Source: Occallatibacter gabretensis
GTDB taxonomy: Bacteria; Acidobacteriota; Terriglobia; Terriglobales; Acidobacteriaceae
Assembly (NCBI RefSeq): GCF_001449115.1
Contig: NZ_LAIJ01000009.1
Coordinates: 2,238,114-2,302,113, forward strand
Reading direction: 5' to 3'
Length of the DNA: 64,000 bases
In this document: one piece after another, positions 1 through 64,000 of the stretch
Position numbering within the stretch: the stretch's first letter is position 1
Layout: every line of letters begins with the position of its first letter
Made by a program: the position numbers and the translations under genes
The notes under the pieces: model-generated
The model's input: the letters and a program-made list of their open reading frames with translations, nothing else
Told to the model about the DNA's origin: nothing
The model's database searches: none

Positions 1-204
1 CTCGTCCTCTTCGTCGTGCTTATGCCAGTGGTACTCACCCTCAATGATGCCCACACGGACGATAGAGCTATTGATCTGGCAGAGCGTCTGGTTGAACCAT
101 TTGTACTCGCAGGCATCGGCCATCGCTTTCACGTCGATCAGTTCGAGTGGGCCATGCAGTACGTTAAGCCGTGTTTCGTAAGGAAAAGTGGTGGGTTCTG
201 CCAT
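1..204 (-). CDS. Cupin-domain protein, 5' part only
   Basis: This is the first 68 codons of a minus-strand gene that runs off the left edge of the window. The reverse-strand reading starts with ATG at 204, and a good AGGAG ribosome-binding site sits just upstream. The visible protein ends in a segment reading EGEYHWHKHDEEDE, which is the metal-binding first half of a cupin motif (two His and an acidic residue in a G-x5-H-x-H-x3-E-like arrangement). Small single-domain cupins of this kind are often sugar- or small-molecule-binding enzymes or sensors of unknown substrate. The plus-strand reading of the same stretch has no recognisable domain and was discarded. The rest of the cupin fold is outside the window, so function cannot be narrowed. 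Confidence 0.75.
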   Translation of the reverse strand, partial: MAEPTTFPYETRLNVLHGPLELIDVKAMADACEYKWFNQTLCQINSSIVRVGIIEGEYHWHKHDEEDE

Positions 205-319
205 CAAGAGCTCCTTGAAAAGAGAATAGCGTGAAGCACGATCAAAGATCCTTCACAGGATAGGTGCGGCCAAAAGCGGTTCTCGGAAATGAACCAGGGT
301 AGGAATAGCTACGAAGACT

Positions 320-394
320 TGGAGCGGGAGACCGGGATCGAACCGGCGACATTCAGCTTGGGAAGCTGACGTTCTGCCACTGAACTACTCCCGC
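320..394 (-). tRNA. tRNA-Gly (anticodon CCC)
   Basis: The reverse strand folds as a standard cloverleaf. A 7-bp acceptor stem (GCGGGAG/CTCCCGC) is followed by a D arm with GTTC/GAAC-like pairing, then a 5-bp anticodon stem TCAGC/GCTGA closing the loop TTCCCAA. The T arm carries GGTTCGATCC. The discriminator base is U and the CCA end is encoded (320-322). Anticodon CCC reads GGG glycine codons. Confidence 0.95.
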
Positions 395-507
395 TTGCCA
401 TTGATAATCAATAACTTACATGATTTATTTCGTCAACTGCATTGGAGTTGCGGTTAACAGCGTGTCTATCCGTAAGGTACCACGTTCAAGTGGCATCCAA
501 TTGCATT

Positions 508-1626
508 ATGCACGCTGCGACGCACACCCGGCATAGACCCTCCTCATCCAGACTTTCGGTTGAGCAAATCATTGAAGATGCTGCGCAGTCGGCGAAGTCA
601 GCCGGGCTGCGTTATGTTACCGACGCGAAACCCGGCATTCGCCGTCTGCGCCACGACAAGTCATTTCGATATGTGGACGCGGAGGGTCACGCTGTTCGTG
701 ACCGGCAGACTCTTGCTCGCATCAAGTCGCTCGTGATTCCGCCTGCATGGAATGATGTCTGGATTTGTCCTCTCGCGAACGGGCACTTGCTGGCCACTGG
801 AAGGGATGCCCGCGGGCGTAAGCAGAGCCGCTACCATCCTCGCTGGCGCGAAGTTCGCGATGAAACAAAATACGAGCGATTGGCGCTGTTCGGCTCCGCG
901 CTGCCGAATATTCGTCAACGCGTCGAGGAAGATCTGTCGAACCCGGGTGTGCCCAGGGCGAAGATTCTGGCGACCATCGTTCGCCTGATGGAAACCACGT
1001 TTATCCGCGTGGGCAATGAGGAATACGCTCGGGGCAATCACTCCTACGGGTTGACGACGATGCGCAATAAACACGTTGCCGTCAGCGGAAACACAGTACA
1101 TTTTGAATTTCCCGGAAAGAGTGGGGTCAAGCATTCTCTTGATCTGCATGATCGCCGACTGGCTCGAATTGTCCGGCAATGTCGCGACCTGCCCGGCTAT
1201 GAGCTTTTCCAATATGTAGACGAGACCGGAACTCGTCATAGCATTGACTCCGCCGACGTGAACGAGTATCTCCGCGAGATTGCCGGTGATAACTTTACCG
1301 CGAAAGACTTTCGCACCTGGGCGGGCAGCGTTCTGGCTTGTGCCATGCTTCAGGGGTTCGAGCCGTTTCTTTCCGAGACCGAAGCAAAAAAGAATATCGT
1401 GACTGCAATCAAGGATGTGGCTCGCCACCTGGGCAACACGCCGGCTGTTTGCCGTAAATGCTATGTGCATCCAGCTATTTTTGAGCACTACATGGGTGGG
1501 CGGGTGACGCAGGCTCTGAGCGATCTTGTACAAGATGCCACTCTAAAAGACAACATTCCCGTCGGGCTGCGCGAAGAGGAGCGGGCGCTCCTGCGCCTTC
1601 TACGCAGGAATGTAGAACGCCCCTGA
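508..1626 (+). CDS. DNA topoisomerase IB
   Basis: This is a poxvirus/eukaryote-like type IB topoisomerase of the bacterial family. It relaxes supercoiled DNA by nicking one strand through a 3'-phosphotyrosyl link. The N-terminal domain includes the motif RLRHDKSFRYVDAEG. The catalytic domain has the conserved segments RVGNEEYARGNHSYGLTT and FTAKDFRTWAGS, and the C-terminal block RKCYVHPAIFEHY places the active-site Tyr near residue 319. Length (about 372 residues) is normal for the family. An in-frame TTG at 442 would add 22 residues that look unconserved, and neither start has a good ribosome-binding site, so the ATG at 508 is preferred with some doubt. The stop codon lies inside a strong hairpin shared with the convergent gene. 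Confidence 0.9.
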   Translation: MHAATHTRHRPSSSRLSVEQIIEDAAQSAKSAGLRYVTDAKPGIRRLRHDKSFRYVDAEGHAVRDRQTLARIKSLVIPPAWNDVWICPLANGHLLATGRDARGRKQSRYHPRWREVRDETKYERLALFGSALPNIRQRVEEDLSNPGVPRAKILATIVRLMETTFIRVGNEEYARGNHSYGLTTMRNKHVAVSGNTVHFEFPGKSGVKHSLDLHDRRLARIVRQCRDLPGYELFQYVDETGTRHSIDSADVNEYLREIAGDNFTAKDFRTWAGSVLACAMLQGFEPFLSETEAKKNIVTAIKDVARHLGNTPAVCRKCYVHPAIFEHYMGGRVTQALSDLVQDATLKDNIPVGLREEERALLRLLRRNVERP

Positions 1627-1652
1627 CATGCATGCCAATGTCAGGGGCGTTC
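1615..1652. terminator. Bidirectional hairpin terminator between convergent genes
   Basis: A perfect 15-bp inverted repeat (1615-1629 with 1638-1652) encloses an 8-nt loop. It includes the last codons and stop of the topoisomerase gene and lies about 40 bp beyond the end of the convergent phosphoesterase gene. There is only a weak T-rich stretch on either side, so the strength of Rho-independent termination is uncertain, but position and stem length fit a shared terminator. Confidence 0.7.
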
Positions 1653-1691
1653 TGTTCCGCGGCAAAGACAATCCGGTCTTGATAGAAAAAA

Positions 1692-2642
1692 CTAAACTGC
1701 GTGATACGGCTTGCTGTAGTGCGTGGACCACTCCACGAGATTCGAATTCATGAAACGCCATGTGCCGTGATCGGGATCAATTTCGAGAAGCATGTAGGCA
1801 TTGGGATCGTAGCGAGTGGCGGCCATGATGTAATGCTGCGGTCCGTACGTGTGCGCATAGTCGATCCACCTGTGCACGTGGCCTGATACCACGAGCTGAA
1901 TCGTGTCCTGATATTTGCGCAGAAGAGGATGCAGGCCGTAGCCCTGAAACTCTGTGGCTTGGACGGCAATCAGCGGATAGTGGATAAAAACAAAGGTGGG
2001 CTTGTGCTGCTGAAGCTGAGCTTCAAACCAGTGCAGGTGCTCTTCACCCAATGAGCCAATGCCGGGGTTGAAATCCGCAGCCGTACGATCCTGCGTGCTG
2101 CCGAGAAAATTGTTCAGGTGAATGAATTTGCAGCCTTTGTAGTCAAGCACGGAATACGGATCAGCGTTGAACTTGGCTTTGAAGAGGCGATTGCTCATTT
2201 CACGCGGCACGTTTTTCACGTCGTAATCGTGATTGCCGAAGCCTAAATGAACAGGCATGTGGAAGGCATCGGTGATGGCCTTGGCATTATCGAGCCGCGT
2301 GGTGTTCTTGAAATAGAAGTCGTAATCGGTCGAAGGGTAGTTGTGGAAGTAGTCGCCGATGAGGAAGACCTGCTCGATGGCCGGCGAAAGTGAGTTGATG
2401 AGGTCGCGCGCGGAGGTGAGGCGCGGCGTGGTGACAAGAATGCTTTCATTGTCCTCAACACCGTTCTCACTGCCCTTGACGTAGAAGTTGTCGATGATGT
2501 GGCTATCGGCAATGAGCGCGATGTAGAAGCGGCGTCCGCCCGCAAGCGCCGCAGCCTCACGCGCCCAGAGAGAGCGCGTGAGGCTTGCAGTTGCAACAGC
2601 GGCGGTGAGCGATCCAAACTGGCGTCGCGTGATGGGATTCAT
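1692..2642 (-). CDS. Tat-exported calcineurin-like metallophosphoesterase
   Basis: This is a 316-residue two-metal phosphoesterase. All family motifs are visible in order: D46-x-H48 (ADSHI), GDYFHN, GNHDYD, a His in FIHYPL and the terminal GHVH. The N-terminus begins with a twin-arginine signal (RRQFG followed by a hydrophobic stretch to about residue 34), so the enzyme should fold in the cytoplasm and act in the periplasm. Start ATG at 2642 has an AGGAGAGG ribosome-binding site. The upstream TonB receptor ends only 14 nt before it, so the two are probably co-transcribed. Its substrate (nucleotide, phospholipid or sugar phosphate) is not visible. A role in releasing phosphate from material related to the receptor's ligand is an inference. 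Confidence 0.88.
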   Translation of the reverse strand: MNPITRRQFGSLTAAVATASLTRSLWAREAAALAGGRRFYIALIADSHIIDNFYVKGSENGVEDNESILVTTPRLTSARDLINSLSPAIEQVFLIGDYFHNYPSTDYDFYFKNTTRLDNAKAITDAFHMPVHLGFGNHDYDVKNVPREMSNRLFKAKFNADPYSVLDYKGCKFIHLNNFLGSTQDRTAADFNPGIGSLGEEHLHWFEAQLQQHKPTFVFIHYPLIAVQATEFQGYGLHPLLRKYQDTIQLVVSGHVHRWIDYAHTYGPQHYIMAATRYDPNAYMLLEIDPDHGTWRFMNSNLVEWSTHYSKPYHAV

Positions 2643-2656
2643 GGTGCGAACCTCTC

Positions 2657-5600
2657 CTAGAAGTTGAACTTGCCTGCCACCTGCAACTGGCGTGGCGGGA
2701 AGTTGCTGGTGATGGAGCCGAAGCTTCCGCTGCTGGCATTGGAGGTTGGAGCCGCGTAGTTGACGTGATTGAAGAGATTGAATGCTTCGCCGCGAAGTTC
2801 AAAAGATGAGCGGTCATTCCACAGACGGAAGCTTTTGTGCAGGCCGAGATCGAGTTGATTGAAGGTCATATCGCGCAGTGAGTTGCGGCCCGCGTTGCCA
2901 TAAGCTTCATTGGCGGTGGTTGGAACTGTAACGGCTGCCGAGCTGAGGTAGCCATTCAGCGCAGTTGGAGTTTTGGTCCATTTGCTGGAAGGATTAATGG
3001 GGTTTCCGGAAACGTTGGGCCGCTGTACCAGGAGCGGGCTGAGCGTGTAGGCAGCGGACGGGCTATACGTCAGGTTGACCGGCTGGCCGCTGGTGTCGGT
3101 GTTGATGGCGGTAAGCTGCCATCCGCCGATGACTGCATCCAGCCCGCGATTCATGTGACTGCCGAACTGACGTCCATTGCCAACCGGCAGATCCCACACA
3201 ACGCTGAGCGTTTCATTGATCGGCTGGTTGTAAGCGGATTGGCCAGTCTCACCCTTGAGGTTTGCGAGATTGACGCGCGAGTTGTCGCCGTTGGGGGTAT
3301 CGAGATGGCCCGAGGCGTTGTCGATGGCATGGGACCATGTGAAGGAGTTGAGCACGTAAAGGCCGCCAGAGAAACGATGCTCGAGCTTGGCCTGCAGAGC
3401 GTTGTAGCTGAGAAAACCTGCGGGGAGCGACACTTCAATGGTGGTAAAGGTGGGGATAGGACGGCGAGCCTGCACGCTGAGCGAGCCGCCGGCCGCATTG
3501 GCCAATGCCTGGTTATAGTCAGCAAGCACCCAGATCTTTACACCGTGTTCGCCGATGTAAGAGACGGTGAGCACCGTGTTCCGTGCGAGCTCGCGCTGCA
3601 CGTCAAGATGCCAGGATTGGACATAACCGGTGGGAATGTTCTTGGGGATGTAGCGGCTTTGTGCGAGCAGCGTGCTGAAGTTGCTGGCATCGACAAAGTT
3701 GCTCGGATAACCTTGCGTCACTGTGCGGAAACAGCCTGCGTAATTGTCTCCCGTGCAGAGAGGCTGCGGTGTGCCTGTGCCGGTAAAGGCGAAGGGAGCA
3801 ACCTGGATGACGTCGGAGTTAATGATGTAGGGACCGTTATAAGCGAGCAGGTTTTCGCCGCCCTCGCGGTTGAACTGATCAAAGCTGAGGCCATAGGCTG
3901 AGCGGATGACCGTCTTTGGATTGATCTGGTAGGCGACGCCGAAGCGAGGCGCAAAGTCGAGTTTCGGCGTGTGAACCAGGGCTTTATTGTAGAGTGAGCC
4001 GCTGGAGGCCTGGACGAGCGTGTTGTTGTCCGGATCGAAGTTGGCCAGATGGTTGCCGTCCACGTACTGCGGCGTGACGAGCTCATAGCGCAGGCCGACG
4101 TTTACGGTCAGATTCGGCAGCACCTTCCAGTCGTCCTGGAAGTAGAAGAAATCCATGAGCTGGTGGTAGTTGACGATTCGGAAATTGTTGAGCTGGTAGG
4201 TATCGCGCGCGCCGGTGAGGAAGTCGGTCAGGTAAGCAGCCTGGCCTGCTCCGGTGTCTTTGGTTCCGCCGCCGTCCTGGCTAAAGCCTTCGTTGAAGGT
4301 TTCGCCGCCGTACACGGGGTTGAAGTCATCGATCTCGGTATTGACCGACATGAACTCCCAGCCGAATTTCATGCTGTGGCGGCCCTTGATCCACGAATAG
4401 TTCACCTTGGGATTGATGACGAAGGGATTCTGGAATTGCGGGTTGGAGGTCTGCGCGCCCCATGCATTGAAGTTCTTGACACTCTCATTGCTGAGACGGC
4501 GAGTGACGGTCGGGTCTGTGGGCAGGCCAGGGATACCAGCCATCGTATTCAGGCTCTCCTCGCCGACGAGGTACGGAGTTTTGCCGCCCTGTGTCCATGT
4601 GAAACCAATACGCGCATCCAGTGCTGTATTGGGAGTAAAGGCATGGGTAACGCCGGATGCAATCTGGCGGTTGTAGGCGTGGATTGTGCCGTTTCCGCCA
4701 TCGCCTGCTTCCCCGGGAACGGAGGTGGCGTCTACGATATTGCCCTTGTGTTCGCTATAGCGGCCGAAGAGCGTGGTCTTCTCGCTCTTGATGAAGTCCA
4801 GACGTCCGTCACCTTTGTCGTCTACCAGGGTTGCGCGTGGGAATGATGCGTAGTTATTGGAGAAGCCGGCAACGTTGGGAGAAGGAAGAGCGGCTATTAC
4901 CAGCGCGGCCAGAGGGGTCCAGTCGGAAGTTGGGACAACGCCGTTCGCATAGACCGTACCGGTAACGGGATTGCGCAGCGGGACAGGAGTTCCTGTAGTC
5001 GTCTGGAAGATGCCCTGGCGTTGCTGGGCGTTGGGAACGGTTGCCGTGGTGTACTGGGCCTGTACCTGACGGTTGCCCTCATAGTCGGCGAAATAGAAAA
5101 GCTTATCCTTGAGGATTGGTCCGCCAACCGCTCCGCCGAACTGGTTGCGGATCAACTCAGGTTTCTGCTGCTGGCCGGTAAGTGCGCTGGTGGGCGGCGT
5201 GAAGGGGCCAATGGCGTTCAGGATGGTATTGCGGTGATATTCCCAGACTTTGCCGTGAAGCTGGTTGGTTCCGCTGTTGATGGATACGTTGATGACGGCG
5301 CCTGAAGCGCGGCCATATTCCGCGCTGTAGTTGCTTGTTTCGATGCGGAACTGATTGATGGCGTCTGGTGAGGGGGGAATCGCCTGGTTGGAAAAGCCTT
5401 GGTTGGAAGTTCCGTAGGCGTTGTTATCCAGACCATCGAGCAGGAAGTTGTTGAACTCAGATCGCTGGCCGTTCACGTTGTATGAGGCGTCGCGGCTGGT
5501 GACGGACTGGTTTTCAAGCGTATTGCGACGAACACCCGGAGCCAGGGCCATCAGGTCGGCATAGGCGCGCCCATTCAGTGGCAGATCCTGTACCTGGGTC

Positions 5601-6022
5601 TGGGAGACGATGGTGCCGGTGCTGCTGGTTTCCGTTTCAAGCTGCGTGGCCGCGCCGGAGACGGTTACTGTCTCTGAGACGCTACCCGGCTTGAGGGTTA
5701 CGTCCACGCGCTGGCGGGTACTGACATCGACGGCAAATGGATCGGTGACGGAGTCGCTAAAGCCGGCTGCCGTGGCCGAAATCTTGTAGTGGCCCACATG
5801 CACGTCCGGGAACTGGAAATGGCCCTGGTCATCCGTCTGGGTGGTGACAACAACACCCGTAGCGACATTGGTAAGGGTGAGCTTGCTGCCTTGAACCGGT
5901 GCACCGCTGGTGTCGCGGACGAAGCCAAGAACCGCCGAGGTTTCAAACTGCGCAAAACCGATAGCAGCTTGCAACCATAAGAAGACGATTACTGCGAGGA
6001 GTGAGAAGGACTTGCGTTTCAT
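2657..6022 (-). CDS. Oar-like TonB-dependent receptor with carboxypeptidase-regulatory-like domain
   Basis: This is an outer-membrane transporter of 1121 residues. A signal peptide (about 1-24, cleavage near GFAQ) is followed by a carboxypeptidase-regulatory-like beta-sandwich (about 28-110). The plug domain comes next (about 115-250, with the LPLNGRAYADLMALAPGV motif), and then a long beta-barrel ending in FNF, a typical aromatic C-terminus for BAM-assembled proteins. This architecture is strongly expanded in Acidobacteria and related to Oar of myxobacteria. It probably imports a large glycan- or peptide-derived ligand, but the sequence does not identify it. It shares a transcript with the phosphoesterase downstream, and its promoter faces the gene for a membrane-anchored regulator, which suggests ligand-linked control. 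Confidence 0.92.
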   Translation of the reverse strand: MKRKSFSLLAVIVFLWLQAAIGFAQFETSAVLGFVRDTSGAPVQGSKLTLTNVATGVVVTTQTDDQGHFQFPDVHVGHYKISATAAGFSDSVTDPFAVDVSTRQRVDVTLKPGSVSETVTVSGAATQLETETSSTGTIVSQTQVQDLPLNGRAYADLMALAPGVRRNTLENQSVTSRDASYNVNGQRSEFNNFLLDGLDNNAYGTSNQGFSNQAIPPSPDAINQFRIETSNYSAEYGRASGAVINVSINSGTNQLHGKVWEYHRNTILNAIGPFTPPTSALTGQQQKPELIRNQFGGAVGGPILKDKLFYFADYEGNRQVQAQYTTATVPNAQQRQGIFQTTTGTPVPLRNPVTGTVYANGVVPTSDWTPLAALVIAALPSPNVAGFSNNYASFPRATLVDDKGDGRLDFIKSEKTTLFGRYSEHKGNIVDATSVPGEAGDGGNGTIHAYNRQIASGVTHAFTPNTALDARIGFTWTQGGKTPYLVGEESLNTMAGIPGLPTDPTVTRRLSNESVKNFNAWGAQTSNPQFQNPFVINPKVNYSWIKGRHSMKFGWEFMSVNTEIDDFNPVYGGETFNEGFSQDGGGTKDTGAGQAAYLTDFLTGARDTYQLNNFRIVNYHQLMDFFYFQDDWKVLPNLTVNVGLRYELVTPQYVDGNHLANFDPDNNTLVQASSGSLYNKALVHTPKLDFAPRFGVAYQINPKTVIRSAYGLSFDQFNREGGENLLAYNGPYIINSDVIQVAPFAFTGTGTPQPLCTGDNYAGCFRTVTQGYPSNFVDASNFSTLLAQSRYIPKNIPTGYVQSWHLDVQRELARNTVLTVSYIGEHGVKIWVLADYNQALANAAGGSLSVQARRPIPTFTTIEVSLPAGFLSYNALQAKLEHRFSGGLYVLNSFTWSHAIDNASGHLDTPNGDNSRVNLANLKGETGQSAYNQPINETLSVVWDLPVGNGRQFGSHMNRGLDAVIGGWQLTAINTDTSGQPVNLTYSPSAAYTLSPLLVQRPNVSGNPINPSSKWTKTPTALNGYLSSAAVTVPTTANEAYGNAGRNSLRDMTFNQLDLGLHKSFRLWNDRSSFELRGEAFNLFNHVNYAAPTSNASSGSFGSITSNFPPRQLQVAGKFNF

Positions 6023-6142
6023 ACTTTTTGCTCCAATGCGTGTTTGCAGTTGTGCAGAAGAATTTTGCGTCGCCGCGCTAGGCGGACAGGCTTCCGAGCT
6101 CCATTTCGAGCATAGATGGATTCAGCATGGCGGCTGAACCGC

Positions 6143-6205
6143 GGGTGGTGTAGGGGTAAACGTAGGGACCATTACGTAACAGAGAGCCTTACCCCTGCTT
6201 CACCC
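6143..6205. promoter_or_regulatory. Inverted pair of GGGTG-N4-AGGGGTAA sites in divergent promoter
   Basis: The 262-bp gap between the divergent receptor and regulator genes contains two exact copies of GGGTG-N4-AGGGGTAA in opposite orientation: 6143-6159 on the plus strand and 6205-6189 on the minus strand, separated by 29 bp. Only the four-base spacer differs. A perfectly matched, oppositely oriented bipartite motif between divergent genes looks like a dimeric operator. The regulator encoded at 6285-7685 is the natural candidate to bind it, but this is inference. Confidence 0.6.
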
Positions 6206-6284
6206 CTCTATTTTTCAACAGGATTCGTAGCATACGACAGCTGCCGTTCACAAGAAATTAATCATCGAGCCGTATGTTTAAACC

Positions 6285-7685
6285 ATGCGAAGGTCGCCGG
6301 GCAGTGTGCTTTCGGAGGCTGAAATTTCCGAAAAAGGGATGCAGAGTTCGGCCCGGCTGACAGGCGCCGGAGAGCCTATTCCCTTATCTACGCTGCCGGA
6401 GTGGCATCTGGTGCAACGGATTGCTGCCAGCCGAGGCTTCGCAAAATCGGAACTGCTAAAGAACTTTCTGCTCTATGTATGTGAGCGATCGCTTATGGGC
6501 GATGCGCAGGAGATCACCGAGCAGCGCATTGGAATTCGCATTTTCGGCCGTCCTGAAGGCTACGATCCTGGAGAAGACAATATAGTCCGCAGCTATGCGC
6601 GTATGTTACGCAAGCGGCTGGATGCTTATTTTGTGGAAGAAGGCGCTGGGGAAACCCTGCGTTTGCTGGTTCCGCGTGGTGGCTATGTTCCCGCGTTCGA
6701 GGTTGTGGCCGGGGCACGAAAGCCTGTTGCCGCGGAAGTTCCAGCTTTGTTTTCGATCCATGAAAATTCTGCGCCTTCCATGGCAGAGGCTTCCGATAAA
6801 ACGCGAGCTTTGACTGCGAAAACTCGATTTCACTGGTATTCCGCCGCTCTGGGGCTGCTTGCAGGCTGCGTGCTGGCGGTGCTGATCTGGACAACGGTAC
6901 ATGTGCTCACGGCCCAGAGGAACATTTCCGCGGCCCATGCTCTGTGGACGCAGATGTTTGAGCCGACCCGCAATACTTTGATTGTTCCGGCGGATAGTGG
7001 ATTAGGCATCATCGAAAATCTGACCCACAGCCAGGTGAGTGTGGATGCTTATGCAAACGGTTCGTTTCTTGCGCAAATGCATGCCCCTGAGGGGCTGGAT
7101 TCAGGCAACTTCAACGATTTGAGCAGCCAGCACTACACCAGCGTGGTCGATCTGGGCATTACCGCGGCATTGGAACGGCTGCCTGAATTTATAGCGGATC
7201 GCACGCAGATTCGTTATGCCCGTGCTGTTACCGCGGAAGATATTCACAACTCGAATGTGATTCTTCTTGGCTCGGTACACAGCAATCCCTGGGTTGGTTT
7301 GTTTAACAACAGGGTGAATTTTCAATTGTCGTATACGCCGGAGGTTGATCGCTCCTTCGTCGTGAATCAGCATCCGTTGGCCGGCGAGTCGGCGACTTAT
7401 CGCAATGAGACGAACGGTACGCTCAATCGCACGTACGGCACGGTGGTCTATCTTTCCGACGCAGGTGGTGCGGGACATGTGCTGCTGATTCAGGGATTGA
7501 ATATGGCGGCAACCCAAGCTGCGGCAGATATTTTGTTCAACAGGAAAACAATTGTGCCTGTTCTTGCGCAGGCAGCGCGCCGTGATGGGCCTATGCGCTC
7601 GTTTGAGTTGCTGGTGGAAACCACCAGCATTGGCGCCGCGGCACCGGAGGCGCGAGTGATTGCCACACGGGTGTATCCGCAGTGA
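6285..7685 (+). CDS. Membrane-anchored putative transcriptional regulator
   Basis: This 466-residue protein has three parts. A cytoplasmic N-terminal domain (about 35-145) contains SELLKNFLLYVCERSL, EITEQRIGIRIFGRPEGYD and EDNIVRSYARMLRKRL. This block recurs in many acidobacterial proteins, where I take it to be a helical, probably DNA-binding module. A single membrane helix (about 183-208) follows, then a periplasmic domain of about 250 residues that I do not recognise. The ToxR-like layout (cytoplasmic regulator, one membrane helix, outside sensor) and the position divergent to a TonB receptor suggest it senses the receptor's substrate and controls both promoters. No catalytic motif is visible. 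The ATG at 6285 has no strong ribosome-binding site. An internal ATG at 6339 follows AAAGGG too closely to be convincing. Confidence 0.6.
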   Translation: MRRSPGSVLSEAEISEKGMQSSARLTGAGEPIPLSTLPEWHLVQRIAASRGFAKSELLKNFLLYVCERSLMGDAQEITEQRIGIRIFGRPEGYDPGEDNIVRSYARMLRKRLDAYFVEEGAGETLRLLVPRGGYVPAFEVVAGARKPVAAEVPALFSIHENSAPSMAEASDKTRALTAKTRFHWYSAALGLLAGCVLAVLIWTTVHVLTAQRNISAAHALWTQMFEPTRNTLIVPADSGLGIIENLTHSQVSVDAYANGSFLAQMHAPEGLDSGNFNDLSSQHYTSVVDLGITAALERLPEFIADRTQIRYARAVTAEDIHNSNVILLGSVHSNPWVGLFNNRVNFQLSYTPEVDRSFVVNQHPLAGESATYRNETNGTLNRTYGTVVYLSDAGGAGHVLLIQGLNMAATQAAADILFNRKTIVPVLAQAARRDGPMRSFELLVETTSIGAAAPEARVIATRVYPQ

Positions 7686-7761
7686 TCTCAATAAAATCCC
7701 AAACTACATAACCGGCAGGAGTTAGGCTGGAATAGGACCTCTCTGCAGAGGTCAAAGGCAT

Positions 7762-8844
7762 ATGGGATTTGTGAATATGCGAGCCTTTCTTTGGAGGCGG
7801 TTGTTGGCCGGGGCAGTGCTCCTCTTCGGGGCGGCAACGCTCACGGCGCAGTCTGCGAAATCCCCTGAGACGCTTTATACCGAGTCACGTCCCGCGATGG
7901 GCACAGTTTTCACAATTGAGTGCTACATGCCCGACGCGGACAGCGCAGACCGCGTCATGGATGCAGCCTTTGAAGAGATCTCTCGGCTTGAAGCGTTGCT
8001 CAGTAACTACCAGTCATCGAGCGAGCTATCGCGAATCAGCCGCGAGGCGGGGGATAGTCCGGTGGTGACCGACCCTGAGACTTTTCGCTTCCTTACGCGG
8101 TCTCTCTATTGGAGCGAGCACTCCCATGGAGCATTCGATATTACCGTAGGTCCGCTGCTTCGAGCCTGGGGCTTCAAGGCCCGGAATGGCCATGTTCCAA
8201 CTCAGCAAGAACAGAAGGGTCTCCGCGATCAGGTCGGATGGGAGAAGGTGCAGCTTGATCCGGCGGCCCATACTGTTCGATTTACCACCGGGAATGCAAT
8301 GGAACTGGATCCCGGAAGCATCGGAAAGGGATTTGCAGTGGACAGTGTGGTGGCTCTGCTTCGCGAAAATGGAGTACACGCTGCATTCATCTCAGCGGGC
8401 GGCAGCACGCTGTACGGTCTGGGAACACCGCCGGATAAAGCAGGATGGCCAGTCGAGATTCCCGATCCCCGCACGCCAGGCAGTGTAGCGACTACGCTTC
8501 TGTTGCACGACATGTCTCTTTCGACAGGAGCATGCACGGAGAAGTTCTTTGTGCAGAATGGACACCGCTACTGCCACATCTTCGATCCACGTACCCTGAT
8601 GCCTGTGGAGGGAATGCTGCAATCATCAGTGATTGCGCCTAGCGCGACGGATAGCGATGCGCTTTCAACCGTTGTCTTTGTGCTGCCACCTGATCAGAGC
8701 AAGGAGGTTCTGCGCGGGCTGCAGGACACGCAGGCTATCCTGTTTCTATCGGTGCCTGGCGCATCGAATTGCGTTGTCATCGGAGCTTCGAAATCCATCT
8801 GCGATGATCACACACCGATAACGAGAGAAGGAGTTCGTCCCTGA
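7762..8844 (+). CDS. apbE: Exported ApbE-like FAD:protein FMN transferase
   Basis: This 360-residue member of the ApbE family transfers FMN from FAD to Thr residues of exported flavoproteins, using Mg2+. It has a signal peptide (about 1-29, ending LTAQ) and then the conserved blocks RPAMGTVFTIE, FDITVGPLLRAWGF, LDPGSIGKGFAVD, HIFDPRTLMPVEG and ATDSDALSTVVFVL, the last being the metal and FAD site. The usual GG in the third block is PGS here, a common variation. No Rnf/Nqr target gene is nearby. Instead it overlaps the start of an exported sugar-oxidoreductase gene by one base, so translation of the two is coupled and the target may be a periplasmic enzyme. ATG 7762 has an AAAGG site; an ATG at 7777 is also possible. 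Confidence 0.88.
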   Translation: MGFVNMRAFLWRRLLAGAVLLFGAATLTAQSAKSPETLYTESRPAMGTVFTIECYMPDADSADRVMDAAFEEISRLEALLSNYQSSSELSRISREAGDSPVVTDPETFRFLTRSLYWSEHSHGAFDITVGPLLRAWGFKARNGHVPTQQEQKGLRDQVGWEKVQLDPAAHTVRFTTGNAMELDPGSIGKGFAVDSVVALLRENGVHAAFISAGGSTLYGLGTPPDKAGWPVEIPDPRTPGSVATTLLLHDMSLSTGACTEKFFVQNGHRYCHIFDPRTLMPVEGMLQSSVIAPSATDSDALSTVVFVLPPDQSKEVLRGLQDTQAILFLSVPGASNCVVIGASKSICDDHTPITREGVRP

Positions 8845-10124
8845 TGGATCGTCGTTCGTTTACCCAGGGCCTCTCAGCGCTCGCCCTGGTTTCTTCCGCT
8901 TCATTGAGTAGTTCCGCGCTGCAGACTGCTGCCGGCGCGGCTGCTGCGCCGGCAGCCGCTGACGATACGCGAGCTGCGCGACAGATTGCGCATACGACCA
9001 TAAACACGCCGCTGCGATTGGGCCTCATCGGGGCTGGCAGCCGTGGGCAGGAACTCGTGCGGAGCTTTCTGCGCGTCCCCGGAGTCAGGATTACCGCGAC
9101 CGCCGATGTATATCCGCCGCGATTTGAGCAGCTAGACAAGGTGTGCGGCTACCAGGTGGCCAGACACGCCGACTATCGCGCGCTTCTCGATCGCAAGGAC
9201 CTCGACGTCATTGTGATTGCCACCCCACTCGGCCTGCACGCGGAACATGTACTCGCAGCGCTCAAGAGTGGCCGGCCTGTGTATGGCGAAAAGACTATGG
9301 CTTACACCATCGCGCAGGCGCGAGAGATTGTAGCGGCGGTGGCTGCCAGTAAGCAGGTTTTCCAGGTCGGCCATCAGTATCGTTATTCACCATGGATTCG
9401 CGCCGCGCTGGCGCGGGTGCAGGCGGGCGAGATTGGCGACGTCACGCACGTTCTGGCGTATTGGAACCGCAACAACAGCTGGCGGCGGCCTGTGCCTGAT
9501 CCATCTTTGGAGCGGCTGATTAACTGGAGGCTTTATCACAAGTGGTCGCTCGGGCTGATTGCCGAACTGGGATCGCATCACATGGACATCGCGAATTGGA
9601 CCATGGGCTCTTACCCGGTTGCTGTGCAGGCCTCGGGCTCCATCTGTTACTACCGCGACGGGCGCGAGACGGACGACAATGTACAGGTGATTCTCAGCTA
9701 TCCGGGCGGCCGCCGGATGGTTTTCACCTCGATGACCGATAACGCAAAGCAGGGTGACCAGCTGTGGCTTTATGGAACCAAAGGCTCATTGAATTTGACG
9801 CTGCAGGACGCGACATTCTTTTACGAGCCGCGAAAAGTGACGGCCGTCAAGGAAGAAAAGGGCGATAAGAAACAAGAGCCTGTAGTCACAAGCGCCTCAT
9901 ACAGTCCGGCCAACGAGATGCCATATCGCGGCCCCGGAAAATCTGTTGAGGTAAAGGATCCCGAAGACCCGACGACGGCGGCAACACGTGCGTTCGTATA
10001 CTGTGTTCGAACAGGAGAGCGCCCCATTGCAGATGAACATGTGGGCCTGGGCTCTGCACTTGCTGTCGTGTCTGCCAATGAGGCGAGAGTCGCCAAGCGC
10101 GAGGTTGAGATCTCTGCCGTCTAG
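8844..10124 (+). CDS. Tat-exported Gfo/Idh/MocA-family oxidoreductase
   Basis: This 426-residue NAD(P)-dependent sugar oxidoreductase begins with a Tat-type leader (DRRSF followed by an Ala/Ser-rich region to about residue 45). The Rossmann motif GLIGAGSRG follows, then IVIATPLGLHAEHV. The catalytic block usually written EKP reads EKT here (YGEKTMAYT), so the lysine is kept and the proline is changed. The C-terminal domain includes VGHQYRYSPW and the substrate-side ELGSHHMDIANW. Exported family members usually carry a tightly bound cofactor and act on sugars or uronates in the periplasm. The TGATG overlap with apbE and the following kduI suggest a uronate pathway operon. Confidence 0.85.
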   Translation: MDRRSFTQGLSALALVSSASLSSSALQTAAGAAAAPAAADDTRAARQIAHTTINTPLRLGLIGAGSRGQELVRSFLRVPGVRITATADVYPPRFEQLDKVCGYQVARHADYRALLDRKDLDVIVIATPLGLHAEHVLAALKSGRPVYGEKTMAYTIAQAREIVAAVAASKQVFQVGHQYRYSPWIRAALARVQAGEIGDVTHVLAYWNRNNSWRRPVPDPSLERLINWRLYHKWSLGLIAELGSHHMDIANWTMGSYPVAVQASGSICYYRDGRETDDNVQVILSYPGGRRMVFTSMTDNAKQGDQLWLYGTKGSLNLTLQDATFFYEPRKVTAVKEEKGDKKQEPVVTSASYSPANEMPYRGPGKSVEVKDPEDPTTAATRAFVYCVRTGERPIADEHVGLGSALAVVSANEARVAKREVEISAV

Positions 10125-10215
10125 GCCGTTGCAGCGACCTTCCCAGATTGCGTATCGTTATTGGAATTCAGACCAAAGATGAGAGCCGCTCAACGAATTG
10201 CGAGCATCCAAGAAG

Positions 10216-11055
10216 ATGGAGATCATGAAGATCATACAGATGGCAGATCTGGTCCGGTTCCGGACAATGACGACGCAGGAGCTTCGAGACACATTTCTCA
10301 TCAGCAGCCTCTTTCAGCCGGGACAAATTTCATTCCTCTACGTCGATCTGGACCGCACGGTGATCGGGTCAGCGGTTCCGCTTGCAGAGCCGCTGAGGCT
10401 TTCCACCTACGATGCGTTGCGCGCCTCCTACTTTACGGAGCGCCGTGAGTTGGGAGTACTGAATATCGGCGGCCCTGGCACAGTGCAGGTGCGGGATGCA
10501 GAGTACGAACTCGGTAAGCTGGACGCCTTGTACGTGGGGCGCGGAAACGAAAAGGTCGTGTTCGCCAGCAAGGACGCTTCCCATCCGGCCGAGTTTTATC
10601 TCTTGAGTTATCCATCCCACGCGGTGCACCCCACAAGCCTGATACGCGCAAGCGAGCAGCAGGGAAGTAAGCTCGGCTCGTCGGAGACTGCGAATCTGCG
10701 TGAGATTACGCGCCTGATTCATCTCAATGGAGTGAGAAGCTCGCAGCTGGTGATGGGCTTTACGCGCCTCGCGCCAGGCAGTGTGTGGAACACGATGCCC
10801 GCGCATACTCACATGCGACGTTCTGAGGTCTACTTTTACTTTGACCTTGACGCAGACCAGCGCGTGGTTCATCTCATGGGGCCCGGCGACGAAACGCGGA
10901 ACCTCGTCGTTGCAAACAAGCAGGTGGTAATCTCGCCTGGATGGTCCATTCATTGCGGCGTTGGGACCAAGAACTATGCGTTCTGTTGGGGCATGGGCGG
11001 CGAAAACCAGGAGTACAGCGACATGGACGCGCTGGCTATTGCGGATCTTCGTTAG
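10216..11055 (+). CDS. kduI: 5-keto-4-deoxyuronate isomerase
   Basis: KduI interconverts 5-keto-4-deoxyuronate and 2,5-diketo-3-deoxygluconate, the step after unsaturated uronate release from pectin-like polymers. The cupin-like zinc site is complete: H197, H199 and E204 in PAHTHMRRSE, and H246 in GWSIHCG. This closely matches the numbering of the E. coli enzyme. The end of the protein reads CWGMGGENQEYSDMD, also typical. The open frame extends up to a TTG at 10198. The ATG at 10216 gives the best length match, while the ATG at 10225 has a GGAG site 4 nt upstream and is a real alternative. The last gene of the apbE run, it converges on a GH105 gene with only 12 bp between stops. Confidence 0.92.
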   Translation: MEIMKIIQMADLVRFRTMTTQELRDTFLISSLFQPGQISFLYVDLDRTVIGSAVPLAEPLRLSTYDALRASYFTERRELGVLNIGGPGTVQVRDAEYELGKLDALYVGRGNEKVVFASKDASHPAEFYLLSYPSHAVHPTSLIRASEQQGSKLGSSETANLREITRLIHLNGVRSSQLVMGFTRLAPGSVWNTMPAHTHMRRSEVYFYFDLDADQRVVHLMGPGDETRNLVVANKQVVISPGWSIHCGVGTKNYAFCWGMGGENQEYSDMDALAIADLR

Positions 11056-11067
11056 CAGCAGGCACTC

Positions 11068-12285
11068 TCAGTGTTTGGCCAGAGCATCCATCTCAGAGGC
11101 GGCAAGCAAGAATCCTCCTACGCCATATACATAACTCGCCGAGGCGCTGAATTTGCCGGGCTGGCCATCGATGGGCTGAATTGATCCCAGCCGGCCGTCT
11201 GCATAGATGTGCGTGAGAATCGCTGCCCATGAGCGTTTGATAACAGGCTCAAACTTCTTGCGATCCAATATGCCTGTGCGTATTCCCCAGGCCATTCCAT
11301 AGGTGTAAAAGGCGCTGCCGGAGATTTCAGGCAGATCATAAGCGCCGGGGTCCAGCAGACCGCTGCGCCATAAGCCATCTTTGCCCTGGATTGCGGCGAG
11401 GCGTTCGGCCATCTGCTTGAACTGCTCAATGTATTTAGCGCGGCTGGGATAGTCTTTGGGCATTTCAGTGAGCACCTGCACAAATGCGCCCATGACCCAC
11501 CCATTGCCGCGTGACCAGAAGATCTTTTGCCCGTTCTGCTGCTTCTGCGTAAAGTAGCGGCTGTCGCGGAAGTAAAGATGTTCCACAGGATCGTAGAGGC
11601 TCGACGATGTCTCCCACCACTCTTTGTCCATGTAGTCGAGATAGCGGCGATCGCCGGTAATCGTGGACATGCGCGCCAGTACAGGCGGGGCCATGAATAA
11701 CGCATCGCACCACCACCAAAGCAGCTTCTGCGGATCATCCTGCCGAACTATGAGCCGGTCCATCGTTGCTTTGGTGTCGGCCATGCGGGTGGTATCGCGA
11801 TTGTCGCGGTAGAGATCCAGATATGTACGGCCGAGCGCCATATCGTCTGCGTGAGGAAAGCGGTTGTTCAGCAGCTTCCAGTCGAAGCTCTCAGACATCT
11901 TTACCATCGCGTCGTGATAGCGCGGGTCGCCGGTAGTGCGCGATGCGGCGAGCATGCCGTCGTAGAGCGCGGCATAGGTCCATTGCTGGCTGAATGTGGA
12001 TTCGACGCGCGCTAGCTGCCAATCCGCCACTTTCTTTGCGGCTTTGCGAATGGCCGCGTGTGTCAGATCCGCGGACAGGTCCGTGGAGAGTGGGCCGGGG
12101 CTTTCCGGTGCATCGCCCACAGCGTTGCGCTCTGTGGATACAGGGGCCGGAGCAGGCGGCGCAGTTTGAGCGCGGGCGAAGATGGAAGCGACGGCAAGTA
12201 CCGCGACCAGAAATCCAAAAGTAAGAGCAGCTTTTAGGGATCGCGCAGCATTGATTTTCAGTTTGGAATTTTCAGTTTTCGCCAT
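11068..12285 (-). CDS. GH105 unsaturated glucuronyl/rhamnogalacturonyl hydrolase
   Basis: This 405-residue exported enzyme of the YteR/RhiN family hydrates and so cleaves the 4,5-unsaturated uronic acid left by polysaccharide lyases. After a hydrophobic leader (about 18-40) and a Pro/Ala-rich linker, the alpha/alpha-toroid begins near residue 75. Landmarks are QWTYAALYDGMLAASR, FPHADDMALGRTYLDLY, the catalytic Asp in WWWCDALFMAPPVL (D194), FWSRGNGWVMGAF and YDLPEISGSAFYTYGMAWG. Its product is the substrate class handled by KduI next door, which supports joint use although the strands differ. It diverges from the alginate-lyase-family gene across a 67-bp gap. Confidence 0.92.
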   Translation of the reverse strand: MAKTENSKLKINAARSLKAALTFGFLVAVLAVASIFARAQTAPPAPAPVSTERNAVGDAPESPGPLSTDLSADLTHAAIRKAAKKVADWQLARVESTFSQQWTYAALYDGMLAASRTTGDPRYHDAMVKMSESFDWKLLNNRFPHADDMALGRTYLDLYRDNRDTTRMADTKATMDRLIVRQDDPQKLLWWWCDALFMAPPVLARMSTITGDRRYLDYMDKEWWETSSSLYDPVEHLYFRDSRYFTQKQQNGQKIFWSRGNGWVMGAFVQVLTEMPKDYPSRAKYIEQFKQMAERLAAIQGKDGLWRSGLLDPGAYDLPEISGSAFYTYGMAWGIRTGILDRKKFEPVIKRSWAAILTHIYADGRLGSIQPIDGQPGKFSASASYVYGVGGFLLAASEMDALAKH

Positions 12286-12311
12286 ACTGATGGGAAATCA
12301 TAACAGCTGGA

Positions 12312-12326
12312 TGATGTACGTTATCA
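12312..12326. promoter_or_regulatory. Short palindrome in divergent promoter
   Basis: The 67-bp gap between the divergent GH105 and lyase genes contains an imperfect palindrome with outer arms TGAT/ATCA around a GTAC-containing centre. It is placed where an operator for both genes would be expected. The match is short and could be chance. Confidence 0.25.
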
Positions 12327-12352
12327 ATACTCGCCAGATAGAATCCTGAGCT

Positions 12353-13594
12353 ATGAAGCCGCTGAGCGGAATTGCGTGCCGGACGTCATCGGCTACCTCG
12401 CAAATTGACAGAAGAATCTTTCTAAAAACAGCAGCAGCATCCGGGTTAGCTGCTCTGGCGCCGTATGCTCGGGGCGCGCTTAGTCATGCAGGGGAATCGG
12501 ATGCATATCGCCTGGTAGTTGCAACGGATCGCCAAAGAATCGTTACTGCTGCAGACAGATATCTGTTGCAAAAGCCACTTACGATTACTGCCTTTCCTGC
12601 AAAGCGAAGCGCGGGTGGGTTACACGATTTCTTTTCGCAGGCGGATTACTTCTGGCCGAATCCCAAAGACCCGAACGGGCCGTACATCAATCGCGACGGG
12701 CAGAGCAATCCAGACAACTTTGACGATCATCGCCGCGTGATGGTGGCACTTTCGGTACAGATGCCGGCGCTCACGGCTGCATGGCTGCTGACTGGCCGCT
12801 CCAGTTATGGCAAGCTGGCTGGCGATCACTTGCGCGCGTGGTTTGTGACGCCGGAAACGCGCATGAATCCCAACCTGCAATTTGCGCAGGCAGTCATCGG
12901 CGTTTCTACGGGGCGCTCCTACGGAATCATCGATACGCTGCACCTGGTGGAAGTGGCCCGCGCGGCGAGTTTGTTGCATACGCAGGTGCTGAGCGCTGAA
13001 GATGCCGCTGCCGTGAAGGCATGGTTTCGCGAGTATCTCGCATGGCTCAACACCAGCAACTCCGGCAAGGCCGAGCGCGATGCGTTGAACAACCATGCCA
13101 TGTGCTGGGCGCTGCAGGCGGCCGAGTTCGCACGTCTTGCGGACGATGAAGCATTGCGGCAGGAGATTTACCAGCGCTATCGCGAGATTATGCTGCCCAA
13201 CCAGATGGCTCCGGATGGCTCATTTCCTCGCGAGTTGACGCGTACCAAACCTTATAGCTATTCCATCTTCAACTTCGATGTGATGGCGGCATTGTGCCAG
13301 TCTCTCAAGGGCCTTACGCCTGATCCGCTGAGCTTTCAGCTTGCCGACGGGCGCGGCCTTTCAAAAGCCTCGCAGTTTCTCTACCCGTATCTCAAAGACA
13401 AATCCACGTGGAAATGGGCGCATGACGTGGAGCACTTTGACGCGCTTCCAGTGCGCTCGCCGGGCCTGTTGTTTGCGGGCGTGGCGTTTCACAATTCGCA
13501 GTACATCGATTTGTGGAAGAGCCTGAATCCTGACCCGACTGACAAAGAGATCATTCGGAATTATCCGATTCGGCAGCCGCTGCTGTGGGTATAG
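12353..13594 (+). CDS. Tat-exported alginate-lyase-family protein
   Basis: This 413-residue member of the alginate_lyase (PF05426, AlgL/PL5-like) superfamily is an alpha/alpha-barrel polysaccharide lyase or relative. A twin-arginine leader (DRRIFLKTAAASGLAALAP, about 19-37) precedes the domain. Family landmarks are DYFWPNPKDPNGPYINRDG, TGRSYGIIDTLHLVE, the NNH triplet at 246-248 and Tyr residues in RTKPYSYSIFNFD (301/303). In characterised AlgL enzymes the equivalent Asn/His and Tyr act in beta-elimination. Many soil-bacterial members have no proven substrate, so alginate itself is not certain. The product would be an unsaturated uronate, which fits the adjacent GH105 and KduI. Confidence 0.85.
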   Translation: MKPLSGIACRTSSATSQIDRRIFLKTAAASGLAALAPYARGALSHAGESDAYRLVVATDRQRIVTAADRYLLQKPLTITAFPAKRSAGGLHDFFSQADYFWPNPKDPNGPYINRDGQSNPDNFDDHRRVMVALSVQMPALTAAWLLTGRSSYGKLAGDHLRAWFVTPETRMNPNLQFAQAVIGVSTGRSYGIIDTLHLVEVARAASLLHTQVLSAEDAAAVKAWFREYLAWLNTSNSGKAERDALNNHAMCWALQAAEFARLADDEALRQEIYQRYREIMLPNQMAPDGSFPRELTRTKPYSYSIFNFDVMAALCQSLKGLTPDPLSFQLADGRGLSKASQFLYPYLKDKSTWKWAHDVEHFDALPVRSPGLLFAGVAFHNSQYIDLWKSLNPDPTDKEIIRNYPIRQPLLWV

Positions 13595-13672
13595 TGTGGC
13601 TGCCGTGGTTGCATAGTTCTCCAGCATTTTCTTTCTTCTCGCCCCTGCATTTCGCTGTATAAAGAGGGAACC

Positions 13673-14800
13673 ATGCCGATCCTCAATCGAAAAGACTTTC
13701 TTCGGAATACCGCGCTTGCCGGGCTCGGCGCTGTCGCGGGTCGTGTCCTCGCTTACGGGCAATCGGCTAAGCTGCCGGTGATTGACCAGGAAATACGCCA
13801 GTACATGGAGCGCTACAGCGTGCCTGGTATGACGATCTGTTTTCTGCGCGGCAAAGACCTGCTTTATTCCGAAGCTTTCGGCCTGGCCGACCGCTCCACC
13901 GGTACTCCTGTAACGGCCGCAAGTCTTTTTCGCATTGCCAGCAATTCAAAGGCATTCACTTCCGCCTCTATCTTTCTGCTGATAGAAACTGGCAAGCTCC
14001 AGCTTGAGCAAACGGTCTTCAGCGCAGACGGCATCCTGCCACAGTATTCCAATCTGGGTGGTCATAAGGACTGGCTGCACAGCATCACCGTTCATCAGTT
14101 GCTCACACATACCTCAGGAGGCTGGAGCAATCAGGACAATGATCCCATGTTCGAAAAAGGCGGGTTCAATCATGACCAGCTCATCGAATGGACGTTGAAA
14201 ACGCATGAACTGCAATACCCTCCGGGGCAGCACTACGCGTATTCCAACTTTGGCTATTGCGTGCTGGGACGGGTGATCGAGAAGGTTTCCGGGATGCCTT
14301 ACCCGCAGTTTGTGCACCAGCACATTCTTAACAGAATCGGCGACAACGACATGCGAATTGCCACTCATAAGCCCGTCCCCAATGAAGTCACCTACTACGG
14401 GCAGAATGGCGAAAACCCCTATGGCATACCCATTACCCGTATGGATTCTCACGGCGGATGGATTGCGACCTCTGAAGACATGGCTCGGTTTCTGGCATGC
14501 CTCTTCACGCCTGAAGATCAGGAAGGCGCGACGCCCGTGCTTTCACCTGCCAGCCTCAAAACAATGACGACAGGAACAAGCGCTAATCCGGATTACGCCT
14601 GCGGACTCGAAATCAATCGCGCCGGCAATGCATGGCACAACGGAAGTCTGCCGGGCACGATCAGCCTCATGGTCCACACGCACAGTGGATGTAGTTGGGC
14701 AGCGGTCTTGAACACCAGAACGTCCCAGGGTACGCCGGAACCAGATCTGGATAAAATGCTTTGGCGCATCGGACGGGATATTCCGGGCTATAAGCCATAG
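13673..14800 (+). CDS. Exported serine hydrolase of the beta-lactamase/AmpC-like family
   Basis: This 375-residue penicillin-binding-protein-like esterase or peptidase has a leader (about 1-30) with a Tat-like NRKDFLR start. The active-site motifs are S90-N-S-K93 (IASNSKAF), Y190-S-N192 (YAYSNFGY) and a C-terminal H-N-G (WHNGSLPG) taking the place of KTG. The HNG triad and overall plan match the broad PF00144 family of esterases and D-aminopeptidase-like enzymes rather than true resistance beta-lactamases. It lies 78 bp after the lyase gene and ends just before a strong terminator, so it may be the last gene of that transcript. Its substrate is unknown. Confidence 0.88.
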   Translation: MPILNRKDFLRNTALAGLGAVAGRVLAYGQSAKLPVIDQEIRQYMERYSVPGMTICFLRGKDLLYSEAFGLADRSTGTPVTAASLFRIASNSKAFTSASIFLLIETGKLQLEQTVFSADGILPQYSNLGGHKDWLHSITVHQLLTHTSGGWSNQDNDPMFEKGGFNHDQLIEWTLKTHELQYPPGQHYAYSNFGYCVLGRVIEKVSGMPYPQFVHQHILNRIGDNDMRIATHKPVPNEVTYYGQNGENPYGIPITRMDSHGGWIATSEDMARFLACLFTPEDQEGATPVLSPASLKTMTTGTSANPDYACGLEINRAGNAWHNGSLPGTISLMVHTHSGCSWAAVLNTRTSQGTPEPDLDKMLWRIGRDIPGYKP

Positions 14801-14815
14801 CCTAGCTCCCCGGAA

Positions 14816-14846
14816 CGCGAAGGCATCTTCGCGCCTCTGTTTTTCT
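14816..14846 (+). terminator. Rho-independent terminator of the serine hydrolase gene
   Basis: A 7-bp perfect stem (14816-14822 with 14827-14833) closed by a GCAT tetraloop is followed within a few bases by a run of T residues (14840-14844). It starts 16 nt after the stop codon. Confidence 0.8.
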
Positions 14847-14965
14847 TGTCAAGCCCTCTTTCGGAAAATATTTTTTAACTCGTTGATTTTAAAGCACAAA
14901 AAACTTTGCGCAATTTGCGTAGTATTTCTTCGAATCTGCCATACTTATAGGTAGTAGAGAAAAAG

Positions 14966-15003
14966 CGGCCTGAGTCCATCGAGGATTCAGGCCGTTTTCT
15001 TTT
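14966..15003 (+). terminator. Second strong Rho-independent terminator with no gene before it
   Basis: A 12-bp stem with one G-U pair (14966-14977 with 14983-14994), a 5-nt loop and a T-rich tail (14995-15003) form a textbook terminator. It lies about 120 bp after the previous terminator with no open reading frame between them. It may therefore end a short untranslated RNA or back up the first terminator. The rest of the 14801-15270 gap holds no convincing gene; short frames on both strands have no recognisable domain. Confidence 0.8.
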
Positions 15004-15270
15004 CAGACAAGTTTCAGGATCGCTTCGCGCCGAGGATATCTATGGCTTTTGGACGTTTTACCGATAATCCCTATTCCCTCCGTCGACCGCGGGAGCAGGG
15101 ATTGACGCTTGCACAGTTCCGGAATGAAGATCGCATAAAGATTTTTGCGGAAACTGTGCTGCCTTCTGTAACACGCACAAATAAAGTCACTTCGGGCCCG
15201 GGTCTGCACAGGATAACTTCCGCGATTGTCCGAAATCGCACACCACCCCGCTTGCCGGTCTCTGCTAAAA

Positions 15271-15861
15271 ATGATCTCAATGACCAATTTCGAAATCCGA
15301 ATGCCCGAGCACATCGAAACCGTGTTCCTTGATCGCGACGGCGTATTGAACCAGAAGATGCCGGAAGGACATTACGTCACCTCCTGGGATGAGTTCCGCC
15401 CGCTGCAAGGTATCGCTGAAGCGATCAGCAAACTGAATCGTGCAGGGATTCGCGTAATCGTAGTCAGCAATCAGCGCGGAATCGCTCTCGGCCGCATGTC
15501 GAATGCGGATGTGGAAGCCATTCACGCTCGATTCCAGGAATTACTTAAAGCTAGCGGCGCGCACATCGATGCTTTTTACTTTTGCCCCCACGACAAGGAG
15601 GGATGCGATTGCCGCAAACCAAAGCCCGGGCTCTTCCTACAGGCCAAACGGGATTTTCCTGCAATTATGCCGGAGACCAGTATTGTCATCGGCGACTCTT
15701 TGTCAGATATTGAAGCAGGCCGCAATTTCGGAATGGCAACGATATGGATTTCAGGGGATGCAGAGAGCCGCAGACCGGAGTGGGTCAAAGCGCATGAGCT
15801 CGCGGATGCTACTTTCGCGTCATTGCCCGAGTCTATGGGAGCTCTTGTCCCCCGAAAGTGA
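15271..15861 (+). CDS. gmhB: D-glycero-alpha-D-manno-heptose-1,7-bisphosphate 7-phosphatase
   Basis: This HAD-superfamily phosphatase of the histidinol-phosphatase-like group removes the 7-phosphate of heptose bisphosphate. The nucleophile motif is FLDRDGVLN (D21 and D23 from the chosen start). Motif II is VVSNQRGIALG. A zinc loop is built from CPHDKEGCDCRKPKPG, and motif IV is VIGDSLSDIEAGRNFGM. The zinc loop is typical of GmhB. The frame is open further upstream, but conservation begins only near MPEHIETVFLDRDG (15301). ATG 15271, 15280 and 15301 are all possible, and none has a good ribosome-binding site. Together with hddA, hddC and gmhA it completes the GDP-heptose pathway. Confidence 0.87.
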   Translation: MISMTNFEIRMPEHIETVFLDRDGVLNQKMPEGHYVTSWDEFRPLQGIAEAISKLNRAGIRVIVVSNQRGIALGRMSNADVEAIHARFQELLKASGAHIDAFYFCPHDKEGCDCRKPKPGLFLQAKRDFPAIMPETSIVIGDSLSDIEAGRNFGMATIWISGDAESRRPEWVKAHELADATFASLPESMGALVPRK

Positions 15862-15961
15862 CTTGAGCAGCAGCGTAGACAAGCGTATGTTTAGCTACGG
15901 CAGTTCTCGCAAATCACCATAAGCACAGCCGCGCAAACAGCTTCGGCAGAGGGGAAAGACT

Positions 15962-17002
15962 GTGAAATTGATCAGGGCAAGGGCTCCGCTTCGACTTGGG
16001 CTGGCGGGAGGCGGTACGGACGTTTCGCCATACTGCGACGAATATGGCGGAGCAATTCTTAACGCGACTATTGGGCTCTATGCTTACGCGACGATTGAAC
16101 CATTGACCGACCCGATTGTGTCCTTTCAATCCTTCGATCGTAATGAGCAGGTAGATTATGAATCTACAAGTGAGTTGCCGATGGATGGCAAACTTGACCT
16201 GCTGAAGGCCATTCACAATTACGCGATTAAGAATTTCAATGATGGTAAGCCTCTCCACGTAAAGGTTGTGACCCGTGTGGACGTGCCCTCCGGATCAGGC
16301 CTAGGCGGATCTTCGACCCTGGTAGTGGCGATTTTAAAGGCATATTCCGAGTTGCTGAACTCGCCACTGGACGACTACACCCTGGCGCATGTCGCTTACG
16401 TGATCGAACGTGAGGAGGCGGGTCTCCAGGGCGGAAGACAGGATCAGTTTGCCGCAGCCTTTGGGGGCGTGAATTTTATGGAGTTCGGGCGCGAAGGGCG
16501 CGTTCTTGTGAATCCACTGCGAATCAAAGAGAGCGTTCTGGCTGAACTTGAAGCTTCATTGCTGCTTTTCTTTACCGGCGCATCCCGGGAGTCGAAAGGG
16601 ATTATTGCCGAACAGGCGCAGAATGTTGAGCGACACAACGAAGACGCGATTGAAGCAATGCATCAATTAAAGAAAGAAGCCTTCCTGATGAAGGAAGCCC
16701 TGTTGCGCGGAGATTTTCATGGCCTCCATGAGGTGATGCGCCGAAGCTGGGAGGCGAAGAAGCGCATGGCGCGGCAGATTGTGAATGAACAGATTGAGAC
16801 TGCTTACTCCAAGGCCCTGGATGCTGGAGCGCACTGCGCGAAGATTTCCGGTGCCGGCGGCGGCGGCTTCATGATTTTTCTGACCGATCCGATGCGCAAA
16901 GAGCGTGTGGCTGAGGCACTTGGAACGCTGGATACCTGCGGGAATGTCTACCGATGCCACTTTACGACTTCAGGCGCTATGGTTTGGAAGGCAGACGCGT
17001 AG
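15962..17002 (+). CDS. hddA: D-glycero-alpha-D-manno-heptose-7-phosphate kinase
   Basis: This 346-residue GHMP kinase phosphorylates heptose 7-phosphate at C1. Landmarks are the N-terminal RAPLRLGLAGGGTD, the ATP-binding PSGSGLGGSS (109-118), GLQGGRQDQFAAAFGG and the C-terminal glycine loop KISGAGGGGFMIF. These match the HddA subgroup rather than galacto- or homoserine kinases. The start is GTG 15962 with GAGGGG upstream. The downstream gene is the matching nucleotidyltransferase. Confidence 0.9.
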   Translation: MKLIRARAPLRLGLAGGGTDVSPYCDEYGGAILNATIGLYAYATIEPLTDPIVSFQSFDRNEQVDYESTSELPMDGKLDLLKAIHNYAIKNFNDGKPLHVKVVTRVDVPSGSGLGGSSTLVVAILKAYSELLNSPLDDYTLAHVAYVIEREEAGLQGGRQDQFAAAFGGVNFMEFGREGRVLVNPLRIKESVLAELEASLLLFFTGASRESKGIIAEQAQNVERHNEDAIEAMHQLKKEAFLMKEALLRGDFHGLHEVMRRSWEAKKRMARQIVNEQIETAYSKALDAGAHCAKISGAGGGGFMIFLTDPMRKERVAEALGTLDTCGNVYRCHFTTSGAMVWKADA

Positions 17003-17086
17003 AAGCATGATTACAAATGGATGATTTCTGCAGAGCCTAGAAAGTAGATCGAGGTTCGTAGGAAGGTTACGCGAAAGGAATAGACA

Positions 17087-17788
17087 GTGGAGGCGATAGT
17101 ACTCGCCGGAGGTCTCGGCACACGATTAAGTTCCCGGCTTGTGGATCGTCCGAAGTCAATGGCTTTAGTGGCGGGGCGCCCATTTCTGGAAATACTGCTC
17201 GATCGGCTCGTGAAATCCGGATGCACGCACGTGCTGCTGTCAGTAGGCCATTTGCGCTCTGTGATCACGGATGCGTTTGGGGATAGTTATCGCGGGATTC
17301 CCATTACTTACGTGGTTGAAGAGACCCCGTTGGGTACCGGAGGAGCGATACGAAAGGCGCTGGATTTTGGCCGCGAAGATTGCTGCCTGGTGCTGAATGG
17401 AGATACTTACGTCGACCTGGACAGTGCTGCCCTTCTGGGGTTTCATCGCGCGGGGCATTCTGCCATCACACTGGCTGTGGCGCAGGTGGCAGACTCCGGA
17501 CGTTATGGGCGCGTTCGCATTGAGGAAGAGGGAAATACGGAATATGTCACTGGATTTGAGGAAAAGGGCCAGAGCGGCGAAGGATGGATTAATGCCGGCG
17601 TCTATGCGCTGAATCGAGAGTTCCCTTGGCCTGGAGAGCTCACCGAGCGGTTCTCATTTGAAAATGACGTGCTGGTTCCAGGGGTAGAAAGTCTTCGGCC
17701 GCTCGCATTTCGGCATTCAGGCTATTTTCTTGATATCGGGGTACCCGCGGACTTAGATCGGGCCGCGAGCGAGCTTGCAGACCGCTAA
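17087..17788 (+). CDS. hddC: D-glycero-alpha-D-manno-heptose-1-phosphate guanylyltransferase
   Basis: This 233-residue sugar-phosphate nucleotidyltransferase has the signature VLAGGLGTRLSS followed by RPKSMALVAGRPFLE, then ETPLGTGGAIRKAL and the metal-binding LNGDTYVD. Length and gene order point to HddC, which makes GDP-D-glycero-alpha-D-manno-heptose. The preference for GTP is taken from the pathway context and is not readable from the sequence. The start is GTG 17087 with an AAAGGA site. A convergent gmhA follows after 31 bp. Confidence 0.87.
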   Translation: MEAIVLAGGLGTRLSSRLVDRPKSMALVAGRPFLEILLDRLVKSGCTHVLLSVGHLRSVITDAFGDSYRGIPITYVVEETPLGTGGAIRKALDFGREDCCLVLNGDTYVDLDSAALLGFHRAGHSAITLAVAQVADSGRYGRVRIEEEGNTEYVTGFEEKGQSGEGWINAGVYALNREFPWPGELTERFSFENDVLVPGVESLRPLAFRHSGYFLDIGVPADLDRAASELADR

Positions 17789-17819
17789 TTTGCCCAGTGT
17801 CCGCGTATTCGAGTTGAGC

Positions 17820-18452
17820 TCAATGTTGTTCGACGGCCTGTGCGGCTTCAGCGAGGCTCTGAGATGCAGGGTTGGTGCAATCGATTTCGACCCAATCGCA
17901 TAACATGTGGCCTGCGAGAATATGACCTTCCTGGATGCGCGCAGTGTCATTCGATGGAACTTCAACCATATAATCGGCCGCGCCGGCCATTTTGCCGCCG
18001 CCGGCTCCAGTGAAGGCAACTGTCACAACGCCCATTAACCGCGCCGTCTCGAACGCAGCCAGGACATTCTGGCTATTTCCGGAAGTAGAGATGCCCACGA
18101 GAACATCGCCGCGACTGGCTGTGGCCTCTACCTGCCTTGAGAAAACGCGTTCATAGCCATAGTCGTTCCCAATCGCTGTGAGAATCGACGTGTTGGTGCT
18201 GAGGGCGATTGAGGGCAAGCCCCTCCGTTCGCGACGGAAACGGCCGACCAGCTCTGCTGCCAGATGCTGCGAATCCGCTGCGCTTCCACCGTTACCACAC
18301 CAGAGAATCTTGCCGCCAGCGTGAAGCGACGACGACATCACTCGTGCAATTTGTTCCAGAACTGGACATTGAGAGTGGAACTCAGAAATTATCCTGAGAT
18401 GTTCTTGAATCGCCTCAGTAAAGACGACTGAAGGGCTGGGATCATGCGGCAT
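17820..18452 (-). CDS. gmhA: Sedoheptulose-7-phosphate isomerase
   Basis: This 210-residue SIS-domain protein converts sedoheptulose 7-phosphate to D-glycero-D-manno-heptose 7-phosphate, the first step of the heptose pathway. The phosphate-binding motifs [22 protein letters not shown] and [16 protein letters not shown] are clear, and [18 protein letters not shown] near the C-terminus matches GmhA. It lies on the opposite strand, tail to tail with hddC, so the four-enzyme pathway is split between two transcripts. Confidence 0.9.
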
Positions 18453-19327
18453 CGCAACTGTCTCCGATTGGGGAAGGTGTATGGTCAGGCGAAAGTTCTA
18501 CACTACCTAAACGATGAGGCCAGCTGACCAGAACCAATCATAGCCTAATCTTCAGTACAGAAGATGCTATCAATCGCGATTCTTCGTGCGACGTAGGTGC
18601 TAGTTCCTGATCACACGAAAGGCCTTGCCGGGATGCCAAACGTTCCCACCGGCCTGTTGTGAAACATGGACAGACGCGTTGGCGTCTTCGAGATGCCTAT
18701 CTATGACGCCGGTTTGGCTGGCCAGGCTGGGTCTGGCGCAATCTATGGGGTCGTTTTAGAGTATTGTGAAGTTCTACCTCCTTGGTAACCATCCCATGGT
18801 TATCCTTGGTGGTGCGGGTTCGCAAATTGCCATATCATTTAGCCTGGCGGCCTGCGATTATGGCTTGAAAGTTGACTCTACATCGGTCAAAAAATAAGTT
18901 TCCGAGCTGCGCACATGTTGGATTTTTATCGGAAACCAATTGCGGGTGGCGAGTTTTCGCCCTCGAACACGTTTCGTTGCCGGGTTCATAGCGAGCATTT
19001 CGTGGATTATGTAGCGGGTTGTTGGTTCCGGTCCACGATCTATTCCCTTCAAGTTTGGCCCCGGGAAAATTTGTCATGGTTCTTGCACAGAACCAAATCC
19101 ACCTCGACGGGTGAGTGGAGAAGGCGTATTTTGCGCGTTTCCTATCACCGAGGAGGATGTAGTTGTGTGTGCTGTGCATGCCGTGACGATTCATAAACTG
19201 CCAATGGTCGACTGCCGGGATAGGAATATCGGACAGTTCACCTAGTGAATGGCATGGAGTCCAGGATACTCGCGCGCGAGCATTGCTTTTCCTGCCGGCG
19301 GGAGTTGCCAACTGTTGGAGGTTGAAA
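18453..19327. other. 875-bp non-coding region ahead of the EPS locus
   Basis: No credible gene is seen here. The open frames on both strands are short or are shadows of the response-regulator gene and show no domain. The region must contain the promoter of gmhA at its left end and probably the main promoter of the EPS regulators at its right end. A near-perfect palindrome lies at 18786-18802. Confidence 0.6.
18786..18802. promoter_or_regulatory. Palindrome TAACCAT-CCC-ATGGTTA
   Basis: A perfect 7-bp inverted repeat with a 3-bp centre is flanked on both sides by CCTTGG-like hexamers. It is isolated in a long non-coding region between gmhA and the EPS regulators, so it is a plausible operator, though no regulator is assigned. 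Confidence 0.4.
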
Positions 19328-20011
19328 GTGGCAACGTTGTCTGAGGTTTCGTATTCCCCGATTCGTGTCTTAGTCGCAAACGGGCATGGTCTATTTCGAG
19401 ATGGCTTGCGGGGGTTGCTTGAGGCGGGTGGTTTCAAGGTGGTAGGTGAGACCGCGGATGGCGAAGCCGTGGTTTCCATGGCCGAGAAGACGCGGCCAGA
19501 TGTGATATTATTGGACCTCGCGATGCCTCGCCAGGACGGGATTGAGGTTCTACGGCGGCTATCGACCGCGGGAATCCCGGCGCGTACGTTGCTGATGGTG
19601 TCATCGACGGACAAGGCACAGGTCGTCCGAGCCTTGAAGATGGGAGCGTACGGCGTCATTCCCCAGGAGGCGACGAGTCAGCGTTTGTATGAAAGCATTC
19701 GCTGCATCATGTCTGGCCAATACTCGATTGGCAAGGATAACGTTTCCGATCTAGTAAAGGCGCTGCGGGAAGAGAATGGTTCTGGAGCTATTTCGCGGCA
19801 GAGACGGTTTGGCCTGACGCCGCGTGAACTGGAGACCATTACGCTCGTGGTCGCGGGTTACTCAAATCCCGGAATTGCGCAGAAGTTTTCAATTAGTGAG
19901 CAGACGGTAAAGCATCACATCAGCAATATTTTCGACAAGCTTGGTGTCTCGAACAGGCTTGAGCTTGCTCTCTTTGCCGTTAATCATCGGCTGACTGATA
20001 CGAACTCTTGA
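19328..20011 (+). CDS. NarL/LuxR-family response regulator with degenerate receiver
   Basis: This 227-residue protein has an N-terminal receiver (about 12-125) and a C-terminal LuxR-type helix-turn-helix (about 160-222, with LTPRELETITLVVAGYSN and ISEQTVKHHISNIFDKLGVSNR). The phosphoacceptor position is present (D63 in ILLDLAMP). However, the usual acidic pair that binds Mg2+ is N18-G19 and the conserved Lys is Q113, so normal phosphorylation is doubtful. GTG 19328 is chosen because GGAGG lies 7 nt upstream; the frame is open to a TTG at 19283. No histidine kinase is adjacent. As the first gene of the EPS locus it is the likely transcriptional switch of the locus, perhaps responding to protein level or a ligand instead of phosphate. 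Confidence 0.85.
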   Translation: MATLSEVSYSPIRVLVANGHGLFRDGLRGLLEAGGFKVVGETADGEAVVSMAEKTRPDVILLDLAMPRQDGIEVLRRLSTAGIPARTLLMVSSTDKAQVVRALKMGAYGVIPQEATSQRLYESIRCIMSGQYSIGKDNVSDLVKALREENGSGAISRQRRFGLTPRELETITLVVAGYSNPGIAQKFSISEQTVKHHISNIFDKLGVSNRLELALFAVNHRLTDTNS

Positions 20012-20245
20012 GAGAAAACACTAAGGCATGTAATGGCGGCCAGCTTGAACTTCCAAGGTTGTCTGCCGATACAACGAAGGTAACCAGTAAGCTGGCTTTT
20101 TAAGGCGATCTGGTAATGCTCCAAAGTCTAATGGAATGTGGCACTATTCAGTGTTATTCCGATGCTACTGATGGGCCATTGTAAGGTTGGGACGACTTCA
20201 TTAGGCTTGGTTCACGTTATGAATGAGGCGCGAGGAACAGCCTGA

Positions 20246-20668
20246 ATGGAAAACGATAAAGAGGATAGTGGCAGACGTCTCGAAATCGTTTTTCGCAGGA
20301 AGGTGCCTCGGGCTCAGCGTTACGAAATTAGCACGACAATGCGCTATCGCATCCGGGGGGAAAAGCAATGGCGAGAAGGTGTCGTGAAAAACATCAGTAT
20401 TTCCGGCGTACTCATTTACGCCGCGACTTTTCTGGAGTTGGAAACCGAGATTGAATTACGGTTTTCGCTACCAGTTCATCTGCGGGACGAAAGTGCCGCA
20501 GAATTATTATGCCGAGGTTCGGTTGTCCGATCCTCAAAATGTGAAGGTTTCTACAAAGCTGCTTTAGCGGCAGCCAGGATTAAGCGCTGGCGGTTTTTGC
20601 GGAAAAAGAACGCAGAAGACAAATCGCCAGAGTATTCTTCCAGCGGTAGCCTGCTGCAGTTTGAGTAG
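20246..20668 (+). CDS. PilZ-domain protein, candidate c-di-GMP receptor
   Basis: This 140-residue single-domain protein carries the two PilZ signature elements: an Arg-rich RRKVPRAQRYEI segment near residue 16-27 (RxxxR type) and NISISGVLIY (N/D-x-S-x-x-G) near residue 51-60. These normally clamp a cyclic di-GMP dimer. The final 25 residues are polar and probably disordered. It starts at ATG 20246 with a GAGGAA site. Sitting between the response regulator and the antiterminator at the head of an EPS locus, it probably couples c-di-GMP level to EPS production. No fused output domain is present. Confidence 0.8.
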   Translation: MENDKEDSGRRLEIVFRRKVPRAQRYEISTTMRYRIRGEKQWREGVVKNISISGVLIYAATFLELETEIELRFSLPVHLRDESAAELLCRGSVVRSSKCEGFYKAALAAARIKRWRFLRKKNAEDKSPEYSSSGSLLQFE

Positions 20669-20795
20669 GGGGCGTTTCACAGGTTGTAGTTCTGGGTGTT
20701 TCGGCGTCAGTTTCAGGTGCCGCATGCTCAACGCCTTAGCCAAATTTGAGATTGATGGGCTCTGTAGCTCACAGGGCGAAGCTATGCCTAGCGGT

Positions 20796-20806
20796 GGCGG
20801 TAGTAG
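20796..20806 (+). promoter_or_regulatory. ops-like element in the leader of the NusG-like gene
   Basis: The 11-mer starting at 20796 begins GGCGGTAG and so matches the first eight positions of the enterobacterial ops element (GGCGGTAGCGT), the pause site that recruits RfaH. It lies about 45 bp before the start of a NusG/RfaH-like gene. The last three bases differ, and ops-like sites are not established in Acidobacteria, so this is suggestive only. Confidence 0.35.
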
Positions 20807-20851
20807 TGCGGGCCAATTTCAGGTAATCCCGGAGACGAGAGGAAGGCTGGA

Positions 20852-21460
20852 ATGGATACGGCAATCGATTTCACACCAAGTGAAACCGTCATGCCCTGGT
20901 GGGCTCTTTATACCCGGCATCAACACGAAAAAACGGTGGCGGAAGTATTGAGGACGAAAGGCGTGGAAGTATTTCTGCCTTTGTACGCGTCTGTGCGCCG
21001 CTGGAAAGACAGAAGCAAGCTGCTGTACATGCCGCTTTTCCCCGGATATGTGTTCGTGCGTGGAGTGCTTGCACAGCGACTTCACGTTATGACAACGCCT
21101 GGCGTACACATGATTTTGAGCCAGGGAGATCGCGCAGCGCTCATCCCTGAAGATGAGATCCAGGCGATTCGGCAAACGATTGAAGGAAACTTTCATGTCG
21201 AACCGCACCCTTTCCTAAAATGCGGCGAACGAGTTCGCGTGAAGCGTGGTTCTCTCTGTGGTGTTGAAGGCATACTTGTAAGAAAGAAGAACGTATTTCG
21301 CCTGGTTCTCTCTGTGCAGATGTTGGCACAGGCTGTAGCGGTAGAGATTGATGCCGCAGATGTCGAGCCCGTAGATTCAAAGGTGGCAGCACCGCTCTCA
21401 CCGACGGAAATGGCCGGCGCTCGGTTGCAGCAATATCCGATTCGTCCATTTGCAAGTTAG
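20852..21460 (+). CDS. NusG/RfaH-like transcription antiterminator (UpxY/LoaP type)
   Basis: This 202-residue NusG paralogue has an NGN domain starting WWALYTRHQHEKTVAEVLR and including VEVFLPLYASVRRW and MPLFPGYVFVRG. A C-terminal KOW segment follows (about 125-170, GERVRVKRGSLCGVEGILV). An unconserved tail of about 30 residues ends the protein. Specialised NusG proteins at the head of capsule or EPS loci bind RNA polymerase and suppress termination through the long operon; UpxY, RfaH and LoaP are known examples. The position before more than 30 co-oriented EPS genes supports this role. The start ATG has an AGGAAGG site. Confidence 0.88.
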   Translation: MDTAIDFTPSETVMPWWALYTRHQHEKTVAEVLRTKGVEVFLPLYASVRRWKDRSKLLYMPLFPGYVFVRGVLAQRLHVMTTPGVHMILSQGDRAALIPEDEIQAIRQTIEGNFHVEPHPFLKCGERVRVKRGSLCGVEGILVRKKNVFRLVLSVQMLAQAVAVEIDAADVEPVDSKVAAPLSPTEMAGARLQQYPIRPFAS

Positions 21461-21525
21461 CTTGACCGGGAATGTGCCTCGAACGCAAGTCTTTCGAACA
21501 GGCAGTTTCGTTGGGGCATAGGAAT

Positions 21526-22176
21526 ATGTTGATCAAAAGCAGTATGAAGATTGTAATTTCCATTCTCGTGATTTCAGGGTTTGTACTTGCACGGGCTCAG
21601 ATGGGCACGAGTAAACCTGCACAGACGGCTGCTCCAGGGTCCACGAAATCGGAGCAGTCTGCGGCACCGGCAGGGAAGGACCATCCTGAAGAGAACTACG
21701 TCATCGGGGACGGAGACGTATTGGGAATCAACGTCTGGAAGGAACAGGAGCTTACAGGGCCTATTCCAGTACGTCTGGACGGCAAGATATCGCTACCATT
21801 GATTGGTGAAATTCAGGCAAGCGGTAGGACTCCGACTCAACTCAAGAACGATATCACTGACAAGCTGCGCGCTTACCTGTCAGCACCGGATGTGACGGTG
21901 ACAGTGCTGCAGATGAACAGCCAGAAGTTCAATATTCTGGGACGAGTTTCCAAGCCTGGATCCTATCCGTTGTCAGCGACCACCACGGTCCTGGATGGGA
22001 TTGCCGCAGCCGGCGGATTTCTGGACTTTGCAAAGCAAAAGGGCGTCTACATCCTGCGCAAGAATTCCGAAGGCCGTATGACGCGCATCGCCTTCAACTA
22101 CAAGGACGTTATTCGGGGTAATCACCCTGAAGAAAACATCCAACTCAGGCCTGACGACACGATCGTCGTACCTTGA
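21526..22176 (+). CDS. Polysaccharide export outer-membrane protein (Wza-like OPX)
   Basis: This OPX-family protein of about 216 residues has a signal sequence (hydrophobic stretch to LARAQ), a low-complexity Ala/Ser/Pro linker, the Poly_export domain starting YVIGDGDVLGINVWKEQELTG, and one SLBB domain (FNILGRVSKPGSYPL, TTTVLDGIAAAGGFLDFA). OPX proteins form the periplasmic and outer-membrane channel for EPS. No lipobox Cys is seen, so it may rely on the adjacent beta-barrel for outer-membrane passage. ATG 21526 has AGGA upstream, while ATG 21544 gives the most typical signal peptide; the frame is open to 21472. Confidence 0.88.
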   Translation: MLIKSSMKIVISILVISGFVLARAQMGTSKPAQTAAPGSTKSEQSAAPAGKDHPEENYVIGDGDVLGINVWKEQELTGPIPVRLDGKISLPLIGEIQASGRTPTQLKNDITDKLRAYLSAPDVTVTVLQMNSQKFNILGRVSKPGSYPLSATTTVLDGIAAAGGFLDFAKQKGVYILRKNSEGRMTRIAFNYKDVIRGNHPEENIQLRPDDTIVVP

Positions 22177-22184
22177 GGTTGCAT

Positions 22185-23504
22185 ATGCGCGTACAAGCTT
22201 TATTCATCGTAATGCTGCTTACTTCAGCAGCTGCAGCACAAGAGCCTCAGAGTCCAAACGCAGCCGCTCAGACACGGATGCTAACCCCGCCACCTGTAAG
22301 CGTGCTGAACTATACGGCTCAAGTAGGATCTGAAGCGCAACGTAATTATCTTCGAGGCGGGCTCACTTACACCACCTCCTATATTGACAATTACTTTGCG
22401 GATGCGGGCAGCGCGCCAATTGCCGAGACAACGATGTCAATCTTGCCGACGATTGCGCTGGATGCCTCTACAGCGAGACAACATGCGGTAGTGACTTACA
22501 GTCCTGGATTTACGTTTTACCATCCGTCAAGCGGGCTGAACGAAGTTGATAATATTGCGTCGGCAGACTATGCGTTCCATTTATCTGCGTACACAACGAT
22601 TAGCGCGACGGAACGATTTGAAGATAGCTCGATGCCGTTCTCTCCTGCGGATGCTGGCGATATAGGCGGTATATCAGGAATACCAATATCGACTACACCT
22701 GGCGTGGTGCCACCTTTTGCAAAGCGGCTTACCAATTCTGTCAGCGCAGAGATCACGATGCAGACGGGGTTGAACGAGATGATTGGCGCATCGGGTTTGT
22801 CTGCGATTTTGCAATATCCCGGCTCATCACTGACTCTTGGGCTTTATAACTCGAGCGCGCGTGGCGGAACCGGTTTTTACAATCACCGTATTTCCACTTC
22901 ACAGTATGTTGGAGCAACTTATCAGTACCTTGATATGCTGACATCCCCACCAGACGGCGAAAGCGCTACTAAAACATCGACGGTGATGGGTTTCTACACG
23001 GTCTATCCAAATGCCCGCCTATCGGTATCAGTGTCCGGAGGCCCTCAGTATTACCAAGTGACGGAAACGGCGTCGCCTTCCTTCAATGCATGGGGACCGT
23101 CCATATCGGCTAGCACGGGTTGGCAGACCGGGCGCTTCAACCTTGCCGCGAGCTACTCGCATTCGGTGACAGGAGCTGGCGGCTTGATCGGGGCCTACCA
23201 TACCAACAGCGCGAATGCCGCATTGCATTGGCAGCTTGCGCGTACATGGACGGCCGGAGCCTCCGGATCGTACTCCATTAACAAATCTGTCAGTGCGTTG
23301 CTCCCGACGGAAGCTGAAAATGGACATACGATCACCGGATCGGCGACATTACAGCATCCAATACATGGACAGGTCAGCCTGGCGTTCGGCTATGATCGGG
23401 TCCATCAAAGCTATGGTCAGGTTGCTGCCATCGCGGCCAGCCCAGACAGCGATCGCTTTTCGGCTTCGATTACGTGGAATTTCCAACGCGAGTTAGGTAG
23501 ATAG
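22185..23504 (+). CDS. Outer-membrane beta-barrel protein of the EPS locus
   Basis: This protein of about 439 residues has a signal peptide (cleavage near AAAAQEP) and a long body of alternating hydrophobic/polar strands with many Tyr, Ser and Thr. It ends in ASITWNFQRELGR, consistent with a beta-barrel. No enzyme motif is visible. Because it sits between the OPX protein and the chain-length regulator, it is probably the outer-membrane secretion pore, comparable in role to barrel proteins in PEP-CTERM/exosortase EPS loci. ATG 22185 has GAGG at correct spacing; a TTG at 22173 overlaps the previous stop. Confidence 0.7.
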   Translation: MRVQALFIVMLLTSAAAAQEPQSPNAAAQTRMLTPPPVSVLNYTAQVGSEAQRNYLRGGLTYTTSYIDNYFADAGSAPIAETTMSILPTIALDASTARQHAVVTYSPGFTFYHPSSGLNEVDNIASADYAFHLSAYTTISATERFEDSSMPFSPADAGDIGGISGIPISTTPGVVPPFAKRLTNSVSAEITMQTGLNEMIGASGLSAILQYPGSSLTLGLYNSSARGGTGFYNHRISTSQYVGATYQYLDMLTSPPDGESATKTSTVMGFYTVYPNARLSVSVSGGPQYYQVTETASPSFNAWGPSISASTGWQTGRFNLAASYSHSVTGAGGLIGAYHTNSANAALHWQLARTWTAGASGSYSINKSVSALLPTEAENGHTITGSATLQHPIHGQVSLAFGYDRVHQSYGQVAAIAASPDSDRFSASITWNFQRELGR

Positions 23505-23506
23505 TT

Positions 23507-25114
23507 ATGCCCGAAGAATTTGAAGAAAGCCCCAGCCAACCGTTTGATCTAGGCCGCTATCTCGACATTATCCGCCGGCGTCATCTGATCTTTCTGACGC
23601 TGCTGCTGGTAGGTTGGGTGGGAGTATGGGGATCGAGCTGGCTTCTCCCCGTGAAATATAAGTCGAGCACGCTGATTCTTGTGGAAGAACCCGCGTTGCC
23701 GAAGAACTATGTTGTTCCTAATATCAGTGACAACGTGCAGGACAGGCTGCAGACCATTACACAACAGATATTGAGCCGGACGCGGTTGCTTCTGATTATC
23801 GATAAGCTTCACCTCTACCAGGGTGGACGCCATGTTTTAACGCCCGACCAGCGTGTAGATAAAATGCGCAAGGATATTAATATTGATCTCGTCAAAGACG
23901 AAAAGACCAACTCGGTCACAGCATTCAAAATCTATTATGTCTCTGCAGATCCGCATATTGCGCAGCAAGTGACCAGCGAATTGACGAACCTCTTCATCGA
24001 CGCGAACTCAAAAGCTCGCAAACAAGAGTCAGAAAATACTACGCAGTTTATTGAAAGCCAACTGGTAACTGCTCGTGCCAACCTTGCGGATCAAGAGGCG
24101 AGAGTTCAGACATTCCAAGCTCAGCATCAGGGGGCATTGCCTTCGCAGGAGACGGCCAATCTACAGATTCTGAGTGGGCTGCAATCGCAACTGCAGAACG
24201 AGCAAGATGCGGTGAATTCCGCAAAGCAACAGAGTGTTTACCACCAGTCGTTAATTGAGCAGTATCGCGCATTTGATTCAAGGCATACTACCGCCGGCGG
24301 GACTTCGGTTGGGCTGGCGGGTATTGACGATCAGCTTGATAAGTTGCGATTGAAGCTACAGGATCTGGGCACTCGGTATACGGATCAGTATCCAGAGGTG
24401 CAACAGGTAAAGGCACAGATCGCCGATGCAGAAAAGCAAAGGGCGCAGATAGTTGCCAATCTCAAGAAGGCACCAGACGGAAAACAGGCGAGTGGCGGCG
24501 GGCAGACCCAAGAGATTCAAGATCCTGCACAAAATGCCCCGCTGTTGCAGCTCCAAAGTCAGCTAAAGGCCGATCAGACGGAGATAGCAAATCGCGAGCG
24601 GGCGGTCAGTAGTCTCGAGTCGCGGATCAACCAATATCAGTCCTTACTGAATAGCGAGCCTTCGGTCAGTCAGCAACTGGCAGATCTGAACCGAGGCTAT
24701 GAGCAATCTCAGACGAACTACAATGAGTTGCTGAAGAAGGAAAGCGACTCTCAGATGGCCACAAGCATGGAGCAGATGCAGGAGGGCGAACGATTCATGA
24801 TGCTCGACCCGCCAAGCCTGCCGGTGCGTCCCGATTTCCCCAACCGCCTTAAGATGTGTGGTGTCGGGCTGGGAGTGGGGCTGGTGCTGGGGTTGCTGGT
24901 GGTTGTTCTGCAGGAATTTTTCGATGATTGCATGTACAGCGACCGAGAAATTATCAAGATGATTTCTGTGGGCGTGATCGCTGAGATTCCGCAGATTCTG
25001 AACCCATCCGATACGGAACGCGAGAAGCGGAAAATTTTACTGGGTTGGGCCATGGCTGCGTTGGTGATATGTGTAATTCTTACTGGATCTGCATTCAGCT
25101 ATCTACATTCCTAG
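23507..25114 (+). CDS. GumC/Wzz-like polysaccharide co-polymerase
   Basis: This 535-residue inner-membrane protein controls EPS chain length and bridges to the export channel. A Wzz domain begins with DIIRRRHLIFLTL and the first membrane helix (about 30-53). A long periplasmic coiled-coil region follows (about 180-430, Gln-rich). A Pro-rich PPSLPVRPDFPNRLK then precedes the second membrane helix (about 448-470). A third hydrophobic helix lies at the very C-terminus (about 513-533). No kinase domain is fused; the matching BY-kinase is encoded two genes downstream. Confidence 0.88.
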   Translation: MPEEFEESPSQPFDLGRYLDIIRRRHLIFLTLLLVGWVGVWGSSWLLPVKYKSSTLILVEEPALPKNYVVPNISDNVQDRLQTITQQILSRTRLLLIIDKLHLYQGGRHVLTPDQRVDKMRKDINIDLVKDEKTNSVTAFKIYYVSADPHIAQQVTSELTNLFIDANSKARKQESENTTQFIESQLVTARANLADQEARVQTFQAQHQGALPSQETANLQILSGLQSQLQNEQDAVNSAKQQSVYHQSLIEQYRAFDSRHTTAGGTSVGLAGIDDQLDKLRLKLQDLGTRYTDQYPEVQQVKAQIADAEKQRAQIVANLKKAPDGKQASGGGQTQEIQDPAQNAPLLQLQSQLKADQTEIANRERAVSSLESRINQYQSLLNSEPSVSQQLADLNRGYEQSQTNYNELLKKESDSQMATSMEQMQEGERFMMLDPPSLPVRPDFPNRLKMCGVGLGVGLVLGLLVVVLQEFFDDCMYSDREIIKMISVGVIAEIPQILNPSDTEREKRKILLGWAMAALVICVILTGSAFSYLHS

Positions 25115-25127
25115 AGCATACTTTTCA

Positions 25128-26117
25128 ATGTACAAGTCATTCTTTCAACTCACGCGTAATCCATTCGATCTGACTCCGGATCCGAATTGCTTTGTGTCTA
25201 CAAGAAGGCACAATGAAGCGTTGGCCGCGCTGTATTACGGGGTACGGTGGCACAAGGGGTTCGTGGTTGTGACAGGAGAAGTGGGTACAGGAAAGACGCT
25301 TCTGCTGCGTTGCCTGTTGAGGCTGCTGAAGGAAAGCAAAGATGTGTCCTATGCCTACGTGTTCAATGGCAGACTTTCGCCCGTGGAGTTCCTGCAATAC
25401 ATTCTCTCCGACTTCGGGTTGCCTACTTCTGGCAAGAACAAAAGCGAGCTCCTGATCGAGCTAGGCCAGTTCCTTATTTCGCGGGGATCAAAGAAACTCA
25501 CGACGGTCTTGATCGTCGATGAAGCACACCTTCTCTCAGAGGAAATTCTCGAAGAGATTCGCCTGCTCTCCAACCTGGAAACAGCGGACGATAAACTTCT
25601 GCAGGTCGTCCTGGTGGGACAACCCGAACTGGACGAAAAGCTGGATTCCCTCGGCCTGAGGCAGCTCAAGCAAAGAATTGCACTCCGTGCACGTCTCGCA
25701 GCGCTGGATCAGGAAGAGACGCGGGAATATATTGAGAAACGGCTGCAGATCGCAGGAGCTTCGCTTCAGGGCGAACCGATCTTTCCTCCGGAAACTGTCT
25801 CGACTGTGTATTGGTATTCACAAGGTCTGCCGCGGCTGATCAACACAATCTGTGAGAATGCACTGATCGCGTCTTATGCACGGCAGGATCACAGCGTCAA
25901 TCCAGAAATTATCCACGAAGTTGCCCGGGAGTTTCGGTTGGACGTGAGCTCGTCTAGCGATGATGTAGCGACCGGCAGAATCAGCGAAGCCGATTTGCGG
26001 CAGCAAACGAACGCGATGCTAGACATATTTTCCAGATTGAGAAACCCTACTGTGAGCAGTTTGGCTTCTGATTCGAGTCAGGTGACAGAACAAGGGGAGC
26101 ATGAGCTACATATTTGA
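25128..26117 (+). CDS. ExeA/GspA-like AAA+ ATPase of the EPS locus
   Basis: This 329-residue ATPase has Walker A GEVGTGKT (50-57), Walker B VLIVDEAH (127-134) and the sensor region VVLVGQPELDEKL. It opens with YKSFFQLTRNPFDLTPDP, the standard beginning of the ExeA-like ATPase found in exosortase/PEP-CTERM-type EPS loci. Its precise role there is unproven, possibly in assembling the envelope-spanning secretion complex. No peptidoglycan-binding domain follows. Its end overlaps the kinase gene by 17 bp, so the two are translationally coupled. Confidence 0.88.
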   Translation: MYKSFFQLTRNPFDLTPDPNCFVSTRRHNEALAALYYGVRWHKGFVVVTGEVGTGKTLLLRCLLRLLKESKDVSYAYVFNGRLSPVEFLQYILSDFGLPTSGKNKSELLIELGQFLISRGSKKLTTVLIVDEAHLLSEEILEEIRLLSNLETADDKLLQVVLVGQPELDEKLDSLGLRQLKQRIALRARLAALDQEETREYIEKRLQIAGASLQGEPIFPPETVSTVYWYSQGLPRLINTICENALIASYARQDHSVNPEIIHEVAREFRLDVSSSSDDVATGRISEADLRQQTNAMLDIFSRLRNPTVSSLASDSSQVTEQGEHELHI

Positions 26118-27108
26118 CGCCTTACAACGCTCACAAGCTGAGCGTGCAGAGGCAAACAAAACGGGATCACTGGCGACTCTTGAGCTGCTAGAGCGCACCG
26201 AGCGTGAAGCCTCTGCACAATGGAACTCCGAATTTCCATCGGAGCCGATTGCGGAAGCAGTGCAGGAAACGCAGGGGCCCTTACTCAGCGGAGAAGGACT
26301 TGGAGCAGGCGCCGTTGACGACGATCCGAGTGTCATTACGAAGGCACTGGAAGATGAAGAACGCCGCGAGACGTTCAGCCACTTCCAGACCTTGGAATGC
26401 GCTCATTCAAAAGACAGCCGCCTGGTAAGCCTCTCCAATGCGGATGCACCTGCAAGAGAAGCGTTCCACATGCTGGCGGTTCGGCTGAACGACCTGAAAC
26501 GGACGCGAGAGCTCAAGAGCATACTGATCACAAGCACAATTCCTGGAGAAGGCAAGAGTCTGGTTGCTGCGAATCTGGCGAGCTCTCTTGGCGGTGGAGA
26601 ACGCGAGCGGGTTCTTCTTCTCGATGGAGACTTGAGGCGGCCTTCGCAGTCGCAACTCTTTGGACTCGCCAAGGTTCCCGGACTGATCAACTATCTGCAG
26701 GGCGAGCGTAGCCTAACCGCTTGTCTTTACCACCTACCTGAAGCAGGCATCTGGATGTTGCCAGCCGGCGACAATCCCAGCAATTCCGCAGAATTGATCC
26801 AGTCGCAAGAACTGCCGAAGCTGATGGAAACTCTGAGTGGATGGTTTGATTGGATTGTGATCGACTCTCCTCCAGTGCTGCCTGTGGTCGACACAAGCGT
26901 ATGGGCGCGATTAGCAGATGGCATCCTGCTTGTAGCGCGTCACGGAACGACGAAGAAACGAAAACTGCAAAAGGGACTGGATGCGCTTGATCCCAGCAAG
27001 TTGATTGGTGCGCTGCTGAACGCATCCAAGAGCGCAAACGATAACGATTACTACTCCTATCTCAGCCCATCTGAAACTTCGCGGCAATCAGGTTCCGGCC
27101 GCCGCTAG
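26101..27108 (+). CDS. BY-type tyrosine kinase (CpsD/Wzc C-domain-like)
   Basis: This 335-residue cytoplasmic bacterial tyrosine kinase pairs with the GumC/Wzz-like protein. Walker A is STIPGEGKS (145-153), Walker A' is LLLDGDLRRP (172-181) and Walker B is WIVIDSPPVLPVVD. The N-terminal 120 residues are a charged linker starting MSYIFDALQRSQAE, typical of the exosortase-locus variety. The tail has a short Tyr cluster (NDYYSYLSP) that could be autophosphorylated, shorter than the tail of Wzc. It starts at ATG 26101 with AAGGGGAG upstream. Confidence 0.88.
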   Translation: MSYIFDALQRSQAERAEANKTGSLATLELLERTEREASAQWNSEFPSEPIAEAVQETQGPLLSGEGLGAGAVDDDPSVITKALEDEERRETFSHFQTLECAHSKDSRLVSLSNADAPAREAFHMLAVRLNDLKRTRELKSILITSTIPGEGKSLVAANLASSLGGGERERVLLLDGDLRRPSQSQLFGLAKVPGLINYLQGERSLTACLYHLPEAGIWMLPAGDNPSNSAELIQSQELPKLMETLSGWFDWIVIDSPPVLPVVDTSVWARLADGILLVARHGTTKKRKLQKGLDALDPSKLIGALLNASKSANDNDYYSYLSPSETSRQSGSGRR

Positions 27109-27207
27109 CAGTCTGTTTGCTAGTTCCCTCGGTAATTGCAATCCCCCCACGTCCATAAGGCCCCCGCAGTAATAGCGGGATCTACCGCTCCGTAAGAGAG
27201 TTAAGCC

Positions 27208-28356
27208 ATGATCTGTCTCCAAGTAGAAAATCCCGCACATTTAGACGATCTTTTTTCCGGCTCCCAGCCGGCAGAGATTCGCGACGTTCTGGACGAAAGA
27301 GCCTTTCGGCGGATGATTGCTATCGAGAGGAAAAGGACAGAGCGAACCAAGGAACCTTTCCTGCTAATGCTGCTGGAGTGTGTAGAGTGCAGAGAGCCGG
27401 GGAAATGTGTCCATGGCATCGATAACCTTTTGACTGTGCTTCTCTCCGCGACGCGAGAAACAGACGTGATTGGCTGGCACAAGGAGAATCGAGCTATCGC
27501 GATCCTGTTTACCGGGCTTGCGGCAGACTCCAAGAGCGCATGCGTTGGGGCCATTTTGAACCGCGTCAGTTCGGCGCTGCAAGATAAACTCTTTTCTGAG
27601 AAATTCGTGCAGCTCTCGATTACACTGCATCTCTTCCCCGATGACTGGGGCAATGATGGCTCAGGAGGGCCGAGCAACGCGACGCTGTATCCGGAACTGC
27701 AAGAGGCAGATACGAGCAAGCGCGGAATGCTGGCCCTTAAACGAAGCATGGATATTCTTGGAAGCCTGTTTTTACTGATCCTGCTTCTGCCCTTCATGGT
27801 CGCAATTGCCATAGCGGTGAAGGTGACGTCTCGAGGGCCGATATTCTTCCGGCAACAGCGCGTAGGTCAGTTTGGCAAGTGTTTCACGTTTCTGAAGTTC
27901 CGATCGATGCGGAATCGCAATGATCACAGCCAGCACATGCAATATGTGAAGCAGATGATTGCCGGCAACGCTGATCGTGTATCGGCAAAGGGGAAAGCCG
28001 AAGGCGTATATAAATTGGTGGATGACCCAAGAATTACGCAGCTGGGAAAGTTTCTGCGCAGAACCAGTCTAGATGAACTGCCGCAATTCCTGAACGTGCT
28101 GAGCGGCGATATGTCACTTGTTGGTCCGCGGCCTCCGATTCCGTATGAAGTTGCGGCGTATGAGACCTGGCATCGGCGCAGGGTATTGCATGTGAAGCCA
28201 GGCATCACGGGCTTGTGGCAGGTGACAGGGCGAAGCCGAGTGAGTTTTGACGAGATGGTACGCCTTGATCTGCACTATGCAAGCTTCTGGTCGCCGTGGC
28301 TTGATTTCAAGATTCTTATGCGCACACCCGCCGCCGTGATTAAAGGCGCTTATTAA
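27208..28356 (+). CDS. Initiating phosphoglycosyltransferase with N-terminal degenerate GGDEF-like domain
   Basis: This 382-residue protein has two parts. Residues about 172-382 are a monotopic polyprenyl-phosphate hexose-1-phosphate transferase: a re-entrant membrane helix (about 182-204), FFRQQRVGQFGKCFTFLKFRSM, SLDELPQFLNVLSGDMSLVGPRPP and the C-terminal VKPGITGLWQVTGRSR. This starts repeat-unit assembly on undecaprenyl phosphate. Residues about 35-150 are not the usual four-helix membrane region. They look like a nucleotide-cyclase/GGDEF fold with the signature lost: the position of the GGDEF turn reads WHKENRAIAILF (90-101), preceded by SATRETDVIG and followed by LSITLHLFPDD. The N-domain could be a c-di-GMP- or nucleotide-sensing module, which is inference. 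The 99-nt leader has a short GC hairpin around 27163-27179. Confidence 0.85.
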   Translation: MICLQVENPAHLDDLFSGSQPAEIRDVLDERAFRRMIAIERKRTERTKEPFLLMLLECVECREPGKCVHGIDNLLTVLLSATRETDVIGWHKENRAIAILFTGLAADSKSACVGAILNRVSSALQDKLFSEKFVQLSITLHLFPDDWGNDGSGGPSNATLYPELQEADTSKRGMLALKRSMDILGSLFLLILLLPFMVAIAIAVKVTSRGPIFFRQQRVGQFGKCFTFLKFRSMRNRNDHSQHMQYVKQMIAGNADRVSAKGKAEGVYKLVDDPRITQLGKFLRRTSLDELPQFLNVLSGDMSLVGPRPPIPYEVAAYETWHRRRVLHVKPGITGLWQVTGRSRVSFDEMVRLDLHYASFWSPWLDFKILMRTPAAVIKGAY

Positions 28357-28473
28357 GGGACGTGCGCTGGCGGATAGCAGAGTAAATTCCGCCTTTTTAT
28401 CTGGTTGTTTCTTGTTTGCATTCTGAATGCAAGATGGCCAAGTGAGGCCATTGGTAAGGAAGGGAAGACTCTC

Positions 28474-29472
28474 GTGAATTTTGGCGTAATTGGTTTCGGA
28501 TACTGGGGACCCAATGTGGTGAGGAATCTCAGTGGCCTGGATGGCTCCCGGGTTATTTCCATTGCAGAGCTGAGTGAGAAGGCGCGCCAGCGCGCGCGAA
28601 AGGCCTATCCGGCAGTTCACATTACTGCGGATGCAAAAGAGATAATTTCGTCTACCGAGATTGACGCGATTGCCATCATCACTCCCGTGTGGACGCATTA
28701 TGAATTGGCTAAGGAAGCGCTCGAAAACGGAAAGCATGTGTTTGTGGAAAAACCGTTTACGAGTACGACCGAGCAGGGAGAAAGACTGATCGAACTGGCC
28801 GCCCGGAAGAACCTGAAGATCATGGTGGATCACACCTTCCTGTTTACCGGAGCGGTGAAGAAGATCTCTCAGCTTATGAACGAAGGGACTCTGGGAAAGT
28901 TGTATTATTACGATTCAACGCGCGTTAATCTCGGGCTTTTTCAGCACGATATTAATGTGTTGTGGGATCTGGCCCCCCATGATTTGTCGATCATGGACCA
29001 CTTAATACGCTCAACTCCGGAAGCGGTTGTGGCGACAGGGCAGAAGCATCTGAGCGAGCATGAAGATGTCGCTTACATGACTCTTTACTTTCCTGACTCT
29101 GTGATTGCGCACATCAACGTAAACTGGTTGTCGCCGGTGAAGGTGCGCATGACGCTAATTGGCGGAGAGAAGCGCATGCTGCTGTGGAACGATCTTGTGG
29201 CCGATGAAAAACTCAGAGTGTATGACAAAGGCGTCAAGATTGATAGCCGTGAAGGAGTCTACGACATGCTGGTGAGCTATCGATCGGGTGATATGTGGTC
29301 TCCTCAGTTGGAGCAGATAGAGGCGCTCCGTGAAGAGCTTTCTTACTTTGTCGATTGTGTATCGAGCGGACAAGATCCACATAACGACGGGCACGCAGGT
29401 TTGCGCGTTGTGAAGATGCTGGAAGCAGCCACGGAATCCTTGAACAAGAAAGGTACACTGGTCCGTCTGTGA
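28474..29472 (+). CDS. Gfo/Idh/MocA sugar-nucleotide dehydrogenase (WbpB-like)
   Basis: This 332-residue NAD-dependent oxidoreductase has the Rossmann motif GVIGFGYWGPN, then AIITPVWTHYELA and the catalytic EKPFTSTT. The C-terminal blocks are DHTFLFTGAVKKI and WDLAPHDLSIMDHL. The sequence type and the following acetyltransferase and aminotransferase match the WbpB-WbpD-WbpE set, in which WbpB oxidises C3 of UDP-N-acetylglucosaminuronate. GTG 28474 is chosen because GGAAGG lies upstream; the frame is open to 28405. The next gene overlaps its stop codon. Confidence 0.85.
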   Translation: MNFGVIGFGYWGPNVVRNLSGLDGSRVISIAELSEKARQRARKAYPAVHITADAKEIISSTEIDAIAIITPVWTHYELAKEALENGKHVFVEKPFTSTTEQGERLIELAARKNLKIMVDHTFLFTGAVKKISQLMNEGTLGKLYYYDSTRVNLGLFQHDINVLWDLAPHDLSIMDHLIRSTPEAVVATGQKHLSEHEDVAYMTLYFPDSVIAHINVNWLSPVKVRMTLIGGEKRMLLWNDLVADEKLRVYDKGVKIDSREGVYDMLVSYRSGDMWSPQLEQIEALREELSYFVDCVSSGQDPHNDGHAGLRVVKMLEAATESLNKKGTLVRL

Positions 29473-29969
29473 ACTCCCTGAACGCTATCTCTGACGATGT
29501 AAAGCTGGGCGTTGATGTGCGACTATCAAAATTTATCAACCTATACGGGTGTGAGATTGGCGATGAATCCAAGATAGGCGCCTTTGTTGAGATCCAGAAA
29601 AATGCCCGCGTGGGGAAAAGATGCAAGATCTCAAGCCACACATTTATCTGTGAAGGAGTGGTGATTGAAGACAATGTCTTCATCGGCCACGGAGTCACAT
29701 TTACCAACGATATTTTCCCTCGCGCAACAGCGAGCGATGGCAATCTGCAGACTGAAGCGGATTGGAAGGTTGAGCCGACGACAGTTCGCAAAGGAGCATC
29801 CATCGGCTCCGGCACTACGCTTCTGTGCAATATCAGCATTGGTGAAAATGCGATTGTAGGAGCTGGAAGCGTGGTCACAAAAAATGTCCCACCTAACTCG
29901 GTCGTAGCAGGAAATCCGGCCAGAGTTCTGCGTTATATCCAACAAAGTCCGGAGACCCATCATGAGTAA
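29469..29969 (+). CDS. Hexapeptide N-acetyltransferase (WbpD-like)
   Basis: This 166-residue left-handed beta-helix acetyltransferase is built of hexapeptide repeats (IGDESKIGAFVEIQ, VGKRCKISSHTFI, IEDNVFIGHGVTF) and ends in the typical VVAGNPARVLRYI. In the WbpB/D/E pathway it acetylates the new 3-amino group of the UDP-uronic acid. The GTG start overlaps the preceding stop and the end overlaps the next gene by 8 bp, so the three genes form one translational unit. Confidence 0.87.
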   Translation: MNSLNAISDDVKLGVDVRLSKFINLYGCEIGDESKIGAFVEIQKNARVGKRCKISSHTFICEGVVIEDNVFIGHGVTFTNDIFPRATASDGNLQTEADWKVEPTTVRKGASIGSGTTLLCNISIGENAIVGAGSVVTKNVPPNSVVAGNPARVLRYIQQSPETHHE

Positions 29970-31176
29970 CCATCAGAGTGTTCCATTTTTAGATCTTGTC
30001 GCTCCTCACGTCGAACTCGAAGAGGAGCTCACAGCGGTATTTCAGCGTGCGCTGCGTACTGCGGGCTTTATCGGTGGCCCCATGGTCGAGGAGTTCGAGA
30101 AGTCCTTCGCGGTGTTTTGTGACACGGCTGACTCCATTGCTGTCAGCAGCGGAACCGACGCGCTGCGATTTGCAATTATGGCCAGCGGAGTGCAGCCTGG
30201 GGACGTTTCAGTGACTGTACCCCATACATTTATCGCCACCACAGAAGCAATCTCACAGGCCGGCGCACTGCCAGAGTTCGTTGACGTTGATGAGCGCACC
30301 TACAACATGTCTGTTGAAAGCCTGCGGCAGTACCTGGAACAGCAATGCTCACGGGATCAGTCCGGCAAATTGATCAGCCGGCGAAGCAATCGTCCTGTGA
30401 CTTCAATTGTGCCCGTGCACTTATATGGGCAGATGGCAGATATGGACCCAATTCTGGCTCTTGCAGAAGAATATGGGTTAGTCGTGATCGAGGATGCGTG
30501 CCAAGCACATGGAGCTGAATACTTCTCCAAGAAACTCAATCGCTGGATGAAGGCTGGATCTGTAGGACGTGCGGCAGCGTTCAGTTTCTATCCCGGAAAG
30601 AATCTTGGTGCGTGTGGAGAAGCCGGAGCGGCGACCACCAACGACAGTGAGATTTCTGCAAAGATCAGAATGCTGCGTGATCACGGTCAGGCAAAGAAGT
30701 ATTATCACGACGTTGAGGGATATAACGGAAGGCTGGATGCGATCCAGGCCGGCCTGTTGAGCGTAAAACTTGCCCACCTGGCGCAGTGGAACGCGAGACG
30801 CCGCGAGTTGGCTGCCGAATACAACCAGCTTCTTGCGAACAATGATGCTGTGGGCTGCCCATGGGAGCCGTCCTGGTCCCGTTCCGTCTATCACCTCTAT
30901 GTGATTCGTACGACTGAACGCGATAGAATGATTGAGAGCTTGAAGCAAGCTGGCATTGGCACGGGAATTCATTATCCTGTACCGCTGCATCTGCAGAAAG
31001 CTTATTCCGGGCTCAACTACAAGCCAGAAGACTTTCCGGTTGCCACACGCGTGGCTGCCGAAATTGTCTCCCTGCCGATGTTCCCTCAGCTAAGCGGAGA
31101 CCAACAGGCACAGGTGGTGAACGCAGTTCAGGCATTTTCTGCGAGAGCAGTGAGCGAAACAGTCTCTGTCGCATAA
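29962..31176 (+). CDS. DegT/DnrJ/EryC1/StrS sugar aminotransferase (WbpE-like)
   Basis: This 404-residue PLP-dependent aminotransferase puts an amino group on a keto-sugar nucleotide. Conserved elements are AVSSGTDALRFAI, VPHTFIATTEAI, VIEDACQAHGAEY and the PLP lysine K213 in FSFYPGKNLGACGEAGA. With the neighbouring dehydrogenase and acetyltransferase it should make UDP-2,3-diacetamido-2,3-dideoxy-uronic acid. GGAG lies 7 nt before the ATG. A tRNA-like gene starts 19 bp after its stop. Confidence 0.9.
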   Translation: MSNHQSVPFLDLVAPHVELEEELTAVFQRALRTAGFIGGPMVEEFEKSFAVFCDTADSIAVSSGTDALRFAIMASGVQPGDVSVTVPHTFIATTEAISQAGALPEFVDVDERTYNMSVESLRQYLEQQCSRDQSGKLISRRSNRPVTSIVPVHLYGQMADMDPILALAEEYGLVVIEDACQAHGAEYFSKKLNRWMKAGSVGRAAAFSFYPGKNLGACGEAGAATTNDSEISAKIRMLRDHGQAKKYYHDVEGYNGRLDAIQAGLLSVKLAHLAQWNARRRELAAEYNQLLANNDAVGCPWEPSWSRSVYHLYVIRTTERDRMIESLKQAGIGTGIHYPVPLHLQKAYSGLNYKPEDFPVATRVAAEIVSLPMFPQLSGDQQAQVVNAVQAFSARAVSETVSVA

Positions 31177-31195
31177 TTTTTTGAATTGTACAAAC

Positions 31196-31286
31196 GGAGA
31201 GGTCGCCGTTGGCTAAGGCAGTAGTCAGCTTGCTGGCTGCGGTGGTGAAAGCCACCCGGAGGTTCGAATCCTTCCCCTCTCCGCCA
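31196..31286 (+). tRNA. Irregular class II tRNA-like gene (serine-type, non-canonical)
   Basis: The 91-nt element has a 7-bp acceptor stem GGAGAGG/CCTCTCC, discriminator G, an encoded CCA, a D arm GCC-N9-GGC containing GG, a long variable arm (GGTGG/CCACC) and a T loop TTCGAAT. Two parts are abnormal. There are 13 rather than 12 nt between the T loop and the discriminator, leaving a bulged C. The anticodon arm can form eight or nine consecutive pairs (31221-31229 with 31232-31240), leaving almost no loop. GCT at 31232-31234 would be a serine anticodon, but it lies inside that stem. Variant tRNAs with odd acceptor/T geometry (allo-tRNAs) are described from Acidobacteria. It may be such a tRNA, a regulatory RNA or a decayed copy. 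Confidence 0.6.
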
Positions 31287-31342
31287 ATTTTGTGAATCGC
31301 CGCACCGCGGATTGAAGTTGAGCCGCAAATAGAACAGACAAC

Positions 31343-33340
31343 ATGATAAACACGACTGCGCTTGCAGACGAAAAAGCTACAGAACCGACAAAAAGTCATG
31401 CGAACTCGCAGGCTGCTCAGAAGAGTGGCCTGAAGTATCGCGCCGACATAGACGGACTAAGAGCTGTCGCGGTTGTGAGCGTGGTTGCATTTCATATCGG
31501 ACTAAATCGATTTGGGGGAGGATTTGTCGGCGTTGATGTTTTCTTTGTCATCTCCGGCTACCTGATAAGTTCGATTATCTTTGCCGAGGTCAGCGCTTCG
31601 CGCTTCACGATCGTCGGGTTTTACGAACGGCGCATTCGCCGGATATTTCCGGCGCTTTTCGCCATGCTTGCAGCATGCAGTATCGCCGCGGCCATTTTCC
31701 TGCTTCCGCGTGAGCTGGTCGATTACGCGAAGTCGATGCTCGCCGCGACAGGTTCAGTCTCGAACATATTCTTCTGGCAGCATTCCGGTTACTTCGACGC
31801 GCCAACCTCGAAGCCATTGCTTCATACCTGGTCGCTTGCGGTGGAAGAGCAGTTCTATCTCACATTTCCACTGTTCCTGCTCGTGGTTCGTCGCTTCTTT
31901 CCCGGAAGGCTCCGCACGGCAGTTTCGCTCCTATTCGTTGCATCCCTTGTTGCTAGCGGAATTGTGGTTCTGCAGGATCGAACCACGGCATTTTATATGC
32001 CATACACTCGCGCCTGGGAGCTTCTACTAGGCACCCTGCTTTCACTCAAAATATTTCCAGCATTGAGATCGGCAGGACTACGAAACGTCGCTACACTGGC
32101 TGGGCTCGGAATGATTTTATGGTCGGTGATGTTTTATTCCGAGGCAACTCTGTTTCCGGGTTTCAGCGCTCTGCTGCCATGTGTCGGATCGGCGCTGATT
32201 ATCTGGGCTGGAGAAACTGGCGGATCGATTGTCGGCTCAGTATTGTCCTGGCGCCCCGTGGTATTTGTCGGCCTCATCTCTTACTCCTTGTACCTATGGC
32301 ATTGGCCGATCATTGTGCTGCAAAAGATGGGCGTGCTCATCGGCTTAGGCGGAGTTCACCTTGGAGCGCACGCGGGTCTGCTTTCCGAGCATCGTTTCGA
32401 TATGTTTGTCGAGATCGTTCTCTCGCTCGGGCTGGCCATATTGTCCTGGAGATTTGTAGAGACGCCCTTTCGCAGCGGACCCCTTCGCCTGAGCCGGCGG
32501 CCGCTCTTTGTGCTGGCCGTTGTAGTCATGTCGGTTTTTATGGGAGGCGCCGCATGGACGGTACTTGCTCAGGGGTTTCCTGGTCGTTTTCCCGAAAAGG
32601 CGCTGCAAGTTGCCTCTGCCCTTGATAGCCAGCAGGAAAGCAAGTCTGGGCGGGTTGGAACTTGCTTCATCACCACAGAGTTTCACTTCGACAGTTATCG
32701 CCAAGATACCTGCTTGCGTCAGGATAGCGGGAAGAAAAACTACCTCTTGCTCGGCGACAGCCATTCAGACATGCTCTGGGCTGCTCTCAATACAGGCCTC
32801 AAGAACGCTAATGTGATGCAGGCCAGCACGGCGGCTTGCGTTCCGTCGCTTGCTCCATCGGGGAGCGAGGACTGCAAGAAGATGATGGCGTATATTTTCC
32901 GGAGCTACCTGCCGACACATCCGGTACAGGGTGTTTTTCTTGCCGCGCGATGGGGACAGAATAATCTGGGTTCTCTGACGGAACTGATCACATGGCTCAA
33001 TCAGCACCAGGTACCTGTAACTGTCTTCGGTCCCGTGCCTGAATATGATGCGCCTCTTCCCCGACTTCTTGCGGATTCGATTGCCTGGAATAAGCCTGCC
33101 CTGGCGAGTCAACACCTGGTACAGGGCCAACAAATGCTGGACGCAGAGATGCAACGGATGGCCACGACAACATGGCATGTGCCTTATATTTCGCTCTACG
33201 ATGAGATCTGCGGTTCGAACGGCTGCCTTGAATATGCTGATCCAACCCACAAGCTGCCGTTGATGGCGGATGATAACCACCTCAGCAACCCGGGCGCTAT
33301 CTCTGTCGTACAGCGACTGGTCGATCAGGGCAAGTTGTAG
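31343..33340 (+). CDS. Acyltransferase-3 family protein with SGNH domain (OafA-like)
   Basis: This 665-residue membrane O-acyltransferase has an N-terminal integral domain starting YRADIDGLRAVAVVSVVAFHIG with GGFVGVDVFFVISGYLIS and about 10-11 helices (to about residue 410). An extracytoplasmic SGNH domain follows with LLLGDSHSDMLW and, near the end, DDNHLSNPGA (Asp/His of the triad). OafA-type proteins acetylate O-antigen or EPS sugars, the membrane part moving the acyl group across and the SGNH part transferring it. It is the first gene after the tRNA-like element, and its ribosome-binding site is weak. Confidence 0.9.
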   Translation: MINTTALADEKATEPTKSHANSQAAQKSGLKYRADIDGLRAVAVVSVVAFHIGLNRFGGGFVGVDVFFVISGYLISSIIFAEVSASRFTIVGFYERRIRRIFPALFAMLAACSIAAAIFLLPRELVDYAKSMLAATGSVSNIFFWQHSGYFDAPTSKPLLHTWSLAVEEQFYLTFPLFLLVVRRFFPGRLRTAVSLLFVASLVASGIVVLQDRTTAFYMPYTRAWELLLGTLLSLKIFPALRSAGLRNVATLAGLGMILWSVMFYSEATLFPGFSALLPCVGSALIIWAGETGGSIVGSVLSWRPVVFVGLISYSLYLWHWPIIVLQKMGVLIGLGGVHLGAHAGLLSEHRFDMFVEIVLSLGLAILSWRFVETPFRSGPLRLSRRPLFVLAVVVMSVFMGGAAWTVLAQGFPGRFPEKALQVASALDSQQESKSGRVGTCFITTEFHFDSYRQDTCLRQDSGKKNYLLLGDSHSDMLWAALNTGLKNANVMQASTAACVPSLAPSGSEDCKKMMAYIFRSYLPTHPVQGVFLAARWGQNNLGSLTELITWLNQHQVPVTVFGPVPEYDAPLPRLLADSIAWNKPALASQHLVQGQQMLDAEMQRMATTTWHVPYISLYDEICGSNGCLEYADPTHKLPLMADDNHLSNPGAISVVQRLVDQGKL

Positions 33341-33382
33341 TAAACCTGCGCCAGATTTCTCGTTCCTTAAACTTGTTTTTAA

Positions 33383-34486
33383 ATGCAACCGCTGCCGACT
33401 ATGACGCCCATTGAGACCGTGCCTCAGGAAAATCAGAATCTAGCGGCGAAGCCCAAGTTGCCGGCGACAGCCAGCTCACCGAAGGCCCCGCGGATTCACG
33501 CGCTCGATTTCACAAAAGGTGCGCTGGTCCTCATCATGGTGCTTTATCACTGGATCAACTATTTCATTGGGCTGGAATGGCCATACTATCGCTATCTCAG
33601 ATTCCTGAGTTCCTCATTCATCTTCATTACCGGGTTCATGATCTCCCACATATATCTCTCAAAGTATGCAGCGGCTGACCCTCGACTTTGGAAGAGATTA
33701 GTTACAAGAGGCGTGAAACTGATGGCAATCTTCCTGGCCCTGAACGCGGCTCGCGATCTTGCCATTCCGATACTGGGGACGGGCACCGCAGAGCAAAGCC
33801 TGCCATCACTTCAAGATCTTTTTACGATTTTTGTGTCCGGGAATTTCACCGTTGCTGGAAATAAGCTCGTTTCCTTCACGATTCTTATCGTGATCAGTTA
33901 TGTGCTCATATTCTCGGGGGTGCTCATGCCCCTCTTCAACCGGTACAAGTACACATTTCATGTTGTATGCCTGCTGCTTCTGCTATCGATTGCGATGCTG
34001 AAGGTATTCGGTGCAGGGAGCTACAATCTAGAATTCATCACCATTGGAATGCTGGGCGTGGTGGCCGGGTTCATGCCTATTCAGAGGCTGAACGATATTG
34101 TTCGCCATCGGTATGCGCTTTTTTTTGCATATCTTTGCTATACGATTGCAATCTCGATCTGGAATGTCCCATTCCCTCTTCTCCTCGTCGGTGTAGCGCT
34201 AAACCTCATGGCTCTTTACGCTGTGGGTATTAGCAGAAGCGAAACCGGCGTGGCTATGAGCGAGGTCATTTTATTGGGAAAATATTCCTTGTTGGGATAC
34301 ATATCGCAGGTCGCAATTCTTCAGATTCTTAGCGCGGTATTTCATCACATTAATCTTGGGCTTGCTGCGCTGCCAGTCTCTTTCGTCGCGGCATGTGTAC
34401 TGACGATCGCGACGATTGAAGTGGTCAATCGCGCAAGAGCAAGATCCGGCAGCGTGGATAAGCTGTACAAGGCAGTCTTCGCCTGA
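33383..34486 (+). CDS. Multi-pass membrane acyltransferase-like protein (HGSNAT/OpgC-like)
   Basis: This 367-residue protein has about ten membrane helices. It opens after a Pro/Lys-rich tail with IHALDFTKGALVLIMVLYHWINYF, which resembles the start of the heparan-alpha-glucosaminide N-acetyltransferase and OpgC families (Asp and His facing the membrane core). SSSFIFITGFMISHIYL in the second helix pair is also in keeping with these acyltransferases. It probably adds an acetyl or succinyl group to the EPS, but the donor and acceptor cannot be read. An ATG at 33401 is an alternative start. Confidence 0.65.
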   Translation: MQPLPTMTPIETVPQENQNLAAKPKLPATASSPKAPRIHALDFTKGALVLIMVLYHWINYFIGLEWPYYRYLRFLSSSFIFITGFMISHIYLSKYAAADPRLWKRLVTRGVKLMAIFLALNAARDLAIPILGTGTAEQSLPSLQDLFTIFVSGNFTVAGNKLVSFTILIVISYVLIFSGVLMPLFNRYKYTFHVVCLLLLLSIAMLKVFGAGSYNLEFITIGMLGVVAGFMPIQRLNDIVRHRYALFFAYLCYTIAISIWNVPFPLLLVGVALNLMALYAVGISRSETGVAMSEVILLGKYSLLGYISQVAILQILSAVFHHINLGLAALPVSFVAACVLTIATIEVVNRARARSGSVDKLYKAVFA

Positions 34487-34603
34487 ACCGCTGCAGTGAG
34501 AGCGAACAGACAGGTACGGGGCTTTTTCGTCGGAGCCGAAGGATGATCTGATGCGTCAAGCAGCGCAACATGAGGCATCCAGTCACATGAATACGGAGAA
34601 TCG

Positions 34604-36079
34604 ATGGGCGCCCCGCTTGCCCTCCTAATTTGCGCTATTGTAGTTGCCGGACTTTTCTATCTTGATCGGGATAAGTCGGCTCGAGTCTCTAAAGGCCTCT
34701 GGCTTCCAACGATCTGGATGTGGATCGTGGGATCGAGACCGATTTCCATGTGGCTGGGGATATCGGGTCCTTCGTCCGGCGCAGCGGCCCTCAACGCAAC
34801 TCTCGAAGGAAGCCCTCTGGATGCCGCTATCTTTGAGGCTCTCATCGCTGCGGCTGTCGTAGTCCTGGTTCGGCGAAAGAAAAAAGTAAATCCGCTACTC
34901 AAGTCGACTCTGCCCGTACTTCTGTTCTTCGTGTACTGCTTGATGAGCGTGGCGTGGTCGCCTTACCCTGAATCGGCTTTTAAGCGCTGGATTAAATGTG
35001 TCGGCGATCTCGTCATGGTGCTGGTTATCGTTACGGATCCCCGTCCGATTGCGGCCCTGAGACGCCTTTTTTCTCGCGTCGGCTTTGTTCTTTTTCCACT
35101 TTCTATCGTACTGATCAAGTGGACGAACCTGGGGGTCATGTACGACGAGACTGGTCCTCACTTTACAGGTGTCACAACCAATAAAAACACCTTTGGGCTC
35201 ATGCTGTATGTCGTCGCGATTGGTCTAGCATGGAACCTGTTTATGGTGCTTTCTGATAAGAAAGCTCCTAATCGTCCTCAACGTCTGATAGCGCACTGTG
35301 CTGTTCTTGTTCTCGGAATTTTGCTTCTGCACGGTTCTCGCAGCGCAACGTCCCTCTTTTGCTTCATTCTGGGAAGTTTCTTAATCTTTGCGACCGGGAT
35401 GCGAATGTTCAAGAATCGCCCTGGCCGGGTGCATGCTCTATGTCTCGGAATCCTGCTGATGGGAGTGGCAGGGGTGGTTCTAGGGGGGGGAGCAAGTGCG
35501 ACTGCAATGGGCAGGACGGCAGACTTTTCAGGACGTACTGAAATCTGGGCGGCTGCGATTGCTTCGGCCGATAGCCCATTGATTGGCACCGGCTTTGAAA
35601 GCTTCTGGAATGCCAACAGCCACAAAGTTGTGCAACTACTTGTGGCGCAGGGCTACGAAGACATATCGAATCTCAATTCAGCTCACGACGGCTATCTGCA
35701 GATTTATCTGGATCTTGGCTGGGTTGGTGTATTCTTGCTGTCGACCATCCTAATAGGCGGGTATTTGAAGGCTGTCAAAGCATTTCAGCGCAATCGCGAG
35801 ATGAGTTGCCTGGGTCTTGCCTACATCATCACCTGCGCTTTTTACAACATTACTGAAGCAGGCTTCAGGATATTGACGCCGTCCTGGTTCTCTTTACTGC
35901 TTGCTGTAATCAGCTCGAGCGCTATCACTATTGGCCTGATTCCCTCTGAAGAACGAAAATCTCGGGTCTCGCGTGGTTCTGCAGCGAGCAAGACGATTGA
36001 AAGTAACGATCCCGTACGTCCCGCGCGTGTTGCTTTTGCAACTGGGTCTTCAACCGCATTTCAGGGTCCCAGAAAATAA
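34604..36079 (+). CDS. O-antigen polymerase/ligase-family protein (Wzy-like)
   Basis: This 491-residue inner-membrane protein has about 11 helices and the Wzy_C-type signature late in the chain: GTGFESFWNAN, then NSAHDGYLQIYLDLGWVGVFLL. The large periplasmic loop falls before this motif. In a Wzx/Wzy-type locus it should be the polymerase that joins repeat units at the periplasmic face. Ligase members look the same, so the choice rests on context. It has GGAG 6 nt before the ATG. The last 45 residues are a polar cytoplasmic tail without homology I recognise. Confidence 0.85.
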   Translation: MGAPLALLICAIVVAGLFYLDRDKSARVSKGLWLPTIWMWIVGSRPISMWLGISGPSSGAAALNATLEGSPLDAAIFEALIAAAVVVLVRRKKKVNPLLKSTLPVLLFFVYCLMSVAWSPYPESAFKRWIKCVGDLVMVLVIVTDPRPIAALRRLFSRVGFVLFPLSIVLIKWTNLGVMYDETGPHFTGVTTNKNTFGLMLYVVAIGLAWNLFMVLSDKKAPNRPQRLIAHCAVLVLGILLLHGSRSATSLFCFILGSFLIFATGMRMFKNRPGRVHALCLGILLMGVAGVVLGGGASATAMGRTADFSGRTEIWAAAIASADSPLIGTGFESFWNANSHKVVQLLVAQGYEDISNLNSAHDGYLQIYLDLGWVGVFLLSTILIGGYLKAVKAFQRNREMSCLGLAYIITCAFYNITEAGFRILTPSWFSLLLAVISSSAITIGLIPSEERKSRVSRGSAASKTIESNDPVRPARVAFATGSSTAFQGPRK

Positions 36080-36311
36080 GCCGGTCGTGAAATTGGACGA
36101 AGCAATGATCAGCCCAAAGGGACCTATCAACGCGTCGTATCAGCGCAAGTTCAGGGGGTTAAAAGGACCAATTTGGAACTCTAGTAACAATTTCCAATTC
36201 TCCTAGCCCAGTAGGCATGCGACTTCGGTTATTCGAATTTTATTACTTTCGTCACAAAAAACGTTGGATTGCTGATAAGCTATATCTACGGTCGGGACGA
36301 TCGTTAAAATT

Positions 36312-38465
36312 ATGAAGAACCTACAAGAGAAGTTCTGCCTCTTATTGTTTGTCCTATTGGGAATTTTCTTTTTGATTCCCTCGCCTGCTCATTCACAACA
36401 GCTCTGGACCGGTCTTCTTTCCCCAAGCCGGGCGACGAACTGGTCGAATGCCGGAGCAACAATTTCAACCACGCGAACGCAATGCGCGACATCGGCCTGC
36501 AACACGGTGAGTAACGGAACAAGTGTTACTGCAGCATCGATTAACGCGGCAATTGCCTCCATGTCTTCAGGTCAGTACCTTCAGATCCCTGCGGGAACCT
36601 GGCCAATGAGCAGCGGTATTTATTGCAACTCCGGCAAGAACTGCAGTAACCTTACGATTCGCGGCGCCGGGGCGAACTCAACCTTTCTCGTGTGGTCGGG
36701 TTCCGGTGGAGGGTCGGGCGATTGTGCTGGCCATGACGTCTGCTTTGCGAGTACCGATACGAACTACTGGGGAGGGCCTTCAAATACGGCAACCTGGACT
36801 GCCGGATATGCTTCGGGCTCAACCAGCATTACATTAGGCACTGTCAGTGGCTCGGCTCCAGTTGTAGGGCAGCCAATCGTACTGGATCAGATAGATAATC
36901 AGTCGGATAATGGCGGCCTCTACGTCGGATGCGAGATTGGTGGTTCAAGCGGGGGGGATTCTTCGCCGGCTTGCTATTCATTGGCCAATCCCAATGGATA
37001 CGAGCGCGGCAACAATTCGCTCTCTACGATTCGCGGCCAGCAGCAGATTGTAACGGTCACAAGCATCTCCGGTAGCGGCAAAGGCCCGTACACTATCGGG
37101 ATTTCACCGGGAATCTATGCTGGCAACTGGAATAGCGCCCAATCTCCCGGGGCCTGGTGGGCCACAAGCCCGGTCTATGGGGATGCTGTCGAAAGCCTCT
37201 CACTCGATCACACAAGTGGCGGAGATGGAATTACGTTTTTCAACTGCCAAGGGTGCTGGGTGAAGGGAATTCGTAGCTTGCGTGGATCGGCGACTGGTAC
37301 CGCATGGGGCCACGTTACATTCTCGATCTGCAACAAGTGCACGGTGGAACAGTCTTATTTCTGGGGATACGCGGGAGACACGTACGGAGTGTCGGTCGAT
37401 ATGGCAAGCGATTCGCTTATCGAGTCAAATATCTTTCATTACTACGCCGGATCTCTTGCGTTTTACAACTCCGACTGCGAGGGGTGTGTCTCTGACTTTA
37501 ATTTTACCCCTGGACAGTTCTTTGCCGGCTCATCTAACTGGCAAGCGGGAACAATTGAATTTCATGGAACCGTGCTTTTTTCAGAGGCCGAAGGGAATAT
37601 CGGAGCTCAGTATTACGGTGACAGCTTCCACGGAACACACGACTTAAACACATTCTTTCGCAACCGGCTGGATGGCCGAGAGCAGAACAATGGAACGTTG
37701 ACTGTTTCTAATACTGTTCCGATTATCCTTAATCCCGGAGATCGCTACGAAAACATAGTTGGCAACGTTCTTGGAGCATGGAACGGGACGAACGTTTTCC
37801 ACAAAACCTATGCCTCGACGCCCACTTCGTTTGCCAATTACGCAACCTCGGTTTACGGCTTAGGCATCTATCCGGCGGTTTATTCTTCTTCCTGCACGTC
37901 CGACTGTTTGCCGTTTGATACGTTATCTCAATCAACGACTCTGCGGTGGGGCAATTACGATGTAGCGGACAATGCCGTCCACTGGTGCGGGAATTCCACG
38001 GATGCTGGTTGGTCAACCACTTGTAAAGGTGCTTCGGAGGTTCCGAGCACACTAAGCTCGTACGGTAACCAAGTGCCAACGTATGGAGACACCTCCGCGG
38101 GACAAAGCCCAATGCCGCCATCACTTTTTTATTCAGCCCAGCCTTCCTGGTGGCCTGCAGGGAAAGCATGGCCGATCATTGGCCCGGATGTTACAACTGG
38201 AAACGTGGGGCAATGCTATGGCGGAACGTACTCCACAATGGAAGTGACAACCTCGCAAGCAAGTCAGTGCACCAAAGCCGGCGGAACATTCACAGCGCTT
38301 CCAACGGTTGTTAGCAATCCGGCAATGGATTGCTACTTCGATCAGATGGGCGGTCCAATAAGCGGCGGTGGAAGCGCATTGAGTTTTACCTGTACCCCTC
38401 CTTCCTCTACTACCACCACCGTCCCTCCTCCTTCCGGTGTTAATGGGGCTGTGATTAAAAATTAA
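36312..38465 (+). CDS. Secreted right-handed beta-helix protein, Cys-rich
   Basis: This 717-residue exported protein has a signal peptide (about 1-28, ending PAHSQ). A pectate-lyase-3-like beginning follows (INAAIASMSSGQYLQIPAGTW, then LTIRGAGANSTFLVW) and a long run of beta-helix coils. Short C-x2-C motifs recur in successive coils (NCQGCWVKG, ICNKCTVEQ, DCEGCVSD, about residues 311-394), which would stack Cys pairs. A Thr/Pro-rich tail ends the protein. No catalytic set is certain. Within the EPS locus it may be a depolymerase or lyase trimming the polymer or a structural matrix protein; function is unassigned. Confidence 0.7.
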   Translation: MKNLQEKFCLLLFVLLGIFFLIPSPAHSQQLWTGLLSPSRATNWSNAGATISTTRTQCATSACNTVSNGTSVTAASINAAIASMSSGQYLQIPAGTWPMSSGIYCNSGKNCSNLTIRGAGANSTFLVWSGSGGGSGDCAGHDVCFASTDTNYWGGPSNTATWTAGYASGSTSITLGTVSGSAPVVGQPIVLDQIDNQSDNGGLYVGCEIGGSSGGDSSPACYSLANPNGYERGNNSLSTIRGQQQIVTVTSISGSGKGPYTIGISPGIYAGNWNSAQSPGAWWATSPVYGDAVESLSLDHTSGGDGITFFNCQGCWVKGIRSLRGSATGTAWGHVTFSICNKCTVEQSYFWGYAGDTYGVSVDMASDSLIESNIFHYYAGSLAFYNSDCEGCVSDFNFTPGQFFAGSSNWQAGTIEFHGTVLFSEAEGNIGAQYYGDSFHGTHDLNTFFRNRLDGREQNNGTLTVSNTVPIILNPGDRYENIVGNVLGAWNGTNVFHKTYASTPTSFANYATSVYGLGIYPAVYSSSCTSDCLPFDTLSQSTTLRWGNYDVADNAVHWCGNSTDAGWSTTCKGASEVPSTLSSYGNQVPTYGDTSAGQSPMPPSLFYSAQPSWWPAGKAWPIIGPDVTTGNVGQCYGGTYSTMEVTTSQASQCTKAGGTFTALPTVVSNPAMDCYFDQMGGPISGGGSALSFTCTPPSSTTTTVPPPSGVNGAVIKN

Positions 38466-38852
38466 GCAGGACGCAGGCAGGGATGTTCGCTATTCGTACG
38501 TGCAACTGCCTGCGATCTTTACCTGGATGGCCTTGGTTCCGGAGATGATATCGAAAGAGGCAACGTACTCTCTCTCCATATCTCTCTGGAATCATTCGCG
38601 GCTCGGTTTGTATTTGGTGCGTAGAACCGTGAATCAGGCGACATGAATATATTCGATCATGTGCCTGGAGCAGAGCCTGTGTAGAGAATCGCTCGGCGAT
38701 ACTTCTCGTTTACGGCCGCGTCAATTCAAATTGCGTGATATTGGGATTCGGCGTTGCAGGTTATGCCGCAGATGGCATATTCTGAAAATATCTCATCACT
38801 ATTCTGCATAACGTCAGGGCTAAGTGTAGGTCCGCTCATTTTCCGATTCCGC
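38466..38852. other. 387-bp non-coding gap within the EPS locus
   Basis: The left end holds a 9-bp inverted repeat (38472-38480 with 38506-38514) with a 25-nt loop followed by ATCTTT, a possible weak terminator for the beta-helix gene. The rest shows no gene. The flippase frame is open into this gap (to 38754), but its first 33 residues look non-coding. Confidence 0.5.
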
Positions 38853-40370
38853 ATGTCCACTTCTAAAAGCACAGACCCATTTTCTACCGAACACCTCCAC
38901 GCGGACCTCAAGGGCAGGTCGGTTCGCGGTGGGGTAGTTACGGTCACTTCGCAGGTCCTGCAGTTTTCGGTTCTGACAATCTCGACAGTCGTTTTGGCGC
39001 ATATTCTTACACCGCGCGACTTCGGCCTTGTAGCAATGGTGACTGGTATTACAGGGTTAGCTCAATCATTTGCAGATCTCGGCCTTTCCGAAGCGACGAT
39101 TCAGCGCCCGGATATCAATCATCAGCAAGTCACTAATTTGTTCTGGATCAATGTTGCAATAGGACTTGGATTGACGATCCTCACGATCGCATCCGCACCT
39201 CTCCTAGCCTGGTTTTATCGAGAGCCGCAGGTCAGGAATATAGCGCTTGCGGTGTCTCCCGTTTTCTTCATTTGTGGTCTGAGAGTCCAGCACGATGCGC
39301 TTCTCAAACGCCAGATGAGATTCACGGCGCTTGCGATCAGGGATGCGATCATCTGCCTAGTTGCGGTACCGATTGCGATTTTCTCGGCGATGCACGGAGC
39401 GGGCTACTGGGCGATCGTGATTCTTCCCCTGGTGCTGAATTTCACGGCTGTGGTTCAGTCCTGGTTAATGGTCAGGTGGAGACCAGGGCTTCCTAAGCGA
39501 GGCGTGGAAATACGCAAGCTGATTAGTTTTGGTGGGGATGTTGCGGCATCTTATCTCATCCTGACCGCAGCCCGGAGCATGGATAACGTTCTGATTGGGT
39601 GGTATTGGGGCGCAGGGCCCCTCGGGCTATATTCGCGAGCATATAACCTGCTGATGATCCCAATTCGGCAGCTTAGCGGCCCGGCATTTAGCGTTGCTGT
39701 GCCGGGATTCAGCATCATTCAGTCGGATCGAGAGCGCCTGGCGCATTACTACTTGCGGGCGGTTGCAATTCTGGTGTGGATTGCCGCGCCAATATTCGGA
39801 TTCCTCTTTGTGTGCGCATCGCCCATTATCCTACTGGCTCTTGGCAATCGATGGAATGATGCGGCGCCTGTTTTTGAAATTCTTGTCATAGGCGCTTTAG
39901 GCCAATTGCTTATTCAACCGACTATCTGGTTGATGGTCGGCAAGGGGGACACGCGGCGGCTTCGCAATCTTCTGAGCGTTGTCGCAGTAATTATCATCTC
40001 AAGTTTTGCCATCGGCTTGCCTTTTGGCGTGAAGGGTGTAGCTGTCATGGGATCGACTGTAATCATGGCAATCCTCCCCTGGGTTCTGAAATTCAGTTTT
40101 CGTGATACGCCTTTGACTCTTCGCAGATTTTTGGGCGCAGTGTACTGGCCAATTGCGGTGTGTTGTGGAGGAATCGCCTTGGCAGAGATCACTTTACATG
40201 TGTGGAAACCAACTGGCGCTCTGCTTCAACTTGCAGCTGCTGGGCTGAGCTTCGCAGTAGTTTATGCAATGTCGTTATTCATTCCTGCTGCTCGAAAAGA
40301 CCTGATGACAGTTGTTTCCGTCTTTGCGCGTCGCAAGGCTCCTGCGACACCGGCTGCGGTTGCTGGTTGA
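38853..40370 (+). CDS. Wzx-type polysaccharide flippase (MOP/PST superfamily)
   Basis: This protein of about 505 residues has 12-14 membrane helices of the MOP exporter type. The first conserved block is GGVVTVTSQVLQFSVLTIST followed by LAHILTPRDFGLVAMVTG and ADLGLSEATIQRPD, which is the WzxC/AmsL/ExoT-like subgroup. It flips undecaprenyl-linked repeat units across the inner membrane and works with the Wzy polymerase encoded upstream. ATG 38853 is preferred to the open frame start at 38754 by homology, though no clear ribosome-binding site is present. Confidence 0.88.
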   Translation: MSTSKSTDPFSTEHLHADLKGRSVRGGVVTVTSQVLQFSVLTISTVVLAHILTPRDFGLVAMVTGITGLAQSFADLGLSEATIQRPDINHQQVTNLFWINVAIGLGLTILTIASAPLLAWFYREPQVRNIALAVSPVFFICGLRVQHDALLKRQMRFTALAIRDAIICLVAVPIAIFSAMHGAGYWAIVILPLVLNFTAVVQSWLMVRWRPGLPKRGVEIRKLISFGGDVAASYLILTAARSMDNVLIGWYWGAGPLGLYSRAYNLLMIPIRQLSGPAFSVAVPGFSIIQSDRERLAHYYLRAVAILVWIAAPIFGFLFVCASPIILLALGNRWNDAAPVFEILVIGALGQLLIQPTIWLMVGKGDTRRLRNLLSVVAVIIISSFAIGLPFGVKGVAVMGSTVIMAILPWVLKFSFRDTPLTLRRFLGAVYWPIAVCCGGIALAEITLHVWKPTGALLQLAAAGLSFAVVYAMSLFIPAARKDLMTVVSVFARRKAPATPAAVAG

Positions 40371-40439
40371 TGTCTTTGCGCTTTTAGCGAATGACACGCT
40401 CCTGAAAATAAAGAATGATTGACCGGAGCTGGAAGATCG

Positions 40440-41348
40440 ATGAAGATCGCGTACTTGAATCTCGTTCACAAGAACCCCCGCCTTCTGGCAAGAGCTATCA
40501 AAACTCTTTCTGAGGGGGAAGCAGCTTTTTTTGTTCACGTTGACAAAAAGGCAAGTTTTGAAGGCTTCGCTGATATTGCCGCGGATCATGTTTTTTTTAG
40601 TGAACGTCGAATTCCGGTATATTGGAGCGAATTCTCAAACGTCGAAGTACTGCTTCAGCTCATTCGCCAGGCACTGAGCTCGCCTGCAGGATATGACTAT
40701 ATTGTCTTCATGCAGGGTGCAGATTATCCGTTGCGCAGTGGCAAGTATATTCGAGAATTTCTGGAACAGAATCGCGGCCGAGAGTTCTTAAGTATGGTTA
40801 AAGTGCCGGCCGATGGCTATCCGGTTTCAAGAATAAACACTCTGAGGTTCACATCCGATAAGCCGATCCGCCAATTTGTCATGAGGGCTCTGGCAAAGTT
40901 TGGGTTAGCAACGCGGAATTACAAGAAACATCTCGGAAGTTTGGAACCATATGCCGGGGATGCGTGCTGGGCACTGTCGAAGGAGGCATGCAAGTACATA
41001 CTGCAGTTCACCGATGAAAACCCGGGCGTGGCCTCATATTTCCGTTATGTCTTCTGTCCGGAAGAATCATTTTTCCACACTATCCTGGGCAATTCTCCAT
41101 TTCGAAATCGCGCTCAAAGAAGCTTGCTATACAGATATTGGCCGAAAGCGAGTGCCCATCCAGAGATGCTTACCGGCGAACACATCGCGTTTTTCGAAGG
41201 ACAACAGAAGATTCGGGTCGAAGATCAGTTTGGTGCGGGAGAGGTTTTATTCGCCCGCAAGTTCTCGGATGAGAGTCTGGAACTGGTAAACCGTTTGGAC
41301 GCCATGATTGTGCGAAAGGACCAGCATGAGTTGGAAGCGGTCCCATAA
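40440..41348 (+). CDS. Core-2/I-branching-type glycosyltransferase (GT14)
   Basis: This 302-residue protein of the PF02485 family comprises beta-1,6-N-acetylglucosaminyl- and xylosyltransferase-like enzymes. Landmarks are FVHVDKKASF, PVYWSEFSNVEVLLQLI, MQGADYPLRSGKYI, GDACWALSKEACKYI and the catalytic-region CPEESFFHTILGNSPF. It probably adds a branch sugar to the repeat unit in the cytoplasm. ATG 40440 follows GGAG; a TTG at 40419 is a weaker upstream choice. Confidence 0.87.
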   Translation: MKIAYLNLVHKNPRLLARAIKTLSEGEAAFFVHVDKKASFEGFADIAADHVFFSERRIPVYWSEFSNVEVLLQLIRQALSSPAGYDYIVFMQGADYPLRSGKYIREFLEQNRGREFLSMVKVPADGYPVSRINTLRFTSDKPIRQFVMRALAKFGLATRNYKKHLGSLEPYAGDACWALSKEACKYILQFTDENPGVASYFRYVFCPEESFFHTILGNSPFRNRAQRSLLYRYWPKASAHPEMLTGEHIAFFEGQQKIRVEDQFGAGEVLFARKFSDESLELVNRLDAMIVRKDQHELEAVP

Positions 41349-41464
41349 ATAGCTGAAGCAGTTTTTGCCAGAGTTTGATGCGGCTGGCGACACAAAACGA
41401 GTAGGTTAGAAGAAAGACACTCACCTCGTCACTTATTCCGACGATTTCAACGAATGGACAACTG

Positions 41465-42379
41465 ATGGATACGAACAAAGGCAAACTCCGCCTTGAAGGG
41501 AGAAAAGTGTTGTTGCGTGGCCGGCTCTGCCGGGTTGCGGAGGTTGAGGGAGAAGGATACAAGTTCCTGAGCGATCCCAAATCGGCACTCGCGGCACTGC
41601 GAGATGCCCGGTCCGCAGATGTTTTCACCTTTTTGCAGGAACTACCTGAGACTTCACCGATATATCCCTATCCCTTTGAATCGGACAATCTGGCGGTGCT
41701 GACGATCTCCACATTTGATCAGTGGTGGTCAGAACAGATTGGATTCAAAGCCCGCAATAAAGCCAAGCAGGCGGAGAAAAAAGGGCTCGTGATTAAGGAA
41801 GTACCCTTTGACGACGAACTTGCTCGCGGCATCTGGGAAATATACAACGAGGTTCCCGTCCGGCAGGGTCGTCGCTTTCCGCACTACGGAAAGAGTTTTG
41901 AAGCGGTACGCACCATGAGTGCAACGTTCCTCGACAGCAGTGTCTTTATCGGTGCCTTCGACGGCGAAAAACTGATCGGCTTTATCAAGCTGACTATGAA
42001 CGACGCTCGGACGCAGGCCGGGCTGATGCACATCCTCTCGATGGCCGGCTATCGGGATAAAGCTCCGACAAACGCACTGGTTGTGCAGGCTGTGCGCTCC
42101 TGCGCTGCTCGCGGAGTTGTCCGCATAGTGTATGCAAATTTTGCGTACGGCAAAAAGAATACGAGCAGTCTAAGCGACTTCAAGGAGCGAAACGGATTTC
42201 AACGGGTGGATGTGCCACGGTATTACGTTCCAGTTACTTTGTGGGGATCGATCTCGCTTCGTCTCGGCCTGCATCGCAAGCTGTCTGAACGCATGCCAGA
42301 ATCAGTGGCGTCGAAGCTGCGTGAACTTCGCTCGCGCTGGTACGCTCAAAAATTTCAACTCAAAGCAGATTCGCTCTAG
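41465..42379 (+). CDS. GNAT/FemAB-like acyltransferase
   Basis: This 304-residue soluble protein has a GNAT-like fold in its second half: VFIGAFDGEKLIGFIKLTM, then MHILSMAGYRDKAPTNALVVQAV and GVVRIVYANFAYGKKNTSSLSDFKERNGF. The N-terminal half (IGFKARNKAKQAEKKGLVI, then YNEVPVRQGRRFPHYGKSFE) resembles FemAB-type proteins found with asparagine-synthase homologues in EPS loci. A role in N-acylating an amino sugar or aminoacylating a sugar is inferred. It is followed after 9 bp by the first asparagine-synthase-like gene. Confidence 0.65.
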   Translation: MDTNKGKLRLEGRKVLLRGRLCRVAEVEGEGYKFLSDPKSALAALRDARSADVFTFLQELPETSPIYPYPFESDNLAVLTISTFDQWWSEQIGFKARNKAKQAEKKGLVIKEVPFDDELARGIWEIYNEVPVRQGRRFPHYGKSFEAVRTMSATFLDSSVFIGAFDGEKLIGFIKLTMNDARTQAGLMHILSMAGYRDKAPTNALVVQAVRSCAARGVVRIVYANFAYGKKNTSSLSDFKERNGFQRVDVPRYYVPVTLWGSISLRLGLHRKLSERMPESVASKLRELRSRWYAQKFQLKADSL

Positions 42380-42388
42380 GAGACCGTT

Positions 42389-44203
42389 TTGCCGGGAATC
42401 GTGGGCCTAATTACAAAACTACCTCAGGCTGCCGCTGAGCAACAGTTGCTCGCAATGGTCAAGAGTCTCATTCATGAGCCGTTCTACACTTACGGCACAT
42501 GGAGTGACCCGCAGCAGGGGGTATACGTGGGATGGGTGGCTCGGCGCGACAGTTCCTCCGACGGCATGCCGATTCGCAATGAAGATGGCCAGATCACACT
42601 TTTCTTTGCGGGCGAGGAGTTTCCGGAACCCAGTTTAAAGAACTCGCTTCGACAGCGCGGGCATCAATTTTCGGATGAAGATTCATCCTATCTGGCTCAT
42701 CGTTATGAAGACGAGGCAGATTTCCCAAAGGGATTGAACGGGCGATTTCATGGCCTGGTGGTGAACCGCCGCCAAGGCAGTGTAACGCTGTTCAACGATC
42801 GCTACGGGCTACAGCGCCTTTACTACCACGAGTCGAAGGACGGATTCTATTTTTCGCCGGAAGCCAAGGCGATTTTGAAGGTTCGTCCGGAACTGCGTTC
42901 GATCGATCCGCGTGGGCTTGGAGAGTTTGTCGCCTGCGGCTGTGTGCTCGATAATCGAACGCTCTTTGGCGGCATTTATCTTCTTCCGCCTGCGTCAGTC
43001 TGGGGCTTTCGAAATGGAGCGATTGCAGAGAAGAAGCTCTATTTCGAGCCGAAAGAATGGGAGCAGCAGGAAAAGCTCGATTCAGAAGGGTACTATCGCG
43101 AACTTCACAATGCCTTTGTCGGTAATCTGCCGCGTTATTTCAATGGCCGCGAGCGGGTTGGAATGTCTGTGACGGGCGGAATAGACTCGCGCATCATTCT
43201 GGCGTGGCACAAAGCGGAGCCGAACTCACTTCCTTGCTACACGTGGGGCAGCACATATCGCGACCATGAAGATGTAAAGCTTGCGCGCCGCATCGCTGGA
43301 ATTTGTCAGCAACCTTACCAGGTGCTTACTGCGGGACCGGATTTCATGTCGCGGTTTGCCCATTACGCCGAGCGCACAATTTATCTGGCTGATGGCTGTG
43401 TAGATCTCAGCCGCTCGCCCGATCTTTACATTCAGGAAAAAGTCCGCGAGATTGCGCCTGTGCGCATGGTGGGCACTTACGGCAGTGAAATTCTCATGCA
43501 ATCGGTAATGTTCAAAGCCGTGGCGCCGGCAGCGGGATTGTTTGCGCCATTGCAGGAACAGGTTGATAACGGTATTGCAACCTACAGCGCAGCTCGGCAA
43601 GTTAACCCCATCACGTTTGTCGCGTTTCGCCAATCGCCCTGGCATCACTATGGCATTCTGGGCCTGGAACAAACGCAGGTGGGGATTCGCGCGCCATTTA
43701 TTGACAACGAAGTCGTCAGGGCCGCGTATCGAGCGCCTGGTCCGGACAGCGTGGCAACAAACGAGGCGGCAAGGGCCCGGCTCATCCGCGAGGGAAATCC
43801 CGCACTGGCAAAGATACGTACTGATCGGGGCATCGGTGGACTCAACAGCTCATTGACGCGTATGTATCTGGAGTTCTTCTTTAAAGCAGAGTATGCCTAC
43901 GACATGGGCATGCCGCAGTGGATGGCGCGTGTCGATCATGTGTTCGCTCCTCTGCACCTGGAACGTATCTGGCTCGGTCGCCACAAACCCTTCCATTTTC
44001 GGGTTTGGTATCGAGATCAGCTGAGCGATTACGTACGCCAGATACTTCTCGATGATCGTGCGCTGTCGCGGCCTTATGTAAATCGTGCTGGAGTCGAGCG
44101 TGTTGTGAAGGGTCATCTGCGCGGAGACGAAAACCATACAGACGAGATTCACAGGCTCTTGTCGCTGGAACTGGCACACAGAATTTTCGTCGAATCCAAC
44201 TAG
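42389..44203 (+). CDS. Asparagine-synthase-like protein lacking the glutaminase Cys
   Basis: This 604-residue homologue of AsnB/WbpS has an N-terminal class II amidotransferase fold and a C-terminal ATP-dependent synthase domain (SVTGGIDSRIIL PP-loop near residue 262). In active glutaminases the mature protein starts with Cys. Here the TTG start, well placed after AGGAGA, is followed by PGIVG, so the nucleophile is Pro. The PP-loop is also altered (TGG rather than SGG). It therefore cannot use glutamine in the normal way. It may use free ammonia or another amine, work with the intact AsnB encoded at 46529, or be a structural partner. Confidence 0.82.
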   Translation: MPGIVGLITKLPQAAAEQQLLAMVKSLIHEPFYTYGTWSDPQQGVYVGWVARRDSSSDGMPIRNEDGQITLFFAGEEFPEPSLKNSLRQRGHQFSDEDSSYLAHRYEDEADFPKGLNGRFHGLVVNRRQGSVTLFNDRYGLQRLYYHESKDGFYFSPEAKAILKVRPELRSIDPRGLGEFVACGCVLDNRTLFGGIYLLPPASVWGFRNGAIAEKKLYFEPKEWEQQEKLDSEGYYRELHNAFVGNLPRYFNGRERVGMSVTGGIDSRIILAWHKAEPNSLPCYTWGSTYRDHEDVKLARRIAGICQQPYQVLTAGPDFMSRFAHYAERTIYLADGCVDLSRSPDLYIQEKVREIAPVRMVGTYGSEILMQSVMFKAVAPAAGLFAPLQEQVDNGIATYSAARQVNPITFVAFRQSPWHHYGILGLEQTQVGIRAPFIDNEVVRAAYRAPGPDSVATNEAARARLIREGNPALAKIRTDRGIGGLNSSLTRMYLEFFFKAEYAYDMGMPQWMARVDHVFAPLHLERIWLGRHKPFHFRVWYRDQLSDYVRQILLDDRALSRPYVNRAGVERVVKGHLRGDENHTDEIHRLLSLELAHRIFVESN

Positions 44204-44227
44204 GCGGGCAGGGGCTCAAAAACTGAC

Positions 44228-45190
44228 ATGAAAAACGAATCTAACAATCTTCCTTATGTCTTGATTACTCCTTGCAGAAATGAAGCACGCTTCATTGAGG
44301 AGACACTCAAGTCTGTTGTGTCCCAGACGATACTTCCGCTGAAGTGGGTCATCGTAAACGATGGCTCGACAGACGCGACAGAAGAGATCGTGACGAAGTA
44401 TGCGGCACAACACAATTGGATTGAGCTGATCAATCGTCCAGCCAGGAAGGAACGCCATTTTGCAGCCAAGGTCGAGGCAGTCAATATCGGCCTGGAGTGC
44501 GTAAAGTTGCTTCCGTATGAGATCGTCGTTAACCTTGACGGGGATGTCACGCTGGACAGCGATCACTTCGAGTTTCTCCTATCCAAATTCAAGCAGGATC
44601 CGCGGCTGGGAGTTGCCGGTACGGTGTTTCATGAGCCGGGCGGATATAACTCTGGAACTGATAGTTTCGAAGGACAGACATACGTCTCCGGACAGTGTCA
44701 GGTCTTCCGCCGGAAGTGCTTTGAAGAGATCGGCGGATACATTCCCAGCAAGGCGGGCGGAATCGACTGGATGGCTGTCACAACGGCTCGCATGGTCGGA
44801 TGGAAAACACGCTCGTTTCGAGAGAAATCTTTTCTGCATCACCGGCCATTGGGAACGGCGGAGCGGGGGGCGGTCGCTTCGGCCTTTGCCTATGGCAAGA
44901 AAGATTACATTCTCGGCGGCCACCCGCTCTGGGAGGTCTTCCGCTGCACCTATCGAATGACGAAGCGTCCCTACGGGATAGCAGGCGTCGCGCTCTTCGC
45001 CGGATATGTGTCCGGCTTCTTAAGCCGTGCAGAGCGGCCTGTGTCGGATGAGCTTATGCGCTTTCATCGCCGTGAGCAGATGCTGAAGCTGAAAACCATC
45101 CTCTCATCGCTGGGCAGGCTCAAGAGCATCAACAATTTTGAGGTTCTGCCAGCCGAACCGAATTCGGCCCAAACCACCACTGCGAAGTAA
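44228..45190 (+). CDS. Family 2 glycosyltransferase
   Basis: This 320-residue GT-A-fold transferase has the start LITPCRNEARFIEETLKSVVSQT, VNDGSTDAT, the metal-binding DGD in VVNLDGDVTLDSD, and a late QCQVFRRKCFEEIGGY with the acceptor-side GGIDWMAVT. It should add one sugar of the EPS repeat unit. Its acceptor and donor are not visible. The 320 residues end in a weakly conserved basic helix that may touch the membrane. Confidence 0.87.
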   Translation: MKNESNNLPYVLITPCRNEARFIEETLKSVVSQTILPLKWVIVNDGSTDATEEIVTKYAAQHNWIELINRPARKERHFAAKVEAVNIGLECVKLLPYEIVVNLDGDVTLDSDHFEFLLSKFKQDPRLGVAGTVFHEPGGYNSGTDSFEGQTYVSGQCQVFRRKCFEEIGGYIPSKAGGIDWMAVTTARMVGWKTRSFREKSFLHHRPLGTAERGAVASAFAYGKKDYILGGHPLWEVFRCTYRMTKRPYGIAGVALFAGYVSGFLSRAERPVSDELMRFHRREQMLKLKTILSSLGRLKSINNFEVLPAEPNSAQTTTAK

Positions 45191-45239
45191 CGCAGCTTGC
45201 AGATTTGCCGTTTCAACACCCTTGAATGGACTTGCCATC

Positions 45240-46520
45240 ATGTCAACTGTACCAGCCGTCGTCGATACTCATCCAATAGCTAAAACAGGCTCTTTACAGG
45301 GCGAAGAAGTCCTTCGTGGTGTGAACCGCTTTATCTCCTGGCTTGACCGTTATGGTGAGACCTCCTGGGATTTTCAAACTTTTTACGCAAGCGACCTATG
45401 TCGAAATATTAAGCAGCTTTACTATCGCCAGCCACTTCTCGGCACGGTTGCTGTCTCTCCTATCATCTTCTGCGAAGCCTTCCTGCCTTCTGCTCGAAGA
45501 CTCTTTTGGAAACGCCAGAGATTCCCAATAGCAGATGCACATTACGCTATGGGCTTTGCGTTTCTGTCGCGTCATCTAAATTCTGAAGCACACTATCAGC
45601 GCGCGCGTCACTTTTTGCAGGTGCTCGAAGAGACTCGCTGCGCCGGGCATGATCGGTATTGCTGGGGTTATCCATTCAACTGGGGGACCCTGCGCGGGAC
45701 GATCTGGCAGGGAACGCCGCTCATCACCACGGTGCCTTACGTGTATGAGGCCTTCCGCGAAGTTCACGCGATCGATAATGATGCTCGCTGGCGTGAAATC
45801 ATGCGGTCCATCGCAGAGCACGGCGTGGAGGATTATCACGATTTCAAAACTTCAGAGCTTGCGTCTTCCTGCTCCTACAGTCCATTTCCCGAGCAGTCAG
45901 TGGGCGTTGTCAATGCAAATGCCTATCGCGCTTTTATGCTTACGCAGGCGGCGATAGATTTTTCTGACGATCGCTATTCAAAAGTCGCCAGCCGGAATCT
46001 TCATTTTGTGCTTGAGTCTCAGAATGCAGACGGATCCTGGCATTACGCAAACGACGGCACGAGACATTTTGTCGATCACTTTCACACGTGCTTTGTCATG
46101 AAAGCCCTTGCCAAAATCGAAGCGCTGACCGGCAATGCGGAATGCACGCAAGCAATCGAGCGCGGCGTCGATTTTTATGTGCGTAACCTCTTTGATGAAC
46201 ACGGTGTGCCTAAGCCTTTCGCAAAACCACCTCGGCTAATTGTGTATCGCCGTGAGTTGTACGACTATGCCGAGTGCATCAATCTCGGTATGTTGCTCAG
46301 GGGTCGTTTCGAAAAACTGGATCTGCTGGTTGACGGCGTTGTGAACCAAGTTCTGACGATTTGGCAACGTCCAAATGGCTCGTTCCGATCGCGACAACTG
46401 CTGTTCGGATGGGATAACGTTCCGATGCATCGCTGGGCGCAGGCTCAGCTGTTTCGTAGTCTGTCTCTGCTCCTGCTGAAAAGTGATCAGCACAAAAATA
46501 TTTCAGGCGCGAGGGCATAA
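45240..46520 (+). CDS. Predicted alpha/alpha-toroid protein of the EPS locus
   Basis: This protein of about 426 residues consists of repeated helical hairpins (HYAMGFAFLSRHL, RARHFLQVLEE, AYRAFMLTQAAIDF, SRNLHFVLESQNADGSWHYAND, FHTCFVMKALAKIEALTG). These resemble an (alpha/alpha)6 barrel such as those of delta-4,5-hydrolases, lyases and terpene-cyclase-like proteins. There is no signal peptide, so it acts in the cytoplasm. Similar proteins sit beside asparagine-synthase homologues in other EPS loci, but I know no proven function. ATG 45240 is chosen; the frame is open to 45138, overlapping the glycosyltransferase gene, with an unconserved extension. Confidence 0.6.
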   Translation: MSTVPAVVDTHPIAKTGSLQGEEVLRGVNRFISWLDRYGETSWDFQTFYASDLCRNIKQLYYRQPLLGTVAVSPIIFCEAFLPSARRLFWKRQRFPIADAHYAMGFAFLSRHLNSEAHYQRARHFLQVLEETRCAGHDRYCWGYPFNWGTLRGTIWQGTPLITTVPYVYEAFREVHAIDNDARWREIMRSIAEHGVEDYHDFKTSELASSCSYSPFPEQSVGVVNANAYRAFMLTQAAIDFSDDRYSKVASRNLHFVLESQNADGSWHYANDGTRHFVDHFHTCFVMKALAKIEALTGNAECTQAIERGVDFYVRNLFDEHGVPKPFAKPPRLIVYRRELYDYAECINLGMLLRGRFEKLDLLVDGVVNQVLTIWQRPNGSFRSRQLLFGWDNVPMHRWAQAQLFRSLSLLLLKSDQHKNISGARA

Positions 46521-46528
46521 GTTTAGAT

Positions 46529-48409
46529 ATGTGCGGAATATGCGGACAATTTAATTATGGCCGGCAAGCTCCGGTCCTGCTGCGCGAGGTACAACAGATG
46601 GCGCGCAGTATTATTCATCGCGGCCCCGACGACGAAGGCTACTACGTTAACGACCGGATTGGATTAGGCTTCCGCCGTCTCTCGATTATCGATATTGAGG
46701 GCGGCCATCAGCCAATGTCCGATGCTGAGGAAACAGTGCGCGTAGTCTTCAACGGGGAGATATACAACTTCCCAGAGTTGCGCCGCGAACTTGAAAGCTT
46801 TGGCCATGTCTTCCGCACTCGCTCTGATACCGAGGTGATCGTTCTCGGCTACAAACAATGGGGCGACGATGTTCTCAATCATCTGAATGGAATGTTCGGG
46901 CTCGCGATCTGGGATGAACGCAAACGCCGACTGCTGATTGCACGCGATCCCTTCGGCATCAAGCCAATCTATTACAAGATTAAAGATGGCAGCGTATGGT
47001 TTGGTTCGGAGATTCGAACTATTCTGGCCACGGCAAAGGATAATCCTGAACCAGACCCTACCGCGCTGAATCTTTTTCTTAGGTATCGCTTTACTCCCTC
47101 GCCTTATACGGTTTTCAAGGGGATAAGCAAGCTCGCCGCCGGAACGATGCTGATTTTCGAGGATGGCAAGTCGAGTCAGCGCCGCTGGTACCGCAACAAT
47201 CCCCACCCATTCTCTCCGATGAAATCCGAAGCTGAGGCTCGCGAGGAGTTACTGGAGATTTACAAGCGTTCCGTCAAGAGACATCTGCTCAGTGACGTGC
47301 CGGTAGGATTGCTACTGAGTGGCGGCATAGATTCCTCGTTACTTCTGGCGCTCATGAACCTATATGGGAAGTCGTGGCGTACATTCACAGTTGGGTACGG
47401 TAAAACTTTTGCGGATGACGAACTGAGCGATGCGGCGCAGACTGCCGCTGAGTTCAACGCCATGCATACAGAGGTTTTGCTCGACCGGAAGACCTTCGAG
47501 GATTCATTGCCACGGGTGGTGGAGTTCATGGAAGAGCCTGTTGCCACTCCCTCGGTTTTGCCGATGTTTTTTGTCTGTGAGCGGGCCCGGCGCGATGTGA
47601 AGGTAGCACTGATCGGGCAAGGCCCCGACGAACTGTTTGGCGGATATCGCCGGCATCTGGGAACTCGTTATGGCCAGATCTGGGGCACTATGCCTAAATG
47701 GGTACGAGGACCGATTTCTTCCATGGTTGAGGCGCTACCCAGGAATGAAACCTTGAAGCGTGGCGTGCGCTCACTGGATACGCCGGATCGCCTGCGGCGA
47801 TATCAGCAGGTTCTTTCACTCCTGCCTGATGGACAGATCGATGGCCTCTTCAAATCGAATATTCTGCCCCCTGCGCCAGGAGACGAAATTCTGAAGTCGT
47901 GGGGCGACTTCTCCGATCTGATGGACCACACCGATGAACTGGGTGGCCTGCAGTTCATTGAAATGCGCTCTACTCTGCCGGATGAACTACTAATGTATGG
48001 CGATAAGCTGTCCATGGCTCACAGCCTGGAAGTGCGTGTACCTTATCTCGACAAGGAGGTCGTCGAGTTTGGCGAAAGGCTGTCTGCGGGCTTTAAAGTG
48101 CGCAATGGCGTGGGCAAATGGATTCACCGGGAAGTCTGCAAGTCCTTCCTTCCTGCATCGATTATGCGCCGCAAAAAACGTGGCTTCGCCATGAATGTTG
48201 TGGACGAATGGTTCCGGGCTGAGCAGTCGAAGAAAATGGAAGGAATGCTGCTGGATCCCCAGTCACATATATTCGACTATCTGCAGTCTGCAGCCGTTCG
48301 GGCACTTCTGGATCAACATCGCTCCGGCGCGAGCGATCATCACAAAATTCTCTTCAGTTTGGTTGTTTTGGAAGAGTGGCTCCGTGGTAGCGTGGTGCCT
48401 GCGGTTTGA
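46529..48409 (+). CDS. asnB: Asparagine synthase (glutamine-hydrolysing) family, EPS-associated
   Basis: This 626-residue class II amidotransferase has the glutaminase Cys directly after the start Met (MCGICGQFNYG), RGPDDEGYYV, FNGEIYN and RSDTEVI. The synthase domain has LLLSGGIDSSLLLAL (near residue 260) and GQGPDELFGGYRRH. It can make asparagine, but in polysaccharide loci close relatives (WbpS-type) amidate uronic acids. Because the locus also encodes uronate-forming enzymes, amidation of the EPS uronates is the better guess. It starts 9 bp after the toroid gene. Confidence 0.88.
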   Translation: MCGICGQFNYGRQAPVLLREVQQMARSIIHRGPDDEGYYVNDRIGLGFRRLSIIDIEGGHQPMSDAEETVRVVFNGEIYNFPELRRELESFGHVFRTRSDTEVIVLGYKQWGDDVLNHLNGMFGLAIWDERKRRLLIARDPFGIKPIYYKIKDGSVWFGSEIRTILATAKDNPEPDPTALNLFLRYRFTPSPYTVFKGISKLAAGTMLIFEDGKSSQRRWYRNNPHPFSPMKSEAEAREELLEIYKRSVKRHLLSDVPVGLLLSGGIDSSLLLALMNLYGKSWRTFTVGYGKTFADDELSDAAQTAAEFNAMHTEVLLDRKTFEDSLPRVVEFMEEPVATPSVLPMFFVCERARRDVKVALIGQGPDELFGGYRRHLGTRYGQIWGTMPKWVRGPISSMVEALPRNETLKRGVRSLDTPDRLRRYQQVLSLLPDGQIDGLFKSNILPPAPGDEILKSWGDFSDLMDHTDELGGLQFIEMRSTLPDELLMYGDKLSMAHSLEVRVPYLDKEVVEFGERLSAGFKVRNGVGKWIHREVCKSFLPASIMRRKKRGFAMNVVDEWFRAEQSKKMEGMLLDPQSHIFDYLQSAAVRALLDQHRSGASDHHKILFSLVVLEEWLRGSVVPAV

Positions 48410-48588
48410 GAAGTGCATCGATAGTGGAATTGAATCTAGACAATTAGTTCACTTAACATTGTCTGAAGCTATCCGGTGTTCGGTGTTGGCTGATCCAGCG
48501 ACTTCAAAATGAAGAACGCAAGGGTTGGTTATTCGACGACCTCCATTGTGTGGTTATGCACCATTGATCTCCTAACAGATACAGACTT

Positions 48589-49839
48589 ATGAGTGGTATG
48601 CCAACTCTAGTTGAAGACATTTCGGTTCCTGCTAATCTGTCCGTCCGACAGGCCCCATTAGAGGTCTCCTTGCTGACGGGCGGAGTCGATCGGCCGTATG
48701 CCCAAGGTCTGGCGATGGCTCTGATTGCTAAAGGCGTTCGTCTGGACGTTATTGGCAGCGATTATGTTGATAGTCCGGAAATGCAAACTACGTCCGGGCT
48801 GCATTTTTTCAATCTATGGCCGCCCCAGTCGGCGAATCGCACAGCGGTCGGCAAGCTTTCGAGAGTGCTGCGGCATTATGCCAGCCTTATTCGGTACACC
48901 GCAGCGGCAAAGCCGAAAGTCTTTCACATCCTCTGGAACAGCAAGGTCCAGTTTTTTGATAGAACTCTTCTGATGCTCTACTACAAAGCTATGGGTAAGA
49001 AGGTTGCACTCACAGCGCATAATGTCAATGAAGCTAAGAGAGACGGAAAAGATTCATTTCTAAATCGTCTGACGCTGCGGATGCAGTACTGGCTGACGGA
49101 CCACATATTCGTGCATACACAAAAGATGAAGGATGAACTTATCTCCGACTTCGGAGTACGCGACCGTGTAATCACTGTGATTCGGCATCCCATCAACGAT
49201 GCTTTTCCCGATACAAGTATGACTCCTGCTGAGGCAAAGAAAAAACTGGGCTTGCAGAGTCACGACAAGGCGTTACTTTGCTTTGGCAGAATCAAGCCGT
49301 ATAAAGGCATTGAGCACATGTTGGAGACATTTAGGATCCTGGCCAAACAAGACAGGAGCTACCGTCTCATCATTGCGGGCGAGGCCGAAAAAAGAAACGA
49401 GGACTATCTCAACGAAATCAAGCGGCTGATTCCGTCAGAGCTGATGCACGACGAGCGGATCCTTCTTAAGGCCCAGTTCATTCCCGATGAAGATGTCGAG
49501 CTTTATCTGAAAGCCGCCGACGTGATGGTTCTACCCTACAACCAAATCTTTCAAAGTGGCGTGCTTTTCCTCGGCTACAGTTTCGGATTGCCAGTAGTTG
49601 CGACGGATGTTGGCTCATTCAAAGAAGAAGTTATTGAGGCTAGAACAGGATTCATGGCTCAACCGGGCGATCCGGCAGATCTGGCTAGAGCGATCAACGA
49701 CTACTTCTCTAGTGATCTCTATAAGGATCTAGGGAAGACGCGGACGGAAATCAAGGAACACGCCGACACGCATCACTCATGGACCGCCGTCGCCGAACTG
49801 ACACGGAATGCCTATAGTAGTAGCCTGAAGAAAAACTAG
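48589..49839 (+). CDS. Family 4 glycosyltransferase
   Basis: This 416-residue GT-B-fold transferase has the C-terminal domain signatures LLCFGRIKPYKGIEHMLETF and DVMVLPYNQIFQSGVLFLGYSFGLPVVATDVG, with E-x7-E-type spacing in the nucleotide-sugar site. The N-terminal domain holds VSLLTGGVDRPYAQGLAMALI and KKVALTAHNVNEAKRD. It should add a sugar with retention of configuration to the lipid-linked repeat unit in the cytoplasm. It follows a 179-bp gap after asnB in which I see no gene. Confidence 0.87.
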   Translation: MSGMPTLVEDISVPANLSVRQAPLEVSLLTGGVDRPYAQGLAMALIAKGVRLDVIGSDYVDSPEMQTTSGLHFFNLWPPQSANRTAVGKLSRVLRHYASLIRYTAAAKPKVFHILWNSKVQFFDRTLLMLYYKAMGKKVALTAHNVNEAKRDGKDSFLNRLTLRMQYWLTDHIFVHTQKMKDELISDFGVRDRVITVIRHPINDAFPDTSMTPAEAKKKLGLQSHDKALLCFGRIKPYKGIEHMLETFRILAKQDRSYRLIIAGEAEKRNEDYLNEIKRLIPSELMHDERILLKAQFIPDEDVELYLKAADVMVLPYNQIFQSGVLFLGYSFGLPVVATDVGSFKEEVIEARTGFMAQPGDPADLARAINDYFSSDLYKDLGKTRTEIKEHADTHHSWTAVAELTRNAYSSSLKKN

Positions 49840-49923
49840 AAAAGCGGAAGACTTCTTTGCATCGGTTGATAAGGTGTATGCAAAGAAAAACGAATGATTG
49901 AGCATACGGGGAAGGAAGATACG

Positions 49924-51234
49924 TTGAGAATCAGTGTGTTTGGTTTGGGATATGTTGGCACGGTTTCTGCTGGCTGCCTTGCGTACGACGGTCATGAAGT
50001 AATCGGTGTGGATCCAGTCCAAGGCAAAGTTGACATCATAAATGCCGGACAATCACCGATCATCGAAACGGAAATCGGAGAAGTTATCTCTGAGACCGTT
50101 CGCACCGGTCGGCTCCGCGCAACAAATGATGTGAACGAAGCTATCAATAACACAGATTTGTCGTTTATTTGCGTAGGAACTCCAAGTCTGCCGAACGGCA
50201 ATCTCGATCTCGCCTATGTTCTGCGAGTTTGCGAAATGATCGGCGAGGTCCTGAAGAAGAAGGCAGGGAATCACACAGTCGTTATTCGTAGCACAATTCT
50301 TCCGGGGACAATGCGGCGGATTGTAATCCCCACATTGGAAGAGCACTCAGGCAAACAGGCCGGCGTCGACTTCTATGTCTGCAATAACCCTGAGTTTTTG
50401 CGGGAAGGCTCGGCAGTAAAGGATTTTCGCAGCCCACCGAAGACGGTCATTGGCCAGCTTAATGAAGCTGGTGGCGAACTCCTGGCAAGCCTGTACTCAG
50501 GACTTGATGCGCCACTCATTCGGACCGATCTGGAAACCGCTGAGATGGTGAAATATGTGGACAATAGCTGGCACGCGCTCAAGATTGGCTTCGCGAATGA
50601 AATCGGAAACCTCAGCAAAGTTCTCGCGATTGATGCGCACGAAGTAATGAAGATTTTTTGTCAAGACCAAAAACTGAATATCTCTCCGGCTTATCTCACT
50701 CCTGGTTTTGCGTTTGGGGGATCCTGTCTTCCAAAAGACCTGCGCGCGCTGAACTACAAAGCAAAGGTAAGTGATCTGGAACTTCCAATTATCTCTTCGA
50801 TACTGCCAAGCAATGAAATGCAGGTGAATCGGGGGCTGCAAATCATCCTAGGGAAGGGGAAAAAGAGAATCGGAGTTCTCGGTTTCAGCTTTAAGGCTGG
50901 AACAGATGACCTGCGCGAAAGTCCAATGATTGAAATCATTGAGCGGCTGCTGGGCAAAGGGTATGAGCTGCGCATTTACGACAAGAATGTCAGTGTCGCA
51001 AGCCTGGTTGGAGCCAACCGAGATTTCATCCTGAATAAGATTCCCCATATATCACGTCTGATGGTTGATAAAATCGAAGATGTGCTGGATTTTGCGGAGA
51101 CCATTGTTGTAGGAAACCGAGCTCAGGAATTCGTTGGCGTAACTGAAAGAGTTCGGCCGGGCCAAACGGTTGTGGATTTTGTGCGAATAGCCGAACAGAG
51201 GAGTGAGAACGGCTACGATGGTATTTGCTGGTGA
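49924..51234 (+). CDS. algD: GDP-mannose 6-dehydrogenase
   Basis: This 436-residue UDP-glucose/GDP-mannose dehydrogenase oxidises the C6 alcohol to a carboxylate in two NAD+ steps. It begins RISVFGLGYVGTVSAGCLA and has NNPEFLREGSAVKDF, and the catalytic Cys in FAFGGSCLPKDLRAL is residue 268, the same number as in Pseudomonas aeruginosa AlgD. It also shares the distinctive AlgD C-terminus (GICW) and FKAGTDDLRES. These favour GDP-mannose over UDP-glucose as substrate. The TTG at 49924 is preferred to the ATG at 49894 because GGAAGG precedes it and the resulting N-terminus aligns with AlgD. The product, GDP-mannuronate, would feed the EPS. Confidence 0.9.
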   Translation: MRISVFGLGYVGTVSAGCLAYDGHEVIGVDPVQGKVDIINAGQSPIIETEIGEVISETVRTGRLRATNDVNEAINNTDLSFICVGTPSLPNGNLDLAYVLRVCEMIGEVLKKKAGNHTVVIRSTILPGTMRRIVIPTLEEHSGKQAGVDFYVCNNPEFLREGSAVKDFRSPPKTVIGQLNEAGGELLASLYSGLDAPLIRTDLETAEMVKYVDNSWHALKIGFANEIGNLSKVLAIDAHEVMKIFCQDQKLNISPAYLTPGFAFGGSCLPKDLRALNYKAKVSDLELPIISSILPSNEMQVNRGLQIILGKGKKRIGVLGFSFKAGTDDLRESPMIEIIERLLGKGYELRIYDKNVSVASLVGANRDFILNKIPHISRLMVDKIEDVLDFAETIVVGNRAQEFVGVTERVRPGQTVVDFVRIAEQRSENGYDGICW

Positions 51235-51259
51235 ATTCCTTGACTGTTACTCAAGGAAT
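51235..51259. terminator. Hairpin directly after algD
   Basis: A perfect 9-bp stem (51235-51243 with 51251-51259) with a 7-nt loop begins at the base after the stop codon. It lacks a following T run, so it may be an mRNA-stabilising or Rho-type 3' structure or a target of antitermination rather than a full terminator. The remaining 200 bp to the next gene show nothing clear. Confidence 0.5.
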
Positions 51260-51459
51260 GCAGACTTGATATTCACATGCATATTCAAGCTTTTGATCTG
51301 ATCAAACTTGCCGCAGCAAATGAGACCTACATCGTAAGTGGTCAGCACTGTAGCCAAGACAAGCATAGGCAGCAGATTCTGCAATCTACCGCGGTGGCCA
51401 ATAATATATCGCGTCTCTGCAGGACTCGACATGAAATTTCATAAACAGACGAGGTATAT

Positions 51460-52686
51460 GTGAGAGAGAAGGTTCTCATCATCGTTGAAAACGCACCCGT
51501 TCCGCTGGACCCACGTGTCTGGAAGGAAGCGCTTGCGTTAAACGAGGCAAACTATGATGTAACGGTTTTGTCTCCCAAGTACAAAGGCTATACGAAGGGC
51601 TATGAGTTAATAGATGGAATTCATATCTACCGTCACCCTATGCCGAAAGAAGGAAATGGGGCATTTGCATATATATGGGAATATTGCTGTGCTCTGTTCT
51701 GGGAATTCTTGCTCTCGTGGTGGATTTATTTCCGACGCGGATTCAATGTGATACAGGCGTGCAATCCGCCAGACACTATTTTCCTGATTGCCCTGCCGTT
51801 CAAGCTTTTTGGCGTTAAGTTTATTTTTGATCACCATGATGTCAATCCAGAATTGTATCTGGCGAAATACGAAAGAAAAGACTTTCTGTATAAGGTTCTA
51901 GTGTGGCTGGAGAAAATGACCTTCCTAGCCAGCGATGTCGTTATCGCAACAAACGATACCTACAAGGAGATCGCGGTGACACGGGGCCGTAAAGCACCCG
52001 AGCGCGTGTTTGTTGTTCGCAATGGACCGAACCTGACAACGTTTCGACCGGTCGCCCCAAATCCCTCGCTAAAGTACGGGAAACCTTACCTAGTTGGATA
52101 TGTTGGCGTTATGAGTGCTCAGGATGGCCTGGACATCCTTTTAGGCGTGGCGGAGTATATCAAGGCACTGGGAAGGCTAGACGTTCACTTCACTTGTGTA
52201 GGCAGTGGTCCAGCTTTCGTGGAACTACAGCAAATGGTCATCGAAAAGAACATTGCTGATATTGTGAACTTCACAGGGAGGATTCCAGATAAAGATCTCC
52301 TTGAAATTCTTTCCACAGCGGATATCTGTGTCAATCCCGATAAACCATGCCGTATGAATGATATTTCAACCATGATCAAGATCATGGAATACATGGCTAT
52401 GGGGAAGCCGATTGTCCAGTTTGACCTTAAGGAAGGAAGAATAAGCGCACAGGACGCGTCACTGTATTGCGACAAAGAGAACCAAGTCGCGGATTTTGCA
52501 GACAAGATACTATGGTTAGTTGATCATCCGGAAGAGAGGCAACGGATGGGAAAATTTGGCTATACGCGCGTCCAGACGGAGCTTGCGTGGAGCTACTCCG
52601 TCGGGAATTTGCTTGCTGCCTATGAGAAGGTTTTTAGCGAAAAACGCAGGAAAAGTACGCTGCAGAGCAGCCCCTCGGAGCTATGA
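51460..52686 (+). CDS. Family 4 glycosyltransferase
   Basis: This 408-residue GT-B-fold enzyme has the N-terminal domain typified by IVENAPVPLDPRVWKEALALNEANYDVTVL and FDHHDVNPELYL. The C-terminal domain has LVGYVGVMSAQDGLDILL, CVGSGPAF, VNFTGRIPDKDLLEILSTADICVNPD and KIMEYMAMGKPIVQFDLKEGR. This group resembles WbuB/WcaL-like transferases of EPS loci. It starts with GTG 51460 behind GAGG. The donor sugar is unknown. Confidence 0.88.
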   Translation: MREKVLIIVENAPVPLDPRVWKEALALNEANYDVTVLSPKYKGYTKGYELIDGIHIYRHPMPKEGNGAFAYIWEYCCALFWEFLLSWWIYFRRGFNVIQACNPPDTIFLIALPFKLFGVKFIFDHHDVNPELYLAKYERKDFLYKVLVWLEKMTFLASDVVIATNDTYKEIAVTRGRKAPERVFVVRNGPNLTTFRPVAPNPSLKYGKPYLVGYVGVMSAQDGLDILLGVAEYIKALGRLDVHFTCVGSGPAFVELQQMVIEKNIADIVNFTGRIPDKDLLEILSTADICVNPDKPCRMNDISTMIKIMEYMAMGKPIVQFDLKEGRISAQDASLYCDKENQVADFADKILWLVDHPEERQRMGKFGYTRVQTELAWSYSVGNLLAAYEKVFSEKRRKSTLQSSPSEL

Positions 52687-52914
52687 ATAGAGATTCGAAG
52701 CGCGACTGGAGTACAAATTGGACATGGGAACATTTTATTACTGAAGAAACGCGGAATATAAAGTCTGGAACTGATTAGGTCTGCTTTCGTTTAAGCAGGC
52801 ATCGGTCTGTGATCGTGTCAATTGTCATTCAAGTTAATGATGTAACGCTCTGATGCATTGCGCAACTATAACCACGATGTCTATCCGAAGTCGTCATTCA
52901 ATTTTGCTAACGAG

Positions 52915-54318
52915 ATGAACAATTACTTAACTGATTATTACCGCTGCCCGGAACAATATGCGCACCTTGCATTGAAAGAGAGTCCCCTTGTGTCACGCGG
53001 GTACTTTCGCTTCGGAGACTGCGGCACATACTTTGGAAAATATCATGGGCGGCAACTTGCGTCACGTGCCACAGAGACGCTTCACGATGGCCTCAGCGAT
53101 GCTGTGATCGAAGAGGGCTCAGTCTCTCTTTGTTTCGATCCCGCCGAGGTTATCGAAAATCTTCGGCAGGAACTCTATGCAGAGGATGACAGCGAGGGAT
53201 TATCCTCTTTAGTAGCTCAGGCCTACTATTTTGTGCGACCGTTGCTCCCTGTAAGCGTGCGAAGCAAGCTTCAAAAGTTCCGTTTGAGAGGATGGAACAA
53301 GCTGAAGTTTCCGCAGTGGCCGGTAGATTGCTCGGTGGATCTTTTGCTTGAGCGCTTATTGCTGTTATCTTTACGGGCCAACAAAATCGAGCGAATCCCT
53401 TTTATCTGGTTCTGGCCTGAAGGGAAATCAAGCTGTGCCATCGTGACGCACGACGTCGAAACGAAGGTCGGAAGAGACTTCTGCCGAGTGCTGATGGATA
53501 TCAATGACTCATTTGGAATCAAGGCATCGTTTCAGGTTGTTCCAGAGGAACGTTACGACGTCCCGATGGAATATTTGGATTCCATCCGCCAGCGTGGATT
53601 CGAAGTTGTTGTGCATGATCTGAACCACGACGGTCGCTTGTATAAGAACCGCAAGCAGTTCCTGGAGCGCGTAGCAAAGATTAATTCCTATGGCAGACAG
53701 TTTGGGGCAAAAGGATTTCGCGCAGGAGTTCTTTACCGGAAGCAACCGTGGTACGACGCGTTCGAGTTCTCCTACGATATGTCTGTTCCGAATGTGGCAC
53801 ACCTTGATCCGCAGCGAGGAGGCTGTTGCACGGTGATGCCATATTTTCTTGGAAATATCCTGGAGATACCTGTAACTACAATTCAGGATTACACACTGTT
53901 CAACATCCTGCATGATTATTCAATCGATATATGGAGAGAGCAAATTAGCCTTATTATGGCGCGTCATGGGCTGATGAGCTTCATCGTGCATCCAGACTAT
54001 GTTATGGGGCAGCAAGAGAACGGGACATACCAATCCTTGTTAAAGCATTTGGCAACGTTGAGAGACGAAAAATCTCTGTGGATTACTACACCTGGGGAAG
54101 TTGACAGTTGGTGGAGGCAGAGAACGCAGATGCGAGTAGTCGAAAAGCAAGATGGTTGGGGTATCGAGGGTCCAGGCAAGGAACGTGCCGTCCTCGCGTG
54201 GGCAAGTGAAAGAGATGGACGACTTGTAGTGAGCCTGGAAGGAGCAAATGAACCCGATTTGCAATATCCTTCGAAGGCTGCAGAGCAGAACTGGCAGTCG
54301 GAAACCACTTCAAGATAA
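52915..54318 (+). CDS. Polysaccharide-deacetylase-like (NodB-fold) protein
   Basis: This protein of about 467 residues opens NYLTDYYRCPEQYAHL and has an N-terminal region of about 170 residues of unknown fold. A NodB-type deacetylase domain follows (about 172-420). Motif 1 is IVTHDVETKVGRDF (D-x-E in place of the usual DD), motif 2 is VVHDLNHDGRLYKN (H-x3-H for metal), and motif 3 is GFRAGVLYRKQPWY. The last 45 residues are a small beta-rich tail. It may de-N-acetylate an EPS amino sugar, which would expose an amine for the acylating enzymes nearby. The frame is open to a TTG at 52858; ATG 52915 fits conservation better. Confidence 0.8.
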   Translation: MNNYLTDYYRCPEQYAHLALKESPLVSRGYFRFGDCGTYFGKYHGRQLASRATETLHDGLSDAVIEEGSVSLCFDPAEVIENLRQELYAEDDSEGLSSLVAQAYYFVRPLLPVSVRSKLQKFRLRGWNKLKFPQWPVDCSVDLLLERLLLLSLRANKIERIPFIWFWPEGKSSCAIVTHDVETKVGRDFCRVLMDINDSFGIKASFQVVPEERYDVPMEYLDSIRQRGFEVVVHDLNHDGRLYKNRKQFLERVAKINSYGRQFGAKGFRAGVLYRKQPWYDAFEFSYDMSVPNVAHLDPQRGGCCTVMPYFLGNILEIPVTTIQDYTLFNILHDYSIDIWREQISLIMARHGLMSFIVHPDYVMGQQENGTYQSLLKHLATLRDEKSLWITTPGEVDSWWRQRTQMRVVEKQDGWGIEGPGKERAVLAWASERDGRLVVSLEGANEPDLQYPSKAAEQNWQSETTSR

Positions 54319-54429
54319 AAAATCTATTGTTTATAGATGTTTTTCCTCATCCGACCTAACGAAAGTAGTCTTAGCTCAGATCCGGCTATATATCTCGTAC
54401 GAAGCAGAGAGGGAGAGAAGGACAGGGAG

Positions 54430-55611
54430 ATGGCAGGTAGTTCACCAGACATTGACATAGCTATTATTGGTGCGGGTCCCTATGGATTATCTGCGGCAGC
54501 TCACCTGCGTGAGGCGGGGATAGAGGCCCGGATATTCGGCAAACCCATGGAATTTTGGGCCGACAAAATGCCGGCAGGAATGCTTCTGCGGTCACCGAGG
54601 CCGGCTTCAACGATTTCAGACCCCAGGTCCAAATTCACTCTGGAAGCATATGAATCGGCGAATAATATAACGCCGGCTCAGCGCACTTCATTGGAGACAT
54701 TTGTAGGTTACGGAAAATGGTTCGTGCAACAGATAGGCTCTGAGCTTGACCAACGAAATATAGGCACGGTCAAAAAAGAGAATTCCACGTTCAAGCTTGT
54801 GCTTGAGGACGGTGCTCAACTCACGGCCCGCTGTGTGGTGGTGGCAGCAGGTGTCGGAAATTTCCGCAGGACTCCTGCGACGTATGCGAAGTTATCTGAA
54901 AAGGCTTGCTCGCATTGTTACGACGGTCGCAAGTTAGTCGGCTTAGGGAAGCGCGTAGCGATAATCGGTGCAGGGCAGAGTGCCTTGGAATGCGCGGCGT
55001 TGCTTGGGGAGGCTGGTGCGGAGGTGGAAGTGATTGCCCGAATTCCCATGCTTCGCTGGATTGGAATGCATCCTAAGCTACATCGACTCGGACCGATCTC
55101 CAAGATGCTCTATTCGAAGCATGACATTGGTCCAATCGGGATTAGTCGGCTAGTTGCTTACCCGAATATGCTTTATCATTTTCCATTGGGGTGGAGAGAT
55201 CGCATCCGAACTCGTGCGGTGCGTTCAGCAGGTGCTCCGTGGTTAATTCCAAGGCTTGGTAATGCAAAGATTACGACTGGGCGCAATATCGTTTCTGTTA
55301 CCGAAATAGGGGACGAGGTCAAGCTCGTGCTTGATGACGGCAGCGAAAGGCGGGTAGATCACGTGCTGCTGGGTACCGGATATAGCGTGGATATTACGAA
55401 ATATAGGTTTCTCGCCACAGACCTGATACAGGCGATCGAACAGTTCAACGGATATCCTAAGGTTAGACGGGGATTACTTAGTTCGGTGCCGGGACTGCAC
55501 TTCCTCGGAGCACCAGCAGCGCGGAGTTTTGGTCCACTACTTAACTTTGTTACCGGGACGGAATTTGCATCGAATGAACTGGTCTCCAATTTATCCCGGA
55601 AGCTGAACTGA
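54430..55611 (+). CDS. FAD-dependent oxidoreductase (flavin monooxygenase-like)
   Basis: This 393-residue two-dinucleotide-binding flavoprotein has the FAD site IAIIGAGPYGLSAAAHLREAG near residue 10, followed by RSPRPASTISDP. The second Rossmann motif is RVAIIGAGQSALECAALLGEAGAEVEVI, and the ATG-type motif is LLGTGYSVDI. The plan resembles N-hydroxylating or Baeyer-Villiger-type monooxygenases and related reductases, but the defining fingerprint is incomplete. It is followed 51 bp on by an ATP-grasp gene. Whether these two belong to the EPS locus or to the downstream carrier-protein pathway is open. ATG 54430 has GGGAG directly upstream. Confidence 0.78.
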   Translation: MAGSSPDIDIAIIGAGPYGLSAAAHLREAGIEARIFGKPMEFWADKMPAGMLLRSPRPASTISDPRSKFTLEAYESANNITPAQRTSLETFVGYGKWFVQQIGSELDQRNIGTVKKENSTFKLVLEDGAQLTARCVVVAAGVGNFRRTPATYAKLSEKACSHCYDGRKLVGLGKRVAIIGAGQSALECAALLGEAGAEVEVIARIPMLRWIGMHPKLHRLGPISKMLYSKHDIGPIGISRLVAYPNMLYHFPLGWRDRIRTRAVRSAGAPWLIPRLGNAKITTGRNIVSVTEIGDEVKLVLDDGSERRVDHVLLGTGYSVDITKYRFLATDLIQAIEQFNGYPKVRRGLLSSVPGLHFLGAPAARSFGPLLNFVTGTEFASNELVSNLSRKLN

Positions 55612-55662
55612 GGAGCGCACATTCAGAACGCGGATAAAACGGAGATTTCAGCAGGAAAGGCC

Positions 55663-56832
55663 GTGGGGGCGGTTGTTGTCGGTGGAGATCATTCCGGCTT
55701 GGCAATTGCGCGCAGCTTGGGCCGACGTGGGATTCCTGTATACATTTTGGACAGCCAATACTGCATCGCGTCGTGTTCGAAATATGCCACGCGCGTAGAG
55801 AAGGCGCCCAATATCTTGAATGAGCGCGAAACTCTTGATGCTGTGTTGGAGTTGGGATGGAAATTCCAGCTCCAGGGCTGGGTTCTGTTCCCGACGCGAG
55901 ACGAAACTGTCGCTGCATTTTCACGACATCGGGACGAGCTCGCCGAGTTCTTCAGGGTTACGACCGGAGAATGGGCGAGTGTGGAATGGGCCTGGGACAA
56001 AGCGAAAACTTACGAGTTGGCGGAGAGACTTGATATTCCCTGTCCGAAGACCTTCGTTCTGAATGGGATCAGTGAATTGCAATCGCTCCATTCGCGATTG
56101 CCGCTGGCGATTAAACCGGCCATCAAGGAGAACTTTTTTTATGCGACGGGCGCAAAGGCATGGCGAGCAAATACCGCGAAGGAGCTTGAGCAGCTCTACG
56201 AAAATGCTAGCCGCCATATCTCGACACAAGAGATACTGGTGCAAGAGATTATTCCCGGGGATGGGCGCGAACAGTATTCCTACTGCGCCTTCTATCAGAA
56301 TGGACGCCCACATAGTACGCTGATTGCGCGTAGGGCACGGCAGCATCCGCGCGAGTTCGGCCGGGCCGCGACGTACGTGGAGACTGTTGAAAAGCCGATA
56401 ATTGAGGACCTCTCCGAAAGATTCCTGGGCGCGATTAAATACCATGGCTTAGTGGAGATCGAGTATAAGCGGGATCCGCGGGACGGAAAGTACAAACTTC
56501 TGGACGTGAATGCGCGACCATGGGGATTTCACGGCCTTGGGGCTGCATGTGGAGTAGATTTCCCCTATTTGGCATATGCAGATCAGATGGGCTTGCCGAT
56601 TGAACCGGCGCGAGCGAAGTCCGGGGTAGGCTGGGTGAGGATGCTTACTGACGTACCGACGGCGCTAGCTGACCTTGCGCATGGCTGCCTTAATCTACGC
56701 ACATATATCCAGTCGATGCGTGCTGCACGTATAGAATCAGTATTTAGCTGGGATGATCCATTGCCGTGGCTGGCGGAGATCGTTATGCTTCCGTATTTTG
56801 TGTCCAGGAAGTACGCACAGACAGCTCGTTGA
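55663..56832 (+). CDS. ATP-grasp carboxylate-amine ligase-like protein
   Basis: This 389-residue ATP-grasp enzyme has an N-terminal pre-ATP-grasp Rossmann-like domain (AVVVGGDHSGLAIARSLGRRGIPVYI). The central lid includes WDKAKTYELAERLDIPCPKT and PLAIKPAIKEN, and VQEIIPGDGREQYSYCAFY binds ATP. The Mg2+ site is FHGLGAACGVDF next to DVNARPWG. Such enzymes make an acyl-phosphate and join it to an amine. Relatives in EPS loci are believed to attach amino acids to sugars. It starts with GTG 55663 behind AGGAAAGG, with no ATG alternative. Confidence 0.8.
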   Translation: MGAVVVGGDHSGLAIARSLGRRGIPVYILDSQYCIASCSKYATRVEKAPNILNERETLDAVLELGWKFQLQGWVLFPTRDETVAAFSRHRDELAEFFRVTTGEWASVEWAWDKAKTYELAERLDIPCPKTFVLNGISELQSLHSRLPLAIKPAIKENFFYATGAKAWRANTAKELEQLYENASRHISTQEILVQEIIPGDGREQYSYCAFYQNGRPHSTLIARRARQHPREFGRAATYVETVEKPIIEDLSERFLGAIKYHGLVEIEYKRDPRDGKYKLLDVNARPWGFHGLGAACGVDFPYLAYADQMGLPIEPARAKSGVGWVRMLTDVPTALADLAHGCLNLRTYIQSMRAARIESVFSWDDPLPWLAEIVMLPYFVSRKYAQTAR

Positions 56833-57261
56833 TTTTTCAGAGTGCACACGATATTTTCCACGCATTCGGTGGCGACTATAGAACGTTCTTACCACTCCAA
56901 GCTGCGCTGTACATCTAAGCCGCGTTAATACCGAATCTGCCGCAAGCCGGGACGATGCGCGCTCTGCTGTCCGCATTTTCTAGGTTACGCTCGGTCGCCC
57001 GATACCGGCTAACATGCGGTAGTTCGATTCGGGATCCAGATCGAGAATGCATAACACTTTTTGGTACTTGGGTTTTTTACCTAAACGGGTTCATCATAGA
57101 TAAGGTTCTGTCAGCACATTCTGAGACGAGGGCATAGCTGCTGTTTTCAATTTCAGCCCTTGTCAGGTTTCTGACGCAGGAAAGTCTGCACCGGCTATTG
57201 CATGGTTCATCGCGATGGCTTTTTATCCATAAGTTTCAACCAAGCCAAGGAGGCTTTGCGT
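56833..57261. other. 429-bp non-coding gap before the HDO gene
   Basis: No gene is seen. This is the largest gap between the EPS locus and the following operon-like set and probably contains the promoter for the latter. A small frame extends upstream of the HDO start to 57202 but lacks a ribosome-binding site. Confidence 0.5.
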
Positions 57262-57936
57262 ATGAGCACCGTTGCAACACCAGATCAGCTACAGGTTCAG
57301 GGACTTGAACTCGAAGTTCAGCAGAAGAGTGAGAGCATTATTGATGAGATGATCGCTTCTCTGCCCGATGTCCACAAGTTAACCAGTTCTGAGCGGCGCG
57401 GAATCATTGCCCGCTATAGCTCTGTTCTCGAGGGCAACTTCATCTATTGGATGACAGCTACTCTCATGGCAGCCAAGGCCACAGAAGTAGGGCCCATCCT
57501 TCTTGACAACCTTCTCGAAGAAGTACGCGATGCTCATCCAAACATGTTGCGGAAATTCGCGATAGGCGCGAACGCTTTTCCGAACGACCAGGATGCGCTC
57601 TCCGCGAATGAAGAGCTGATGGATGTTCGTGTCTTCCTTGGCCGCCTGAATGGAGTTCAGTCACTGGTGACGATGGGCTTCTTTGAAGGATTTATCCAGA
57701 AATTCATGCCATTTCTCGCCAGTCTTGCAGCGGCAAACGGATCCACCGAGATGGAATATACGGATGTGCATGGAGTTTGTGACATTGAGCACACCGCAGG
57801 GCTTTTCCGGGCGCTCGGCCTAGAAATGGCAGCCAATCCGGCTGCCCCAGGGACGGATCTGTATGAGGGAGTCTATCTTCTTCGCACACTGATTGAACGT
57901 ACCATCGATCCTAAGTCAGCACCGGTTTCTGCTTAA
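57262..57936 (+). CDS. Heme-oxygenase-like diiron oxidase (HDO superfamily)
   Basis: This 224-residue all-helical protein has the metal ligands of heme-oxygenase-like diiron oxidases: E57 (SVLEGNFIYW), H92 (LLEEVRDAHPNML), E142 (GFFEGFIQKF) and the H-x3-D-x2-H trio H170, D174, H177 (TDVHGVCDIEHTAG). Known members (UndA, BesC, SznF) activate O2 to cleave, desaturate or N-oxygenate small acids and amino acids. The substrate here is unknown. ATG 57262 is fixed by AAGGAGG 8 nt upstream. It is followed after 261 bp by a carrier-protein gene and the rest of the pathway, which suggests a carrier-linked or free fatty or amino acid as substrate. Confidence 0.78.
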   Translation: MSTVATPDQLQVQGLELEVQQKSESIIDEMIASLPDVHKLTSSERRGIIARYSSVLEGNFIYWMTATLMAAKATEVGPILLDNLLEEVRDAHPNMLRKFAIGANAFPNDQDALSANEELMDVRVFLGRLNGVQSLVTMGFFEGFIQKFMPFLASLAAANGSTEMEYTDVHGVCDIEHTAGLFRALGLEMAANPAAPGTDLYEGVYLLRTLIERTIDPKSAPVSA

Positions 57937-58197
57937 TTAGCAGATCAGAGCAGATGATGTAGTTAGCAACGGCGTAAAGTAGCCTCCGAACGAGAGAACG
58001 GGTATTTTGCAAGGGCTGTGCAAAGCTGATAAAGCGGATAACCTTGTCAAGTACCCTCTCTGCGCGTTGCCACATAGGTCTGATACAGTCAGATTTCTGC
58101 CCGATAATGCTTAATTGTTCTCAAACATAACTTATGAATTGCTGTATCATAGGTTTCCTTGAGCAAATCAAATCTAAAACGAAGAGGACATTAGCCC

Positions 58198-58440
58198 GTG
58201 AGCACACGCGCTGAAATTGTTGAGCAGTTCGAAAAAGTTGCGCAAGAGCACAGCCGTTCAATACCTCCTCTGACTGACGATCTGCCGCTTGTCGGATGCG
58301 GACTGGACTCTCTCTGTTTCGCCATTCTTGTCACCCGCCTGGAAGACAAGTTAGGCGTAGACCCATTCGCTGCTGAAGATACTCTCTTTCCGGTAACCTT
58401 TGGCGAGTTCATTCAGCTATATGAAACTTCTGCGAGATAG
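58198..58440 (+). CDS. Free-standing acyl/peptidyl carrier protein
   Basis: This 80-residue carrier protein has the 4'-phosphopantetheine Ser S38 in GCGLDSLCFAIL and helices typical of the family before and after it. It is not the housekeeping fatty-acid ACP (it lacks the DSLDTVEL context) and is closer to discrete carriers in secondary-metabolite clusters. GTG 58198 has a GAGG site. The next gene starts two bases after its stop. The substrate carried is probably loaded by one of the two adenylating enzymes encoded downstream. Confidence 0.88.
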   Translation: MSTRAEIVEQFEKVAQEHSRSIPPLTDDLPLVGCGLDSLCFAILVTRLEDKLGVDPFAAEDTLFPVTFGEFIQLYETSAR

Positions 58441-58442
58441 CG

Positions 58443-59138
58443 ATGAGTGCTTCTACCGGGGAGTCAGTATTGTCGAAGACTCATGCTGTTGAGCCGGATA
58501 GTGAGGCCAATGACGCGTCGTCGACACGCCGCGCCGACGTAGAGAATAGTGCCCAAGTCGGCCCCAACGTGGATGCGCTGCAAGAAATCAGTGGCGATTG
58601 GCAGGAACCTGAAGAAGGCTCGCTACGAGGGTCATTTGGGCGGATACTCCAGATTCTGGCTAGAAGCATGCCAGGAGCAAAGACTTTGCGCGTAATGCTG
58701 CACCGCGCCCGCGGAGTAAAAATCGGAAAAGGGGTATGGATCGGATACGATGTGGTTCTGGATACAGCACGTCCCGACCTCATTACCATCGAAGATGGTG
58801 TGGCCATTAGTATGCGTGCGACTATTATTGCGCACTTCAAGGAATTTCGAGGCGTCCGGATTGAGCGAGAGGCATTTATCGGTCCAGGTGTAATTATTCT
58901 TCCCAACGTCGTAATTGGCCGTGGAGCTGTTGTTGCAGCGGGAAGTGTAGTGTCTCAATCGGTGCCTCCGATGACTGTGGTTCAAGGAAATCCAGCGGTG
59001 CCAATTGCCCGTTGCGGGGTTGCATTCAGGCAGGATATCTCGCTAAAAAAATTTTCCAGAAATCTCAAGCCACTGTCGGTGTCAAAGTCGGTCCCATCGA
59101 AGGATGCAGGCAGCATTCAATCCACTCCTGTAAAGTGA
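58443..59138 (+). CDS. Hexapeptide-repeat acyltransferase
   Basis: This 231-residue protein has an N-terminal acidic unstructured part (about 1-60) and a left-handed beta-helix domain: GVKIGKGVWIGYDVVLDT, ITIEDGVAISMRATIIAH, IEREAFIGPGVIILPNVVIGRGAVVAAGSVV, then PMTVVQGNPAVPIARCG. It resembles serine/maltose/virginiamycin-type O-acetyltransferases. A basic Ser-rich tail follows the domain. Here it would acylate a hydroxyl or amine in the product made by the neighbouring enzymes, or accept an acyl group from the carrier protein; this is inference. Confidence 0.82.
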   Translation: MSASTGESVLSKTHAVEPDSEANDASSTRRADVENSAQVGPNVDALQEISGDWQEPEEGSLRGSFGRILQILARSMPGAKTLRVMLHRARGVKIGKGVWIGYDVVLDTARPDLITIEDGVAISMRATIIAHFKEFRGVRIEREAFIGPGVIILPNVVIGRGAVVAAGSVVSQSVPPMTVVQGNPAVPIARCGVAFRQDISLKKFSRNLKPLSVSKSVPSKDAGSIQSTPVK

Positions 59139-59207
59139 AGCAGTTGGAGAGTTTTCCTCGATTCATCTGTGCTTGATTTCCTCTATTTCCAGGTTTTGGA
59201 GAAATCT

Positions 59208-60617
59208 ATGTCTGTGACAACACCGCAAGGTAGAGTTATAAGCTTATCCGGCCTTCTGCGAGATTCGGGCTGTGCGCCTGGCAACTTCATCCAAGACCCT
59301 GAACAGCGTATTGAATGGCTAGACCTGCTCGAAGGGTCTGTCCTGTATAGCCGTGGCGATGAGCTTCAGGGTCGTTCTGTGCTGATTGCGGTCCAGAGCC
59401 AACTGGCAACTATTGCTGCGTTGATGGAATTGGATGGCATTGCGCAGCGGGTCGTTTTATGCCCACCGGATCTACAATTCGAACACCTTCCCTATGTGAT
59501 TGATACCGCACAGGTGGACGGAATAGTGACAGACCAGGTAATGGCGCAACTGGGTAAGCCGCGTTCTTTGCTTTTCAGTGCGCTCAGCCGAAGCATCCAG
59601 CCTCGCGAAAATTATGAACGGGAAGAAAAAGAGACGGAATGGGTCCTGATGACATCAGGAACCACGGGCTTGCCGAAACTTGTTGCTCATACTCTCGGGA
59701 GTCTGACGGCTGCAATTCAACCTCGAGGTGCGATGAGCACACAGGTGGTTTGGAGCACTTTCTATGACATTCGTAGATATGGTGGCCTCCAGATCCTACT
59801 CCGTGCGGCTCGAACTGGAGCATCATTGGTTCTTCCCGGAACAGCTGAATCCACTGCCGATTTCCTGACACGCGCCGCTTCCTTAGGGGTAACTCATATA
59901 TCCGGAACGCCTTCGCATTGGCGGCGTGCACTGATGTCTCCCGCAGCCCATCAGCTCAAGCCCAAATATGTTCGTCTCTCAGGCGAGGCCATCGATCAGG
60001 CCATTCTCAACAATTTGCGATCCGCATATCCTGAAGCACGGATCGTGCATGCGTTCGCCTCCACAGAGGCGGGAGTGGCCTTTGAAGTGACGGATGGAGC
60101 TCCCGGATTCCCGGAAGACATTCTGGAGGCGAATCCAAGCGTAGACATGCATGTGCAGGATGGCACACTGAGAATTCGCTCGGCAGGAACCGCAAGTCGC
60201 TATCTTGGGGACAATGCACCGGTGCTGAAGAATCAAGATGGATTTGTGGATACCAACGATCTTCTTGAATTGCGGGAAGGCCGATACTATTTCGCCGGTC
60301 GACGTGACGGCGTGATTAATGTGGGCGGCCTCAAGGTCTACCCTGAGCAGGTAGAAGCAGTCATCTCCAGGCACCCTGATGTGCAAATGTGTGTCGTCCG
60401 TGCGCAGAAAAGCCGCATCACGGGCGCACTGGTTGTTGCGGATGTGGTTTTGCGAAAAGACTGCACGCCGATAGAGCATGACGAGTCCCTGATTCAAGCG
60501 GATATCTTGCAGCTTTGCCGAGAGCAGTTACCCGCCTACAAGGTGCCTGCAACCATCAATATTGTTCCGATGCTGGGACTGGGTGGGGCTGGGAAGGTTT
60601 TGCGCCGGAATGCGTAA
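59208..60617 (+). CDS. Acyl-adenylating ligase, first of two
   Basis: This 469-residue ANL-superfamily enzyme activates a carboxylate as acyl-AMP. Motif A3 is LMTSGTTGLPKLVAHT. The A5-like region is HAFASTEAGVAFE. The hinge region is YYFAGRRDGVINVGGLKVYPEQVEAVI, and the catalytic Lys is in GAGKVLRRNA at the very C-terminus. The first 90 residues are shorter and less conserved than in acyl-CoA synthetases, in keeping with ligases that load carrier proteins. ATG 59208 follows GGAG; the SDR gene overlaps its end by 8 bp. The substrate is probably a small aryl or alkyl acid. Confidence 0.87.
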   Translation: MSVTTPQGRVISLSGLLRDSGCAPGNFIQDPEQRIEWLDLLEGSVLYSRGDELQGRSVLIAVQSQLATIAALMELDGIAQRVVLCPPDLQFEHLPYVIDTAQVDGIVTDQVMAQLGKPRSLLFSALSRSIQPRENYEREEKETEWVLMTSGTTGLPKLVAHTLGSLTAAIQPRGAMSTQVVWSTFYDIRRYGGLQILLRAARTGASLVLPGTAESTADFLTRAASLGVTHISGTPSHWRRALMSPAAHQLKPKYVRLSGEAIDQAILNNLRSAYPEARIVHAFASTEAGVAFEVTDGAPGFPEDILEANPSVDMHVQDGTLRIRSAGTASRYLGDNAPVLKNQDGFVDTNDLLELREGRYYFAGRRDGVINVGGLKVYPEQVEAVISRHPDVQMCVVRAQKSRITGALVVADVVLRKDCTPIEHDESLIQADILQLCREQLPAYKVPATINIVPMLGLGGAGKVLRRNA

Positions 60618-61338
60618 TGTACTGGTGACGGGCGCGAGTCGAGGTTTGGGGCTTGGGATTGCCCGCCTGCTCACTTCCGCAGGATATCGAGTCATTGGCG
60701 TTGCGCGCAATGACAATAGCGAGTTTGCTGAGGCACGAGCAGAAGCTGTCAATCCCGGTTCCTTTGTCTTTCATTGCCTTGATCTTGCCGAAATTGAAAA
60801 GATTCCATCCTTCGTATCTCAGTTGCGCAAGGACCATGGGCCAATCTATGGGCTCGTAAACAATGCAGGCATCAGCTTTGAGGGGGCGTTAGCCATGATG
60901 CCGACGGCACAGATAGAACGGCTTGTGCGCCTGAATACTCTTTCGCCGATGGTTCTCACGAAATATGTAGTCCGAAGCATGATGAGTCAGGGTGAAGGCC
61001 GCATTGTGAATCTGTCATCGATTATCGCGTCCACCGGCTACAAGGGACTCTCTGTTTACGGTGCAACAAAATCTTCTCTCCTCGGCTTTTCCCGATCGCT
61101 GGCGCGTGAGGTAGGCGAGATGGGCATCAATGTCAATTCTGTAGCACCTGGTTTTGTTGATACCGAACTCACGCACAGCCTTGACGAAGAAAGTCGGAAC
61201 AAGATTGCGCGGCGCAGCGCTCTTCGCCGGTTGACTGAAGTGAAAGATGTGGCGAACGCCGTGGAGTATCTTCTGAGCGATAAAGCGAAGAACATTACCG
61301 GAACTGTGATCACGGTGGATGCTGGGAGCACGGCGTGA
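60610..61338 (+). CDS. Short-chain dehydrogenase/reductase (FabG-like)
   Basis: This 242-residue classical SDR has the NADP-binding motif VTGASRGLGLGIA and the structural NNAGIS. The catalytic set is Ser in NLSSIIAS with Y-x3-K in YGATKSSLL. The C-terminal segment ends TGTVITVDAGSTA, as in ketoacyl-carrier-protein reductases. It probably reduces a beta-keto or aldehyde intermediate held on the carrier protein. It overlaps the preceding ligase gene by 8 bp and the following ligase gene by 4 bp, so all three are translationally coupled. The frame is open to 60562 inside the ligase gene. Confidence 0.9.
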   Translation: MRNVLVTGASRGLGLGIARLLTSAGYRVIGVARNDNSEFAEARAEAVNPGSFVFHCLDLAEIEKIPSFVSQLRKDHGPIYGLVNNAGISFEGALAMMPTAQIERLVRLNTLSPMVLTKYVVRSMMSQGEGRIVNLSSIIASTGYKGLSVYGATKSSLLGFSRSLAREVGEMGINVNSVAPGFVDTELTHSLDEESRNKIARRSALRRLTEVKDVANAVEYLLSDKAKNITGTVITVDAGSTA

Positions 61339-63140
61339 CTCAAAGCGTTTTGGCTGCATCCGAACAAGCAGAGAAGCCAGCACGGGCATGGTTGCGGGCC
61401 CTTGAGCGGACGGCGGACATTTCTCGGAATCCCCATCGCCTGCTCTCGTCGATGCTGGAAGAACTAGCCGACAGATTCGGGGGTGCTCCTGCCCTGCTGT
61501 CAGATCGGGAGTGTTTCACTTACTCGGAAGTCCTTGCAAGGGCAAACCAGTACACGCGATGGGCACTCGAGCAGGGTCTGAAAAAGGGCGAAGCCGTAGG
61601 TCTGTTGATGACGAACCGGCCCGAATATTTTGCCTGCTGGCTTGGAGTTGCGGCGGCAGGTGGCGTAGTAGCCTTGCTTAACACCAACCTTGTCGGCCCA
61701 TCGTTGTCCCATTGCATCAACGTTGCGCAGCCTAAGCATTTGATCGTATCGGGTGAATTCGTTGATTCCCTAACGACAGCGCTGACGGGCCTTTCATGTG
61801 AACCGCAAATCTGGATGCACGGAGCTAGCTACGGATCACTCCCGCGCATCGATCACTACATTCAGGAGCTGCCGGCCAACAATCTGACGGATACAGAGAA
61901 GCCAAAGCTCTCTATCGATGATGTAGCGCTCTATATCTATACGTCTGGCACAACCGGCTTGCCAAAGGCGGCTAATGTCAGTCATGCGCGCATTCTGCAG
62001 TGGTCCCAATGGTTTGCTGGAATGCTCCACGTTCAGCCAGATGACCGAATATATAACTGCTTACCGATGTATCACAGCATTGGCGGGGTACTTGTTCCCG
62101 GCGCTGCGTTGGCGAGCGGAGGCAGCGTTGTGGTTCGTGAGTCCTTTTCGGTCAGCCAGTTTTGGAATGATGTAGTCCGTTGGGATTGCACGATGTTTCA
62201 ATACATCGGGGAATTCTGCCGGTACCTGCTTCACGCACCGCAGGGATCAAACGATCTGAATCATCGCATCCGGATAGCCTGCGGTAATGGCATGTCAGCA
62301 GATACCTGGCGTTTGTTTCAGGAACGGTTTCACATTCCGAGAATTCTCGAATTTTATGCCTCCACTGAAGGCGCGTTGTCCTTATTCAATGTAGAGGGAG
62401 AACCGGGTGCAATTGGCCGCGTCCCGCCCTACCTGGCGCATCGATTTTCGCCGGTTCTGACAAAGTTTGATCCTGAGCGTGCGGAGTTGGTGCGCAATGC
62501 GCAGGGGTTTTGCATTCCGTGTGCGACCAATGAAGCAGGAGAAGCTCTTGCTCGGATAGTCAAAGATCCATCGCAGGTAGGCAGCCGGTTTGAAGGCTAC
62601 ACGGACACAGGGGCATCTGAAAGCAAGTTGTTACGGGACGTTTTTGAGCCTGGCGATGTATGGTTTCGCACTGGCGATCTGATGCGAAGGAACGAAAAGG
62701 GATTTTTCTACTTTGTCGATCGCATCGGCGAGACGTTTCGATGGAAGGGCGAGAATGTTGCAACTACTGAAGTCGCCGAAGTCCTTCGTGCATTTCCGGG
62801 CGTCAAGCATGCAATTGTTTATGGTGTAAAAATTGCGGGCGCAGAGGGTAGGATCGGCATGGCTGCACTCACTGTCGACGGCGTTCCGGACCTGGAAGCA
62901 CTTCGGCAACACTGGGTACAGCGTCTCCCATCGTACGCGCGTCCAGCATTCATTCGCCTTCAGGATGACTTCGAGACAACCGGAACATTTAAGTATTCAA
63001 AGAACGAATTGATACGCCAGGGATACAATCCGGATCTGACAGCCGATGCTGTCTATTTCGTTAATCCGGCGATGCAAGCGCTACACCTGCTCAACCGGGA
63101 TCTGTACGAGCGGATACAAGCCGGGCAGATCCGCTTGTGA
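61335..63140 (+). CDS. FATP/very-long-chain acyl-CoA synthetase-like ligase, second of two
   Basis: This 601-residue ANL enzyme has the fatty-acid transport protein signature: YIYTSGTTGLPKAANVSHAR, then LPMYHSIGGVLVPGAAL, EFYASTEGALSLFN, WFRTGDLMRRNEKGFFYFVDR and GETFRWKGENVATTEVAEVL. This DR-x-G-x-TFRWKGENV block is typical of the SLC27/FATP subgroup, which prefers long-chain or bulky acids such as bile acids. It differs clearly from the first ligase encoded upstream and should use a different carboxylate. GTG 61335 overlaps the SDR stop. Confidence 0.88.
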   Translation: MTQSVLAASEQAEKPARAWLRALERTADISRNPHRLLSSMLEELADRFGGAPALLSDRECFTYSEVLARANQYTRWALEQGLKKGEAVGLLMTNRPEYFACWLGVAAAGGVVALLNTNLVGPSLSHCINVAQPKHLIVSGEFVDSLTTALTGLSCEPQIWMHGASYGSLPRIDHYIQELPANNLTDTEKPKLSIDDVALYIYTSGTTGLPKAANVSHARILQWSQWFAGMLHVQPDDRIYNCLPMYHSIGGVLVPGAALASGGSVVVRESFSVSQFWNDVVRWDCTMFQYIGEFCRYLLHAPQGSNDLNHRIRIACGNGMSADTWRLFQERFHIPRILEFYASTEGALSLFNVEGEPGAIGRVPPYLAHRFSPVLTKFDPERAELVRNAQGFCIPCATNEAGEALARIVKDPSQVGSRFEGYTDTGASESKLLRDVFEPGDVWFRTGDLMRRNEKGFFYFVDRIGETFRWKGENVATTEVAEVLRAFPGVKHAIVYGVKIAGAEGRIGMAALTVDGVPDLEALRQHWVQRLPSYARPAFIRLQDDFETTGTFKYSKNELIRQGYNPDLTADAVYFVNPAMQALHLLNRDLYERIQAGQIRL

Positions 63141-63270
63141 CTGAAGCCGCTTTCTTAGCTTTGCGGTAGCTTTAGAAAAATCCGCGCAGATGAGTATGCG
63201 CACAAAAAAGAATGAAGCTGCATATTCATTCGCATAAGACACCCGCAAGAACTGTCAGCCTAACTAATCC

Positions 63271-64000
63271 ATGTTTATTGATCCAATCCGGCATGAGTTT
63301 GAAACAACGCAGGCCCTCATCGATGAAGGGCCGGTTTGGCCGAATGTTTCTCCTGAAGAAGTTCGAGAGCATCTTGTGGCCCGATACGATTTCAGCCGGG
63401 CGATTCCTCTGGAAGATGTTGCCGCTGATGTAGAAGAAATGCTGCGCCGCTGGCAAGTGCAGATCACGCATCCTCGTTACTTGGGCTTATTCAACCCCAG
63501 CATTAGCTTTGCTTCCGTCATTGCGGACGCATTGGTTGCTACCTATAATCCACAGCTTGCGGCTTGGCGGACTGCGCCGGCACCTAACGAAATTGAGCGG
63601 CATACGCTTGGCTGGCTTGCAACCAAGTTTGGTCTGCCTTCTAATGCACTCGCCACTTTCACCAGCGGCGGGGCGGAGGCAAACCTCTCTGCTGTCGTCA
63701 CCGCCTTAACTCATGCGTTTCCCGACTACAGTGATAATGGTCTCAGAAGCCTAGCTGCTACTCCTGTCATTTATCTCTCAGCGGAAGCGCATCATTCCTT
63801 TAGCAAAATTGTCCACATGGTGGGTCTCGGGCGCAAATCCCTGCGAGCGTTGCCGACTGACCTCGATCTAAGGATGAACCCTCGCGCTCTTGCTCGTGAG
63901 ATCAGCGAAGATCGTGCAAATGGATTTGCTCCCCTGATGGTAGTTGGAACCGCCGGTACGACTGCCGCCGGCGCAATTGATCCCTTGCAGGAACTTGCTC
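63271..64000 (+). CDS. PLP-dependent decarboxylase (group II), 5' part
   Basis: The reading from ATG 63271 stays open to the window end (243 codons). It shows THPRYLGLFNPSISFASVIADALVA, WRTAPAPNEIERHTLGWLA, the PLP-phosphate segment FTSGGAEANLSAV, the PLP-stacking His in SAEAHHSFSKIVH and the start of GTAGTTAAGAIDPLQELA. This is the glutamate/aspartate/aromatic-amino-acid decarboxylase family (PF00282). The Lys-containing active site is outside the window. An in-frame stop lies two codons before the ATG. It sits 130 bp after the second ligase on the same strand and may supply an amine (decarboxylated amino acid) for the product. Confidence 0.88.
   Translation, partial: MFIDPIRHEFETTQALIDEGPVWPNVSPEEVREHLVARYDFSRAIPLEDVAADVEEMLRRWQVQITHPRYLGLFNPSISFASVIADALVATYNPQLAAWRTAPAPNEIERHTLGWLATKFGLPSNALATFTSGGAEANLSAVVTALTHAFPDYSDNGLRSLAATPVIYLSAEAHHSFSKIVHMVGLGRKSLRALPTDLDLRMNPRALAREISEDRANGFAPLMVVGTAGTTAAGAIDPLQELA

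Follow-up and report, generated by a model that had tools for sequence, protein, structure and literature searches.

Several described systems resemble parts of the operon studied here, which encodes a heme-oxygenase-like dimetal oxidase (HDO), a free carrier protein (ACP), two adenylate-forming ligases (ANL1 and ANL2), a reductase (SDR), a PLP decarboxylase (PLPDC) and MetY- and MetA-like enzymes. In Vibrio cholerae O1, RfbL and RfbK are thought to serve 2,4-dihydroxybutanoate in the O-antigen and, like our operon, combine a ligase with a carrier protein within a polysaccharide locus (available part of PMC12208996). In the case of chalkophomycin, the N-hydroxypyrrole module ChmGHIJF/K includes the adenylase ChmJ, the ACP ChmI, the alpha/beta hydrolase ChmF and a second adenylase, ChmK; similarly to what we propose below, a free ACP is charged by a stand-alone adenylase, oxidation takes place on the carrier, a hydrolase releases and the second adenylase re-activates (available part of PMC11177257). 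However, these oxidases are flavoproteins, the substrate is proline and the module feeds an NRPS; MetA, MetY or a decarboxylase are not mentioned in that part of the description (PMC11177257). Butirosin biosynthesis, as covered in the available part of PMC7857480, also joins a free carrier (the ACP BtrI) and a PLP decarboxylase (BtrK), yet BtrK is an alanine-racemase-fold enzyme acting on BtrI-S-Glu, whereas the operon has a group II decarboxylase, and the side chain becomes part of an aminoglycoside.

A further likeness concerns the exosortase-A-associated hydrolase 1, hydrolase 2 and acyl ligase (TIGR03100, TIGR03101, TIGR03098), as similar hydrolases stand between HDO and ACP in some relatives; the operon differs in that the scores lie far below the cut-offs, ANL2 having 130.6 bits against the ligase model with its cut-off of 592. 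RtxA of rhizobitoxine biosynthesis has a MetY-like domain serving a secondary metabolite made from O-acetylhomoserine, and by description resembles the operon MetY. To our knowledge, the RfbK/RfbL system has no HDO, decarboxylase or MetY/MetA, the butirosin system no HDO or SDR, and rhizobitoxine biosynthesis no carrier-protein operon of this kind. The operon described here is unstudied and common to Acidobacteria and Rokubacteria, two groups of soil bacteria from which few metabolites are known. It would lie outside the PKS/NRPS signatures from which genome-mining rules usually begin.

Operon layout and core genes

The window, that is the whole stretch of DNA analysed, comprises 64,000 nt of Occallatibacter gabretensis (GCF_001449115.1, NZ_LAIJ01000009.1, positions 2,238,114-2,302,113). 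As the original prediction had stated, seven co-oriented genes, several of them overlapping, are found in it, closely packed and with open frames on the + strand, followed by two more genes outside the window:

57262..57936, +, HDO, heme-oxygenase-like dimetal oxidase, 224 aa (PF14518, 26.5 bits; model; candidate ligands)
58198..58440, +, ACP, free carrier protein, 80 aa (PF00550, 22.2 bits)
58443..59138, +, HEX, left-handed beta-helix acyltransferase, lineage-specific slot gene (PF00132, 45.2 bits)
59169..60617, +, ANL1, adenylate-forming ligase, proposed ACP loader (PF00501/PF13193)
60610..61338, +, SDR, FabG-like reductase/dehydrogenase (adh_short; the ORF opens at 60562, likely start ATG 60610)
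61335..63140, +, ANL2, long-chain-acyl-CoA-synthetase-like ligase (AMP-binding; NF006134 over cut-off)
63271..64000, +, PLPDC, group II PLP decarboxylase, 5' part (complete as L002:6385-7767, 460 aa)
L002:7809-9119, downstream of PLPDC, MetY-like O-acylhomoserine enzyme gene
L002:9154-10245, after MetY, MetA-like homoserine acyltransferase gene

With ATG 60610 as its start, SDR shares 8 bp with ANL1; the overlap of SDR and ANL2 is 4 bp. ACP and HEX are 2 bp apart, HEX and ANL1 30 bp, HDO and ACP 261 bp, and ANL2 and PLPDC 130 bp. The operon is truncated by the window: PLPDC would end at 64653, and the MetY-like and MetA-like genes lie just past base 64000. Thus, the predicted gene set was real but incomplete, as PLPDC is complete only past the window and two more conserved genes follow. 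The core consists of eight genes, namely HDO, ACP, ANL1, SDR, ANL2, PLPDC, MetY and MetA.

HEX is outside this core and lineage-specific; its close copies (77-83% identity) occupy the same slot in L007, L008 and L012 only. In some relatives, alpha/beta hydrolases resembling hydr1/hydr2_PEP are found between HDO and ACP, and HEX-type acyltransferases and hydrolases are each present in a minority of loci. Identity of these hydrolases with exosortase-A-associated hydrolase 1 or 2 was rejected, as 50.3 of 168 and 71.4 of 203 bits, taken from one member per cluster, lie far below the cut-offs and indicate resemblance only. The hexapeptide acyltransferase of the original prediction is borne out by the Hexapep match, but it is not a core gene.

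Conservation in relatives

A scan with HDO alone yielded 50 loci, 33 labelled acidobacterial and 15 labelled Rokubacteria. All eight core genes were present in 20 of the 25 loci having at least 9 kb to the right of HDO. The distance matrices of the eight core genes correlate in all 28 pairs (r 0.36-0.82, with 0 of 999 permutations as high), computed without L102, which is the same locus as L011, and without the near-duplicate L043; common descent of one operon would be equally able to give this correlation. Among 396 genomes of the phylum, HDO and ANL1 co-occur in the same three (source genome counted), and ANL1 has one extra, diverged match. The distant genome G335 carries a diverged ACP-ANL-SDR triad without the remaining operon genes. 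Exceptions were also detected: HDO stands alone at seven loci, four of which end within 150 bp and three of which, L010, L022 and L037, have no ACP despite 1.8, 1.2 and 2.6 kb of room; ACP and SDR are undetectable in L042 and L043; and L033 has neither ANL2 nor a clear PLPDC. Eight metagenome assemblies hold more than one HDO copy. Altogether, the linkage of the operon genes is well supported.

Across the genome, no condensation or ketosynthase domain was found within 186 kb of the operon. With HDO at C2:2295375, the nearest ketosynthase lies about 187 kb away (C2:2108531) and the nearest condensation domain about 189 kb (C2:2105910), in line with what had been noticed in the window. We therefore rejected the operon as an NRPS/PKS cluster by the domains of the locus. 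The original prediction had named two outcomes that would speak against it, a standard NRPS/PKS downstream and genes scattered in related genomes; neither occurred, because the genes form one conserved unit and no condensation or ketosynthase domain is nearby.

The oxidase

HDO scores 26.5 bits against PF14518, slightly below the Pfam cut-off of 28.9, and neither HDO nor ACP has an NCBIfam match. Seven residues of HDO (E57, E87, H92, E142, H170, D174 and H177) are invariant in 40 aligned sequences and are candidate metal ligands, each of which may bind metal. HDO classes 3H/3C and 3H/4C are described in the available part of PMC13108848; with three histidines (H92, H170, H177) and four carboxylates (E57, E87, E142, D174), our HDO carries a candidate ligand set of this kind. 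The model (mean pLDDT 94.4) aligned best with CADD (Z 19.2), HrmI (17.9) and UndA (16.1) (VIA), the match to CADD (1rcw) covering 199 residues at an rmsd of 2.6; Foldseek by itself gave only E 0.017. On this model, HDO is predicted to have the seven-helix heme-oxygenase-like fold; together with the seven invariant residues, this bears out the earlier claim of an HDO with a full ligand set. In the available part of the HDO review, a term search finds 'carrier protein' only in the reference list, so that an HDO acting on a carrier is without precedent there (PMC13108848).

Carrier protein, ligases, reductase and decarboxylase

ACP matches the PP-binding family PF00550 with 22.2 bits, above the cut-off of 20.8, and its phosphopantetheine serine S38 (GLDSL) is invariant in 41/41 sequences of one set and 16/16 of another. 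Both ACP and ANL1 are present in 38 loci, and in 34 of these ANL1 begins within 300 bp of the end of ACP; in the other four, HEX (three loci) or a P450-type gene (one locus) stands in between. Both ligases match AMP-binding, and K476 in the C-terminal GK motif of ANL1 is invariant (20 sequences). Among the best 25 of 84 curated NCBIfam models matched, ANL1 exceeds no cut-off, the top one being MenE (114.5 bits, cut-off 330), whereas ANL2 scores 713.9 bits against the long-chain-acyl-CoA synthetase model NF006134, above its cut-off of 625. Judged by these scores, ANL1 and ANL2 are ligases of different kind, as their unrelated look had suggested. ANL2 is present in 36 of 56 compared loci, and many of the remaining loci are too short.

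SDR matches adh_short; its best models are 3-oxoacyl-ACP reductases, all below cut-off, and no curated FabG cut-off is reached. S153, Y166, K170, R138 and R182 (counted from 60562) are retained in at least 97% of 38 loci (L011/L102 being the same locus). We take R138 and R182, matched by eye, to be equivalent to the ACP-docking R129 and R172 of E. coli FabG; the SDR of G335 carries the same two arginines. By its Ser-Tyr-Lys set and these arginines, SDR would fit a FabG-like ACP reductase. The ACP-ANL1-SDR set thus looks suited to charging the carrier and then carrying out redox chemistry there, and the diverged triad of G335 supports this view.

The models nearest to PLPDC are L-2,4-diaminobutyrate decarboxylase and PanP, far under their cut-offs; its PLP lysine K288 is retained in at least 97% of 31 loci. 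A class III transaminase follows in 10 of 22 loci with room; at 8 of these 10 loci it is encoded on the opposite strand, the other two being just 40-43% identical, and in three of the 10 it is more than 1 kb distant.

The proposed homoserine branch

The operon MetY scores 612.7 bits against TIGR01326 (cut-off 495.1) and its PLP lysine K214 (SLTK) is retained in at least 97% of 32 loci, which suggests a member of the O-acylhomoserine sulfhydrylase family. The operon MetA (PF04204) scores 375.4 bits against NF003776 (cut-off 358). Its C172, H264 and E266, aligned with solved enzymes, are retained in at least 97% of 29 loci and are presumably the Cys-His-Glu catalytic residues. MetA enzymes have Gly or Glu at the acyl-specificity position; here the region reads TGxEP and the aligned position varies.

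Another MetY, 56% identical to that of the operon, is found on contig C5, with a MetX-like gene directly after it (378 bits, below the curated cut-off of 500); with these two genes present, the operon pair was rejected as the only homoserine acylation/sulfhydrylation pair of the genome. Of 60 genomes, the same four (source genome counted) carry a close MetY (at least 770 bits) and a close MetA (at least 347 bits). A MetA match of any strength is seen in 8 of the 60, and in 34 of 396 phylum genomes, where all but three are under 200 bits. The operon MetYs form their own clade (support 100/99). As a whole, the MetY/MetA pair looks dedicated to the operon.

Proposed pathway and alternative readings

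We propose, with a probability of about 0.5, that the operon encodes a thiotemplated module which makes a building block, apparently a small modified acid, on a carrier protein and needs no PKS or NRPS. ANL1 would adenylate an acid and load it onto the free ACP; HDO, by O2-dependent dimetal oxidation, and the FabG-like SDR would modify it, at least the SDR step taking place on the carrier. How the acyl group is then removed may depend on the lineage: some would use an alpha/beta hydrolase and others an acyltransferase, which in this genome is HEX. ANL2 would re-activate the freed acid as a CoA thioester, or else activate a long-chain acid as its partner. A private homoserine branch would supply at least part of the building block: MetA would O-acylate homoserine, and MetY would swap the acyl group at C-gamma for sulfide or another nucleophile. 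PLPDC may decarboxylate the amino acid so formed, or a different one, to an amine, which the transaminase often near the operon could turn into an aldehyde. We infer the order of steps, the action of HDO on an ACP-bound substrate, the acceptor and the product. Loading and carrier redox had been foreseen, but the MetY/MetA branch and the exopolysaccharide (EPS) setting had not. The original prediction would also have the loaded acid joined to a decarboxylated amino acid; apart from the two ligases, no core gene looks like an obvious amide-forming enzyme. Only tentatively, at less than even odds, do we suggest an undescribed biosynthesis class in which HDO oxidises a carrier-bound acyl or aminoacyl group and a dedicated MetA/MetY diverts homoserine, towards a surface-linked or secreted metabolite that two phyla of soil bacteria, both hardly cultured, would make. 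Each of the eight enzymes is a separate protein of modest size; therefore, the pathway could be rebuilt in vitro. This would show whether HDOs accept substrates tethered to a carrier, and which role an additional homoserine acyltransferase/MetY pair has when it does not serve methionine.

The operon copy in the window stands at the end of an EPS locus:

20852..49839, +, EPS locus (NCBIfam and Pfam matches; context): UpxY antiterminator, export protein, chain-length protein, ATPase, tyrosine autokinase, sugar phosphotransferase, amino-sugar-type enzymes, flippase, amidotransferases, glycosyltransferases
51460..52686, +, glycosyltransferase of the polysaccharide locus (homologues near HDO in L010, L012 and L044; also L111)

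The UpxY and eps_fam models are above cut-off and all XrtA/PEP-CTERM-system models below; an exosortase-A (XrtA) EPS locus was rejected, the sole PF09721 match of the genome lying at C2:415125, about 1.8 Mb off. The setting raises the possible, if doubtful, reading that the operon serves to decorate the EPS with an acyl or aminoacyl group, the acid being built on ACP and moved by HEX to an (amino) sugar. EPS-locus homologues flank 19 of 41 HDO loci of at least 9 kb compared to 0 of 16 controls, all from one genus, and the locus has 3-dehydrogenase-, aminotransferase- and acetyltransferase-like genes, probably of the diamino-sugar kind. Furthermore, two EPS-type loci of another family hold MetY and MetA with a ligase and a hydroxyacid dehydrogenase or carrier/thioesterase protein, and RfbL/RfbK with 2,4-dihydroxybutanoate offers a precedent (available part of PMC12208996). 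However, 22 of the 41 loci show no polysaccharide gene by the homologue test, so EPS is not the general operon context; close HEX copies occur in three relatives only, and acyltransferases are common in EPS loci regardless.

That ANL2 passes a long-chain-acyl-CoA synthetase model and that PLPDC has a transaminase near it would also suit an amino-lipid or N-acyl amine, with a long-chain acid from ANL2, an amine head group from MetA/MetY/PLPDC and one of these two parts modified by ACP/ANL1/HDO/SDR. We consider this unlikely, as the eight core genes include no N-acyltransferase or condensing enzyme. It is less probable still that ordinary methionine genes, MetY and MetA, have merely come to lie by chance after a cluster of six genes: both families are classical methionine enzymes with catalytic residues kept, but the separate MetY with its adjacent MetX-like gene, the rarity of MetA in the 60 and 396 genomes, the linkage conserved across Acidobacteria and Rokubacteria and the own MetY clade argue against it.

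Three further genes in the window are linked to the operon in some relatives:

52858..54318, +, DEAC, polysaccharide-deacetylase-like protein (near the operon in L038, L044 and L051)
54337..55611, +, FMO-like flavoprotein (PF07992/PF13434; homologues in L110 and L111, a short piece in L038)
55663..56832, +, ATP-grasp protein (PF15632, 30.7 bits; homologues in L038, L051, L110 and L111)

DEAC has no Pfam match of its own at 0.001, and its homologue in L110 scores 21.2 bits against PF01522, below the cut-off of 23.1.

Gene content of the operon

The window was located at G000:C2:2238114-2302113, on a contig of the 5.35 Mb genome of Occallatibacter gabretensis. The seven genes named in the original prediction are a heme-oxygenase-like dimetal oxidase (HDO), a carrier protein (ACP), a hexapeptide acyltransferase, two adenylate-forming ligases (ANL1 and ANL2), an SDR and a group II PLP decarboxylase (PLPDC). 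All are open frames on the + strand, tightly spaced, and their labels match the family assignments from Pfam/NCBIfam profile searches. As a gene list it was correct and incomplete: PLPDC is cut by the window end, and reading beyond position 64000 gave the rest of this gene followed by a MetY-like and a MetA-like gene, with no standard NRPS/PKS.

Genes at and beyond the end of the window
PLPDC: window end falls inside the gene; 460 aa when read past the window
MetY-like: directly after PLPDC, outside the window; TIGR01326, 612.7 bits vs cut-off 495
MetA-like: after MetY, outside the window; NF003776, 375.4 bits vs cut-off 358; PF04204
Squalene-hopene-cyclase C-terminal-like protein: after MetA; weak match
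Class III aminotransferase: after the squalene-cyclase-like gene; opposite strand

The absence of PKS/NRPS, first noticed in the window, extends well beyond it, as the genome search found no condensation or ketosynthase domains within 186 kb. A known NRPS/PKS product was thus ruled out, with the nearest condensation domain 189 kb and the nearest ketosynthase 187 kb away. Regarding regulatory elements, a search for riboswitch control (e.g. SAM) in nine loci (149,864 bases) gave no Rfam match at gathering scores, and promoter/terminator patterns at 56700-58500 were no more frequent than at chance level.

Conservation of the operon

The operon is real and conserved. An HDO-only pattern scan of genome contigs, which recovers close relatives, gave 50 loci, by record title 33 acidobacterial, 15 from Rokubacteria, one from Pirellulales and one from Formivibrio. 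The operon count was restricted to the 25 of these 50 with at least 9 kb after HDO, and 20 of the 25 hold all eight core genes (HDO, ACP, ANL1, SDR, ANL2, PLPDC, MetY and MetA), so that the genes do stay together in relatives. The five incomplete sets are L024 and L051, where MetA alone is missing and the sequence stops near MetY, L033 (without ANL2 and without a clear PLPDC), L042 (without ACP and SDR) and L044, which has a diverged ACP and stops inside MetY. Among named isolates, Acidipila rosea DSM 103428 (L013) has the genes from HDO to PLPDC up to its contig end, and Granulicella sp. L46 (L023) has all eight, ANL1 being split over two frames in its record. HDO stands without other core genes in seven loci; four of them stop within 150 bp of HDO, and L010, L022 and L037 show HDO alone although their sequence extends more than 150 bp beyond it.

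The order of the operon genes differs between loci (for instance in L031, L046 and L050), suggesting that the genes are held together by selection and not by recent descent alone. In 34 of 38 loci having both genes, ANL1 starts at most 300 bp after ACP. The distance matrices of the eight genes were correlated in all 28 pairs (r 0.36-0.82, duplicates removed) in a re-run without L102 and L043, the first run having counted L011 and L102, the same locus, twice; common operon descent explains this correlation as well as co-adaptation does. Among 396 phylum genomes HDO is present in three; these three also carry ANL1 (E 1e-60 or better), which has one further, diverged match.

Between HDO and ACP, or at the operon flank, lies a slot whose gene content differs by lineage. 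In L009, L011, L014, L019, L021 and L052 it holds two alpha/beta hydrolases similar to exosortase-associated hydrolases 2 and 1, and in L103 one of the two lies ahead of ACP. Hexapeptide proteins occur in the window, L007, L008 and L012, and more weakly in L016, L018 and L024. The variable gene encodes an Acyl_transf_3 protein in L051 and a protein of a P450 cluster in L024 and L041. Of the 22 loci with room, 10 are followed by a class III transaminase, whose gene is on the opposite strand in eight cases. An aldehyde dehydrogenase gene lies near L023 and L032 among these 22, and also upstream in L021; in L013, threonine-synthase- and homoserine-kinase-like genes (PF00291 and PF00288) lie upstream. 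The aldehyde dehydrogenase and the L013 genes were kept out of the model because they are too rare.

Some irregular arrangements were also seen. ANL2 is on the opposite strand in the Rokubacteria loci L038, L044 and L051, the rest of the operon being co-oriented. Eight metagenome assemblies, five of them Rokubacteria, carry at least two HDO homologues on different contigs (L041/L042, L029/L040, L036/L044, L033/L051, L048/L049, L026/L037/L055, L034/L043 and L017/L022), though errors in binning may be involved: L042 and L043 share a near-identical operon despite different phylum names. At L037:6850-9245 the operon is absent, and an HDO homologue (50% identity) is directly followed by a squalene-cyclase-C-terminal-like homologue (42%), corresponding to the gene right after MetA in O. 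gabretensis. In a distant phylum member (G335, L109:8091-10469), homologues of ACP, ANL and SDR (about 43, 33 and 44% identity) form a triad of their own with neither HDO nor MetY/MetA, which looks like an older module.

Residues and folds of the core enzymes

The GLDSL motif of ACP is invariant. In the residue-conservation survey of the loci, in which L011 and L102 (the same locus) were both counted, MetA keeps its Cys, His and Glu, and the SDR conserves its Ser-Tyr-Lys catalytic residues. At what we take to be the ACP-docking positions of FabG, the SDR also conserves a pair of arginines, and both are found in the G335 triad as well. ANL1 is a divergent ANL without a solved relative at 1e-15, and profile and fold searches gave generic ANL matches only, none pointing to a specificity. 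In the case of ANL2, the model match is to a long-chain-acyl-CoA-synthetase-type enzyme. The solved relatives of PLPDC and of MetY are scattered over several activities.

Seven candidate metal ligands of HDO are invariant (E57, E87, H92, E142, H170, D174 and H177; we infer that E57 is one), which is sufficient for the 3H/4C class described in the accessible text of a review of HDOs (PMC13108848). The confidently predicted structure is nearest to CADD, then to HrmI, UndA and PolF, with SznF ranking lower, and a sequence-profile search against solved structures returned only 4-aminobenzoate synthase (E 0.063) and an unrelated chain. As the term 'carrier protein' is confined to the reference list in the accessible text of PMC13108848, an HDO acting on an ACP-bound substrate would, if true, be new as far as this source goes.

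The homoserine branch

MetY and MetA could be housekeeping methionine genes. This explanation was rejected on the following observations. A second MetY, 56% identical to the operon protein, lies on contig 5, where the next gene is MetX-like (378 bits, below the curated cut-off of 500). In the relatives search, a MetY-family match is present in 60 of 60 genomes and a MetA-type match in only 8 of the 60, close MetY and close MetA being in the same four (own genome counted), and among the 396 phylum genomes 34 have a MetA match, which exceeds 200 bits only in the three with HDO. Finally, a tree of 56 MetYs groups the 30 operon proteins in one clade (100/99), distant from 23 proteins of the genus, the genome's own second copy among them. 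The homoserine branch thus looks private to the operon.

The sister group of the operon MetYs comprises MetY from three genomes that belong to a different family within the order; two of these genomes were inspected. At L110:8857-14253, MetY and MetA are accompanied by genes for an ANL ligase and a 2-hydroxyacid dehydrogenase and adjoin FMO-, ATP-grasp- and deacetylase-like genes. At L111:5726-11389 they are preceded by glycosyltransferase-, FMO-, ATP-grasp- and FemAB-like genes, a PP-binding/thioesterase protein and an asparagine-synthase-like protein. These neighbourhoods indicate that MetY/MetA of the operon type associates with ligases, carriers and surface-polysaccharide-type genes, and are possibly a sister pathway.

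Proposed route

We propose that the operon is a building-block module. ANL1 would put a substrate on ACP, HDO and SDR would modify it, a hydrolase or acyltransferase would take the product off, and ANL2 would activate it again; MetA, MetY and PLPDC would provide a homoserine-derived part. A tempting chain, which would lead from MetA through MetY, PLPDC, transaminase and aldehyde dehydrogenase to a 3-substituted propanoate for ANL1, is compatible with the genes but depends on loosely linked neighbours.

A published description of the eight-gene set was not found in the accessible part of the open-access literature, which is weak evidence of absence. The nearest described logic, from the accessible text of PMC11177257, is the ChmJ-ChmI-ChmG/H-ChmF-ChmK series of chalkophomycin; BtrI/BtrK (PMC7857480) and RfbK/RfbL (PMC12208996), from similarly partial texts, are looser parallels.

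Polysaccharide context

In the window, the operon stands at the end of an exopolysaccharide (EPS) locus. Homologues of this locus flank 19 of 41 HDO loci (those of at least 9 kb, nine shorter rows of the 50 being dropped). Around the other MetY of the genus, used as a control, they were seen in none of 16 neighbourhoods, all of which come from one genus. The EPS link is therefore an association, not a rule. A true exosortase-A EPS locus was ruled out: no exosortase gene was found in the EPS locus, and the sole exosortase match in the genome is far away. Term searches in the accessible text of the 2006 PEP-CTERM paper found none of acyl, ligase, decarboxylase or hydrolase; a paper on flocs, searched likewise, does not mention acyl carrier, acyl-CoA ligase, decarboxylase or hydrolase.

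Within the EPS locus, UDP-GlcNAc-3-dehydrogenase-like, acetyltransferase and PseC-like aminotransferase genes adjoin at 28405-31176, all below model cut-offs, and their gene content suggests a putative diamino sugar in the polysaccharide. A gene for an UpxY-family antiterminator, which may regulate the operon, lies upstream of HDO in L014, L020 and L032 and also starts the EPS locus of the window (20852).
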